Of a stretch of DNA of 64,000 nt, positions 1 through 64,000 are shown piece after piece; the stretch's first letter is position 1; each line of letters opens with the position of its first letter. The notes beneath the pieces are model-generated. The model saw only the letters and a list, made by a program, of their open reading frames with translations, made no database searches and was not told the origin of the DNA. This DNA comes from Hemileia vastatrix (taxonomy: Eukaryota > Basidiomycota > Pucciniomycetes > Pucciniales > Zaghouaniaceae). A program made the translations under genes and the position numbers. The stretch covers positions 24,693,106 to 24,757,105 of the forward strand of contig JASXTE010000001.1 of assembly GCA_030280995.1 (NCBI GenBank), written 5' to 3'.

Positions 1-1260
1 AACAAAAAAACAAAAAACAAAAAACAAAAATCAAAAATCAAAAATCAAAAATCAAAAAACAAAAAACAAAAAACAAAAAACAAAAAACAAAAAACAAAAA
101 ACAAAAAACAAAAAACAAAAACAAAAAACAAAAAACAAAAAAAAAATCAAAAATCAAAAATCAAAAATCAAAAACAAAAATCAAAAATCAAAAAACAAAA
201 ATCAAAAATCAAAAATCAAAAATCAAAAATCAAAAAACAAAAAACAAAAAACAAAAATCAAAAATCAAAAAACAAAAAACAAGAAACAAGAAACAAAAAA
301 CAAAAAACAAAAAACAAAAAACAAAAAACAAAAAACAAAAAACAAAAAACAAAAAACAAAAAACAAAAAACAAAAAACAAAAAACAAAAAACAAAAAACA
401 AAAAACAAAAAACAAAAAACAAAAAACAAAAAACAAAAAACAAAAAACAAAAAACAAAAAACAAAAAACAAAAAACAAAAAACAAAATCAAAAATCAAAA
501 ATCAAAAATCAAAAATCAAAAATCAAAAATCAAAAAACAAAAAACAAAAAACAAAAAACAAGAAACAAAAAACAAAAAACAAAAAACAAAAAACAAAAAA
601 CAAAAAACAAAAAACAAAAAACAAAAAACAAAAAACAAAAAACAAAAAACAAAAAACAAAAAGACAAAACAAAAAACAAAAAACAAAAAACAAAAAACAA
701 AAAACAAAAAACAAAAAACAAAAAACAAAAAACAAAAAACAAAAAACAAAAAACAAAAAACAAAAAACAAAAAAACATAAAACATAAACCAAAAAACACA
801 AAACAAAAAACAAAAAACAAAATAAAAAAAACAAAAAACAAAAAACAAAAAACAAAAAACAAAAAACAAAAAACAAAAAACAAAAAACAAAAAACAAAAA
901 ACAAAAAACAAAAAACAAAAAACAAAAAACAAAAAACAAAAAACAAAAAACAAAAAACAAAAAACAAAAAACAAAAAACAAAAAACAAAAAACAAAAAAC
1001 AAAAAACAAAAAACAAAAAACAAAAAACAAAAAACAAAAAACAAAAAACAAAAAACAAAAAACAAAAAACAAAAAACAAAAAACAAAAAACAAAAAACAA
1101 AAAACACAAAACACAAAAACACAAGAACTAAAAACTAAAAACTAAAAACAAAAAACAAAAAACAAAAAACAAAAAACAAAAAACAAAAAATACAAAAACA
1201 AAAAATAAAAAATAAAAAACTAAAAACTAAAAACTAGAAACTTAAAAATAAAAATAAAAA
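1..1260. repeat. Heptanucleotide CAAAAAA satellite
   Basis: Almost pure tandem array of CAAAAAA (TTTTTTG on the other strand), with interspersed TCAAAAA hexamers near the left edge and at 486-530, and decay into ACTAAAA and AATAAAA variants from about 1130 on. It continues off the left edge. Because 7 is not a multiple of 3, every frame of the minus strand reads the same FFVFCFL heptapeptide, so the long open frames here are artefacts. Not the TTAGGG telomere type. No gene is supported. Confidence 0.95.
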
Positions 1261-1873
1261 GAATTATAGTTTGTGTCAAAAAATTGAAATAAGCTTTATC
1301 TTTGCATAATTAGTATCTAGCTGATGTGTATGATATGACATATTAATCATTACTTTTTTTTTATTAAGTTCTCTCATATATGCTCCTGTGGAAGGGAGAT
1401 TCATAGGCAATCTAGCTTCTTTATAGCAGTGGAAAATTTTGTATATAACTTTTCTTTCCTTCCTATTTATCTTCCTCGCACTTCCTGAATCATATCAAAA
1501 TAGAAACAAAAATTAAACAAAAAACTTGTATTTATTTAATAAAAATACTAACTACTTTAACCTACTAAAAGAGACCAATGAACAACTTCCTTAGAAACAA
1601 ACAAGCTAAAACTCAAAGAAGAAACTCATAAGTTAATAAATGGCTAGGAGTATAAGGAATGAAAAATAGTGAAAAAAGTATGTAAAAAAATAAGAAAAGT
1701 AAAAGTGATGCTTTTATAAAATGAAAGAAATAATAAATATTATTAAAATTATCTTTCAAATTTGTCTTAGGTTTTTATGCCTCTCCTCAACCAGTTGTAA
1801 ATTTTTAAATCCTTCATGATTTTGAGATGAAGTGGAGTATCACATAATGTACAATTTATTGCTTGATATCTCT
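1261..1873. other. AT-rich intergenic sequence
   Basis: AT-rich sequence with no supported gene, RNA or element. It lies between the satellite and the first MITE. Confidence 0.6.
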
Positions 1874-1876
1874 ATT

Positions 1877-2076
1877 AAGGGGTATCAAAGCAATAAATTT
1901 TTGATTAGTTAAAATTTATTTCATAACATAAAAAGAAGGCCCAAAAATTGACATTAATTCTCAGTAACAAGGTGTTTTTGAGGTGCAATATGGCATATTT
2001 TATAAAATAATGATGGTTGATATGGTGTAAAAAAGAGGTATTTTTAAATAGAATATTTCTAACTTTGAGACCCCCT
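1877..2076. mobile_element. 200-bp Harbinger-type MITE
   Basis: Starts AAGGGGTATCAAAG and ends with the inverted CTTTGAGACCCCCT. It is bounded by ATT at 1874-1876 and ATT at 2077-2079, read as a 3-bp target duplication. A reverse-orientation relative of nearly the same length lies at 54333-54531; both share the interior signatures GGCATATTTTA and GAGGTATTTT. It has no coding capacity. It sits directly beside the 3' end of a decayed PIF transposase, which could have been its mobilising source, but that is inference. Confidence 0.8.
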
Positions 2077-2084
2077 ATTGTGTG

Positions 2085-3060
2085 AAAAGATATCTGGATC
2101 ATGATTTGATGGAAAAATATGAGCCACATTTTCAGTGCTCCCTTCATTGCCTAATTGAAACCTGTCTTCATCATAATTCCCCTCTACAATTATGTTGTGA
2201 AGAAGGATTGCACAGGTCATAGCATCATGAATATTTGCTATGTGCCACAAGCAGAATGGCTGAGTAATTATACCCCACAGTGCTTTGGAAGCACCAAAAA
2301 GCATATTCAATATGATTTTTGCAAGAAGTCTTGAGGGTCTGATAATGCCTATCAGCACCATCTTGAGGATGGTGAAGTGGCTTAACAAACACAGGCAAAG
2401 CTGGATAAATCCCTTCAACCAGATACTATGCATGAGTGTACTGATGACCATTTATATTATAATGAACTTAATCTTTTTTTCCTATAGAATCAATTATTAG
2501 AAAAGCTTGTATAATATTTCTCTACATGAAATTACACACCCAATATAAATTCAAAAAACAAAGTACTACAATTCAACACATTAATATCATGGAGTGCACC
2601 AGGTTTTCCAAAAAATGCATACCCAAACCATTAATTTTTTGATGTCACAGCTTCCAGAACCATTGTTGTCGTACCTTACTTACCCTGATACTGGCCAGCA
2701 CAGGCAGAAGGACAGTTTTTCCATGTCCAGTGTGTTCCATCCAATCTTCCTTTACAGACAGGGAAGCCTTAATCCTCATTTTCCTTTAAAATCATTTTAG
2801 CTCTTCAGGGTTTGAAGGTCAAATAAATTCAGAACCATATATTTCCCTCACATCTTTAACAAAAAATTTTAAACATTCAATTGCACTGCTAGCACCAATG
2901 TTAATGTATTCATCCATGATATCAGCTGATACACCATATGCCATTTGTTGGAGGGCTGCTAAAAATTTTTGGTATGTTGATAATCTCGAGGTTCTACAAA
3001 AGTCTTGTTACTGAACCCAATAGATATTATGAGCCTGGAAGTCATTGGCTAATCTCAAAA
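2085..3060 (-). pseudogene. Decayed PIF/Harbinger (Plant_tran-like) transposase
   Basis: Minus-strand translation, in several frames and with stops, gives the order of blocks seen in PIF-type transposases. Reading from 3060 down: an N-terminal block with MAYGVSADIMDEYINIG and SSAIECLKFF; a block resembling the first-Asp region (WNTLDMEKLSF); the segment VLEAVTSKN..WFGYAFFGKPGALHDI near 2583-2670; and a C-terminal block with AILLHNIIVEG near 2150-2430. Family knowledge: the C-terminal acidic residue precedes this last ILHNMI(V/I)E block. Stops and frameshifts are frequent, so no protein is expected. The upstream end is lost near 3060-3090, where a dispersed repeat begins. A degenerate host-genome relic of a crop-fungus-type transposon; no host function is implied. 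Confidence 0.8.
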
Positions 3061-3090
3061 AAAAAATAATTACTCAGTCTAGAAAGACTC

Positions 3091-3240
3091 TTACAGTTGC
3101 CTTGCTGTAAGCAGAATCCAAGGGAGTTGGATAAACTGAAGAAAACCCTGTCCCTTTAAGTAAAATAAGAGTTCTCAATTAACTAACCTATAGCCTCTAC
3201 TTTTTGTGAAATGATTAATAAAATATTTGTTATTAATGGG
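3091..3240. repeat. Dispersed 150-bp repeat, copy 1
   Basis: Closely similar to 41184-41335; both start TTACAGTTGCCTTGCTGTAA, whose ends are inverted TTACAG/CTGTAA. It could be the end of an LTR or other retroelement. In both places it abuts the broken end of a transposon-derived gene. No coding capacity seen. Confidence 0.7.
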
Positions 3241-4900
3241 GTTGATATGTTGAATCAGTGTTTTTGATAATGAGGGTGAGAAGCACAACAGTGAAGCTGT
3301 ATATAGAAAAGTTATTTAAATGATTGAATATTATATTTTTATGAAGCTTTTATTTTTATAAGATTTAGTTGTTATATTTAGATCCCTGGTAATGAGACCT
3401 TTAAAATGGTACCCTATAAGTTATTATATATGATGATGAGTAAAATTAATAAAATGCTATATAAAAGTGTTATATTTATAAGGGTATTACTATTTTATTA
3501 TTTGCTATGTAAAATAATAATGATTGTTGTTAATATACAATTTTGTGGTTAATGATTAAGTTGTTAGATGCTCCCCCTCTCTAGATGTTCTAATTTTGAG
3601 TCTACAGGCTTTATATGCATAGTATGTCATGTGCCCTATTTTCCCTAACTGGAGCATCCCAGAGCTTGTATGGACTTCCTGACTCAATTAGAACCTTAAA
3701 ATACTAATAAAATCTCTAGAAAAATTATAGATCATAGAGCTACTTCTTCTTTATAATTCATTCAAATTTTTGTGGTCTGCGCACCCTAATTACCTGGTAA
3801 AAAAGTATCAAAGTTAAGTAAATTATGAAAAATCAAAAATAACCAAAAATACTTCATAAAATTATTAAAAATAGTAGAAAAATAGTTAAAATTCAAAAAA
3901 AAAATCCCAAAGGTTCTAGAGACTCCTGTATTTAATTTTCATGCACTTTTAGACCCATACATGTATTTATTGACTGTTAATTATTTTTTTAATCTTGACT
4001 TGTAAAATTATCCCTTTTAAACCCTTTTATATACTCATTTTCTCATATATAACCATTTTAAATTTAGATTAACTTTCCCAGCTTCAATAATAATCTCCCA
4101 AAAATCTGCTTCTTATAAACTTTAGTGCCCTACTAAACTTTAGACTGTCACATTGGAATTGGCAGTTGAAACAGGACTCTGGGTACTTTGGGTTATCTCC
4201 AGGATAATCTGAGATGAGTCAATTGTTTCCTTGAGCTTGTTCACAATGTGTTCTCCTATGAGTGAAAGTAGTCTTATCATCATCTAGAGGATATTTCTCA
4301 TTAAATGTTTGTACATTGTTGAGAAGAGTTGCAACTGTTTGGTTTCTCAAACCATTGCACCAATTGATGGGTGGCATGGTAGGCAGAGAGGAGGGGGGGG
4401 GACATAAGGATTTAATGATGCATGATTGTCGAACTTCAGCTTCAGAAAACATTAGCAAATCCATATTGAATACTTTTTTGAACAATTGCAGAAACAGGCC
4501 AATTAGCCTAATTTTTTAATGTCGCGCGACATTTGCTATTTTAATTTTTCAAGCACGATTGTACATGCTCTAAGAAAAAATTACATAAATTTTACCTGCT
4601 GAAGTGTCAAAGACAACTACTATAACTTAATATTTTTGTGAAAACTGAATTTAAAACTGGTTCCGGAAAGTAAATCATTCTTTTATATTGGTTTTTCCTA
4701 AAACACCCTCTCAATAATCTGTCAGGATTGATGTTTCATATATGTTATGTGTTGCACCTAAAACCTCTCATTTCCGTAAATTTAAGGAGAAATGAAGGTT
4801 TATTTTTGTAGCAAGAAATATGTTTTAATTAATGGCAGATTTTTGACTTGGATAATACAATCATATTTTTAAGGACTGGGCTCATATATACATATATACC
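3241..4900. other. AT-rich intergenic sequence, no supported gene
   Basis: Contains an isolated 88-codon open frame on the minus strand (4219-4485) with no recognised domain and no flanking splice or promoter logic, so it is not called as a gene. A perfect 16-bp CpG-rich palindrome, AATGTCGCGCGACATT, lies at 4518-4533 and a G8 run near 4394. Some of 3241-4100 may be remains of the same unknown element as the repeat at 3091. Confidence 0.55.
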
Positions 4901-5036
4901 TACGGCTAATCCTGGAAAGCTTGCGGTTGTCTTGCCTCTCATCCCCCGCCAAAAGTATAGGTCAGCTGCCCTAAACTCATGATTTTGGCGGGGGATGGGA
5001 TGTAAGACAGCCGCAAGCTTTCCAGGATTAGCTGTA
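4901..5036. repeat. 136-bp foldback (hairpin) element
   Basis: Left arm 4901-4954 (TACGGCTAATCCTGGAAAGC...) and right arm 4983-5036 are inverted copies about 53 bp long with only about five mismatches, separated by a 28-bp loop. The arms are clearly more GC-rich (CCCCCGCCAAAA / TTTTGGCGGGGG) than the surroundings. It could be a small foldback transposon or, if transcribed, a long hairpin RNA. No coding capacity. Confidence 0.9.
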
Positions 5037-5059
5037 ACTTAAAGCAGCAGCATAGAGAC

Positions 5060-5268
5060 ACCGCAAAAAATCAAGTGGCACCTGCTAGCAGGTGCCTATC
5101 CCTATATTCAGTTTTGATTTAAGAGTCAATTTGATTTGATGTTGCACGAGTTAGTGTGCTCATGGTTCAGTGCACAACAGTCTTTCCAGAAGAATTACAG
5201 CTGAGCTGAAATTGAGTTAAGTCAAAGATAGGGATCGGCACCTGCTATCAGGTGCCCATGTTTTTTTT
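5060..5268. repeat. Palindrome-ended MITE-like element A
   Basis: A perfect 20-bp palindrome GGCACCTGCTAGCAGGTGCC at 5077-5096 and a one-mismatch copy at 5237-5256 face each other. They are followed or preceded by inverted TATCCCTA / TAGGGATC and by outer A-rich and T-rich tracts. The same palindromic ends occur in element B at 8765-8875. It lies about 370 bp upstream of the secreted-protein gene. Family unknown. Confidence 0.75.
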
Positions 5269-5588
5269 CTGGTGAGAGTGACAAAAAATATATTTCAAAT
5301 TTGCCACCGATTCTAAATCCTACCAATATGAAACTAAGATTCTGATAAAACTGTTTCGTCTCTTGGACATCCAATTTTAATTCTGTGATCCTTAAAGAAT
5401 TGATCGAAAAAAAGTTTTTTTTTTTTTTTTTCTTTTCAGTATGAAACACAAAATTATTTGAGTATTTGAGTATTTAATATCTTGTTAGAAAATTATTCTT
5501 ATTTGCACTTGAAAGGACAAAAGGATACAGTGGATTCATAAATTGAACAGCTTATATTTCGTAGTAGATATCAAAAAAATTTTGTAAC

Positions 5589-5632
5589 ACTATATAAATC
5601 TTCTCTCTATACTTTCTGAAAAATCTGATAAA
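5589..5632 (+). promoter_or_regulatory. Probable core promoter (TATATAA box)
   Basis: TATATAA at about 5591-5597 is followed by a pyrimidine-rich stretch (CTTCTCTCTATACTTTC) about 40 bp before the ATG at 5633. The spacing fits a TATA box with a very short 5' leader. Only the sequence supports this. Confidence 0.45.
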
Positions 5633-7354
5633 ATGCGCCCACTTCCACTTATCAGCTCAAATTTTCTATTCATTTCAATTTCAATTTTGCCTCAATTTCT
5701 CGTGAAATCAATGCCAGTGAAGAGCGATTTTAACAAAATTTTAGAAAGTATAGGCGATGAAGTAAATTTAAGTGATTCTAATCAGTGTGCTTCTGTTAGT
5801 CAGCCACTAGTCTCCCATGAAGCTAGAAATGAGACGGTTAATTCAATCAATAACATGCCCGATAAAAGGAATATTAAATCTACTCCTAATTTTGATCTTG
5901 CAAAAATTTTGAATAGTCATACGTCTCATTCTCCAATATCAATCGTAAACTTGCCAGGAAGTGATGAACCATGCTTGCTCATTGCAACTGATGGGAAAAA
6001 TAGAAATCAAGTCAGAACCCAGAATAGAAAAGTTGCTAAATCCATTCAAAAGTGGTCCAACGCTGTCAAAAATGAACACAACAAATCAATGAACCGAAAT
6101 TTGAAGAAGAACAAAGAAAAAGCTCTTGAACCTATTGCCAATTCAGTCGAATCTACAATTCGGACCAAGCCATCTCAGCAAACGTCAAGCTCTCCCCTCC
6201 CTAAAAAGCATACCGATTCACAGAAATCGAAAGTTTTGTCAAATAAGCCAACAACAAGCCATTCCAAGTTACTTGATACGCAGGAAAATAATGTAAATAA
6301 CATCATAACTCCCTCATCCATAAGTAATTCAGAAAAAAGTCCAGTGCGAAACGAATTTTCTCCTGCTTCCCCCGATGCTAACACTACATTGCAGGAATCA
6401 ATATTTGAACTGATTCAGCTCACATCTCACCCGAATTCACTCAATGGAATGGAGAACAGCCAAAATATGAAAGAAAATTATTTTACACAGACACATTTTG
6501 AAGAAGAAGAACAGGAAATTAAAACCAAGGAATTACAAAATAGTTCTTCACAGAGTTCAACTGCCAATCATACTGGTATACAAAACTCACTCATTTTGTC
6601 AACTCATTCAACCAATCACACAAATTCTGTCAACGAAGTTTTAAACAGTCAAAAAATGAACAAGTCTTCTCCGTCTCAATCTAACTTAAAAGAAGAAGAA
6701 GAAGGAAAAGGACAAGGAAAAGGAGGAGAAGAAGAAGAAGAAGAAGAAGAAGAAGAGACAGAAGAAACCAAGATACCAGAAAATGGCTCAGTTATTTCAA
6801 CTGCCAACCATGCCAGTTTACAAAATTCACCTAGTGCGTCAAATCATTCAATAAGTCACACAAATCCACAGAAAGAAATTTTAAACAGCCAAAAAATGAG
6901 CTTATCTTCTCTCCCTCAAAATAATTTTGAGCAAAAAGAAGAAGAAAGCAATATAACAGAAGATAGTTTTCCAGTTAAATTACCCGTGAAGAATGACAGT
7001 TTACAAAACTCGCACATTGCGCCAAAGGGGCCAACAAATCCCGCTGACTTACTCAATAATATGCCAAATAGTTCAAACATGAAAATTATGACTTACCCCC
7101 GACCCCCAGTCAAATACACAGATGAAATCTATAAAAAATTATACTTGGCTGAATATAAAAAAGCACTCAAAATCTGGTATCAAAATTATTTACTTCACTC
7201 AAAAAATGTAAACAAAGAACAAGAGAAAGCCGAGACCAAATCTTCAGAAGTAGAAGCGTCAAGGAGGAAACAAACTAACAACTATAAAAATTTATATAAA
7301 TATTTTGAGGAGAGAATTTTTTGTGGGGACGGTTTCATAGTCAGACCACCATAG
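5633..7354 (+). CDS. Predicted secreted Asn/Ser/Glu-rich protein, unknown function
   Basis: A single uninterrupted frame of 573 codons. I do not recognise the family. The N-terminus has an Arg followed by a hydrophobic stretch (LISSNFLFISISILPQF, residues about 6-22) and reads as a signal peptide, so secretion is inferred. The body is low-complexity, rich in Asn, Ser, Thr and Lys. Roughly residues 255-470 hold about three imperfect repeats of 70-75 residues, each with a STANH-type start, a LNSQKM-like motif and an acidic tail; the middle tail is a run of Glu encoded by GAA/GAG triplets near 6727-6760. The C-terminal 90 residues are more ordered and rich in Tyr and Lys (PRPPVKYTDEIYKKLYLAEY). 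Only about three Cys are present. The first ATG after a TATATAA box is used as start. In a rust this profile is that of a candidate secreted effector, but it could equally be a structural or nuclear low-complexity protein. Confidence 0.7.
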   Translation: MRPLPLISSNFLFISISILPQFLVKSMPVKSDFNKILESIGDEVNLSDSNQCASVSQPLVSHEARNETVNSINNMPDKRNIKSTPNFDLAKILNSHTSHSPISIVNLPGSDEPCLLIATDGKNRNQVRTQNRKVAKSIQKWSNAVKNEHNKSMNRNLKKNKEKALEPIANSVESTIRTKPSQQTSSSPLPKKHTDSQKSKVLSNKPTTSHSKLLDTQENNVNNIITPSSISNSEKSPVRNEFSPASPDANTTLQESIFELIQLTSHPNSLNGMENSQNMKENYFTQTHFEEEEQEIKTKELQNSSSQSSTANHTGIQNSLILSTHSTNHTNSVNEVLNSQKMNKSSPSQSNLKEEEEGKGQGKGGEEEEEEEEEETEETKIPENGSVISTANHASLQNSPSASNHSISHTNPQKEILNSQKMSLSSLPQNNFEQKEEESNITEDSFPVKLPVKNDSLQNSHIAPKGPTNPADLLNNMPNSSNMKIMTYPRPPVKYTDEIYKKLYLAEYKKALKIWYQNYLLHSKNVNKEQEKAETKSSEVEASRRKQTNNYKNLYKYFEERIFCGDGFIVRPP

Positions 7355-8499
7355 GTTCGATTCACTAAATTCATAAATTCCTTTAGTTGTTTATTGTTAA
7401 ATGTGGCTTTTCTTATATTTTCAAACATACACCGTGGCGCCGTTCAAATCGATTAAAAAAAAGTATGTTTACCATCCATATTTTACATTTCATTGAGTTT
7501 TTGGTTATAATACCGACGATTATTAGTCTCACGTAAAGCTCATCAACATTTTTTGTACTGATTTTATCAATATTTTCTTATTATATCAAATCAAAAAATG
7601 TATCTCAAAACTTAAGAGTGTTATTTATACTTGATAAAAAAATATAAAATAAACTGAAGAAATTTTTTTATTTTGATGACAGGGTTATAAAATTTAACAT
7701 TTACATAAAAATGGTGTCAAAATATTTTTGATAAACACTATGGTCAACTCTTATTAAAGCAGCTATCTTTAGTTCACCAATGCTTAAGAGTTAATTTATG
7801 GTATCAATTAATAAATAAACCAGAAACTGAGTCAAAATATTATTAATTTCCCCAACTATAGTAAAAATTGATACAAAAAGAAGACTTGGAAAGAAACTTG
7901 TTTATATGTTTATTAATTAGAAAATATAAATATTTGTAAATATCATTCAATTTTGATAAAGTGCAGATAAATCTCAAGGTAGATACTAATTAATCGTAAA
8001 TGTTCATGATTAGTGCTTTAATGTCTCGTTTTCTTAACTACCAAAAAAAAAAAAAATGAATGAATAAATAAAATAAAGAATACATGCATTAAATACAATA
8101 CCATATAAAAGTATAGTTTTAAGACTGATATAAAGTTACCAGTCTACTGCTAACTAATAACCTAACCCACCACCCAACAAATCCATAAATATTGAACTAA
8201 TCTTGAACTCCTTTGCATCAGATATTAGCAATAGTTAAGTCATTATCTTTATTTTATTTCAATTTACACCTTCAATATCCCTTAATCCCTCAACATATTT
8301 AGGACCTGATTTTGCACCTATGTTGACACCACTTTAACTCCAGCTCCCCATTGATGATACTCATCAATGAGATATTTCCCTCCAACACTTAAGTTGCTTC
8401 CCCTCATTATACCTAACGAGATAAATTATTTAACCTTATATAAATGCCTGTCCAAAAATTATATATTTATAACGCTATAAAAAATGAGAATATAGATAA

Positions 8500-8534
<35 letters not shown>

Positions 8535-8764
8535 ACATGAAATAACAATCAAAAATACTATTCAGGATTATAGTAAATCTATTTTAAATTGCCATCCTCC
8601 CCTCCCCTCCTTGACCCTGCAAATCCTCAAAAAAGAAAAGCGCAAAATAAATTAAAGTATCTCAGGCATATTAAATAGCTCTATATTATTTATCTAGTAC
8701 ACGTTTGCTTATCAATATGATCATCACATATTTTTTTCACTGAAAAAATGTCTGCATTTAGTCA
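7355..8764. other. AT-rich intergenic sequence
   Basis: No supported gene. Holds short A and T homopolymers and an alternating (TA)n tract near 8500-8535. The region is downstream of both neighbouring genes (convergent 3' ends). Confidence 0.6.
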
Positions 8765-8875
8765 CCAGAAAAAAAAAAGCTGGCACCTGCTAGCAGGTAC
8801 TCATCCCTGATTGAACTATGGTAGTTCGATTGGGGGAAGGCACCTGCTAGCAGGTGCCAACATTTTTTTCCTGGT
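8765..8875. repeat. Palindrome-ended MITE-like element B (hairpin)
   Basis: GGCACCTGCTAGCAGGT at 8782 and the full palindrome GGCACCTGCTAGCAGGTGCC at 8839-8858 lie inside outer inverted ends CCAGAAAAAA and TTTTTTTCCTGG. The middle (TTGAACTA / TAGTTCGA) also folds back, so nearly the whole 110 bp can form one hairpin. It starts about 20 bp beyond the stop codon of the minus-strand sterol-transporter gene, so it probably lies in that gene's 3' UTR. Confidence 0.8.
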
Positions 8876-8894
8876 AAGTCTTCATATATACATG

Positions 8895-11800
8895 TTATAC
8901 TTTTTCCTCAACTTTGAGGCCACTACTTCCACCACTACTATCGAACCCAGCACGTTTCGTATGTGTAGAGCTGGCTTGAATAGATTGTTTAATTTCTTGA
9001 ATTCTTTCCTCCAAATGATGTAACAATTGAACAATATCTTCCAGCTCTTCTTTTGAATCGGAAGCTACAGTATTACTCAAAGATTGTTGCTGCTTGTTTC
9101 TCAATTTTTCAGCATAGCGGTAGGGATGATCATGAGACAGTTCCGAACGATGATGAAATCCATGTCCATAGGCCATAGCAATTGAAGGATGAGTAGAAAA
9201 CCAGTCCTCCATCCCTTGCCGAACAGCAAGAGCTATTTCTTCTGTACCAGGGCTTGTCCTACCATGTGCAACTTTAGAGTTTTGTTGTAATGGGGGCATA
9301 GCTGAAAGGGTCCAAATATTTGAAACCAACAGCACAAAAATTAATCCAGATGCAATTAACATGCCAACTGATTGCTGAAGAATCCAATCTAGAATAAACC
9401 CCAAGCCATCAAGAAACAAACTCGAAATTTGCCTTGAATTAACTGCAGCAAACAATCCCCCTATATTTGAGACATCTGAAACCTGAGTTGAAGAACTTTC
9501 CAATTTATTATCTACTTTGACAACTTTAACGAATGAATTATCTGGTGCAGTGGGATGGTTGGGGGAATGATACACATGCTTAGAATCTGATTCATTGGCA
9601 GTTTGGCTGGCGTTTGGGTCATTGCTCACAGCCAGTGAAGAATCATCTTGTTCGTCATTGGCCTGGAATTCAGCTTTGTTTTGTCGGATATGATCACGTA
9701 GTGCCTTTTCCAGGTCTTGATGGTAGGACTTTTGTCCAGACAGAGTCGAGCTCTCCACAATCGCTAATATAGCAAAAAATAAAAAAATAAACAGAGTAAA
9801 AAACCCAATATTTGTGAGAGTAAGGTAAAATGATTTGCAGGGTTGACTAACATTTCAAAAACCGATTAGGTTTTGACCATTCTACCGTACAAGTAATAAG
9901 CAATCGAGCAGAATTTTTAGGAGCCCAGGTGATACAAGTACGTGTTAGCACACTAAAACCACTACCACCAGGGATGTCAGGTGTTCGTGCAACAGTCACA
10001 TGTGTAATTGATCTGTCGAAATCAATGACACGGCCTTCTTCAACAATAATACATTTGACAGATTTTGGACCCATTGCCGCAGACAGAGGTTTGATGTAAG
10101 AAATATTCCTCAGCGGCACGGTAGCCCCATTTGGGCCTAGACCAGGATTCCAATCTGAAACTTGAATGTCTAAAGAATTTGTAGCACGTTATAAATCACA
10201 AAGTCCATGTTGAGTCACGATAACCGAAAATCAATTAAATAAGAAAAAAGATGGACATCAGTTTTCATATAACATAAATCCATTTGCTGGAAAGAAGATA
10301 ATAACAAATTCAGATGCTACGGAAATAAAAAGACAAAATTGATTACGTCAAGGTAATGTGACTCAAAGACGCATTTATAACTTTATGAGAAAATAATTCT
10401 ACACTATAAGCTCAAAATGATTGAAATTTCTGCTAGTCATAGTAGTAGTTATAGTGCAAGAATAATAAAAACAATTGAGAATTACACTCTTACCTGTCAA
10501 ATGTTGACTTTCAGTCCAAAACGTTTTTAAAAATGTGCCTTGAAATAGTAAGTTGTACAATTTTTCTGGCGTAGTAGGAAGTACAATATCCAAGACGACG
10601 TCTTTAAAATGTTCATCAGGACCTCGGCATGTGCAAGTAGTGACTGGGTGAATAGACTGGACTGGTTTCTTGGTCATAAGACCATTCTGGGTAGTAGCAC
10701 CGTTGGAAGTATGCCTAGAATCAGAGCTGGGGGTAGGTGCAGAGGAAAAATCACTATTTATAGATTGCAAGAGAGCCCCATTTGATGAACCATTAGTGTT
10801 GGAAAGAACTCCCTTTGACTTGGAACACTTTGGCGGTTTCTTTTTTTTATTTTGGTCATTTACTGAATTAGAGCTGATCAAATCAAATTCGGTTGCATCT
10901 TGAAGGGCGGCTGAATTGTCGACATTTGACATTCCAACAATTTCTGAGTTAGAAGAACTTTCATTTGGATGGATGGTCAAGTTAGGCTGAGAAATACGCC
11001 AAATGTTGGTGATCAAATCGTATGTCGAATCACGAGAAAGAAAAGAGGCAAAAGTATGCTAAAGAAATATAAATCAGATGAGTAAATTTTAGTTCAATAC
11101 TATTGCTACTTTACTAAAGATTTGCGCAATGGTAGATAGTGGGCTCAGAGAATACAAAAATAGCCTAACAAACACGACTGTGAAGGGTAGCCACTTGAAT
11201 AGCATTTGGGATGATTAATGCAGTCATTCGTTTTTCGATTGTGGCAACTTCATAGAATGGAACCACCAACTGATAACAAATGAAGGACAGTCATCGCAGA
11301 AAAAGTGAACAAAAGTCAATAATAAACGTAAGAGACACAACTCAAGTCAGTGAATGAAATATGGAAGTAATGGAAAGGAAGGATCTAGTCAGCCCTAGAC
11401 ATATATATGTTCAACTATAAATAAGTGTGAGTGGGCGCGTGCGTGCGTGTATATAAAATATGCTGGCGACGATGATTGAATGGTAAAATGACTACATGAG
11501 AAAATGGAATGGAGAGAAAACGTACCGAGGTGACCCAGCCAAAGATGTTGGCATTAAAACACAAGTGTTGCTCTGAGACGTAGAGTCTACCTTGGACTAA
11601 AATATCACGTTGGAGGGCGCAGCCGTAGTCTGTTGTAAGCAAACCAGAGAATTTGTTTAACAGATCTGTGTGACAAACTGTCATAAGATTTTTGTGTTAA
11701 GATTGATCTACCTTCGATTAAGTAATCATCTTCTGGGATGGTCTTAAAAATGTTATGGAATTCAGCATTCCTTTTACTGCTAGCCACGGCATATCCTGTA

Positions 11801-13005
11801 CCATGTTGGGATAAGAAATCATCTAATTCATCTAATTGATCGAGACACAACACGCTGCCATTGAGTTGGGAGCTGGTCATTGATCTGTCTCCCTCATACT
11901 TTTGCTCATCTGAAGTTCTTCTACTTGTAGTACCACTAGAAAAACCAAAATCCTTCCGAGTTGAGCCACCTGATATGGTAGCGACTGTTTTTTGGGTGCG
12001 AGGTGGCCTTGAAGGCTGTAATGCAGGAGAGGTAGCTGCCAAAGCAACTCCTGAGAACGCAAGGGCACCCGCAATGCCACCATTTGAGGCGTTTTTCTTA
12101 AGATTGTTTTTTGGTTTGGGCTTGCCAGGAGGCGAGACATATGTTTGAGAAGGGGTAGGAGTGTTAACAATTGGAGAGCTTTCCACAGATGTTTCAAGAT
12201 CCGAGGCATCGACAGGATCATTGGAAGCAGAGTGAGAGACAATAGAGTTTTTCACCGAATTGGCAGGTTGACTTTCCGAAGTCATAGAGGAGCGAGCAGA
12301 GGCACAGCCCGGCTGAGGTGCAGAGAGTGGAGTGGGAGGAAACTCATCTGAAGGATAAGAGGATGGATCATTCAACTTAGAGCTCATATTGCACTGGGTT
12401 TGGTAATCAGGTTCACTGTTGTGAGATTGAAAAGATGAAGAACGGTGATTCAAAAGGTGCAGCGGTCTATCAGAAAAAACACCAGGAGAATTTGAAGTTA
12501 ACAGAGAAGGGCTACCGAGACTTGTGCGAGAATGAGCCAGAGAGGGTAAAGAGATGGTGCGACAGGAAGTAAATGAAGCAGGATGGAGCAAAGGAGAAGG
12601 GTCTTGAACAACCAACGAAGGTGTTGGAAGGGGGGGCGTGATGGGTGAAAGTTTAGACGATAAGGATCCAAGTTTGACTGCGGATAATGGCGGAGAAGGG
12701 GCGAAGTTTTTAGAGACAGCTGATAGGCTTTGGCGTCGAGGAAGGGCGGATGGAGTCAAAGAAATAGCTGACGGGCCTTCAGGGGGGAGTGGGGTAGTGG
12801 ATGAGACAGTGGATGAGACAGTGGATTGGGATGGAACAAAAATGGTATTGGGACGAGACCGAGAAGCGCGAGAGAGGGTGGACGGAGGAGAGTCTGAGAA
12901 AGGAATTGGTTCTTCCAGGGATGAGGATGGGGATGCTTTAACAAGGGCAGTAGCAAAAGTTGTTTGAGATTTGTCAGCCTTTTTGCGGCGGAGGTTGGAA
13001 AACAT
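8895..13005 (-). CDS. GRAM-VASt sterol transporter, Lam/Ysp2 family
   Basis: Six exons, all in phase: 13005-11712, 11677-11526, 11269-11174, 11058-10494, 10169-9852, 9763-8895; about 1,097 residues. Residues 1-410 are Ser/Pro-rich and disordered. A GRAM domain follows (about 415-535): FHNIFKTIPEDDYLIE, YGCALQRDILVQGRLYVSE, FNANIFGWVTS, ASFLSRDSTYDLI. The VASt sterol-binding domain (about 655-805) runs from FKDVVLDIVLP through LFQGTFLKTFW and DWNPGLGP to ITCTVEWSKP. A single hydrophobic helix (VGMLIASGLIFVLLVSNIW, about 940) and a short coiled tail (EDIVQLLHHLEERIQEIKQS) end the protein. By family knowledge these proteins are anchored in the ER membrane and move ergosterol at contact sites with the plasma membrane. 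Exon 3 must end at the donor GTTTGT (11173) to keep frame. The start is the first ATG of exon 1. A hairpin repeat lies just past the stop. Confidence 0.93.
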
Positions 13006-14992
13006 GAATTAGAGGAACGAGTGGTGGAATGAAATGTGAGGCCGTGGACTGGGATCCGATTTGTGTGTTTTTGATGATATATTGGAGAGATGAAGAGCAG
13101 CCACCAACACAAAGAAAAAGAGAATCAAATAAAGTCAATCGAAATAGCGAAGTTGAGGAGACAAAGAACCATAGGACAATTATGGATCCAAAAAAAGATA
13201 TAAAAAGATATAAACGAAAAAAAAAAAAAAAAAAAAAAGCCAAGGATCAGTGAAAATAAAACAACGATGTCAAATTGAAAAATGAATGAATGGAATCTAC
13301 TGACCAAGTTTTTCAATTCATGGTTATTGATTTTTTAAGGTGATTGAAGGATTACAAATATATATCTACATTCATGAATATTAAAAGCTATTAATAATTT
13401 GAGTTTGATGAGTGGATGAATTTGTTGCGATCAAATCTCACACTGTTTTGAGTTCATCTCCCGAACACTCCAAGGAGCAGCATCCAGATTGAAGATCTGA
13501 TGCCACTGAGAGCGCAGGCAACGGCGACGACGCCTCGGTTTCTACCACTCTGCTCTTCAAGTACGTTCCTCACACGCATCCCAGCTCTACGACGCTGCAT
13601 CATCATGTCGGACACAGCAATTGAGCGGTGTTCATCGGACTAGGATGAGGTGTTAAATTAAGCTTGGCGATGATTGGGCCCCTTGAATATATTTAACTCC
13701 ACCTTTGCAAATGTCCCCTAAAGCCAAATCCTTGGAAATGAATGCTTCTTAAAATGCCTCATCTGTCGACATCACTCTTTTCTTCTTCATTTGTTGGCAC
13801 TTCATAATTAGGAAATATCTATCGAAAATTCATTTTAAGCCAATATGACCTCAGTTCAACGTAAGATTTTTGGTATCATAATCTATAAAAATATCTTTGA
13901 AACCCTCAGGTTAACAGGTTTTTCAAAAATAAACAACATATAGGCTAAGGTATTTTTCTCGATGATCATACACTAGATATATGCTCAAGTCTTGATCATG
14001 ATTACATTTCTACTCAGAATATGTAGATCAATTTTCCCAGTGTTTCTGCCCAATCATTAGCTATTTCCATAACACTTTAAGCTGCCATAATTATAAGTAT
14101 ATGTCGGTGATGAAAGCTTCAGATAGCAGTCAATATTGATTACACAGGAACATTCTCCTCGGATAGATAGTAGTTTTATTAAATCCAGACATTTCCGTCT
14201 TACGCTCTTCCAGAAATTTAATCATAAGAGTCTCCAGCTCTACCAAAAGGTTAACCGCACCTTCTTATCCCTCTTTTTCACTCCTCTCTACTTATCCTCC
14301 CTTCAACCTTGCAATATAGCTACCTTCTACAAAGCACTAAAAAGATTACCTGGCAACTAACTCTCATCTTCCATTTCCTATTGCACCTCACTTGGCTCTC
14401 TCGTGGCGTCAAAAAAAAAAAAAAAAAAAAGCACGACCTTGTTCCTAATATAATATAATATTCAATTCTTCCACTCTTTGAACTTTTCCAATCTCTCCGG
14501 ACTTGATAAAACATCATGGACACTTATATCATTTGCCGTATGTTCCATTTTTTTCACCTCACCCAGCATAGATTATGAACACCCAACTCAACCTTTTACT
14601 CTCACTGCCTCTTAATCATCATTGCTGTGTAGATTTTACTTGGCAAGATGTGGAATAAAGATTTTTGCCTTTGTTCACTAGTTTTTGAAGAAAAAACGCC
14701 GATAAAAGGCAATTGTTACTCAAGTTTCTTGGAGTAAAGTGCAACTTCTATGAGCGGTAGCCAACATGTGTGAAAGCCAGGGTATCAGGAAATAATGAGA
14801 TTGCAATGAACGGAGGTGGGTAGACAAAGCTCTAGGTAGCACTCAACCCGCCGAAACTTGACAACCCTTGGTGTGAGAATAGGTACAACCAAATCATTCC
14901 TATTACAGTACTATCTCTCAAATATAACTAAACTACTTTAGAATGGTTTGCTGCTGAGTGTGTGAGCGTCTATCTGCGTGTAGATATATAAA
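13006..14992. other. Intergenic sequence with a GC-rich island
   Basis: Mostly AT-rich, with A/T homopolymers at about 13220 and 14411. The stretch 13436-13650 is distinctly GC-rich and open in more than one frame. On the plus strand it contains a 48-codon ORF from 13500 and a strong donor-like GTACGT at 13561, so it may be an exon or a non-coding 5' exon, but I could not join it to anything. No other gene is supported. Confidence 0.5.
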
Positions 14993-15744
14993 ATGAATGA
15001 GATGAATACGAATGGGATGGAAACAAGAGTTTCAAAAAATAATTATCCAAGGTTATCTGCGCAATGGGCGAGCGAATGGAGGGCCGTTTCATGTTTAGTG
15101 AGTGTTGTAAAACAAATGTCTTTTTCATAGCTGATACGGTGGTCTATGGATTTCGCAGCCATTATCGTTTCGTTAGTTTTGATCGATTATTATAGCTGCC
15201 CAATGTAGCTTACACAAGAGAAAAGACGGACATGAAGAAGCTGATTCGGTTGAACTTAATCTTTTGCTTGTCCAGACCGGTGATTGCTATGCTTGCAGCA
15301 GCTATAGGATGCTCGATTATGAGTGACGCTGGTTACGAAAACTACACCCCAATACGTGTTGCGTGTGCCATGGCTGCTGTAGGGTCGCCGATTGTAGCCT
15401 TAGGATGTATACTACTTTCAGCTTGTCTTTTGATGGATGATGTCTTTCTTGAATCGATCACAGATTCCGAAGCACGCGAATCATTTATTAGGCTTTGTAC
15501 TTCTATTAAAAAGTTGCACAACATATGGGGCTTTATTATACCGTATATTATCAGTTTGACGGCTCTACCGGTAGGGTCATATATTCTTCGCGCCGTAAAA
15601 CACTATCAATATATTCCTCCTATCAATGCGCTCAGGGCCGGGGCGGTCGGAGGTATCTTTGCTTGGCCAATCTTTTATCTTGTTGTGCATTCGGTGCGTC
15701 TGTGTGATGTAGGGAAACTGATTTTTGCATATGACCAACTCTGA
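14993..15744 (+). CDS. Small polytopic membrane protein, unknown
   Basis: Best model is two exons, 14993-15097 and 15196-15744, joined in phase 0 over a 98-bp intron (GTGAGT...TTATAG), giving 217 residues. A single-exon version starting at the ATG 15232 (170 residues) is also possible. Four hydrophobic segments are visible: roughly LIFCLSRPVIAMLAAAIG, MAAVGSPIVALGCILLSAC, WGFIIPYIISLTALPVGSY and AGAVGGIFAWPIFYLVV. The loop between helices 2 and 3 is acidic (LMDDVFLESITDSEARESF). I do not recognise the family. Codon use and GC content match the neighbouring host genes and not the transposons, which supports a real gene. A TATATAAA stretch lies directly before the upstream ATG. A membrane role is inferred from hydrophobicity only. 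Confidence 0.65.
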
Positions 15745-15954
15745 ATGCATTTTTCTATTTTTGTCTTTAGCTGCTATGTATAACTAAGCCTTCTCAAGTT
15801 AAAGAAGGCCCATAGCATTGTACGAACACTTTCAAAAGTAGGATATAATAGACACAGATTCAATCTTTCTATATGTACAATAGCTCCTCTAGATTTATAC
15901 CATTCCAAGCTGGCGATTGGAGTCATCTCGATTTGTTTGTTAGATTATTAAATT

Positions 15955-16146
15955 ATGTCTGTATACATTAATAAATTAACCTCACAAGCAGTCTCTTTTG
16001 ATGATGTATCTACTGTTTCTAGAACATCTGTATCAGGTAATCTTTAGTATATCCACTTACTGTTTTCTATATGTTTTCCTAATCTCTCCTTGCTGGATTT
16101 TTTAAAATGTTATTTACCTTCCAGACAAAAGCTATGGGCAGACTAT
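15955..16146 (+). CDS. Possible start of a small spliced gene (unresolved)
   Basis: An ATG at 15955 opens 27 codons (MSVYINKLTSQAVSFDDVS...) ending at a good donor (G|GTAATC, 16036). A 22-bp mini-exon at 16125-16146, between an acceptor CCTTCCAG and a donor GTAAGT, continues in phase (DKSYGQT). I could not find a convincing third exon. Open stretches at 16147-16299 and 16322-16400 are candidates. No family recognised; could also be a chance structure. Confidence 0.25.
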
Positions 16147-16957
16147 GTAAGTTTCAAAATGAATGTTGGCAACAATGTTCTATTTGAAAGTTATCTTCTA
16201 AATGAAGTGATATCTGCGCATATGCATCAATGTGTATCCCTGGCAAAAGGTTTGGGGATCAACACAATTGTGTTCAATGCATGCCTGCATCCTAAATAAA
16301 TGATTGTGGTATTGGAGCTAGGCAATTTTGCGGTTAAATCCAAAAGGAGGTATATTATCCAGACTAGCTTGTATAGCAGAAGCCAAACAAAATAAAGGAT
16401 AGGTAAGAAGCAGAAGTACTATTGGTATTAGAAAATCCAGTATTTAATTTAGTAAAACTTGTACTGATTAGAGCAAGAAGGTATTGAATACAAGAATCTA
16501 CTATAGTCGAGAATGAAGTGATGGATCAAAAAAGGTATTGTTCAAAGCTTCCAATAGTGAAAGATTGGAATAAGAAATTTGCTCTGACTTGGAAAAATGT
16601 AAGTCTTTCCAGATAGCCGAGTTCAAGTTTCGAAGGGGACTTGCTTGATTTTTGCCTTCTTTCATGCTTTCTCTCTGATGATTGGCCAATAAGATGAATC
16701 AAGTGTGATATGTAGCCACTTGTTTCATGTCCCGAGAGTTCAATGATCCTAAAACCCCCAAAATAAAAATAGCCTTTGGTTTGAGATGACTGACTCATTT
16801 CTTAGCGTGTGGCTCGGATTGTGAAACCGAATCTCTCGGCAGTACTGGCTGCGTGCACGTATACGGTTACTACTGATCGATCTGTGCCTTCTGGTGCAGC
16901 GCATAAGAGAGGGCGAAGAAGTGGGGCAGTGAGCGCTGGACTGGCATCTTTTTCTTC
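16147..16957. other. Intergenic/upstream region of the PDAT gene
   Basis: No gene confirmed. Two short open stretches on the plus strand (16090-16299 and 16322-16400) may be exons of the preceding unresolved gene. An acceptor-like TTTCTTAG at about 16798-16805 could mark a spliced 5' leader for the PDAT gene. Confidence 0.4.
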
Positions 16958-19900
16958 ATGGACGACCATCCTGACAAGTCTGGCATCCGTCATCGGGCCA
17001 AAAATTCTCAAAGATCAGATGTCAAGGATCGGCATTCATCACCCACTATTCCGTGCGTTATTTCTTGTTCATACCTTGTACTCAATTCCTGGATTAATCA
17101 GCCCTTCTCTTTTTTTTGGCTTCCATGGCATACATATCTTCAATATTATGGGGTTTCTTTTTCTTTATGGTTTATTAGTAGTTGTTCAGAGCCTCCTTTC
17201 ACCCGACGGCTAAGAGACTTGGCTGCTACACTGAGATTTTCTGATCAGGGAAGCGTTAAGTTGTCAGCTGTAAGCCGTTTGTTAACCTTAGAATCACAGA
17301 TTTTTTATTCAATCACATGATCTTGAACCTAGTTAGTAAAAATCTTGCTTGCTCTTTTTTCCCTTTCTGTTCCTTTCTTTCTACTGGTTTGGAACTTTGA
17401 GTGCATTATAGCCCGGAACCCCTTGGGATGATCTCGATTTGTCAAAATCTTTTTTAGCTAATCCTCCCCCTCAGACAGCCACTGTGGGTTATCTGTACCG
17501 AAAGCGGCTATTTTTTATTGTTGGTGGCTTGCTAGGGATTCTCATTGGTTGGTATGCTGTTTTTTATTTTCCTTCTTATTCTTCTGTTTTTCAGTTTTTT
17601 TTTTTTTTTTTTTCTCGAAAAATTATCAAAGAGAGCCATTTTTTTTCTGCCTATTACTAATGTTTTTTCCGATTTATTCGTCTTGATTTTTCGCTCCAAA
17701 AAAAATAAAGGCTATTCACAGAGGGCTCTACCAACTTTTCAGATGTTCATTTTCCTGAATTTGAATTTGATTTCGATCAGAAAATATCCAACATGCTCGA
17801 AGCTGTGGGTGGAAGTCTAGGCGAATCTTCTGTGTTGTCAAATTTGTTACCTCAACTTAACCTCACTGATGTATTTCAAGTTGCTGGAAAAGCATGGCTG
17901 AAAAATCATGATTTTACTGTTAGTAAATACGTTACTATGTACTGTATCTCTTATATACACTTAAACGCCCTTGGTTCTCTTGTTGAAGGTGGGTCGGCAA
18001 GCCAAAGAGAGAGGATTGGTCAAGAAGCACGCTGTACTATTAATTCCTGGAATTGTGTCGAGTGTATGCCATGAATTTCGATTTCCTTGGCGCGTGTTGG
18101 TTGTAGATACATCCCAATTGAAAGCATCTTAATTGATTCCATCCAACTGCTTTATACTTTTCTTTTTTGTTTGGGAAATGGGGGGACTTTCCCGCTATTA
18201 AGGGCTTAGGTATCATGCATTTTGACTGTGATCTTATGGTATAAATCGATTTTTTCTGACAAGAGCATTTTTTGGTAAGCAGAAAGCTGGGCCACAACAG
18301 AGGAAAGTGCTCCATTTTTTCGTAGCCGAATATGGGGCACTGCTGCAATGGTAAGCCTTTTGGACTATAAAGCACATCAAAATTCTAATTTTCTTCACTT
18401 TTTTGGCACTTTCACTAAAAAGATCAGAGCCGCTGTAACTAGAAAAGATGATTGGCTTAGGTCTATTTCTTTAGATCTTGAAACTGGTCTTGATCCACCG
18501 GGGGTGAAAGTACGCGCCGTTCAAGGGTTTGATGCTGCAGCTTATTTCGTGCAAGGTTATTGGTCAGTAATTAATATAGTATTTTTGAGGTTTTTTTTTC
18601 TGTCAAGTTCGAAATATTTTCCATTGTTAAAAATTCTTTTAGACACCGTACCTATCTATATTAATTGTTTAATGGAACTTGCTTTTTCAAAATAAAATTC
18701 AGGATTTGGCAGAAAATTATTGAGAGTAAGTTACCATTGGATCATGGCGTAGTTAATTAACAACTTGTTATGGCTGAATAGACTGTGTGCTTATGTTCAA
18801 AACCAATCACTTTTTAATTCTCTGTATTAGACCTTGCGGTACTAGATTATGATCCATTAGATATGGCTTTGCTTTCGTATGACTGGAGACTTGCTCCACT
18901 CAATTTAGAAGTTCGCGATCGATATTTCTCTAGAATGAAGATGACTATTGAACACACCAAGATCCACGCTAACAAAAAGACCGTTCTTGTTAGCCATTCA
19001 ATGGGGGGTAGCATTGTTCTCTTTTTTTTAAAGTAGGTTAATTTTAAGTTTGTCTCATGATTCGCCTCAGATGACTCATTCAACTCAATATTTGTTCAGG
19101 TGGGTGGAAGCAGAAGGCTATGGTAACGGTGGCCCAAACTGGGTCAATGATCATATTGAGACATTCATTAATATCGCGGGAACTATGTTTGGTAAGTACT
19201 CCAAAAGCACCCAATTACCAAATTTTCGACACGCTAATAATCACTTCTAAACTCCTGTTTTATCAAAGGTGTGCCTAAAACACTGGCAGCATTATTGAGT
19301 GGAGAGGTAGGCCAAAATTTCTAGTTACCCTGAACTTAAATTGAGACGCTGTGTTTTTGTTATTTTCAAGATGAAAGATACCGTCGAATTGAATCCAGCT
19401 GGCGTTTTTCTTCTTGAGAAATTGTTCAGTCGGCGTCAGAGAAGTGATCTATTTAGATCATGGGCTGGGTCTGCGAACCTTTGGCCAAAGGGTGGCAATG
19501 CGGTTTGGGTATGCCAATCTTACAAGCGCTTGGCTTCTATATTCATTGAATCAAGAGACACCTTTTTTGATTGATTGATTTATTTTTTGTTTCAGGGCTC
19601 TTCCAAAAATGCTCCTGATGATCCAGAAAATGCTACTTTATCCTCTGGCAATGTAAATATTGTCTTTCCTAGTTTTATGTCCATTTTTTTGGGAAAAAAA
19701 GAAGCATCTCACTTAATGTTTGTACCATAGGTTTACAATTTCCGGCCTCAAGCAGACCCAAAGGAAGATGAAGGATTAACCAACTTGACAGTCACTGAGG
19801 CTTATCATTACTTATTAAGACATTCGCCCGCCAGCTTTCAAAAGATGATTGAAACAAATTATAGCTATGGATTGGAGACCGATGAAGCTCAACTGATAAA

Positions 19901-20833
19901 GAACAATAAGGATTTTCGGAAGTGGTCTAACCCCTTGGAAATTCAGCTACCTAAGGCACCTAATATGAAAATATTTTGCTTATATGGAGTCGGTAAACCA
20001 ACTGAGGTGTGCATTATTAGATCGAAATTTAATTGTTTCCGCTTTTGTGGATCATATCTACTCTAAATTTGATTTTCACCATCTTTCATTCCTTTTTTTT
20101 TAGCGTGGTTATTGGTACCGAAGAGGACCCTTTGAAACAGATGAAACGGAGACACATGGTCAAGCTGCAAAATGTAAAGGTCTTAAAGTAGAGTGCACCA
20201 ATAGAACATTTTCAACTCCATTAAATTTCCCACTATCTCAGCAAGTGTGGATTGACACTGATGTGATGCTAGAGCATGAACATCCTAAAGTGAGAAATGG
20301 CGTAAGCTTTGGAGATGGAGATGGAACTGTATCGGTATTGAGTTTAGGGGCCATGTGCTATGATGGGTGGAAAAAGAAAATCTACAATCCGGCAAATGTC
20401 AGTATCATTGACCTTGATATCAAATTCTGGAGATCTCATTTTTTTTTTTCTTGTCAGATTCGTGTGGTGACTCATGAAATTGAACATCGGCCCCAAGGAT
20501 ACGATATACGCGGTGGTACGACATCTGCTGATCGTGAGTAAACTTATCTAAAAAAATAATAACCGAATTTCGCTGTTTTACCAGGTTTTACTCCTATCAA
20601 ATGTACTTATTCAATGTGCTTTACATTCAATTTAATTTTTATTATTATGATGATATTCACCATCTCTATCGATTCTTATCCTGTTGAATGAAAATACAGA
20701 TATTGATATATTGGGTTCTTCAGAATTGAATGAAGCTATTCTGAACATTGTGGCTGGAAAAGAGGATTTAGTCCAGGACAGGATTATTTCTGATCTTCCA
20801 AAATATGTCTCCAAAATTAATTGGGCTGGTTAG
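16958..20833 (+). CDS. Phospholipid:diacylglycerol acyltransferase (PDAT, Lro1 type)
   Basis: LCAT-family enzyme that transfers an acyl chain from a phospholipid to diacylglycerol to make triacylglycerol, at the ER. Exons from 17412 on are firm: 17412-17551, 17711-17918, 17989-18061, 18283-18350, 18423-18562, 18703-18725, 18831-19032, 19100-19191, 19269-19306, 19371-19508, 19596-19652, 19731-20006, 20104-20397, 20458-20533, 20700-20833; they add up in frame to 652 residues. Visible motifs, in order: GTPWDDLDL, an N-terminal membrane anchor (RKRLFFIVGGLLGILIGW), LIPGI, LDPPGVKVRAVQGFDAA, YDWRLAPLNLEVRD, the nucleophile serine in SHSMGG, the Asp in FGDGDGTV, and the His region VVTHEIEHRP. Length is like yeast Lro1. 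The first exon (16958-17056, weak donor GTTATT) is a guess; the usual donor GTGCGT at 17053 does not keep frame. Confidence 0.93.
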
Positions 20834-21140
20834 GTATGCAATTAAGCAAAATATAGATTCTGAACAAGTGATAATCAAAGAATAAAAGTTGCTTTTCCCT
20901 AATATAAGCAAATATATATAAGGATAGTATTTGTAAATATAAATGTGTATTCATGCGTAGTAACATGGTGGTATCATCCATAAGAGTGCTTTTTGTGTTT
21001 TTTTTTTCTTTTTGTTAGTGATTTTGATTTTCAGAAGGAGAAATTTTTCATATAGACTTGTGTTTATAAGGTCAATTCTCTGTGATTTTTTAGCGTGGTT
21101 AAAAATTTCCTAACTGTTATATGCACACATAAATAGATAT
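20834..21140. other. PDAT 3' flank
   Basis: AT-rich presumed 3' UTR and intergenic sequence with no other feature. It ends where a 610-bp block begins that is duplicated at 26951. Confidence 0.5.
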
Positions 21141-21263
21141 AATGTGTTTTATTGGATTTTAACACATTTTAGTTTACTCGATTCTAAGATCCTGGTACGC
21201 ATACTTGTAGCGCTTAAGTATTCTTTAGCTTCAATGATTGCGATTGATAAAATTATATTAGTC

Positions 21264-21297
<34 letters not shown>

Positions 21298-21749
21298 TCT
21301 TTTTTGGGCGTCCGTGGGCACAAAAACAAAAGTCTTTTACTTCAAGAGAATTTTTTATTTTTTATTTTTTTTTATTTTTTTTTATACTTGATCTTTGTGT
21401 CAATTTTTCAAATATCTAGATTGTGTGAATGTATAGATTAATAAATAAAATCCAAAAATTATCATATAATCTGTATATTTTGAAGATGATTTTTTCTAAT
21501 TTTAATTTTTTAATTTTTTTGATGCTTTAATTGTGATATGTCAAAGATAGGTCATAAGAGGGAGGTTGGATTATTAGTTAAGATATAGATAGGATGTAGA
21601 GTATAGAGTGTAGACATCCATCTTATATAGAGAAATAAGTTAGGTTTTAACTGTGGTAATAGTGATGATTATAGAAGGAAAGTAATAAAGAGTACAGAGA
21701 TATGGAAAATGGACAAATAGATAAGGAAAGTAGTAGATAGAGTAGTAGA
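21141..21749. repeat. 610-bp flank block, first of two copies
   Basis: Begins AATGTGTTTTATTGG. It is nearly identical to 26951-27555 apart from homopolymer lengths (A28 near 21271 against A15 near 27082) and scattered changes. It was evidently duplicated together with the adjacent transposon copy. Non-coding. Confidence 0.9.
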
Positions 21750-21769
21750 ATAGAAAGGTATCAATGTTC

Positions 21770-21935
21770 AGGGATCCGCAATTAGGGATCAGCAATTTTT
21801 TTTGCTGGGATCAGACATTATTAATTGCAAATGATTCTTATCCACTAGCCCCAGGGCTAGTGGATAAGGATTGCACAATAATGCATTATCCCACCTCTTA
21901 TACCCCAATTTCTGTTCCTAATTCCGGATCCCAAA
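21770..21935. repeat. Foldback at the left end of copy 1
   Basis: About 80-bp inverted arms meet at 21852. The core 21837-21868 (CTTATCCACTAGCC...GGCTAGTGGATAAG) is palindromic except for the central pair, and the arms extend outward through GGGATCCG/GGATCCC and CATTATT/AATAATG. Repeated at 27575-27742 in copy 2. Copies 3 and 4 start inside the right arm, so they keep only half of it. Confidence 0.85.
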
Positions 21936-22483
21936 CTCATCACATCCATGATTGATTTGTAAGCAAGTCACATGACATATAATTGCAGATGACATCCTTA
22001 TGTGTCTCTTCACTCTATGCTACTTGAATTTGGTGGTGAACACATAACATTTTTTCTCATCCTTATGTGTCTCTTCACTCTATGCTACTTAATTTTGGTG
22101 GCAAACACATAACATTTTTTTCTATCTACACACCCCACCTGCTTATTTGGTGGTGAATTCCCACTTCTGACTCATTACCTAAACCTTTTACCAACAATAA
22201 TGAAGCACCTCTCTACTAGTAAGCAACTTCACTAAGATATGAATGCTATCACCTTAACTTAAGCTGCTAACTCTGACTCTGACTCTGGGTTGGAAGACAC
22301 TTTATCTTATATGTCTTTTCAATGATCTTTATGAAGAAGAGGATCCCAAACCTGCACCAGCTCTCCCCTCCCTTGAATCACAAAACATTCTTTTCACCAG
22401 CATACACTCTGTCATTATGCTAATCACCCTCCAACATTTTGAAACACAACTCTATTAATATTTTTTTTTTTTTTTTTCATACT

Positions 22484-23320
22484 CTCCAAATGTTCAACTT
22501 GTATGATTTATTCACTTGGTTTGGTATTTTTGTTTTTTGAAGAGTCATTTTTATTTTGAATTTATGCTGAATGTCTCTTTTTTAAATGTCTCATTTGTTT
22601 TAATTCACCAGCTCAACATGAAATCACATATTTTCTGCAATCTCATAATTTTTCACTGTTTCTTTTTTTCATTCATCCCTCATATCCTTTCCTCCTCTCC
22701 TCAAACATCCATCAAACAATTTGGCTTTATTTATTTTCTCATCTCATCTCTCCAGGTAAGTCATTTTATTCATTTTTTTTTAATTTTTTAATTGCTAATT
22801 ATAATTTTTTTGTTTTATTTTCTGTTTATTTTTCTTCTTTTTTTTTCTTTTTTGTATCTAACTTTTTTTTGAAAGTGGTTATTTTTGATTTTTATGGTAA
22901 AATTGATCTTTTTTTTCTCTTTCCCTTTTTTCTTTCACTTTTAGCTCCATAACCTTACTCTTCGTCCCTCCTTGTCATAATCATTATCCCCTTCTTTCCC
23001 CTATTTCACTTTTTTTTAGTTCCATGTCATTAAAATACATACATTGCACATTCTCTATGCGATTCACTTACTCCATATTCAATTTCCCCCAAATTCCAAC
23101 ATCAATCTTTCTTAATATATTTTTCCTACTTTTCAATCAAGGTAAGTTTCATCTCCTTTTTTTCATGCCTATATGATATCTCATTCCTTTTATGAAAACT
23201 TCATACTTAAATATATGTATGACTCTTATCTGGATAACAGTGAACTTATAAAACTCCTTTTGATCTCATCTTCATTACCACTTTTCAAGTTTTTGTAAAA
23301 TTTTGAAAATCAGACTCGGA
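22484..23320 (+). other. Leader region of the copy-1 dioxygenase gene
   Basis: AT- and T-rich sequence conserved in all four copies, with splice-donor-like sites at CTCTCCAG|GTAAGT (22755) and ATCAAG|GTAAGT (23141). The short open frame from the ATG at 22618 is broken by a stop in copies 3 and 4, so this is more likely non-coding leader than protein. Confidence 0.5.
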
Positions 23321-23640
23321 ATTAGGGTTAGGTTTATTCAAATCTAATGTTCTTTTTACTGAAGATTCTCCTGAAGGCTACCTTTCATTTCCTGCAAACA
23401 GATTTGAATTTGATTCAGTGGTTGCTGAGATATTGACCGTTAAAGTTGAGCCTTTTTTTTCCCAATTTAAATTTTTATTTCATTTTTTTATGTAACAAAT
23501 TAGGGTTAGGTTTATTTAAATTGCATGTCCTTTAACTGAAGATTTTACTAAAGCATATCTTTCATTTTCCACAAACAGGTTTGAATTAGGTTCAGTGGTT
23601 GCTGAGATTTTGACCTTTGAAGTTGAGCCTTTTTTCCAAA
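23321..23640. repeat. TTAGGGTTAGG modules, copy 1 (two units)
   Basis: Two units of about 180 bp start AATTAGGGTTAGGTTTATT (23321 and 23501). They run through a conserved GAAGATT..CCTGAAG..TATCTTTCATTTCC block and TTCAGTGGTTGCTGAGAT to end in AGTTGAGCCTTTTTT. No frame is kept between units. The same module recurs three times in each of copies 2, 3 and 4. Confidence 0.85.
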
Positions 23641-23738
23641 TTTCACTTGTCTTATTTCACATTTTTATATTGCATATTTAGAGGATAAGGATTCTGAAAC
23701 TCTTATATGATTATTATCTAGGCATTTCAATTATATAG

Positions 23739-24298
23739 GCATATATTCGTTGGTCAAGAATATCACTAAAGCTCAAAAAGATGAAGATTTTTGCTTATGG
23801 GACACTCTACCTTCCTTTGACTCTTTTCTTGCTTTTCAACTCAACAAGCTCTGTAATAAAGCATTTGAAAAAAATCATGAACTTGCAACCAAAGTTGGAA
23901 TACTGAATTGGTGTGACTCCGAATTGGAAGATATCAGCCACAAATATCTTTTATTTTCTAATGTTATTATCACTCATTCTGGATTCCACAATAGGATTCA
24001 TATCGATAGGAATGATGCCAATTTTCTTACTTTTGGAATATTCTCATATATCAATCCGATAACTGGCCACCCAATACCATCTCCAGCTAAAATCAAAGGA
24101 CATGGTTTATATTTTCCAGACCACCGGTGCATCATTGATTTTGGTTTGGGAAATGGTATCATCGAAACTATTTGGAATTCTTCTAAGGATAATCATCAAA
24201 CGACCAAAGCTCCTCCTGGTTTGGAATCCTGTCAAGATTTCACTCATTTCGGTTGCTCATTTCAAATCAGTAATAAGTTGATACAAAGAATCAATAAG
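23739..24298 (+). CDS. Tet-like 2OG-Fe(II) oxygenase, catalytic exon (copy 1)
   Basis: Open exon between an acceptor (TTATATAG, 23738) and a donor (AAG|GTAAAG), matching the rust-type Tet-like 2OG-Fe(II) dioxygenase domain. Residues read IYSLVKNITKAQKDEDFCLW at the start, then the iron-binding HxD in FHNRIHIDRNDA, a G-rich turn (INPITGHPIPSPAK), LYFPDHRCIIDFGLGNGII, the distal His region DNHQTTKAPPG, and FTHFGCSFQIS. The family oxidises 5-methyl bases in TET/JBP enzymes; activity here is inferred. The upstream exon with WRPGFVKGYSL, present in the copy at 57.4-58.3 kb, is missing from copy 1, so the protein may be truncated. Downstream, 24448-24600 may be a C-terminal exon. The gene faces the SANT gene tail to tail inside the same transposon. 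Confidence 0.8.
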
Positions 24299-24654
24299 GT
24301 AAAGTTATTCGATTTAAAAAAAATTTATCTAGATCCAAAAAGTATGGGGATTAGAGTTGTCATCGAAAATTTTATATTTTTTCATAAATTTTTAATAAAT
24401 ATTTTTTATATATCAATTTTCTCAAATAATGTGATGAGCCATCGACCTTGTGTTGTATAACAGGTAATCATGATAACATTTATTTGTTTTATGGGGTTCC
24501 TCTTGCCTATACCTGTAGAAAGTCCCAAACTTTTGTTTCTCGACTTGGTCTGCATTTTGGCTTGAGGGATTGTCATTACTTTAAACTAGGGAAATTGATA
24601 TATATTAGATATTTATTTAATAATTTATGTAATTATATTAAATTTAGATGACTT

Positions 24655-25075
24655 CCACCCCTTACTTCAATAAAATGCAGGGGGGGGTATTGCCAAATTT
24701 TCAAATCTGACATGTGAAATTGATGACTTAGAAAAATTTTGGTGATACCCACCCTTTGCTTCAATAAAATGCAGGGGAGAGTATTGCCAATTTTTTTAAA
24801 CAGATATAGAATTTTTTTGACTTGTAAATATTTTTGTGATACCCGTCCCTTACTTCAATAAAATCCATGGGGGGTTGTGCCAAAATTTCTTATAAGACTT
24901 GTGAAATTCTTGACATGTAAGAATTTTTGGGATACCGGTAAAATGCAGGGGGTAGTAAAGCCAAATTTTCATATAAAACTTTCAAGATTCATGACATGAA
25001 AGAATTTTTGTGATACCCACCCCTTACTTCAAAAAAATCCAGGGGTGGGGGATTGTCAAATTTTCAAAGGAGACT
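24655..25075. repeat. GTATTGCC intergene repeats, copy 1
   Basis: Five imperfect units of 80-100 bp, each with TACTTCAATAAAATGCAGGGG..GTATTGCCAAATTTTC. They lie between the stop ends of the two convergent genes. The unit has AATAAA-like signals and partly inverted GGTGATACCCACCC/GGGGTATTGCC ends. Related units: 30470-30610, 35200-35335, 40120-40170 and 56870-57010. A shared terminator/polyadenylation zone is a reasonable guess. Confidence 0.8.
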
Positions 25076-25202
25076 TGAAAATTTTATTTAAAAAAAGAAT
25101 ATTTAACATTAAAATACAATATTTCAAGAAATACAGAAAATAATTGTAAAACTTATGTACAAATAAATATGAACACATGAAGTGTGAAAGAAATAAAAGA
25201 AA

Positions 25203-26599
25203 CTAGTCAATAAAAAATTTCATTAAACGTTCTATTTCTTCAACAGATTTGTTTGCTTTAATGCATTCGATCAAGAAATCTTTCTTTTTAGAACTTTCTT
25301 GGAGATCATGCTTATACTTCATCTGTTCCATTAAGTTTTGATGCTCGAGTGTTTTTTCCTTATTTTTGGATTTTTCAATACTAAGAGTTAACTCAAACTT
25401 CTTCTCCTCCAAATCTTGGGCCCTACCATCCTTCTGTAAAGAGAGCTCAAACTTCTTCTCCTCCAAATCTTGGATCCGATCATCCTTCCGTAAGGAGAGC
25501 TCATACTTCCTCTCTTCCAAATCTTGTACTCTGTCATCCCTCCTTAAAGAGAGCTCGTATTTCTTCTTTTCAAAGCTCATAGTCTCTTTAGCAATTTTCA
25601 CTTGTTCTAGAGTGAGAATAAAAATTAACATAAAGTAGAAGAAAAGCAGAGTAAAGTAATAAGAGGTATGATATCACTTACCAGCATCACGTTTCTCTAA
25701 AAACTGTTCCATCGAAGAAAAAGGTGTTTGTGATGAAGTATCACTTTTTCGTCTTCTTTGGGAGAGGAAATTCAGACTAGTTGAAGCCCTTCTCTTTTTG
25801 TTCAACGTAGCATTTTCCTCCTCATCATTGTCACTAGCTTCAGACTCAGTTGATTGGGGATCCTGGGTTTGTTCATCAGCCTTTTAAGAAATAAGAAAAA
25901 GATAAGTAAATAAAAAATAGAATTGATAAGATAAAAGAAACAGACCTGAGTTAGATTTGGTTGGGTTAAATCACCTATAGGATCTACAGAAAAGCTATTT
26001 AGATATGTCTCATTCAAATGAGGGAAGGCTTGAGTGGAGGAAGAGGATGGGAAAAGATTTGCTTCGACATCATGTTCAGAGATAGGATCTTCTCCATCCA
26101 ACATGTTTACAGGATTAACATCGGCTCGCTCTCCAAAAATTGCATCCATCTCTTTAAAGTAAGGACATAAAGAATCAAGTTTATTGTCTATGGATTTTAT
26201 ACCCTTAGTTATATCAATGTCAGTAACCCCAAAACCAGTGGAAGATGAAAGAGCCTTTGCCTTCTTGTATTTTTCTCGATAATGCTTGAAGCGTTCAGAC
26301 ATCTGTTTAGGCAAAATATCAATCCTTCCCTTGGTCTTATTGCGTAATTCATTTGCCATTAGAAGATAGCCATTAACTTTTGATGTGGGGGGCCATCCTA
26401 CTTTAGTGGCATACTCAGTACCAAAACAAGAATCATAGTTAGATTTGGTTTTCAGCCAGTTGATAAGAATGAGATGTTCATCTTTTTTTAATTGAACAGT
26501 CTTTGATTTCTTGGCTGAGTGGGGGAAAGAGGAAGTAGTGGGAATTGAAGAACAACTGGGTGATGGCTGCCTTTGAGAAGATCTTGGATGACGAGGCAT
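25203..26599 (-). CDS. SANT/trihelix-like DNA-binding protein with coiled coil (copy 1)
   Basis: Three exons on the minus strand: from ATG 26599 to about 25947; a second of about 200 bp (ADEQTQDP...LEKRDA); and a third, about 25616-25203. Residues about 35-120 resemble the Myb/SANT-like (trihelix) domain of Harbinger second proteins: LKKDEHLILINWLKTKSNYD, GWPPTSKVNGYLLMANEL, QMSERFKHYREKYKKAK. The middle is acidic with KKRR basic patches (nuclear signal likely). The C-terminus has four tandem 17-residue coiled-coil repeats of the form YELSLRRDDRVQDLEER, then a KKKDFLIECIKANKS tail conserved between copies. In PIF/Harbinger elements such a protein binds the ends and brings the transposase to them; the same role is inferred here. 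Introns (GTCTGT..AAAAG and GTAAGT..CTCTAG) keep frame, so this copy may be functional. Confidence 0.8.
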
Positions 26600-26950
26600 G
26601 TTATTATAAATGAAGATGAAAAGGAGCAGAAACAAGCAGATGAGATAGCGAGATGAAAAGGAGAAGAATCAAATAGATGAAATGGGGAGAAATTCTGAGC
26701 GGATAGAATGAAGAGGATGGGATGAGAATGGAAGTGTGCAGCAAGGTAGAAGGCTGGGATATCCAGAAAGTTGTCCAAGATGTGGTTATCAAATATTGAG
26801 GATAAAAATGTCAGATAAGAGGTGAACATTGACACTTAAAGTGTCTAATAACCCAATTATTAGCAAAAATAATTGCGGAAGATAATTGGGGTATGCAGAT
26901 TATTTTCCGCAATTAATTTAATTGTGGATCGGTTAACATTGATACCCCCT

Positions 26951-27555
26951 AATGTGTTTTATTGGATTTTAACACATTTTAGTTTACTCGATTCTAAGAT
27001 CCTGGTACGCATACTTGTAGCGCTTAAGTATTCTTTAGCTTCAATGATTGCGATTGATAAAATTATATTAGTCTATCTATTAAAAAAAAAAAAAAATCTT
27101 TTTTGGGCGTCCGTGGGCACAAAAACAAAAGTCTTTTACTTCAAGAGAATTTTTATTTATTTATTTTTTTTTTTTAATTTTTTTTTTTTATACTTGATCT
27201 TTGTGTCAATTTTTCAAATATCTAGATTATGTGAATGTATAGATTAATAAATAAAATCCAAAAATTATCATATAATCTGTATTTTTTGAAGATGATTTTT
27301 TCTAATTTTAATTTTTTAATTTTTTTGATGCTTTAATTGTGATTTGTCAAAGATAGGTCATAAGACGGAGGTTAGATTATTAGTTAAGATATAGATAAGA
27401 TGTAGAGTATAGAGTGTAGACATCCATCTTATATAGAGAAATACGTTAGGTTTTAACTGTGGTAATAGTGATGATTATAGAAGGAAAGTAATAAAGAGTA
27501 CAGAGATATGGAAAATGGACAAATAGATAAGGAAAGTAGTAGATAGAGTAGTAGA
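26951..27555. repeat. 610-bp flank block, second copy
   Basis: Duplicate of 21141-21749, joined directly to the right end (GATACCCCCT) of copy 1. Shows that the array grew by duplication of flank plus element. Confidence 0.9.
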
Positions 27556-29126
27556 ATAGAGAGGTATCAATGTTCAGGGATCCGCAATTAGGGATCAGGA
27601 ATTTTTTTTTGCTGGGATCAGACATTATTAATTGCGAATGATTCTTATCCACTAGCCCCAGGGCTAGTGGATAAGGATTGCACAATAATGCATTATCCCA
27701 CCTCTTATACCCCAATTTCTGTTCCTGATTCCGGATCCCAAACTCATCACATCCATGATTGATTTCTAAGCAAGTTAAATGACATATAATTGCAGATGAC
27801 ATCCTTATGTGTCTCTTCACTCTATGCTACTTGAATTTGGTGGTGAACACATAACATTTTTTCTCATCCTTATGTGTCTCTTCACTCTATGCTACTTAAT
27901 TTTGGTGGCAAACACATAACATTTTTTTCTATCTACACACCCCACCTGCTTATTTGGTGGTGAATTCCCACTTCTGACTCATTACCTAAACTTTTTACCA
28001 ACAATAATGAAGCACCTCTCTACTAGTAAGCAACTTCACTAAGATATGAATGCTATCACCTTAACTTTAGCTGCTAACTCTGACTCTGACTCTGGGTTGG
28101 AAGACACTTTAGCTTATATGTCTTTTCAATGATCTTTATGAAGAAGAAGATCCCAAACCTGCGCCAGCTCTCCCCTCCCTTGAATCACAAAATATTCTTT
28201 TCACCAGCATACACTCTGTCATTATGCTAATCACCCTCCAACATTTTGAAACACAACTCTATCATTTTTTTTTTTCATACTCTCCAAATGTTCAACTTGT
28301 ATGATTTATTCACTTGGTTTGGTATTTTTGTTTTTTGAAGAGTCATTTTTATTTTGAATTTATGCTGAATGTCTCTTTTTTGGATGTCTCATTTGTTTTC
28401 ATTCACCAGCTCAACATGAAATCACATATTTTCTGCAATCTCATAATTTTTCACTGTTTCTTTTTTTCATTCATCCCTCATATCCTTTCATCCTCTCCTC
28501 AAACATCCATCAAACAATTTGGCTTTATTTATTTTCTCATCTCATCTCTCCAGGTAAGTCATTTTATTCATTTTATTTTTTTAATTTTTAGATTGCTAAT
28601 TATGATTTTTTTTTTGTTTTTTTTTCTGCTTATTTTTCTTCTTTTTTTTTCTTTTTTGTATCTAACTTTTTTTTGAAAGTGGTTATTTTTGATTTTTATG
28701 GTAAAATTGATCTTTTTTTTCTCTTTCCCTTTTTTCTTTCACTTTTAGCTCTATAACCTTACTCTTCATCCCTCCTTGTCATAATCATTATCCCCTTCTT
28801 TCCCCTATTTCACTTTTTTTTAGTTCCATGTCATTAAAATACATACATTGCACATTCTTTATGCAATTCACTTACTCCATATTCAATTTCCCCCAAATTC
28901 CAACATCAATCTTTCTCAATATATTTTTCCTACTTTTCAATCAAGGTAAGTTTCATCTCCTTTTTTTAATGCATATATGATATCTCTTTCCTTCTATGAA
29001 AATTTCATACTTAAATATATGCATGAGTTTTATCTGGATACCAGTGAACTTATTAAACTCTTCTTGTTCTCATCTCCATTACCACTTTTCAAGTTTCTGT
29101 AAAATTTTAAAAATCAGAATTTAAAT

Positions 29127-29750
29127 TAGGGTTAGGTTTAATGGAATCTAATGTTCTTTTTAATGAATATTCTCCTGAAAGCTACCTATCATTTCTCACA
29201 AACAGATTTGAATTTGGTTGAGTGGTTGCTGAGATATTGACCTTTAAATTTGAGCCTTTTTTCACAATTTAATTTTTTTTATTTCATAACTTTATGTAAT
29301 TAATTAGGGTTAGGTTTATTTAAATCACATGTCCTTTAACTGAAGATTATCCTGAAGCCTATCTTTCATTTCCCACAAACAGGTTTGAATTTGGTTCAGT
29401 GATTTCTGAGATTTTGACCTTAAACGTTGAGCCTTTTTTCAAATTTAAATTAATTTATTTTATGTTTTTATATTTAATAATTAGAGAATAAGAATTTTGA
29501 AACTCTTATCTGATGTTTATCAAGGCTTTTATCTCCATCTTGTTGGAACTTTCATCATCAATTTTCAAATTATTGTGTAATTTTAAAAATCAAAGTCAAA
29601 ATTAGGGCTATGTTTATTCAAATCTTATGTTCTTTTAGCTGAAGACTCTTCTGAAGCCTATATTTCATTTCCCATAAATGAATTTAAATTTGGTTCAGTG
29701 GTTGCTGAGATATTGACCTTTTAAGTTGAGCCTTTTTTAAATTTCATTTA
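29127..29750. repeat. TTAGGGTTAGG modules, copy 2 (three units)
   Basis: Units start at about 29127, 29304 and 29602; the third is mutated to TTAGGGCTATG. Same layout as in copy 1, plus one extra unit. Confidence 0.85.
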
Positions 29751-29765
29751 ATTTATTTCATGTTT

Positions 29766-30000
29766 AGACCAGGATTTGTTGAAGGCCATTCTCTTGGTAT
29801 GTCTGATAATATATGTTTCATTCTTAAAATCATGTCACTCATTTTATTTCCATAGGCATCTATTCTTTACTTAAAAAAATTTCTCAAGTTCATCACCAAA
29901 CAACCAAAGCTCCACCTGGCATGGAATCTTGTCAAGTTTTCACACATTTTGGATGTTCATTTCAAATCAGTGAAAAATTAATCCACAGAATAAAAAAGGT
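29766..30000 (+). pseudogene. Tet-like dioxygenase remnant (copy 2)
   Basis: Keeps the end of the upstream exon (RPGFVEGHSL, 29767-29797) and, after an intron, GIYSLLKKISQVHHQTTKAPPG and FTHFGCSFQIS. Everything between KNITKAQ and NHQTT is deleted, including the HxD iron-binding motif, so this copy cannot be an active oxygenase. Confidence 0.8.
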
Positions 30001-30755
30001 AAAAAAAGAAGTTAAATTCAACAAATATAAAAAAATGTTAAAAATCCTGTGAATAATTTACTCACTTTGGCTGCTCTTTTCCAATCAATAGGGAGCTGGT
30101 CAATAGGATTGATAAGGTTTGAGAGAAAGTTGAGGAAAAAAAACATTAAATAGAACAAAAAAGTATGGGGTGTAATATAGGTTGTCAACTTTTATTTATA
30201 TTTCACAAATTATCATTTTAAAAGTCATATATGATGCTCTACTTACATAAATCAATGAGCCATTGGCCTTGTGTTGATTAACAAAATCATGAGGAAATTT
30301 TTTTTTCTCATGAGGTTCATGTATAGATTTGTGTTTGATCTCATTGACTTTGGTCACAGGCAATTTCCACTCACATTTTTACTTGAATTTCATTAATTTA
30401 GGTTTGTAAATTATTTTATAAGACTTGTTTAAATGCTAATTTATGCAATGAGCATAAATTTTTGCAATCTATGCCCCTACTTCAATAAAACACAGGGGAG
30501 GGTATTGCCATCTTTTTTGTCATAAATTCTTTTCTGACTTAGAAAACAAATGGCAATTCCCACCCCCTGAGATGGTAAATATCAGGGGAGGGTATTGCCA
30601 AGAATTTTTCTTGACATAAATCATTGTTAATTCATTTGATGGTAACTGAATTTTGGTGTTATCCAATTGATATTGTTAATTTTTGAATTTTTCATCATTC
30701 TCTCTTTTCATACTAACCTTCTCCCTCTCCAAATCTAAACAATCTTTCTCAATTT

Positions 30756-32126
30756 CTAAAAATTATTCTTCTTTTGACTGTGAATGAAACCACTTCTCTT
30801 CCTCAAAAAGTAGTTGATAGCTTTAAAACATTCTCTCAAGAAATCTTTCTTTTTTGAACCATCTTCAAGTTGATACTTTAATTTCAGTTGATCCAAAAGG
30901 AAATTGTACTCTAGAGCCTTCTCCCCTTTCTTTATCTTGAATTTCTTTACCTCCAATTCATGTGACCTCTCTTCCCTCTTTAAAGAAAGCTCAAATATCT
31001 TCTCAGCCAAGTCTTTTACCCTCCCATCCCTCTGTAAAGAAAGCTTGACTTTCTTCTCCTCCAAGTCTTGTGCCCTAGCATCCCTTTGTAAAGAGAGCTC
31101 TAATTTTTTCTTTGGAAAATTGAGAGTATATCTTGCTACTTCAACTTTACCTACAGTGAAAAGGAATATTGAAAAAAGAAAATAAAAGCTCACTTAATTA
31201 TTAAGAGGTATGCTATCACTTATCAGATTCATTTTTCTCCAGAAAATAGTCAATGGAAGAAAAAGGTGTTTGGGAAAAACTATCTCCGTTTTGCTTTCTA
31301 TGACTATTTAAATTAAAATTGATTGATGGTTTTTGCTTTATTTAGGAGGTAAAATTTTCCTCTTCATTATTGATGCTAGCTTCAGATTCACTTGCTTGAG
31401 GATCCTGGGTTTGCTCATTAGCCTTTTTAGAAATAAAAAAAATAAAACAACTAGAAAAGAAATAAAAACTTACTGGAGTGGGATCATGTTGGTTTATATC
31501 ACCATAAGGATCTATTGGAAAGCTATCTAGATTTTTTGAATTTAGAACAGGGGAGGCTTGAGTGGAGGAAAAGGATGCAAAAAGATTTTTTTCAACATCA
31601 TGTTTGGAGATAGCATCTTCAACATCCAACATGTTGGGAGGATTAACATCAGATTTCTCTCCATAATAGCATCCATATCTTTAAAGTATGGACATAGAGA
31701 TTCAAGCTTATCATCTATGGATTTTATGCCCTTACTGATATCAATGTCAGTAATACCAAAACCAGTAGAAAATGAAAGAGTCTTTGCCTTCTTGTATTTG
31801 GCTTGGTAATTCTTGAAACGTTCAGACATCTGTTTAGGCAAAATATCAATCCTTCCCTTTGTCTTATTTTGTAATTTATTGGCCATTAGAAGAGAGCCAT
31901 TGACTTTTGATGCAGGGGGATGTCATACTTTAGTTGCATTCTCAGTACCAAAACAAGAATAATAATTAGTTTTTATTTTCAGCCAGTTGATAAGTATGAG
32001 ATGATAATCTTTTTTTAGTTGAAAAGTCTTTGAATTCTCAGCTAAGCGGGGGAAAGAGGGAGTAATGGGATTTGAAGAACAACTGGAGAAAGCCTGATTT
32101 TGAAAAGATCTATGATGACAGGGCAT
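30756..32126 (-). pseudogene. SANT/coiled-coil gene, broken (copy 2)
   Basis: Same exon order as copy 1. The SANT-like block reads to ENATKV and then meets an in-frame stop where copy 1 has GWPP, and a frameshift follows near 31665 (DMDAI..). The coiled-coil exon (30756-31160) is still open, with repeats such as FELSLKREERSHELEVKKF. The stop is shared with copy 3. Confidence 0.85.
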
Positions 32127-33845
32127 GTTGAGATATTTGAATATGAAAAGGAGAAGAAAAAAATAGATGAGATGGGGAGGGGTTTTGAACGGAAATGAAT
32201 AGACAGGATGGGAGTGCACAGCAAGGTAGGTAGGCTTGAACATCCAGAAAGTTGTCCAAGATGTGGTTATGAAAAATTGATGATAAAAATGTAGGATAGA
32301 GGTGAACATTGCCATGTAAAAGGTCTAATAGCCCAATTATCAGCAAAAATCATTGCAGAAGATAATTGTGGTATAATGATTTTTATCTGCAACTTATTTA
32401 ATTGCAGATCGGTCAACATTGATACCCCCAAATAATGCATTATCCCACTTCTTATACCCTAATTTCTGTTCCTCATTCCTGATCCCAAACTCATCACATC
32501 CATGATTGATTTGTAAGCAAGTCACATGACATATAATTGCAGATGACATCCTTATGTGTCTCTTCACTCTATGCTACTTGAATTTGGTGGTGAACACATA
32601 AGATTTTTTCTCATCCTTATGTGTCTCTTGACTTTATGCTACTTAATTTTGGTGGCAAACATATAACATTTTTTTCTATCTATAAACCCCACCAGCTCAT
32701 TTGGTGGCAAATTCCCACTTCCCACTCATCACCTAAAGCTTCTACCAAAAATAATGAAGCACCTATCTACTAGGAAGCAACTCCACTCAGCTATGAATGC
32801 TATCACATTAAATTTAGCTGCTGACTCTGACTCTGACTCTGGGTTTGAAGACATTTTAGCTTATATGTCATTTCAATGACCTTTATGAAGAAGAGGATCT
32901 TAAACCTGCACCAGATCTCCCCTCCCTTGAATCACAAAACATTCTTTTCACCAGCATAAACTCTGTCATTGTGCCAATCACCCTCCAACATTTTGAAACA
33001 CAAGTCTTTTAATTTTTTTTTCATACTCACCAAATGTTCAACTTGTGTGCTTTATTCATTTGGTTTTGTATTTTTGTTTTTTGAATAGTCATTTTTATTT
33101 TGAATTTATGCTGAATGTCTCTTTTTTAAATGTCTCATTTGTTTTCATTCACCAGCTCAACATGAAATCACATATTTTCTGCAATCTCATAATTTTTCAC
33201 TGTTTCTTTTTTTCATTCATCCCTCATATCCTTTCATCCTCTCCTTAAACATCCATCAAACAATTTGGCTTTATTTATTTCTCATCTCATCTCTCCAGGT
33301 AAGTCATTTTATTAATTTTTTTTTTTGAATTTTTGTTTGTTAATTATAATTTTTTTCTTCTTTTTTTTGCTTTTTTGTATCTAACTTTTTTTTTGAAAGT
33401 GGTTATTTTTGATTTTTATGGTAAAATTAATATTTTTTTTCTCTTTCCCTTTTTTCTTTCACTTTTAGCTCCAGAAACCCTACTCTTCATCCCTCTTTGT
33501 CATAATCATTATCCCCCCTTTCCCCTATTTCAATTTTTTTAGTTACATGTTATTAAAACGCATACATTGCACATTCTTTATGCAATTCACTTACTTCATA
33601 TTCAATTTCCCCCAAATTCCAACATAAATCTTTCTCAAGCTATTTTTCCTACTTTTCAATCAAGGTAAGCTTCATCTCCTTTTTTTTAATGCATATATAA
33701 TATCTCCTTCCTTCTATAAAAATTTCATACTTAAATATATGCATGACTCTTATCTGGGTACCAGTGGACTTATCAAACTCTTCTTGTTCTCATCTCCATT
33801 ACCACTTTTCAAGTTTTTAAAAAATTTTAAAAATCAGAATTGAAA

Positions 33846-34470
33846 TTAGGGTTAGGTTTAATGGAATCTAATGTTCTTTTTAATGAATACTCTCCTGAAG
33901 GCTACCTATAATTTCTCACAAACAGATTTGATATTGGTTCAGTGGTTGCTGAGATATTAACTTTTAAATTTGAGCCTTTTTTCACAATTTAATTTTTTTT
34001 ATTTCATAATTTTATGTAATAAGTTAGGGTTAGGTTTATTTAAATCACATTTCCTTTAACTGAAAATTCTCCTGAAGCCTATCTTTCATTTCCCACAAAC
34101 AGGTTTGAATTTGGTTCAGTGGTGGCTGAGATTTTGACCTTAAAAGTTGAGCCTTTTTTCAAATTTAAATTAATTTATTTTATGTTTTTATATTTAATAA
34201 TTAGAGAATAAGACTTTTGAAACTCTTATATGATGTTTATCAAGGCTTTTATCTCCCTCTTGTTGGAACTTTCATCATCAATTTTCAAATTATTGTGTAA
34301 TTTTAAAAATCAAAGTCAAAATTAGGGTTAGGTTTATTCAAATCTTATGTTCTTTTAGCTGAAGACTCTTCTGAAGCCTATATTTCATTTCCCATAAATG
34401 AATTTGAATTTTGTTCAGTGGTTGCTGAGATATTGACCTTTTAAGTTGAGCCTTTTTTTAAATTTCATTT
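33846..34470. repeat. TTAGGGTTAGG modules, copy 3 (three units)
   Basis: Units start at about 33846, 34023 and 34320, with the same spacing (about 177 and 297 bp) as copy 2. Confidence 0.85.
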
Positions 34471-34487
34471 AATTTATTTCATGTTTA

Positions 34488-34722
34488 GACCAGGATTTGT
34501 TGAAGGCCATTCTCTTGGTATGTCTGATAATATATGTTTCATTCTTAAAATCATGTCACTCATTTTATTTCCATAGGCATCTATTCTTTACTTAAAAAAA
34601 TTTCTCAAGTTCATCACCAAACAACCAAAGCTCCACCTGGCATGGAATCTTGTCAAGTTTTCACACATTTTGGATGTTCATTTCAAATCAGTCAAAAATT
34701 AATCCACAGAATAAAAAAGGTA
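34488..34722 (+). pseudogene. Tet-like dioxygenase remnant (copy 3)
   Basis: Nearly identical to the remnant in copy 2, with the same internal deletion that removes the catalytic core. Not functional. Confidence 0.8.
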
Positions 34723-35477
34723 AAAAAAGAAGTTAAATTCAACAAATATAAAAAAATGTTAAAAATCCTGTGAATAATTTACTCACTTTGGCTGTTCTTT
34801 TCCAATCAATAGGGAGCTGGTCAATAGGATTGATAAGGTTTGAGAGAAAGTTGAGGAAAAAAAACATTAAATAGAACGAAAAAGTATGGGGTGTAATATA
34901 GGTTGTCAACTTTTATTTATATTTCACAAATTATCATTTTAAAAGTCATATATGATGCTCTACTTACATAAATCAATGAGCCATTGGCCTTGTGTTGATT
35001 AACAAAATCATGAGGAAATTTTTTTTTCTCATGAGGTTCATGTATAGATTTGTGTTTGATCTCATTGACTTTGGTCACAGGCAATTTCCACTCACTATTT
35101 TACTTGAATTTACATTAATTTAGGCTTTTAAATTATCTTATAAGACTTGTTTAAATGCTAATTTATGCAATGAGCATAAATTTTTGCAATCTATGCCCCT
35201 ACTTCAATAAAACACAGGGGAGGGTATTGCCATCTTTTTTGTCATAAATTCTTTTCTGACTTAGAAAACAAATGGCAATCCCCACCCCCTGTAATGGTAA
35301 ATATCAGGGGAGGGTATTGCCAAGAATTTTATTTGACATAAATCATTTTTAATTCATTGGCTGGTAACTGAATTTTGGTGTTTTCCAATTGATATTGATT
35401 ATTTTTGAATTTTTCATCATTCTCTCTTTTCATCCTAACCTTCTCCCTCTCCAAATCTAAACAATCTTTCTCACTTT

Positions 35478-36848
35478 CTAAAAATTATTCTTCTTTTGAC
35501 TGTGAATGAAACCACTTCTCTTCCTCAAAAAGTAGTTGATAGCTTTAAAACATTCTCTCAAGAAATCTTTCTTTTTTGAACCATCTTCTAGTTGATACTT
35601 TAGTTTCAGTTGATCCAAAAGGAAATTGTACTCTAGAGCCTTCTCCCCTTTCTTTATCTTGAATTTCTTTACCTCCAAGTCATGTGACCTCTCTTCCCTC
35701 TTTAAAGAAAGCTCAAATATTTTCTCCGCCAAGTCTTTTACCCTCCCATCCCTCTGTAAAGAAAGCTTGACTTTCTTCTCCTCCAAGTCTTGTGCCCTAG
35801 CATCCCTTTGTAAAGAGAGCTCTAATTTTTTCTTTGGAAAATTGAGAGTATATCTTGCTACTTCAACTTTACCTAGAGTGAAAAGGAATATTGACAAAAT
35901 AAAATAAAAGCTCACTTAATTATTAAGAGGTATGCTATCACTTATCAGATTCATTTTTCTCCAGAAAATAGTCAATGGAAGAAAAAGGTGTTTGGGAAAA
36001 ACTATCTCCGTTTTGCTTTCTATGACTATTTAAATTAAAATTAGTTGATGGTTTTTGCTTTTTTTAGGAGGTAAAATTTTCCTCTTCATGAATGATGCTA
36101 GCTTCAGATTCACTTGCTTGAGGATCCTGGGTTTGCTCATTAGCCTTTTTAGAAATAAAAAAAATAAAACAACTAGACAAGAAATAAAAACTTACTGGAG
36201 TGGGATCATGTTGGTTTATATCACCATAAGGATCTATTGGAAAGCTATCTGGATTTTTTGAATTTAGAAAAGGGGAGGCTTGAGTGGATGAAAAGGATGC
36301 AAAAAGATTTTTTTCAACATCATGTTTGGAGATAGCATCTTCAACATCCAACATGTTGGTAGGATTAACATCAGATTTCTCTCCAAAATAGCATCCATAT
36401 CTTTAAATTATGGACATAGAGATTCAAGTTTAACACCTATATATTTTATTCCCTTACTGATATCAATGTTGGTAATACCAAAACCAGTAGAAAATGAAAG
36501 AGTCTTTGCCTTCTTGTATTTGGCTTGGTAATTCTTGAAACATTCAGACATCTGTTTAGGCAAAATATCAATCCTTCCCTTTGTCTTATTTTGTAATTTA
36601 TTGGCCATTAGAAGAGAGCCATTGACTTTTGATGCAGGGGGATGTCATACTTTAGTTTCATTCTCAGTACCATAACAAGAATCATAATTAGTTTTTATTT
36701 TCAGCCAGTTGATAAGTATGAGATGATAATCTTTTTTTAGTTGAAAAGTCTTTGAATTCTCAGCTAAGCGGGGGAAAGAGGGAGTAATGGGATTTGAAGA
36801 ACAACTGGAGGAAGCCTGCTTTTGAGAAGATCTATTATGACAGGGCAT
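35478..36848 (-). pseudogene. SANT/coiled-coil gene, broken (copy 3)
   Basis: Shares the stop after ENETKV and the later frameshift with copy 2; the coiled-coil exon (35478-35882) is open. Additional substitutions mark independent drift after duplication. Confidence 0.85.
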
Positions 36849-39289
36849 GTTTAGATATTTGAATATGAAAAGGAGAAGAAAAAAACAGATGAGATGGGGA
36901 GGGGTTTTGAACGGAAATGAATAGACAGGATGGGAGTGCGCAGAAAGGTAGGTAGGCTTGCACATCCATAAAGTTGTCCAAGATGGGATTATGAAAAATT
37001 GAGGATAAAAATGTAGGGTAGAGGTGAACATTGCCATGTAAAAGTTCTAATAGTCCAATTATTAGCAAAAATCATTGCAGAAGATAATTGTGGTATAATG
37101 ATTTTTATCTGCAACTTATTTAATTGAAGATTGGTCAACATTGATACCCCCAAATAATGCATTATCCCACTTCTTATACCCCAATTTCTGTTCCTCATTC
37201 CTGATCCCAAACGCATCACATCCATGATTGATTTGTAAGCAAGTCACATGACATATAATTGCACATACCATGCTTATGTGTCTCTTCACTCTATGATACT
37301 TGAATTTGGTGGTGAACACATTACATTTTTTCTCATCCTTATGTGTCTCTTCACTATATGCTACTTAATTTTGGTGGTAAACACATAACATTTTTTTCTA
37401 TCTATACACCCCACCAGCTCATTTGGTGGCAAATTCTCACTTCTCACTCATCACCTAAAGCTTCTACCAACAATAATGAAGCACCTGTCTACTAGGAAAC
37501 AGCTCCACTCAGCTATGAATGCTATCACTTTAAATTTAGCTGCTGACTCTGACTCTGACTCTGGGTTGGAAGACACTTTAGCTTATATGTCTTTTCAATG
37601 ACCTTTATGAAGAAGAGGATTTTAAACCTGCACCTTCTCTCCCCTCCCTTGAATCACAAAAAATTCTTTTCACCAGCATACACTCTGTCATTATGCCAAT
37701 CACCCTCCAACATTTTGAAACACAACTCTTTTAAATTTTTTTTCATACTCTCCAAATGTTCAACTTGTATGATTTATTCACTTGGTTTGGTATTTTTGTT
37801 TTTTGAATAGTCATTTTTATTTTGAATTTATGCTGAATGTCTCTTTTTTAAATGTCTCATTTGTTTTAATTCACCAGCTCAACATGAAATCACATATTTT
37901 CTGCAATCTCATAATTTTTCACTGTTTCTTTTTTTCATTCATCCCTCATATCCTTTCATCCTCTCCTTAAACATCCATCAAACAATTTGGCTTTATTTAT
38001 TTTCTCATCTCATCTCTCCAGGTAAGTCATTTTATTAATTTTTTTATTTATTTTTTGATTGCTAATTATAATTTTTTTTTGTTTTTTTTCTGTTTTTTTT
38101 TCTTCTTTTTTTATTTTTTGTATTTAACTTTTTTTTGAAAGTGGTTATTTTTGATTTTTATGGTAAAAATAATCTTTTTTTTCTCTTTCCCTCTTTTCTT
38201 TCTCTTTTAGCTCCATAACCCTACTCTTCATCCCTCCTTGTCATGATCATTATCCCCCCTTTTGCCTATTTCACTTTTTTTAGTTCCATGTCGTTAAAAC
38301 ACATACATTGCACATTCTTTATGCAATTCACTTACTCCATATTCATGTTCCCCCAAATTCCAACATCAATCTTTCTCAAGCTATTTTTCCTACTTTTCAA
38401 TCAAGGTAAGCTTCATCTCCTTTTTTTAATGCATATATAATATCTCCTTCCTTCTATAAAATTTTCATACTTAAATATATGCATGACTCTTATCTGGGTA
38501 CCAGTGGACTTATCAAACTCTTCTTGCTCTCATCTCCATTATCACTTTTCAAGTTTTTGTAAAATTTTGAAAATAAGAATTGAAATTAGGGTTAGGTTAA
38601 TTTGAATCTAATATCATTTTAAATTATGACTCTCCTGAAGACTAACTTTTATTTCACACAAACAAATTTGAATTTAGTTCAGTGGTTTTTGAGATATTGA
38701 CCTTTAAATTTGAGCCTTTTTGTCCCAATTTAATTTTTTTATATCAAGGTTTTAGGTAATGAATTAGGGTTTGGTTTATTTAAATAACATGTCCTTTAAC
38801 TGAAGATTTTCCTGAAGAATCTCTTTTACTTCTCACAAATGGGGTTGAATTTGGTTCAGTGGTTGCTGAGATTTTGACCTTAAAAGTTGAGCCTTTTTTT
38901 CCAAATGTTACTTAATTTATTTTATATTTTGATATTTTATAATTAGAGAATAAGAATTCTGAAACTCTTATCTGATGTTTACCAAGGCTTTTATCTCCAT
39001 CTTGTTAGAATTATAATCATCAATTTTCAAATTATTGTGCGATTTTGAAAATCAGAGACAAAATTAGGGTTAGGTTTATTGAAATCTTATTTTATTTTAG
39101 ATGAAGATTCTTCTAAAGCCTATCTTTCATTTCCAATAAATGGGTTTAAATTAGGTTTAGTGTCTTCTGAGATATTGACCTTTAAAGCTGAGCCTTTTTT
39201 CTAAATTTAACTTAATTTATTTCATGTTTTTATATTTCATAATTAGAGAAAAAGGCTTCTGAAACACCTATCTGATGTTTATCTAGGCT

Positions 39290-39790
39290 TTTATCTTCCA
39301 AATCTTAGGATCACTCAGTTATTTCTTGGAAATTTCTTGAAAAAATTACATATTTGTGCATTTCAATCAAATCATAAACTGGCCAAGAAAGCTGGACTTC
39401 CCAATTGAACAGATATGGAATGGGTTGAATTCAGTAATTGCTATATCTTTTATTCTAATTTCATAGCCAGAGCCATTTTGACAAAACCAATTATAATATG
39501 CTTAATTTTTGGCTTTTCTGTTATATCAATCCTATTACTGGAAGACTAATCCCTTCACCTGCTAAAAGTAAAGGCCATGGACTATAACTTCCCAATTATA
39601 AATGTATCATAGAGTTTGGATTAGGAAATGGGATTATGTAAGCAATTTGAAATTATTAAAGTTATAATCATCAAACTACTAAGGCACTTCCTGGATTGAT
39701 ATCTTGTGAATATTTTACTCATTTTGAATGCTCTTTTCAGATAAATCAAAGTTTGATAAGCCATGGAAGTAAGGTAAGGAATAAGGGTCA
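39290..39790 (+). pseudogene. Tet-like dioxygenase remnant (copy 4)
   Basis: Heavily mutated but full-length core: blocks recalling KKAGLPN, YIFYSNFIARA, SILLED and MGLGNGI can be followed in shifting frames with stops. It did not pass through the deletion seen in copies 2 and 3, so it branched off earlier. Confidence 0.6.
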
Positions 39791-40239
39791 ATGGCTACTA
39801 AAGCATTAAGGAGGTGTTCTAAATATAGTAATTAAAGGATTTCCAAATTTTTATTTCTTTTTATTAAATTTTTAATTTATCAGCTATTAAAGATAATCAA
39901 TTAAATTAAGTATTGTGCCATCAAGCCCTTGTGCTGTATAAAGGTGTTCATTCAGTTATACTCTATGAATGAACCCATAATACTATTCTTGTAATATGTT
40001 TTCTTTGACTTTGCTCATGAAATCATTGACAGATATTATTTGGGATTCCTTTACTTGTTTGATTATCTTTTTTGATTGATTTAATTAAATATTTATGAAA
40101 TAAAATTAAAATTTGGTAATCTTTACCCCCTCCCAGAGTAAATTTTAGGGGGGGGTATTACCAAATTTTTAAAAAAGATGTGTAAGTTTTTGACTTGAAA
40201 AAAATTTGGAATGAAATATGAACAAAAAAATAAAAAAAA

Positions 40240-41170
40240 CTAGTAATCAAACATTTTAATTAAGCAGTCAATTTCCTCAACAGATTTATTAGCTTTAACA
40301 CATTCTATCAAGAAAACTTTCTTCTTTAAAACATTTTCAAGTTGTTACTTGAGTTTCATCTGATCCAATAGGAAATTTTATTCAAGAGCCTTCTCCTCTT
40401 TCTTTATCTCAAATTTTTTCTTCCTCAAGTCATGTGCTCTCTCATTCCTCTTTAAAGAAAGCTCAAATTTCTTCTCCTATGCTAGCTTCAGACTTGCTTG
40501 CTTGTAAATCCTCATTTTTTTCATTAGCCTTTTTAGAATTGAAAAATGAGATGTAAACATAAAAAATAAAACATCTAGACAAGAAATAAAAGCTCACTGG
40601 ATTGAGATCAGGTTGGTTTATATTTCCATAAGGATCTATTGAAAAGATATCTTAATTGGTGGAAGTCAAATGAGGGGAGGCTTGAGTAGAAGAGGATTGA
40701 AAAAGATTTCTTTCAACATCATGTTTGGAGATATCATCTTCTCCATCAAAAATGTTTGCAGGATTAAAATGGGCTCTCTCTCCAAATATGGAATCCATAA
40801 CTTATGGTAAGCACATAAAGAATCAAGTTTATTGTCTATAGTTTTGATGCTCATACTGATATCAAGGTCAGTAATACCAAAAACAGTGGAAGATAAAAGA
40901 GTCTTAGCCTTCTTGTATTTGGCTTGATAGTTCTTGAAGAGTTCAGAAATATGTTTAGGAAAAAGATCAATTCTTCCCTTTGTCTTATTTCATAATTCAT
41001 TGGCCATTAGAAAATATCTATTGACATTTGATGCAGGGGGCCATCCTACTTTAGTTGCATTTTCAGTACCAAAATAAGAATCATAATTAGTTTTAGTTTT
41101 CAGAAAGTTGATAAGTATGATATGATCATCTTTTTTAATTTGAAAAGTCTTTAATTTCTCAGCTGAGCGG
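40240..41170 (-). pseudogene. SANT/coiled-coil gene remnant (copy 4)
   Basis: Segments FQIKKDDHIILINFLKTKTNYD and GWPPASNVNRYFLMANEL are readable near 40990-41150, and coiled-coil pieces near 40260-40480, with stops and frame changes. The N-terminal end is cut off at about 41170. Confidence 0.75.
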
Positions 41171-41183
41171 TGTAGAAATACTA

Positions 41184-41335
41184 TTACAGTTGCCTTGCTG
41201 TAAGCAGAATCCAAGGGAGTTGGGTAAACTGAAGAAAACCCTGTCCCTTTAAGGAAATAAAGAGTCCACAATTAACTAAGCTATAACCTCTACTTGATGA
41301 GAAATAACCAATAAAATATTTGTCATTAATGGTGT
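41184..41335. repeat. Dispersed 150-bp repeat, copy 2
   Basis: Matches 3091-3240 (TTACAGTTGCCTTGCTGTAA..AATAAAATATTTGT). Adjoins the broken end of transposon copy 4. Confidence 0.75.
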
Positions 41336-42400
41336 AGACAAACCTATAGTAATAGCTATAGAACTTGACCAAGGAAGTTGAAGTAAGACTGGAGAGAAAA
41401 ACCCCTGTCCCTTTGAGAAAATGCCAGGTGAGATTTATTTGCTACAGCAAATTAGAGACTGTTACTATACCCCTTCCAACACACTTCTTGACTGCTTAAC
41501 AAGTTAAGACAGTAGCCAATAGCAGACCACTGAGAATCATAGACCCAGAAAACTGAAATGCAGAAAGATCCACACCAGAAAACCAAAACACTGTTCACTT
41601 GTTGCACAGAAAACAGCAATAATACTTGATGCAGGTTGCAAAGCTACACCAGAAAAACCAGTTGCCAAAGTTGAGTTAAATGAAGAACTAACCTTGCAAC
41701 AAACACAGCCGATTGTGGCCAAAAAAGTGAAAGCTGAGTGAGAAACAATGATATCACCTCCAGATGGTTGTATGATAATTAAAGTTGCCCCAAACTGCCT
41801 TGTTCATTATGTACACACAGACCACCACCTAAAAAATCCATGCACAGCAACTAATTTGGCACTTTTGACTGCCAAATTGAATAAAAAACCTCTAGAAACA
41901 CTCCCCAGCTTTCTATAACCAAGGCGGGCAGCCCACCTAGAAGCAGCCAGACCTCCCTGAAGCCAGAAAACCACCAAAAACCTCAAATAAAGCCCAAAAT
42001 ACTTAGAAAAATCCACCATGACAACTAAAACCCTTAAAACACAAAATTAAGCTATGAAAACATTGAGACATAAAATATAGATCCAAATTAGCTCTACTTA
42101 ATAATACTAAGCACTTAACCCTAAGACTTAATTTTAGCCCACAAAACACAAAATTAAACAGCTATCTTTTAGAAATGAAAAGTGAGCAAATGACCCCTTA
42201 AAACTTAGAATATGAAAAATGTCATGAAGACATAAAATATAGAAAAACACTGGGGCTATCTAATGGTTGTACCTAAGTACCCATAGTCCCAATATTCACT
42301 GAATAAAAAAAGAAAAAAACCCAATTACTCAACCAATGTCAATTAAGACATACCAAAACAGCGCCAAACAGACCAACAAAGGCCTCTGCCAATGTTGGAA
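41336..42400. other. Retroelement-like flank, no gene
   Basis: Less AT-rich, with short repeats such as CCAGAAAACC, but no conserved protein domain in any frame. Probably belongs to the older element into which the LTR retrotransposon at 42406 inserted. Confidence 0.4.
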
Positions 42401-42405
42401 GACCA

Positions 42406-43875
42406 TTTCAGCTGGCAGATTCCACTGGACTACCCACTGAAAATATTATAAGTTATTATCAAAATAAAATTGATAAATAAAATCACAGAAAAATCTTGAT
42501 ATAGTATTTAAAATAATTAAAAATTATTATATTTTATTACTTATCTTACATTTATTAAAATAACCTTTTTGTCTCAATTTTATCCATTCCTTTTACCCTA
42601 TACTCCTTTTATATTTTATTACTTTTATTTTATTTCTTTTTATTTCTTTTTCCCTTTCAAACTATATCTTTAAAAAATCTGTGATCCCTTATCATTTACA
42701 TTAATATAAAAATATAGCTTAAAAATATTTAATACCTCATTATTACTATGTTTTTATAGCGCTTCTGAGCCTTTTTTTACAGAAAAAATTGTCTAAAAAA
42801 ATTTATATACATCTCTTTTTCTTATTTTTCATTTATTTGAGGCTATTTTCACTTTATCTTATCTTTAATCTTGGTTTCTCATCATTCATTACTGTTTCAC
42901 TTTCATTTATCTCATTTTCTCTCTTTTTTAGTTCAGCGCGTGTCTCAGGCTTGAGAAAATTTGTAAGCAAATGGTGTGGGAGGCCAAAAGTGCTCTTGAC
43001 TCGGCTCATCCTGAGTAAGACTGAGGAATATGCAGTTGCCACAGCCTGAGGAACTGTTGGTACACTGCATACAGGGGGGGTCTGAAAGCCAGATAGTAGA
43101 GTCAAGGGTCAGGAGGCCTCTAATGCGCTGTGGGGCAAGTGAAGGTAGATTTTACTATATATAGGGCTTGTTTCTTTCAAGTAAAAAGTATCTTTTCAAC
43201 CTTTTAAAAATATTTGTTGAGTTGCCACTTTTCAAAATAACTGCATTAGAAAATAACCTTACCACTTGGATATAAAGTAAGTATTATTGTTTGAACTTTT
43301 ATTTAACATTTTGCCTCTTATAAATAATTATTATAGTGTTATTGGATCAAGTTCTCACTCTCTATAAGTGTTTAATAGATGTATTAAGTTATTTTTTAGT
43401 ATTAATATCGGTTAACATCATTAGAATACATTACAATATTATTACTTTTCACAATAATTTTATAGCTATTAAATCACTATTTTATCCTTCTTTAATGCCC
43501 TTATTTTAGTAATTTACTGTTGGTAGTAGTATTGTGGTAGCCCTAGTAGTTACACTTAGTCTTGAGATTAAGTCTGTAGTATTCAAGTTTGTTGTGTGGT
43601 GCAGAGACATTTGTATACCTCAGCAACTCCACACTGAATCATGGCTTATCACCCTGTTTCAGTAAGAAGAAAAGTTGATCATTTTTTTCACTGTTCATTG
43701 TAGTCTATGCAACTCATAAACTCACTGACTTCAGCCCCACACTAAGCCAAATATCAGTGAGCTGTGTGGGAAGATTGATACTACAGAGACTGTATTATTG
43801 ATGTATTATTCTATTTTTTATGCATCTCATTGTGTGAAAGAGTCAGCCTCCGCAGAGACTTTTGAAGAGTCAACA
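42406..43875 (+). repeat. 5' LTR
   Basis: 1,470 bp; closely matches 46624-48097. Contains a TATATATAGG box at about 43157 about 250 bp before a GC-poor transcript leader, and the conserved AGTAAGACTGAGGAATATGC block. Confidence 0.92.
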
Positions 43876-44226
43876 TTTGGGGGTCATTCCTATAAACTAG
43901 ATAAGAGGACCACAAATTTATTATTATTATTATTCTTTTATTTTTGTTTTCTTATATAAAAACTGATAAACAAAATAAAAATATAAAATAAAATAAAATT
44001 AATCAAAAACTCGCTAACAATACTGAAACATTTTTTTGTAGTTTACAAAATTGAGTAGATAGTAAACAAATTACAAGAAGTTACACAAAATTACACGCAC
44101 CTAAGAAGAAAATGTCAAATCTCACATCAGAAAATTCTTTGGTTTCAAGTGCTTGACTCATCAGTGCCACAGTCAAGGATATAAAACTGATGATCACGCA
44201 GATGATCCATCGAGGAGAAACTTGAG

Positions 44227-44433
44227 ATGAAAGAAGTGGAGTTATTGGTCATGTTCAAACAACTCAGCCAGAAGGATACGTATATCGAAAATCTACAAAA
44301 AAGAATCTTGCTAGTAGAAGATCTCCTCAAAAAAGAGAAGGAAAAAGGAAAGCCCAAGATGGTCAAAGTTTCGAAGACCAACCTAGAACTATTGAGAAAA
44401 AAGTTGAAAACCTTCAGAAAGGGCATTAGTTAG
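44227..44433 (+). CDS. Short Lys-rich coiled-coil ORF in the retrotransposon (gag position)
   Basis: 68 codons, rich in Lys, Glu and Leu (e.g. FKQLSQKDTYIENLQKR), in the place where gag would lie. No zinc knuckle or capsid motif. It may be joined with the next ORF by frameshift; uncertain as a real protein. Confidence 0.35.
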   Translation: MKEVELLVMFKQLSQKDTYIENLQKRILLVEDLLKKEKEKGKPKMVKVSKTNLELLRKKLKTFRKGIS

Positions 44434-44453
44434 CCACATTTCTGGATGATATA

Positions 44454-44915
44454 GTGAGTAGTTTAACAGATGAATTGTTAGACTTACCTGATATTGATAT
44501 CTTGCTGCTTACCATCCTAGATAACTATTTTTTGTCTCTATTTGTCATGAAGATCACGGAGGAGTCGGCAATAACACATAGTAGTAAATTAAATAGAAAT
44601 CATATATATATGACTAAAATTTTACTTACCTTGATGAATTATATGGTTGTTACACAATTCTTGTTTAAAACTGATGAAATTTGTCTTGAGTTTCAAAGTG
44701 AGTTACATGTAAGAATTGAAAAGCTAGTTCTTGACACTATAAAATCTAATATTGACAATTTAGTTATGAGAAACAATAAACTAAGTGATATAAACAAAAA
44801 AATATCAGAAAATAATCAAAAATTAATAGTGAAAATTGAGGATTTGAAAAATGAAAACGCTACACTAGAAAATACAGTTAGTGAAAATAAAAAAACATTT
44901 ACCAATTTTATCTGA
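44454..44915 (+). CDS. Coiled-coil ORF in the retrotransposon (gag position)
   Basis: About 150 codons ending in a long Asn/Lys/Glu coiled coil (NLVMRNNKLSDINKKISENN). Not similar to a known domain by eye. It could be a gag remnant or a fusion across the deletion that removed protease and reverse transcriptase. Confidence 0.35.
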   Translation: MSSLTDELLDLPDIDILLLTILDNYFLSLFVMKITEESAITHSSKLNRNHIYMTKILLTLMNYMVVTQFLFKTDEICLEFQSELHVRIEKLVLDTIKSNIDNLVMRNNKLSDINKKISENNQKLIVKIEDLKNENATLENTVSENKKTFTNFI

Positions 44916-44948
44916 CGGTTTCACAGTTTTGATCTGCTAATCAAAACA

Positions 44949-46590
44949 ATGATGAAAAAGATCAAACAAAATAGTTTGACAAAAGATGAGACTTATGAAA
45001 TGTATGGGTTACATATAGTTGATCTAGACAATGAATTCTGTAAAGAATTAAGTGACTCCTATAATAAAGATAAAAACTTGAAAAAACTAGTAATAATTTT
45101 GAATACAACAGCTAATGACAATAGTGAATTAATCAATTCACTAGATGAACCATTTATAGGGTTGGTTAAAACTGGTAAATTTATGATAGAAGACAATCTA
45201 TTATATTACTGTAAAGGTCTATTTCACAGGCTAGTGATCAACCCTGAAATGAAATTAACATTTCTGAAATTATGTCATGATGATGTTATCTCAGGAAATT
45301 TAAGTCTTGAAAAAACACTTGACAAAATTAAAACTACTGTCTGGTGGAAAAATTACCAACATGAAACAGAACAGTATGTCAAAAATTGTGATGTTTGCCA
45401 AAAAGCAAACAAACAAAATGGCAAAAGATATGGTTTATTACAGAATATTGAAATTCCAAAGAAACCATGGGATATGGTTAACATGGAATTTGTGACTGTT
45501 TTACCCCAAGCAGGTCAAATGAATTATAATTCTTGCCTAGTAATTATAGACAGGTTTCTAAAAGGACTAAATTAATTGCCTGTCACAAAGAGATAGATGC
45601 TAAAGAAGTGGCACAAATTTGGTGGAAAGAAATGTCCCCTGAATTTGGTATTCCAAAGGCAATAATCTCAGATAGAGTTCCAAAATTTACATATGAATTT
45701 TGAAAAATTCTCATGAAAATTGTGGGTTGTCAAATTAAATTGTCAACAGCGCACTATCTGCAGACTGATGGTCTTTCAGAAAGAATGATACAATCTTTAG
45801 AGGATTTGATCAGAAGATACTGTGCATTTGGTCTTTTATATGTGGATGAAGATGGATAATCTCAAGATTGGGTTAATTTGTTACCAGGTTTAGAATTTGC
45901 ATATAATGCAACTAAACACTTAACAACTGAGAAAATTCCATTTGTGGGAGAGAAAGGTCTAATACCGAATCAACCTAGGAATTTAATTAACACTAAATTA
46001 GCAAAAATGGATTTCCACCCTGGAGCCATTAGCTTTACAAAAATTCATGACATGGCATGATAACATGCTCAAAAATGCATTGAAAAATCCTTCCAATATG
46101 AAAAGGAAAAGTGGGATAAATCTCACAAAATGAACAATATTAAGGTAGGCGATGAAGTCTTACTGTCCACAGTTCATTATAAAAATCTCAATACCAATCA
46201 AAAATTAAAAGATCCTTTTGTTGGACCGTTTCTGGTATTGGGAAAAATTTGTGAAAATTCTGTAGAGTTTGACCTTTACAAACCATTTTCAAGGAAACAC
46301 CCAGTATTTCCTATCTCATTGCTAAAAAAGTATGAGACTTCAGATCCTGAAATCTTCCCTGCCAGAGGTAAAAAGTAAAAATATTTACCAGAAATGGTAG
46401 ATGAGGAAGCAGTAATTGATAATATAATCAATTAAAAGTTAGTAAAACAAGGGAGTAAAAAAATTAGACATTACCTTGTACGTTATAAAAACATGGCATC
46501 TGATTATGATAGATGGGTACCAGAATCAGAAATCAAAAATTCAGCTGTGTTACTCAGAAATATCAGATTAGAAAAAAGAAATGATAAATA
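44949..46590 (+). pseudogene. Integrase-chromodomain remnant of the LTR retrotransposon
   Basis: The zinc-binding region is LCHDDVISGNLSLEKT..CDVCQK, with the second His replaced (family HxxxH-Cx2C). The core reads MEFVTVLP where the first catalytic Asp is expected, and IISDRVPKFTYEF then a stop around the second. QTDGLSERMIQSLED follows, then a C-terminal VGDEVLLSTVH block and a chromodomain-like HYLVRYKNMASDYDRWVPE. At least five stops or frame breaks. Homologous to, but clearly diverged from, the copy at 52298-54196. Confidence 0.85.
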
Positions 46591-46623
46591 ATAATTTTTT
46601 TAATGTTTTTTTTTCAGGGCAAG

Positions 46624-48097
46624 TGTCAGCTGGAAGATTCCACTTGACTACCCACTTACAATATTATAAGTTATTATCAAAAAAAACTTGAAAAATAAAA
46701 TCACAGAAAAATCTTGATACAGTATTTAAAATAATAAATTTTTTTTATATTTTGTTACTTATCTTACATTTATTAAAATAACCTTTTTGTCTCAGTTTTA
46801 TCCATTCCTTTTATCCTATATTCCTTTTATATATTTTATTCCTTTTACATTATTTCCTTATATTTCTTTTTCCCTTTCAAACTATATCTATAAAAAATCT
46901 GTGATCCCTTATCAGTTACATTAATATAAAAATATAGCTTAAAAATATTTAATACCTCATTATTACTATGTTTTTTATAGCGCTTCTGAGCCTTTTTTTA
47001 CAGAAAAAATTGTCTAAAAAAATTTATATACATCTCTTTTTCTTATTGTTCATTTATCTGAGGCTATTTTCAATTTATCTTATCTTAAATCTTGGTTTCT
47101 CATCATTTATTACTGTTTCACTTTCATTTATCTCATTTTCTCTATTTTTCAGTTCAGTGTATCTCAGGAATGAGAAAATTTGTAAGCATATGGTGTGGAA
47201 CGCCAAAAGTGCTCTTGACTCGACTCATCCTGAGTAAGACTGAGGAATATGCAGTTTCCACAGCCTGAGGAACTGTTGGTACACTGCATACAGGGGGGGT
47301 CTGAAAGCCAGATAGTAGAGTCAAGGGTCAGGAGGCCTCTAATGCGCTGTGGGGCAGGTGAAAGAAGATTTTACTATATATAGGGCTTGTTTCTGTCAAG
47401 TAAAAAGTATCTTTTCAACCTCTTTAAAATATTTGTTGAGTTTCCACTTGTCAAAATAACTGCAGTAGAAAATAACCTTACCACTTGGATATAAAGTAAG
47501 TATTATTGTTTGAACTTTTATTTAACATTTTGCCTCTTATAAATAATTATTATAGTGTTATTGGATCAAGTTCTCACTCTCTTTAAGTGTTTAATAGTGG
47601 TATTAAATTATTTTTTTAGTATTAATATTAGTTAACATCATTAGAATACATTACAATATTATTACTTTTCACAATAATTTTATAGCTATTAAATCACTAT
47701 TTTATCCTTCTTTAACGCCCTTATTTTAGTAATTTACTGTTGGTAGTAGTATTGTGGTAGCCCTAGTAGTTACACTTAGTCTTGAGATTAAGTCTGTAGT
47801 ATTCAAGTTTGTTATGTGGTGCAGAGACATTTGTATACCTCAGCAACTCCACACTGAATCATGGCTTATCACCCTTTTTCAGTAAGAAGAAAAGTTGATC
47901 ATTTTTTTCTCACTGTTCATTGTAGTCTGTGCAACTCATAAACGCACTGACTTCAGCCCCACACTAAGCCAAATATCAGTGAGCTTTGTGGGAAGATTGA
48001 TACTACAGAGACTGTAGTATTGATTTATTATTCTATTCTTTACTCATCTCATTGCATGAAAGAGTCAGCCTCCACAGAGACTTGTGAAGAGCCGACA
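46624..48097 (+). repeat. 3' LTR
   Basis: 1,474 bp, begins TGTCAGCTGGAAGATTCC; TATATATAGG at about 47374. Differs from the 5' LTR by scattered substitutions and small indels, so insertion is not very recent. Confidence 0.92.
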
Positions 48098-48102
48098 GAC
48101 CA

Positions 48103-48515
48103 CATCCTCCCTCAAATTGAGAATTTATGCATTCTACTTCACCAAAACCACCATGTTCACAAATTCTTCAAAATCCATCTCTGAAATGGGTCCCTGCCTG
48201 TCAATACTGTATTGACCATACCCTCATCTGAACCATAACACTACTAATCCATCCATACAGAACTACTTGTGATACCTGCTATTACAGAAAGAAATCTTGC
48301 TCTAGATCTGTTCCATTAACATCTGCAAAAGATTCACCTCCCCCTCAACCTGATCCATCTTCCAGCAAAACTAAAAGATCTAGGCCTTCCATCTTGATAC
48401 CCAGATTAATCAAAAAGTTACACCTTTCCAATAAGAGTGCAAAAACCACTAAAAACACTAGCTCTACCATACCTGGTCCTTCTGATGGTAAAACCAATGC
48501 TTCTCCATACTGAAA
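48103..48515 (+). pseudogene. Gag-like Cys-motif remnant of an older retroelement
   Basis: Interrupted frame with two Cys clusters (PACQYC and TTCDTCYYRKKSCS) followed by a Ser/Pro/Lys-rich stretch (KTKRSRPSILIPRLIKK). The ORF starting at 63898 begins with a matching QACDYCSFTHQECSF, so both are probably the same family. The 5' end was displaced by the LTR retrotransposon inserted at 48097. Confidence 0.5.
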
Positions 48516-48871
48516 TTTAAACTGATGAATTTCCAGTTCATTCCCATCCAGAAAGTGATGATTTCAATGTAGGAACCATTGAAACACCATCACCCAATAA
48601 ATTTCCCACCATCAAGGACAAATTCCAACAATACTCTTCTCAAAAAAAACATCTCATTCTAAACTACTTCCAATCCACTCCTGCCAAAGATCCACAGGAA
48701 ATTAAGAAAGGAAGACACCTCATCCACCAGTTCAAGACTAATTCTGAACACTTTGTTTCATCTCTTGATTCTCTTTTGTAATTGATTCTTGCCTGAAAAT
48801 CTTGACTTAGAAATGAAAAAATTGACCACTTTCCAGAGTTTCTCCATGTAGCCAACCATAAAAAAACTCCT

Positions 48872-50420
48872 CAGTTTAAAGTCTTGGGGGACTCATCTTA
48901 AGTTTTAAGTCTTGGGGGACTAACAGCCCTCATTTTATAGTCTTGGGGGACTCAAAACCTAAATCATAAAGACAGAACCAGAGATCAAACTATTAAAGAC
49001 TAAAGAAATATACTAACATTCTGGGGTAACTGTCTACAGAGCAGCCAGCTCATCAGTTACCCCCAAACTTTCCTTAACTAAATTCAGAGACTTCCCCTTT
49101 GGATTCCCTCTTCCAGAATTACACCAACATCACATTATCATTTTATAGTCCTGAAAGACTCAACCAACAAACCATCCTCATTTTATAGTCTTGGGGGACA
49201 ATACCATTATTCAGTTTAAAGTCTTGATGGAATGACCACAGTGTTCAGTTTAAAGTTTTGATGGACTTTAGAACCCATAGAGGATTCAAATTCTTGAAAT
49301 AAAATTGATATCAGCCAGTTTAAAGTCTTGAAGGACTAGTACATCCAAAAAATCATAAGACAAATTCTTGATAAAATCTTGAAAAACAGCCAGTTTAAAG
49401 TCTTAGAGGACTAAAAGATCCACAGTAGTAACAAAAATAAAAATCTTGAAGCAATCTTAAAAAAAAACCAGCCAGTTTTAAGTCTTGGAGGACTAACAGA
49501 ATATCTTGAAGTAGTATCCAAAAGTTCATGAGTTCCACTAGACCCTTCTTCCTGTCTAAAAAAATAACAAAATGGTATCCCCCAGCCAATTGATGAGCTT
49601 ATCCCCTGATACCTTACCAACATCCAAGTGCACCTTGATGTGGTCACACCCAGAAAATTTTTTTTTTTATATTGACTCCTCCTCTTCTACCAAAAACATT
49701 TCAAGAGACCTATCTTGAGCCTTTGAACAAACATAGCCTCCATAAAAAAATTTAAAGAAAAAAAGAGAAAAGAGAAAAAAATATTGAATCCACCACTTTT
49801 ACAGCCAACACCCTTAAACCACATAACAGAGCCAGGTCCAGGTCCACACAAAAGATCACTGGTTGGGCTCCTTACAATAACTAAAAATAATGGAAGACTT
49901 CCAGTGATCCACCACCAATCCAAATCAACCAAAGATAAAGAAGCCAGTCACAAGCCAGTTTAAAGTAATAGTGGACTTGAAACCTGAATAACAAAAACCA
50001 GAACTAGGATTCAGCTAGGACAAAAAAAATACTTGAAACAGATATTATGGGGTAACTGTTATACCAAGAATCCAGCTCATCAGTTACCCCCACACTTACC
50101 AAAATCAAAATCTAGAAGCCCCCCCTGGGTACCTTCTAACAAAAACACAAAATAGAACACAATAAACCAAAACCAATGAGTGTGAAGAGTCCATCACTTG
50201 AAGACCAGAAGATTTACCAGTTTAAATTCATAGAGGACTAAAGCCTGTGAAGTGAAACCAATACTAGGGTTCAACCAAATTAAGAGAATGGGCTGGAAAC
50301 AGACAATCTGGGGTAACTGTTGATAGAGCAGCCAGCCCATCAGTTACCCCCACACTTTCCAAAATAAAATCTAGACACCCCACCCTTGGGTACCTTCTAA
50401 CAAAAGGATTTTCCTACACA
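48872..50420 (+). repeat. Stem-loop module array in the older retroelement
   Basis: At least twelve copies of a 22-bp motif CAGTTTAAAGTCTTGGGGGACT (variants keep AGTC...GACT, a 4-bp stem) lie between 48872 and 50240. Three larger units (48925-49120, 49950-50150, 50210-50420) each contain one such motif, then a perfect 10-bp stem GGGGTAACTG/CAGTTACCCC with a 21-22-nt loop (49023-49064, 50049-50090, 50310-50350), then a CTTCTAAC or CTTCCAG end. No frame is conserved across the units. Confidence 0.85.
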
Positions 50421-51829
50421 AATCTTCTCCCATAAAAAACCAAAACCATTAAAAAACCATTAAAATTCTTGAAAGCCAGAAATCCACTTTAGAAATAAAA
50501 TTTTTTGCTTCTTAACCTCATGCTAAAAGTAAGATAGATAAAACCAATGATCATCATTTTTATCTTCATTTTCTTTTAAATAAAATATCCATCTTCACTT
50601 GAATTTTTCTTCTCTTCCATATTTATTACACTAAGATTTTTTTTTATATGGAGACTTGAATCAGAGAGACTGATAAGAATTGGACAAAACAAAAAAATCC
50701 TGACCAAAAACATAGACACCAAATTAAACAAAACCAAAACAAATTAAGTAGTTTATCCTCATTTTGGAGGAGTCAGATTCTTATAATCACCAGGCTGAAA
50801 CCAATAGGTTTGCCCCTAGGGTAACAAAAAGTTAATCCCCTCTTCCAATTCTGATATCCCATAATCAGACCTCCAAATAAAATCCCCATCCTTCTCCATA
50901 CACTGAATTTACCATCAATTTCATTCCCAGTGTCTATCCACCCTATATCCTTTGAAACAGAGCAATCTACAGCATCAATAATTTTATTCTCTCTAAAAAA
51001 ACCTTCTCCAGTTGAGAAAAGATGCTTAGAGTTTAATTTCTCTAACTCCAAATCATCAATCACAAAATTATTCTGAAATTTAAAAAAATCCTCCAAAACA
51101 GGACCCAGAGCCCTGAAAGAATCATCTTCCCCCAAGCAACCATCCTCTGATCTTGAGGGAACCAGCTTGGAATTATATTCCTCCAACAAACACCACACAA
51201 TATGGGGGGCTGACTTGCTAGCGAGTCCACAACCTTGGACCCAAACTCACCACAGATTGAACACACATTGAGCTATTGATAAAGGAACCATACAATCAGG
51301 GATGAACACCACTCAGCAGAACAGTTTTAGGTGAGTTTTCAAGTAGAGTTCAGTATGGGTTCAGTCTGAGTTCAGGTTGAGGACTTGCTAGTAAGTCCAC
51401 CCCCTATATTGTGTAGTGAAACATACATCCAGAACATACACCACAGGAAATCTGGGAGTGAACTGCTAGCAGTTCCCTCTATTTGAAACTATCAGGAATT
51501 TATCAGGAAACTGTTGGGAAACCATCCTGAAACTGTCAGAAATATGTTTTTAAATCAGATGAAAAAACATTGAAAAAACAAACTGTCACAGATTGAATCC
51601 AGAATAATCCCTCCTTGAGTAGAGCTTAGGAACCACATTGAACATTAGTTAATCTCAGGTTTGGCAAAAGGTTGAACAACATCACTTAGCATACCTTAAT
51701 ATTCAAATATTAAACTTGAATATATGTTGTGTGTTTGATATAGATGCATATGCATTTGAATTTGCATGGTGGATACTTATTGCATGTTAAAAGATGATGT
51801 GAAATGCCTATCCAAAGTGTATGCATAAT
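50421..51829. other. Retroelement interior, no recognised protein
   Basis: A 141-codon minus-strand frame (50773-51198) is open but resembles nothing known and is antisense to the element. TGCTAGCA-centred palindromes occur at 51212, 51381 and 51460. Reverse transcriptase motifs are not found. Confidence 0.45.
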
Positions 51830-52180
51830 GACTATGAAGAATAAATATGCATGAAAAATATGCATAAAAATATGCATAAAAATATGCATAGTGACTATGC
51901 ATAAAAAATATTCAGATTGAATATGCATAAAAAATATGAATATTGAATATGCATAAAAATATGAAAATTGAATATGCATTAAAAATAAGCATATTGAATA
52001 TGCAAAAAAAAGGTGCGTATATGTATATGAATAAAATATATTAATATGCATATACATCTGTATAATGAATATGCATATGCATATGCATAAATATGCATTA
52101 TGATAGAAAAATGCAAAAAAATGATGCTTAACGAGTATATTATATGCATAAATAGAAATATGCAATATGAATTCATATTG
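51830..52180. repeat. TATGCATA-rich degenerate microsatellite
   Basis: About 350 bp of irregular ATATGCATAAAAA units, each containing the palindrome ATGCAT. It sits just upstream of the RNase H fragment, in the place where reverse transcriptase should be. Confidence 0.85.
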
Positions 52181-52297
52181 CATACAAATAACACTGGCAA
52201 ACCAACTTGACCAAAACTCATACTAAATTTTCATTCTGGACTAAAGGTGTGAGGGAAGAAAGAAAAACAGTCTGACATTAGAAAAATTTCAAGAATC

Positions 52298-54196
52298 TTG
52301 AGAAAGAGTGAATTAAAGTATGGTGCCACTCAATTAGAGTGCTTAGCATATTTATGGGCTTTAGAAAGGCTTCATTATTACCTAGATGATCAAAAGTTTG
52401 AATTAGTTACTGATTGCAGTGCTTTAAAATACCTCTTAAACTTGAAGACACCAAATAGACATATGTTTAGGTGGCAACTTGCTGTTCAAGAATACAGAGG
52501 TAGAATGAATATTATTCACAGGGCTGGAAATTTTCATTCAAATGTAGATATGTTGTCTAGATTACCTCTTCCAAATGATGTATCCAACCCAGCTTCTGTA
52601 CCTGAAGATGATACAGTACATATACATGGAATATATATTGTTGATATTGTAGAGGAACTATTGCAATTAATTCTGGATTCATATGATAAATATTCTGATT
52701 TAAATAAATTAGTTACAATCTTAAATGATCCAAAGAATGCTTCTATTCAAGCATTAATAAAAACTCTTCCTACAAATTACCAAAATGCTTTGAGTAAGGG
52801 AAAGTTTTCAATTGAAGATAGTTATATTTATTACAGGAGAAAACTTAAAAATGTCATTGTTATTCCTCCTTCTATGAAAGACAACATCTTAAAACTTTGT
52901 CATGATGACATATTAGCAGGACATTTTGATCTTGTGAAAACCATAATCAGAATTAAAAACACTGCTTGGTGGGCTAATATGTCTGAGGACACTAAATTAT
53001 ATGTTGAATCTTGTGATTCTTGCCAAAAATCTAAAAGATTGACAGGTAAAAGAGCAGGATTGTTGCAAGACATTGAAGCACCTGATGCTCCTTGGCAAAT
53101 AATTAACATTGATTTTGTCACTGGTCTTCCTGTAGCAGGTAAAGACAGTTATAACTCTAGTTGGGTAATAGTGGATTGATTCACCAAAATGTGCAAATTT
53201 ATTCCCACCCACAAAGATGTATCCACAAAAGAATTAGCTTTCTTATGGTGATAATACATGTTCAATATTGTTGGATTTCCAAAAGCCATTATTTCTGACA
53301 GAAACCCAAAATTTACATCTGAATTTTGGATGTCTTTGATGGATATATGTGGCTGTGAGTTGAAACTATCTACAGCTCACCATCCTCAGACTGATGGTCT
53401 AGCTGAAAGAATGATTCAAACTATGGAAGATATGATTAGAAGGTATTGTGCCTTTGGATTAGAATATAAATAAAATGACAGATTTACTCATGAATGGGTT
53501 ACTCTATTACCAGGTCTTGAGTTTGCTTATAATAGCACTTTTCATTCTGTCACTGAGAAAAAGCCTTTTGAGCTTTGGCTAGGTTATTTCCCAAACACTC
53601 CAGCTCAAATTCTCAAAAATAAATTAACTAAGTTGGAACTACACCCTGGTATAAAGTCTTTTATGCAAATGCAACAGCTGTGCAGAAAACATGCTCATAG
53701 CTGTATTGATAAAGCATTTGAATATGAAAAGAAAAGATGGAATAAATCCCATAAAGAATACACATTTTACAAGGGTGATGAAGTGTTGATGTCTACTGTT
53801 CATTTAAATCTACAAGGAAACCAAAAATTAAAAGATCCTTTTGTAGGACCATTTGTTGTTAAAAGAATGGTTGGAAATAATGTGGTAGAAGTTTTATTGT
53901 ATTCTCCATATGATAGAAAACATCCTTTTTTCTTAATTTCCTTGTTTAAACCTTATACTTCCAACAGTGACTTATTTCCCAAAAGAAGGGGAAGACCTAA
54001 GAAAAACCCTCAGGAAGTCACAGAAACTTCAGAAATCGATAAAATTCTAAATGATAAAATTACCACTTCTAAAAAAGGTATTGAATATTTATTGAGGTAT
54101 AAAAACAAATAATCTGAACATGATGCATGGATACCTGGAAAAGAAATTTTTAACCTTCCTACTCTGTTAAAAAAGTATAAAAAGAAAAAATCTTAG
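52298..54196 (+). pseudogene. Ty3-type RNase H-integrase-chromodomain pseudogene
   Basis: RNase H part (YGATQLECLAYLWALERLHY, VTDCSALKYLL, HRAGNFHSNVDMLSRL), then the integrase zinc finger (LCHDDILAGHFDLVKT..CDSCQK). The catalytic core has the first Asp in INIDFVTGLP, the second in IISDRNPKFTSEFW, and the Glu in QTDGLAERMIQTMED. A C-terminal GDEVLMSTVH block, an RGRPKK motif and a chromodomain-like YLLRYKNK end the protein. Stops at 53177, about 53252 and 53472, and near 54110, break it. Integrase inserts element cDNA; chromodomains steer insertion to heterochromatin in related elements. Reverse transcriptase and protease are missing. Confidence 0.9.
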
Positions 54197-54225
54197 CATT
54201 TTTTTTATTTTTTTTTAGAGTGTGG

Positions 54226-54332
54226 GAGTGTCAACCAGGCTGTCCCAGGAGCCAAGTAGAATGTTATAATACTTTATTGGAACCATAAGAGAGAATGAAT
54301 TTATGTATTTTATGTATTTAAAATAAAATATT
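54226..54332 (+). repeat. Possible start of a 3' LTR, interrupted
   Basis: Directly after the chromodomain remnant, TGTCAACCAGGC could be an LTR start. The sequence is then split by a MITE and a 7-kb Harbinger element, and may resume at 61916. Inference only. Confidence 0.35.
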
Positions 54333-54531
54333 AGGGGGTATCAAAGTTAAAATCTTACATTTCAAAATACCTCTTTTTTTCACCAAATCAACCATGGTTA
54401 TTTTTTAAAATATGCCATCTTGTGCACCCAAAACACCTTTTTACTGAGAATTAATGTCAAGTTTGTGGATTTCTTTTTGCGTTGTGAAATGCCTTTTAAA
54501 TAACTACAAATTTCTAAATTTGATACCCCCT
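54333..54531. mobile_element. 199-bp Harbinger-type MITE
   Basis: Ends AGGGGGTATCAAAG and AATTTGATACCCCCT; left flank ATT, right flank TTT. Reverse-oriented relative of 1877-2076 with similar interior. No coding capacity. Confidence 0.8.
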
Positions 54532-54914
54532 TTTTTATTGGATAATGAAATTATATAAATATATTATAAATAAGTAAAAAAATTACTATGTTAATTTTAT
54601 TATTAAGTAAATTATTCATATATTTACATAAAACATAATATATATTATATTCTATAAATCATGGTGCATTTTTATGTATTTAAAATTTATAAACTAATAA
54701 TTAATTATTTTTAAATATATATTATAAGTGTAATGATAAAATTAAATTATAATGTATTTAGAACTTAATAAATAAAGTTTATATATTAAATAAACCTTTT
54801 CATATGTTATTTTCCATAAATATTGGGCACTTTTTTTAACCCTTAATTTTGTCAGAAAAATTATTAAATAATCTAAAACACTTACATAATAAAATAAATT
54901 GAAATACTTATATT
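54532..54914. other. AT-rich spacer
   Basis: Very AT-rich, no gene; lies between the MITE and the Harbinger element and may be LTR sequence of the interrupted retroelement. Confidence 0.4.
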
Positions 54915-55281
54915 AGGGGGTGTCAGTTCTGGCAAATACACACTTAACTTAAGTGCAGATTTCAAACCAAATCAGCACTTAAATTTTGAAAAAAGTCACT
55001 TATTTCAAAAAAGGGTGTCAGTCATAACCTCAAATCAGCACTTTTTTCCTGTTTTTTTTCACAACCACATGTTGGCCACAACATCCCTTCCTTTCTTACC
55101 CCATCCCTGTCACATGTGACACACTGACCTTCCTCACTCCCTACCCATCAATCCTTGGCACACACCCCTTCCTAACATTTTCAACATTTCATTACAACAT
55201 TTTGACCAGGCATGTTTACATTCTTTTTTACTTATTTCTTCTACCTCTTAATCTCTTTTCTTGTTATGTACCAGTTCTATA

Positions 55282-56587
55282 ATGCCTTCTAGACATTCCA
55301 AATCTCAAAAGGTAACTCAAAAATCTGCTTCCTCACAAAAGTCTCCTTGTAAAGCAAGCCCCACACCTGAAAAATCAAAGTCAGGTCAGCTAAAAAAGGA
55401 TGATTATCTCATCATAATTAACTTCCTTAAAATAAAATCAAATTATGATGCATGTTTTGAATGTGAAAAGTCCACTCGTATTGGATGTCCACCTTCTTCA
55501 AAGGTTAATGGCTACTTATTGATGGCCAATGAAGTAAGGAAGAAAAAAAGGGTGAGAATTGATATCAATCCTAAAAAAATGAAGGAGAGATTTAAGAGTT
55601 ATCAATCAATATATATAAAAAGGCTCATCATGCTGCAAATGAAACTGGCTTTGGTATTGACGATGATAATTTGGAGATTGGAATTACTACTGTTTCCAAA
55701 AAGCTCAATGTCATGTGTCCTTTCTATGAGGAAATGGATAATCTTTTTGGCTCCAGAGTTGATGTAAACCCTTGGTTTCTACAAAATAGTAATAAGGATA
55801 TACCCTCTGGATCCAAACATTCCTATAATCTTCCCGACACACCTTTACTTGAAGGAGATCAATCCCCTCCACCTTCTAACCATAGTTCAGCTGAAGATGA
55901 TCCCAACTATCAAGCAGAACAATTATATTTCAGCAGATCTGAATCCTCAGAGCCCCAAAATTTAAATGTATGATTACTTTTTCTTTTTTCTTCAATTCTT
56001 CTCTAAACTTCTCTTTCTTTCTAGTCTCCTACTCAAACTAAAACTCCATTAAATAATCTCAATTCTGGAAATTTGAATCCCGCTTTAAAAGCTACTTTAG
56101 ATGAACTTCCTGAAGTCTCTTGTTCAAAATCCAAACTAAAGAGACGACCCTCAACTTCAATGAACTTGAAGCATCTTTTAAAACATGGTAATACTTCAAC
56201 AAGCTCAATTGGCTTTCTTGAGGATTATTTTGAAAAAAAAGATATAAGTAAGATTTGTTTACTATATATCTTATTCATTAACTTATTAATTTATTTATTT
56301 CTATTTAATTTTCTCAGAAAAATCAACTATTGCAAAAAATACCCTTGATATTGAGAAGATGAAGTTTGATCATATGCTAAGGAAAGATCAGCAAGCCTTA
56401 GATTTGGAAGAAAAAAAATTTGAGTCAGAGAAGATGGAAAGAGTAAATGACCGTCAATTTCAAAGAGAAATTGCTACTTGTGAATTGGAAAAACAAGAAA
56501 GTTTTAAAAAAAGATTTCTTTATGGAATGTGTAAAAAATGGCCAATCTTATGAGGACATTAAAAAATTGCTTGACCTTTTCAATTGA
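55282..56587 (+). pseudogene. SANT/trihelix-like DNA-binding protein of the Harbinger element
   Basis: Homologous to the SANT genes of the array but diverged: SGQLKKDDYLIIINFLKIKS, PPSSKVNGYLLMANEV, INPKKMKERFKSYQSIY. A 2-base expansion in an AT run at about 55612 shifts frame before TGFGID. Exon 2 runs about 56025-56248 and exon 3 from about 56319. A one-base change in the A-run at 56507 shifts the tail, which otherwise reads KKDFFMECVKNGQSYEDIKK, matching the array copies. Apart from these two slips the gene looks recently intact. Faces the dioxygenase gene tail to tail. Confidence 0.8.
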
Positions 56588-56869
56588 TAAATTATTTTTC
56601 TAGGTAAATTAATTTTGTTTGATTTATTTTTGGTAATATTTTCTTATATGCTGACTTATAAAAAGTCTTGAATATAGTACTTTTTTTTTGAAGAATTTTC
56701 GAAATAATCATACAATTTTTCTATCTTTACATTCAAGTCAATAAGTTTGCTTATATTTTTTTTTGCCAAAAATTTGAAAATATAATACAATTATTCTATA
56801 TTTACTTTCATAACAATAAGTTTGCTAATCTAAATACTGCTAAGTAATTAAAATTCTATATCTCTTTTG

Positions 56870-57010
56870 AAAATTTGGCAGTACCTCCCCTTGAATTTTA
56901 TTGAAACAAGGGGTGGGTACCACCAAATTTTTCTAAGTCATCAATTTCACATGTCAGATTTAAAAATTTGGCAATACCCTCCCCTGCATTTTATTGAAGT
57001 AAAGAGTGAA
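56870..57010. repeat. GTATTGCC-type intergene repeats of the Harbinger element
   Basis: Inverted-orientation units (GAAAATTTGGCAGTACC..; TTTGGCAATACCCTCCCCTGC) matching those between the convergent genes in the array, in the same position relative to them. Confidence 0.8.
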
Positions 57011-57379
57011 AGTCACCAACATTTAATATAATTTCATTAATTAATTAATATATAAATAAGATATATCAAATTTACTACTTTTAAAGTAATGACAATTCCT
57101 CTAGCCAAAATGCAGATCAAATTGAGAAACAAAAGTTTGGGACTTTCCACAGGTATAGGCTAGATGAGCCCCATGAAACAAATAAATGTTATCATGATTA
57201 CCTGTTATACAACCAAAGGTCTTTGTCCCATTACTTTAGTTGACGAAATTGATATATAAAAAATATTTATTAAAAATTTATGAAAAAATATAAATTTTTT
57301 GATGACAACTCTAATCCCCATACTTTTTGAATCTAGATAGAGTTTTTTTAAATTGATTAACTTTACCTTCTTTCTTTAC

Positions 57380-58290
57380 CTTGTTTATTCTTTGAATCAA
57401 CTTATGACTGATTTGAAATGAGCAACCAAAATGTGTGAAATCTTGACAGGAGTCCAAACCAGGAGGAGCTTTGGTCATTTGATGATTATCCTGAGAATAA
57501 TTCCAAATAGATTTGATAATACCATTTCCCAAACCCAAATCAATGATGCACCAGTGGTCTGGAAAACATAAACAATGTCCTTTGATTTTAGCTGGAGATG
57601 GTATTGGTTGGCCAGTTATTGGATTGATATATGAGAATATACCAAAAGTAAGAATATTGGCATCATTCCCTTTGATATGAATCCTATTGTGGAATCCAGA
57701 ATAAGTGATAATAAAATTAGAAAATAAAAGATATTCATGGCTATTATCTTCCCATTTGGAGTCACACCAATTTGGTATTCCAACTTTGGTTGCAAGTTCA
57801 TGATTTTTTTCAAATGCTTTATTACAGAGCTTTTTAAGTCAAAGAGCAAGAAAAGAGTTAAAGGAAGTTAGAGTATCCCATAAGCAAAAATCTTCATATT
57901 TTTGAGCTTTAGTGATATTCTTGAGCAATGAATATATGCCTATATAATTGGAATAAGTGAAATGATATTAAGAATGGAACAAAAATTATTGGACATACCA
58001 AGAGAATATCCTTTAACAAAACCTGGTCTCCAACCAAATCCAATCATGATACAACCCAAAAAACTTGTATTCCTTAAAGGTAACCAAACCAAAGCCATTT
58101 GCAAAAGAGTTATGAAAAGATCAGATAGATGATTAAAAGATTCATCTTTTACACCATTGAATGAATGAACTTCCAAAATGAATTGAGCCTTATAAGTATT
58201 ACTGATAACTGCAAGAACTCGATCATCTCCAAATTTGGTTAGATATTTGATATCTTCTGTTAATATTTTTGGATATTGATTTTTTTTATC
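57380..58290 (-). pseudogene. Tet-like 2OG-Fe(II) oxygenase of the Harbinger element
   Basis: Two exons. The upstream one (about 58290-58008) reads DIKYLTKFGDDRVLAVI and MIGFGWRPGFVKGYSL; the intron starts GTATGT and ends TTATATAG. The second reads IYSLLKNITKAQKYEDFCLW on through LYFPDH-type and NHQMTKAPPG blocks to FTHFGCSFQIS. Two defects: an in-frame stop after SFLAL (about 57840), and the iron-ligand motif HxD changed to HIK (FHNRIHIKGNDA). So it is not an active oxygenase, but it preserves the N-terminal exon that array copy 1 lacks. The (GGTGGA)n block lies just upstream. Confidence 0.85.
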
Positions 58291-58356
58291 TAATTTAGTT
58301 TTATGAAAAAATTTTTTTGGGATATGACAAAAAAAACATTTGCAGAGAATTTTTTT

Positions 58357-58500
58357 TATCAGATATCTTTTCTTCTGATGAGACTGATTATCTTTAATTT
58401 TTTTTAATATTTTAGAAGATGAATTTTTTTTTCATATATCTTTTCTTCTGATGCGACTGATTATCATTAAATTTTTTTGATTATTTAGAAGATGATTGTC
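58357..58500. repeat. Tandem duplication of about 75 bp
   Basis: The block ATATCTTTTCTTCTGAT..GACTGATTATC..TTTAGAAGATGA occurs twice in a row (about 58360 and 58434). Non-coding. Confidence 0.7.
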
Positions 58501-58679
58501 TTGAAATTGATTTTGAAGAATATGATAGAGTTGATAAATATGAAGATGATAAAGAAGATAAAGATGAAGATGATAGAAAAGTAAGGGGTGAATCTGAAGA
58601 AGAAGACATTTTTTTGATCTGAAAAAAATTTTAAATGTCAAAAAAATTCAACACATTTTTTTTTAAAAAAAAACTCACC

Positions 58680-59036
58680 TAAGGTGGAGATGGAGATGGT
58701 GGTGGCAAAAGGGGTGGAGGTGGAGATGATGGTGGAAAGAGGAGGTAGAGATGGAGATGGTGCTGGTTAGAGGAGGTGGAGATGGAGATGGTGGTGGTGA
58801 GAGGTGGAGGTGAAGGTGGTGGTGACAAGAGGAGATGGTGGTGGAGGTGGAGATGGTGGTGGTGAGAGGAGGTGGAGGTGGTGATGGTGGTGGCAAAAGG
58901 AGGAGGTGGTAGAGGCGAGAGGAGGAGATGATGGAGATGGAGGTGAAGGCAAGAGGAGGCAAGAGGAGGAGGTGGTGGAGGTGGTGGAGATGGAGGTGGA
59001 GGTGGAGGCAAGAGGAGGAGGTGTATATAAGCACTC
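58680..59036. repeat. GGTGGA-rich block (left arm of strand-switch repeat)
   Basis: Irregular GGAGGTGGAGAT/GGTGGTG sequence on the plus strand. Together with the following CCACCT block it forms an inverted pair around about 59037. Long ORFs through it (poly-Gly, His/Leu/Pro) are artefacts. Confidence 0.9.
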
Positions 59037-59039
59037 ATA

Positions 59040-59830
59040 ACACTCCTCCACCTCTCAACACCTTCTCCTCCACCTCCTCCACCTCCCCAACCTCTCGCCT
59101 CTACCTCCACCTTCTCCACTTCCACCATCATCTCCATCATCTCCACCACCTCCTCCTCTTGCCTCCTCTTTCCTCCACCTTTACCTCCATCTCCTCCACT
59201 TCCACTTCCACCTCCACTTCCACCTCCACCTCCACCTCCACCTCCACCTCCACCTCCACCTCCACCTCCACCTCCACCTCCACCTCCACCTCCACCTCCA
59301 CCTCCACCTCCACCTCCACCTCCACCTCCACCTCCACCTCCACCTCCACCTCCACCTCCACCTCCACCTCCACCTCCACCTCCACCTCCACCTCCACCTC
59401 CACCTCCACCTCCACCTCCACCTCCACCTCCACCTCCACCTCCACCTCCACCTCCACCTCCACCTCCACCTCCACCTCCACCTCCACCTCCACCTCCACC
59501 TCCACCTCCACCTCCACCTCCACCTCCACCTCCACCTCCACCTCCACCTCCACCTCCACCTCCACCTCCACCTCCACCTCCACCTCCACCTCCACCTCCA
59601 CCTCCACCTCCACCTCCACCTCCACCTCCACCTCCACCTCCACCTCCACCTCCACCTCCACCTCCACCTCCACCTCCACCTCCACCTCCACCTCCACCTC
59701 CACCTCCACCTCCACCTCCACCTCCACCTCCACCTCCACCTCCACCTCCACCTCCACCTCCACCTCCACCTCCACCACCTCTCTCCACCACCTCCACCTC
59801 TACCTCTACCTCCACCTCCACCTCCCCCTC
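59040..59830. repeat. CCACCT block with perfect (CCACCT)n core
   Basis: 59210-59775 is an essentially perfect hexanucleotide array of about 94 units, flanked by degenerate CTCCACC sequence. Frames read Ser-Thr, Gly, Val-Glu or Trp-Arg repeats depending on strand and frame, all artefacts. Confidence 0.95.
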
Positions 59831-60492
59831 TTCCATTTACCACCATTTCCACCTTCAATCAAAAAGAAATTGTGAGTATCAAGGGGGAGCTGAAGAGACA
59901 GTAAATAAAACTATGTTTACAGATGATTAAGTTTTTTTCTGTAAATATTCCTGAGATTTTTGGTGATTTTTCTTTAGCTAAAGATTTCAATGGCAATGAG
60001 AAAATTGTATTTTTTAAGGATTCATTTGAATAACCTGGTGTTAACATGAATCCTTATCAAAGGCTATGTTTTACGTGAAAGAATAAGGATAATAAAAAAA
60101 AGATAAAGATAAAAAAGAGTTGAGCAGAAAGAAAGGGATGTGAAACGACAGTAATACCTGTTGCAAGATATCTTGATTTGTCCTTTGTAATTTTTAAGGC
60201 CAATTTTTGGCTTGCTGTTGGCTGTTTCAGGACAGCCTGCGACACCACTTTCCCACGTAGTGTAACAGCAAATTCAAAAACAAAATAAATATGCCAAAAA
60301 AATTACATTCTCAGTGAATAAAACATGTGAATTGATCATTTGAAGAGTATGAAAAAAAAATTAAAATTGTGTTAAAAAATGTTGGAGTGTTATTGGAAGA
60401 ATTTTTGCCCTTATACTAGTTGATTGAGAAATAGAAGTGCTGGATATAGTCGGAGGTGAATCAACTTGTTCATCTTCATACAGCTCTAAAAA

Positions 60493-61626
60493 TTAATCTT
60501 TGAGGTCAGCAAGTAGGTTATGAAGTATAGTGCAACACAGAATCCAGTTGATCACCGCCTCCATTTCAGATTTATTTCTAAGAGGACAACTTAATTCCCT
60601 TAAAATAGAAAAACGGCCTTTCAAGATTGCAATAGAATGTTCAATACGGACTCTTGAATTTTCCAAATGATTGTTGAACTTGGCATTTTGACTGTCTTCT
60701 GAAGCTTCCCCCCAAAAATCAGGAAGTACATACTTTCCATTCACATAAGCAGAATCTGCAAGAAGATACTGATCTTCATCAAAGAATTTTTCAGGCTCAT
60801 TTGAAATTTGCATTCTTTGGAAGACATAGCAGTCATGAAATGAGCCAGGATATCCAGCAAAGAATGATATAAGTTTTTTGTTAATGTCACATATAAGCTG
60901 AACAGAAATTGAATATCTATAAAGAAGATACAGTTTTTTGTGTTAGTTTAAAAGAGAATGAAAGGAGTTGAAAATAATCTACCTCTTTTTACAGTCAAAG
61001 TAATTGTTTCCACCTTGAGCAGGTTTCTGGCTCAAAGGAATAGTAGTACCATCAACAAAACCAATACATCCTGGGAAGCCCTCTGCTTGCATAACCTGAG
61101 ATGATTCAAGTCGCTCTTCTTTTGATGGCCAGGTGAGAAGTTGAGATTCCAAGGAGTTGATTGAAGTGATGCATCGTTTGGTATAAGTGTTAACTGAACC
61201 ATACACTAAATAAAAGACATTTTCTAAATGTTTCAAAACGGCTCCGTTAGCATTGGAACCCAAACAACATAGTGTGATGGCCAATTGAATTGAAGGATGT
61301 CATTGTTCTTTTTGAGAATTATTGTGAAATATGGGATGATCCTGAATAAGCTCAAGCAATTTAAGGAAAAGTTACAGAGAAGTCCCGAACAACTGTCTAA
61401 AACTGGGTGTAGATAGGTTAAGAAGTGTTTGGATGGTGTACTTGGGGGTATGAAGTACTTGAGGCTTTCTGGGAAGAAGTTAATGTTTTGTGGCCATTTT
61501 TGATAAAAAGACAAAATCTTCTTCTAGATCAGAATTAGAATCGCAATCAGAGTCCAAGAGCAGTTCAAGATCCATGAAAGTCATTGATTTATGTAATTCA
61601 TCATGATTTGAAAGTGAGGAAGGCAT
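60493..61626 (-). pseudogene. PIF/Harbinger transposase (DDE_Tnp_4, HARBI1-like)
   Basis: From ATG 61626: acidic N-terminus (LELLLDSDCDSNSDLEEDF), then FRQ-type helix block RQLFGTSL.LFLKLLELIQDH and IQLAITLCCLGSNANG. The catalytic triad follows: first Asp in GFVDGTTIPL; second Asp in AGYPGSFHDCYVF, after a 60-70-bp intron near 60920-60985; and Glu in NSRVRIEHSIAILKGRF. It ends INWILCCTILHNLLADL. Cuts and joins the element ends. Broken by a frameshift after KMATKH and by two stops in the helix block (about 61374 and 61307); the catalytic half is intact, so inactivation looks recent. Same strand as the dioxygenase gene. Confidence 0.88.
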
Positions 61627-61915
61627 TACTCTTATATGATATGATATGAAAATGTAAATGATGTACAATGTTTTGAGTTATGAAGTGTTATTCTTCGGAG
61701 TGCTCTGTATGATTGGGATGATGCTGAAAAATCAGTGAAATAGGACTTTATGGTGAAATCAGCACTTTTGGTTGAGAAAGTGCAGATTTGAGTGAAATAA
61801 GTAACTTATTTCATTTTGAAACCCACTAGTTTTGGGGCTAGTGTGTTTTGAAAATCTGCACTTAAATAAGTGCAGATTTTTAAGTGTGGATTTTCCAGAA
61901 ATTACACCCCCTATT

Positions 61916-63600
61916 GAATTAGTAATTCCTTAAATTAATTAATTTTTCACTTAATTTAGTTACTATTGAATGGGATATCTAAAACAAATTAGTAATTACT
62001 GTTTTGGGCTTGAAATGATTACAAAAATAATTGCATGAAAATGTCATAATTATTGTTTCAGTTAAAAAACCTTAAGTACTCATTGTAATACATGTTAAGA
62101 TATATTAATCACAGTTCTCATGTTAAAATCTTGTTTAGTTACTCACTATTCTAATTAACTGGTTTGGGAATTGATGGTGGGAAAATTAGTTACTTACTCA
62201 TGGGTTAATTACTTGTTTCATATTTTTCTCTAAATATCCAAGTTTCACTTAGTTCTTTTTTTTATTTTGTTTCACTTCATTACTATTTTTTATATGCTCA
62301 TTTGTGGCACTTCAGAGGTCCCATTTCCTATAAAAAGGCCTTGGGTAAATTCCTTTAGCCCCATCACTTACAATTATCTTATCAATTTTTTTTACAATAC
62401 ATTATTACATTAATTATTTGTGGCACTTATCTGTCTTTTAATTGCTATATTAAAAACATTAAGGTTGCTTTAAGATTTTTAGTATTCAGTAGTTGATATT
62501 TAAGCAGAGCAGAATAAAATTAATTATTGGATCAGAATACCTATTAGACCACTGTCTTTTGTCTTGTCAACATTCCCAAAACTGTCATTGCACTCCCTTT
62601 AAATATTCTCCTTTTCCTTTTCCTCTTCTTTTATTTTTTTTCTTATTAGTTTTCCTTAAGTGCTTCCCCCTTCTCCTTTCTTTTCTTTTTCCTCTCTTCT
62701 TTTTCTCCTTCTTCTAGAATACCAGCCAATAAATTTTGTGATGATATGAAGCGTATATTTTTAACTTATTTTCAGAAAACTCCTGCTAATAATACTGAGT
62801 ATTTAATGAAGAGAAGATTTTTAATGAAAATATTTGATAATGATGTTGAAAGATTTCAAAGAGATTATTTATTTTGACTGTCTTCTCTTCTTTTATAACT
62901 TTATACTTTGATCTTTTAATTTGTTTTGGGTGCTAATAACTGTTATTGTCTTGAAGATTTTATTTCTTTTTATTTGTCATATAATCATCATATTTTGAAA
63001 TAAAAAAATTTTATAAACCATGTTTGCCTTGTGATAATTCCACTACTGAGAGCAAGGCTTGAATCCCATCAGACTCTCCTCTACCAGTCTCCTTTTTTTT
63101 CACAGCATGAGACAGTGGGCCTCCCTAGTGAGCTAAATACTTTTGATTCCATTACCATTGGGCTTCCCCCTGAGCTCAATACTCTGATTCCATTCATGCC
63201 ATAAGGTCCTCCAAGCTTCCACCTAAATAGTACACCAAAGAGACCCACTTAATCTGAATCCTATCCTTCTTCTATGATTCAGCATCAGAAAATTCAACTA
63301 AATTTCTAACCCTTTAAAATCACTCCTACTTTTATCATAATTTTCCAGACATTCCCAGCACCTATACTTTTTGACTTTTAAAGATCTCCATAAATAACCT
63401 TTTAAATCTTCATCTTTCTTTGATCCTAAATAAGTTCATTTAATGACATCTTCATTGCCTAAAGTTAGTTTCACTGTTTCATTGATGACTGAGTTGTCCA
63501 AATGAGTGAGTACCAGTTTGAGTACTGATGAACCAATGATAAATTAAGAATGACTGAATTGAATATCCCAATTGATTTATATTTCCAACTAATATCCTTG
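61916..63600 (+). other. Probable LTR/leader sequence of a retroelement
   Basis: No gene. A promoter-like CCTATAAAAAGG at 62330 is followed by AT/CT-rich leader, as in an LTR. It may be the remainder of the LTR started at 54226, and the 5' LTR of the ORF at 63898. Pyrimidine-rich stretch at 62600-62715. Confidence 0.4.
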
Positions 63601-63619
63601 AGATCCAAAATTTTAATCA

Positions 63620-63780
63620 ATTGCCAGTTTATAGTCTTGGTGGACAAAGTGAAAGCAGCTGTCCAGTTTAAGGTCATAGGTGTCCAATGATTGAAATTTT
63701 ACTGTTTGTTTCCAGTTTAAGGTCATTGTGGACCAAATACTATAATTACTTTCAAGTTTTAAATCATAGTGGACTAAAGA
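63620..63780 (+). repeat. CAGTTTA..GGAC motif array, second site
   Basis: Four copies of the 22-bp motif found at 48.9-50.2 kb (e.g. CAGTTTATAGTCTTGGTGGAC at 63624, CAGTTTAAGGTCATTGTGGAC at 63712), here just upstream of a gag-like start codon. Confidence 0.75.
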
Positions 63781-63897
63781 TTGTGCTTATTCTAACTGCC
63801 TACTACTATACTTGAGACTATTTTCACGACATTTTTCTCTCTTTCCTGATTTCCTATCCAGGTTATCCATTTTCATCCTAATTTTCTAATTTTGAAG

Positions 63898-64000
63898 ATG
63901 ACTCCTTCCAAGTTCATTGCTTATAGTGACCAAGCCTGTGATTACTGCTCCTTTACCCATCAAGAGTGCTCCTTCACGTATAACCAGAAAAGATATACCT
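63898..64000 (+). CDS. Gag-like Cys-motif ORF, start only
   Basis: ATG followed by 33 open codons to the window edge (MTPSKFIAYSDQACDYC..). The spacing C-x2-C-x6-C in ACDYCSFTHQEC matches the broken copy near 48260-48310. The function is not known; its position after the motif array and an LTR-like promoter suggests the first protein of a retroelement. Confidence 0.45.
   Translation, partial: MTPSKFIAYSDQACDYCSFTHQECSFTYNQKRYT

What the first reader, a model, noticed from the sequence alone, without database searches (positions are those of the whole stretch)
23739..26599. Transposon-borne pair: Tet-like dioxygenase and SANT/coiled-coil protein, always convergent
Seen: the two genes lie tail to tail in all four array copies and again, strands swapped, at 55282-58290 in a separate element with different ends. 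The domain order and the intergene repeats are also kept, although sequences have diverged. Known: TET/JBP-family enzymes oxidise 5-methyl bases and are expanded next to KDZ transposons in other basidiomycetes; PIF/Harbinger elements encode a transposase and a Myb/SANT-like partner. Inference: here the SANT protein would bring a base-modifying enzyme to the element's own DNA, for example to lift methylation-based silencing. A Harbinger-linked Tet-like/SANT module is, as far as I know, not described.
Basis: partly seen in the sequence, partly recalled or inferred. Interest (0 to 1): 0.87.

Follow-up and report, generated by a model that had tools for sequence, protein, structure and literature searches.

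The report
Rust jumping gene with swappable TET
These genes belong to a common fungal jumping gene of an already described kind that carries a DNA-demethylation-type enzyme; the copies compared here suggest that its movement genes evolve together while the enzyme gene is exchanged between element families.

Summary
The convergent pair is real and recurs far beyond the window, but its core is already published. The TET-like gene is a clear 2OG-FeII_Oxy_6 (E 5.6e-28); the partner is a probable, sub-threshold Myb/SANT-like protein. In the same 747.6-Mb genome 20 of 20 sampled TET loci carry a PIF/Harbinger transposase on the TET strand, 19 of 20 the convergent SANT-like gene, and 13 of 13 SANT-anchored loci a convergent TET. 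In 12 of 20 loci matching terminal repeats lie between TA dinucleotides. Kojima (2025) describes such TET-bearing, TA-duplicating Harbinger elements of rusts, with a third protein said to lack Myb/SANT. Every window copy is damaged. New here: SANT-like distances track the transposase (r 0.94), TET's track neither (0.44-0.54). TET behaves as a cassette swapped between element families, switching inside the conserved palindromic repeats between the genes in one case and in or beside them in another, inside the window. This favours the SANT-like protein as the transposase's ordinary partner, not a dedicated TET guide.

The parts
21753..26949 (.). Array copy 1, a TIR-bounded Harbinger derivative (left GAAAGGTATCAATGTT, right AACATTGATACCCCC, TA on both sides); transposase core and TET upstream exon missing
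   Evidence: coordinates read from the sequence
23738..24304 (+). TET-like core exon, 189 aa, stop-free, HxD = HID, distal His in NHQTT
   Evidence: Pfam PF20515 E 5.6e-28, alignment with 20 genomic copies
24640..25090 (.). Intergene tandem repeats, about 92 bp, five units; each an imperfect palindrome, most with AATAAA in the loop on the TET strand
25203..26599 (-). SANT-like/coiled-coil gene of copy 1: exons 26599-25946, 25880-25682, 25606-25203; intact frame of 418 aa
   Evidence: Myb_DNA-bind_4 E 0.0035, below cut-off
22318..22449 (+). Remnant of the transposase C-terminal tail in copy 1; the catalytic core is missing
   Evidence: tblastn E 6.7e-6
27559..32429 (.). Array copy 2: TET core deleted, SANT-like frame with an in-frame stop
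32430..37151 (.). Array copy 3, left end truncated; same kind of lesions as copy 2
37152..41170 (.). Array copy 4: TET full of stops, SANT-like gene interrupted at about 41170
54916..61911 (.). Element 2: TIR GGGGGTGTMAKTTCTGG, TA on both sides; all three genes present but broken
55282..56590 (+). SANT-like gene of element 2, frameshifted near 55600
57311..58431 (-). TET gene of element 2 (upstream exon and core); HxD reads HIK, one in-frame stop
56861..58682 (-). Swapped TET cassette in element 2: 81-94% to family C but 49-83% to family D over 57161-58660, next to a D-like SANT-like gene; right switch in or beside the intergene repeats (56861-57160, where C is 85-89% and D 90-92%), left limit at the minisatellite edge
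60493..61602 (-). PIF/Harbinger transposase of element 2 (DDE_Tnp_4 E 1.1e-22), broken by stops

Best explanation
The pair is two of the three genes of a high-copy, TA-duplicating PIF/Harbinger transposon. The order is left TIR, transposase, TET, then the convergent SANT-like gene, right TIR. The SANT-like coiled-coil protein is most likely the ordinary Harbinger 'ORF1' partner, which binds the element's ends and brings the transposase there. The TET-like enzyme is anti-silencing cargo that would oxidise methylated bases so that methylation does not shut the element down. Shown: the gene order, TIRs, TA flanks, purifying selection between families, co-divergence of transposase and SANT-like protein, and exchange of the TET cassette between families with a switch in or beside the intergene repeats. 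Inferred: DNA binding by the SANT-like protein, activity of TET, and its role against silencing.
For: PF20515 for TET and DDE_Tnp_4 for the transposase. 20 of 20 TET loci with transposase on the TET strand and 19 of 20 with convergent SANT-like gene. 13 of 13 SANT-anchored loci with convergent TET (12, one). 42 of 42 pairs within 6 kb convergent when the two top-150 lists are crossed. TIR pairs in 12 of 20 loci, 12 of 12 flanked by TA. HxD and distal His complete in 17 of 20 loci, 11 of 20 core exons stop-free. dN/dS between families: TET 0.07-0.23, SANT-like 0.19-0.29. Distance correlation transposase-SANT 0.94; TET core-SANT 0.44, TET core-transposase 0.45, TET upstream exon 0.53 and 0.54. 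Mosaic profiles. CpG observed/expected 0.05-0.13 in copies 2-4, element 2 and the left part of copy 1, against 0.61 and 0.58 in two stretches outside the elements. Two-protein requirement of PIF/Harbinger (PMC2836001, passages).
Against: The Myb/SANT match is weak: scores shown are 17.1-19.4 bits against a cut-off of 27; 10 of 15 members match at E up to 1, best E 0.001, and the most diverged, L014, does not match. No solved structure matches. AlphaFold models were too poor to use (pLDDT 39 and 34). An abundant subfamily keeps the TET core but lacks the upstream TET exon and yet spread (8 of 13 SANT-anchored loci show no upstream exon in the stretch fetched; L041-L043), so full TET may be dispensable. 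Within families dN/dS is less clearly below 1 (0.29-1.18), and TET copy 1 against element 2 is not distinguishable from neutral (0.50, interval 0.26-1.14). Elements are CpG-poor despite carrying TET. The correlations rest on non-independent pairs without a permutation test.
Confidence: 0.8

Rival explanations
1. Dedicated guide-and-enzyme module: the SANT-like protein evolved to bring TET to the element's own DNA.
For: Strictly kept convergent neighbours; both genes under purifying selection between families.
Against: SANT-like distances follow the transposase (0.94), not TET (0.44-0.53); families A and C share transposase and SANT-like types but carry different TETs, and element 2 has a D-type SANT-like gene with a C-type TET.
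Confidence: 0.15
2. The arrangement is passive: TET is a hitch-hiker with no role for the transposon, kept because copies are young.
For: The 150 best TET hits are 95-100% identical to copy 1 and 141 of 150 are stop-free, as a recent burst would give; a subfamily amplified without the upstream TET exon.
Against: Between families TET has dN/dS 0.07-0.23 with high dS (1.5-2.7), and the metal-binding residues are complete in 17 of 20 loci.
Confidence: 0.12
3. The intergene repeats are mainly tandem poly(A)/termination sites that keep convergent transcripts apart; recombination in them is a by-product.
For: They lie between the two stop codons, in one orientation; 63 AATAAA on the TET strand against 5 on the SANT-like strand over 19 arrays; stable predicted hairpin in one unit each of families A, C and D.
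Against: Only one of the two transcripts would be served by most of these signals; the arms resemble the TIR start (GGGGGTAT), which fits a protein-binding role as well; the hairpin is weak in family B and in the median C unit, and only 25 of 1525 cells are double changes.
Confidence: 0.35

Closest known systems
PHISTA, TET+ PIF/Harbinger transposons of Pucciniales (Kojima 2025, PMC12730594)
   Same: Harbinger-type DDE transposase, TET/JBP dioxygenase, a third protein, TA target duplications
   Different: Kojima states that no third protein contains a Myb/SANT domain; here the third protein has a repeated sub-threshold Myb/SANT-like match.
Canonical PIF/Harbinger elements (Ping/Pong, zebrafish Harbinger3; PMC2836001, passages)
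   Same: Two transposition proteins, a DDE transposase and a Myb-like ORF1
   Different: TA instead of 3-bp duplications; added TET gene; intergene palindromic repeats
ESTA, hAT7, IS3EU, EnSpm, Dileera and Helitron TET+ elements of rusts (Kojima 2025)
   Same: Carry a TET and exchange it between element types
   Different: Other transposases; Kojima found no repeats or signature at the ends of exchanged TET segments, whereas here the switch lies in or beside conserved repeats
Kyakuja/KDZ elements with AG-type TET (Agaricomycetes; in Kojima 2025)
   Same: Transposon-borne TET
   Different: Other transposase superfamily; TET of another type

Membership tests
TET/JBP-like dioxygenase (2OG-FeII_Oxy_6, PF20515) | Profile match above curated cut-off | tested here: met
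   98.8 bits against cut-off 27
TET/JBP-like dioxygenase (2OG-FeII_Oxy_6, PF20515) | HxD and distal His conserved | tested here: met
   complete in 17 of 20 loci (exceptions L011, L016, L024 at one residue each) and in copy 1; element 2 of the window reads HIK
TET/JBP-like dioxygenase (2OG-FeII_Oxy_6, PF20515) | Oxidises 5mC (or another base) | not testable with these tools
   no assay
PIF/Harbinger transposon | DDE_Tnp_4-type transposase | tested here: met
   E 1.1e-22 in element 2; relatives of it in 20 of 20 sampled loci
PIF/Harbinger transposon | Myb/SANT-like second protein | tested here: inconclusive
   10 of 15 members match Myb_DNA-bind_4 at E up to 1, best 0.001; scores shown are 17.1-19.4 bits against 27
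Canonical PIF/Harbinger | 3-bp target duplication | tested here: not met
   TA in 12 of 12 loci with recognised TIRs
PHISTA (Kojima 2025) | TA target duplication | tested here: met
   12 of 12; element 2 and copy 1 of the window
PHISTA (Kojima 2025) | Transposase falls in the PHISTA lineage | not tested
   reference sequences are in the supplement, which was not available
PHISTA (Kojima 2025) | Third protein present, without Myb/SANT domain | tested here: inconclusive
   third protein present; SANT-like match sub-threshold

The most novel reading that the evidence does not exclude
These elements are a modular platform: transposase, SANT-like partner and TIR form one co-evolving transposition unit, while the TET gene is an exchangeable anti-silencing cassette. 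The cassette is swapped between element families by recombination in palindromic repeats that the families keep between the two convergent genes. Repeated TET replacement would be an arms-race response to host silencing.
Probability: 0.4. Interest if true: 0.7.

Novelty: new member of a known kind. Interest (0 to 1): 0.5.

Why it matters
TET-bearing transposons are known in rusts, but how TET passes between elements was open: the 2025 survey saw no signature at the ends of the exchanged segments. Here two exchanges (family C, and element 2 inside the window) switch in or beside a conserved intergene repeat, and the partner protein co-evolves with the transposase rather than with TET. That makes the roles of the three proteins, and whether TET protects its own element from methylation, directly testable in one genome with many copies of graded intactness.

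Tried and rejected
The first thought that element 2 begins at 54331 was wrong: 54331-54530 is a short TIR-bounded sequence of its own. AlphaFold jobs on the SANT-like exon (8 rows) and the TET exon (2 rows) gave pLDDT 39 and 34 and were not used. PDB sequence searches gave nothing relevant. A viral-contig scan with TET found no relative. Rfam found nothing. RNAalifold returned no consensus structure for the 81 distinct repeat units (that script ended in an error). Against a structure taken from one unit, 73% of cells pair versus 47-52% for slid controls, but only 25 of 1525 cells are double changes, so I do not claim a conserved RNA structure. The idea that the repeats co-vary with the TIR was dropped: family D has TIR GGGGGTGTC but repeats with GGTACCC and GGGTATT. 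In one search I dropped one 6-mismatch pair in L020, which lies inside the element, and extra weaker pairs in L018, L021 and L024; L015, kept, also has 6 mismatches in 20. In one search the rows with the short group wrongly included L034, which has the upstream exon in two pieces; I use no number from those rows. In one search the TET query was translated in the wrong frame; only its SANT-like and transposase rows are used, and TET was redone. One SANT-anchored row of my list was left out and added. A search for KDZ transposases and one for Myb_DNA-bind_4 genes in the genome did not complete, so TET copies outside Harbinger elements were not counted.

Full report
Setting. The window lies in a genome of 747.6 Mb in 791 contigs (G000, contig C26:24693106-24757105), with G+C 33.2% in the window. 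No name is given. A rust fungus (Pucciniales) is my inference from the gene content and the literature; no call names it.

What is in the window. Copy 1 (21753-26949) holds a stop-free TET-like core exon (23738-24304, +; PF20515 98.8 bits, cut-off 27) and, convergent to it, a three-exon gene with GT-AG splice sites and an open frame of 418 aa (26599-25203, -). Its first exon carries a weak Myb/SANT-like match (E 0.0035, below the cut-off), and its last exon has internal repeats of coiled-coil type (read from the sequence). Copies 2, 3 and 4 are tandem duplicates. None keeps both genes whole: copies 2 and 3 lost the TET core, the TET of copy 4 is full of stops, and its SANT-like gene is cut by retrotransposon-like sequence. 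Element 2 (54916-61911) has other TIRs and contains a Harbinger transposase (60493-61602, -; DDE_Tnp_4 E 1.1e-22). Its TET has lost the HxD motif (HIK) and has a stop, and its SANT-like gene is frameshifted. All four array copies still carry the C-terminal tail of the same transposase (E 1.5e-7 to 6.7e-6), and tblastn finds traces of its start in copies 2 to 4 (E 0.001 to 0.06), without the catalytic core, so they are deletion derivatives of the same kind of element.

Genome-wide test. From the 150 scored PF20515 matches I listed about every 7th row, 22 rows, and fetched the first 20 as loci of 9.9 kb. The search had 10,849 first-look candidates of which 150 were scored, so this is the scored top and not a census. 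All 20 loci have transposase pieces upstream on the TET strand. 19 of 20 have the SANT-like gene downstream on the opposite strand; the exception, L017, loses its resemblance to a sister copy soon after TET. A simple scan for matching GGGGT ends found TIRs in 12 of 20 loci, and all 12 have TA outside both ends, which the scan did not ask for. Starting from the other gene, 13 of 13 loci taken from the 150 scored SANT-like matches have a convergent TET. Crossing the two top-150 lists gives 42 pairs within 6 kb, 42 of 42 convergent, 2.17-2.57 kb apart.

Both proteins are maintained. HxD and the distal His are complete in 17 of 20 loci, and 11 of 20 TET core exons are stop-free. Between families dN/dS is 0.07-0.23 for TET and 0.19-0.29 for the SANT-like protein where it could be computed; dS is high in these comparisons (1.5-2.7, except 0.39 for SANT-like A-C), and two SANT-like comparisons gave no value. 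Within families the ratios are 0.29-0.57 for TET and 0.49-1.18 for the SANT-like protein (leaving out the rows for the short subfamily), as expected for recent bursts with much decay. In the window alone, TET copy 1 against element 2 gives 0.50 with an interval that includes 1.

TET is exchanged; the SANT-like protein is not. On 20 loci plus element 2, pairwise protein distances of transposase and SANT-like protein correlate at 0.94 (171 pairs). TET core and upstream TET exon correlate at 0.95 (210 pairs), but TET core with SANT-like only at 0.44 and with transposase at 0.45, and the upstream exon at 0.53 and 0.54 (pairs are not independent and no permutation test was made). Families A and C have nearly the same transposase (0.138, within A 0.157) and SANT-like protein (0.222, within A 0.198), and the A copy L011 shares C's TIR (another, L013, has GGGGGTATCAAAGTT), but their TETs differ (0.417). 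C's TET is D-like (0.186) although C and D differ in transposase (0.309) and SANT-like protein (0.474). Along a C element the identity changes from D-like (87%) to A-like (81%) between 5281 and 5400, inside its intergene repeats. Element 2 in the window is a second exchange: D-type over the transposase end (92-93%) and the SANT-like gene (90-96% in most windows), with a C-type TET (81-94% against 49-83% to D); the right switch lies in or just beside the repeats (56861-57160, where D is 90-92% and C 85-89%), and the left limit is at the edge of a minisatellite. C and D are themselves 87-92% alike just before and in the first repeats, so the second breakpoint cannot be placed more finely.

The intergene repeats. 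19 of 20 loci have 2-8 units of about 92 bp between the two 3' ends, all in one orientation apart from stray hits elsewhere in L016, L020 and L021; L017 has none. They are recognisable across families whose TETs are 54-60% identical to copy 1. Each unit is an imperfect palindrome whose arms (TTTGGTGATACCC / GGGTATTGCCAAA) resemble the TIR start GGGGGTAT. Over the 19 arrays AATAAA occurs 63 times on the TET strand and 5 times on the other. Four typed units fold with z from -1.75 to -4.68; over 81 distinct units the median is stronger in A and D (-3.3, -3.9) than in B and C (-1.8, -1.9; a cruder shuffle). I cannot separate a terminator role, a protein-binding role and a mere homology block for recombination.

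How it probably works. PIF/Harbinger elements need two proteins, a DDE transposase and a Myb-like ORF1 that binds the TIR and positions the transposase (PMC2836001, passages only). The co-divergence with the transposase makes the SANT-like protein the best candidate for ORF1. TET would be cargo against silencing. Support for silencing pressure: CpG observed/expected is 0.05-0.13 in copies 2 to 4, element 2 and the left part of copy 1, 0.02 and 0.18 in two retrotransposon remnants, and 0.61 and 0.58 in two stretches outside the elements; copy 1's TET and SANT-like regions are higher (0.47, 0.36). In a published rust, Austropuccinia psidii, transposons are hypermethylated, younger families more so (PMC12774611, passages). 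Against: an abundant subfamily has lost the upstream TET exon and still spread.

What is known. Kojima 2025 (PMC12730594; outline and abstract; text parts 1-4 of 7; passages; figure legends and section 4.2) reports TET in seven transposon lineages of rusts. These include fifteen TET+ Harbinger families with TA duplications and a third protein said to lack Myb/SANT, and the paper proposes the anti-silencing role. So the core of the finding is already described. What I did not see in print, in the parts of papers read and in the searches (open-licence PMC only; no search was aimed at breakpoints of TET exchange beyond), is the co-divergence test, a SANT-like third protein in these elements, and repeat-located switches.

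Noticed in passing
window 54331-54530 and 1879-2077: Two related short (about 200 bp) TIR-bounded, MITE-like sequences with GGGGGTATCAAA-type ends, inverted relative to each other; the second lies at the 3' end of a Plant_tran transposase fragment (2059-2451).
   Followed up: partly
window 58682-59870: G+C-rich minisatellite with 12-bp periods between transposase and TET of element 2; the swapped TET cassette begins at its edge.
   Followed up: partly
window 1-1150: Minisatellite with a 14-bp period near the left end of the window.
   Followed up: no
window 44430-45575 and 52253-54112: Retrotransposon remnants (Integrase_H2C2 in the first), CpG-depleted.
   Followed up: no
L041-L043, L029, L030, L033, L035, L039, L044: Abundant subfamily without the upstream TET exon; in L041-L043 transposase sequence is present and about 2.1 kb is missing relative to L025. 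The TET core of copy 1 has no methionine of its own, so where translation starts is unclear.
   Followed up: partly
window 21140-21752 and 26950-27558: Spacer of about 610 bp repeated outside copies 1 and 2, showing that the array arose by tandem duplication that includes flanking DNA; copies 2-3 and 3-4 are joined right end to truncated left end.
   Followed up: partly
L025 4921-5280 (element coordinates) against L018: The non-coding stretch after the TET stop and the first repeats is more alike between families C and D (87-92%) than the TET coding sequence itself (about 78%).
   Followed up: no
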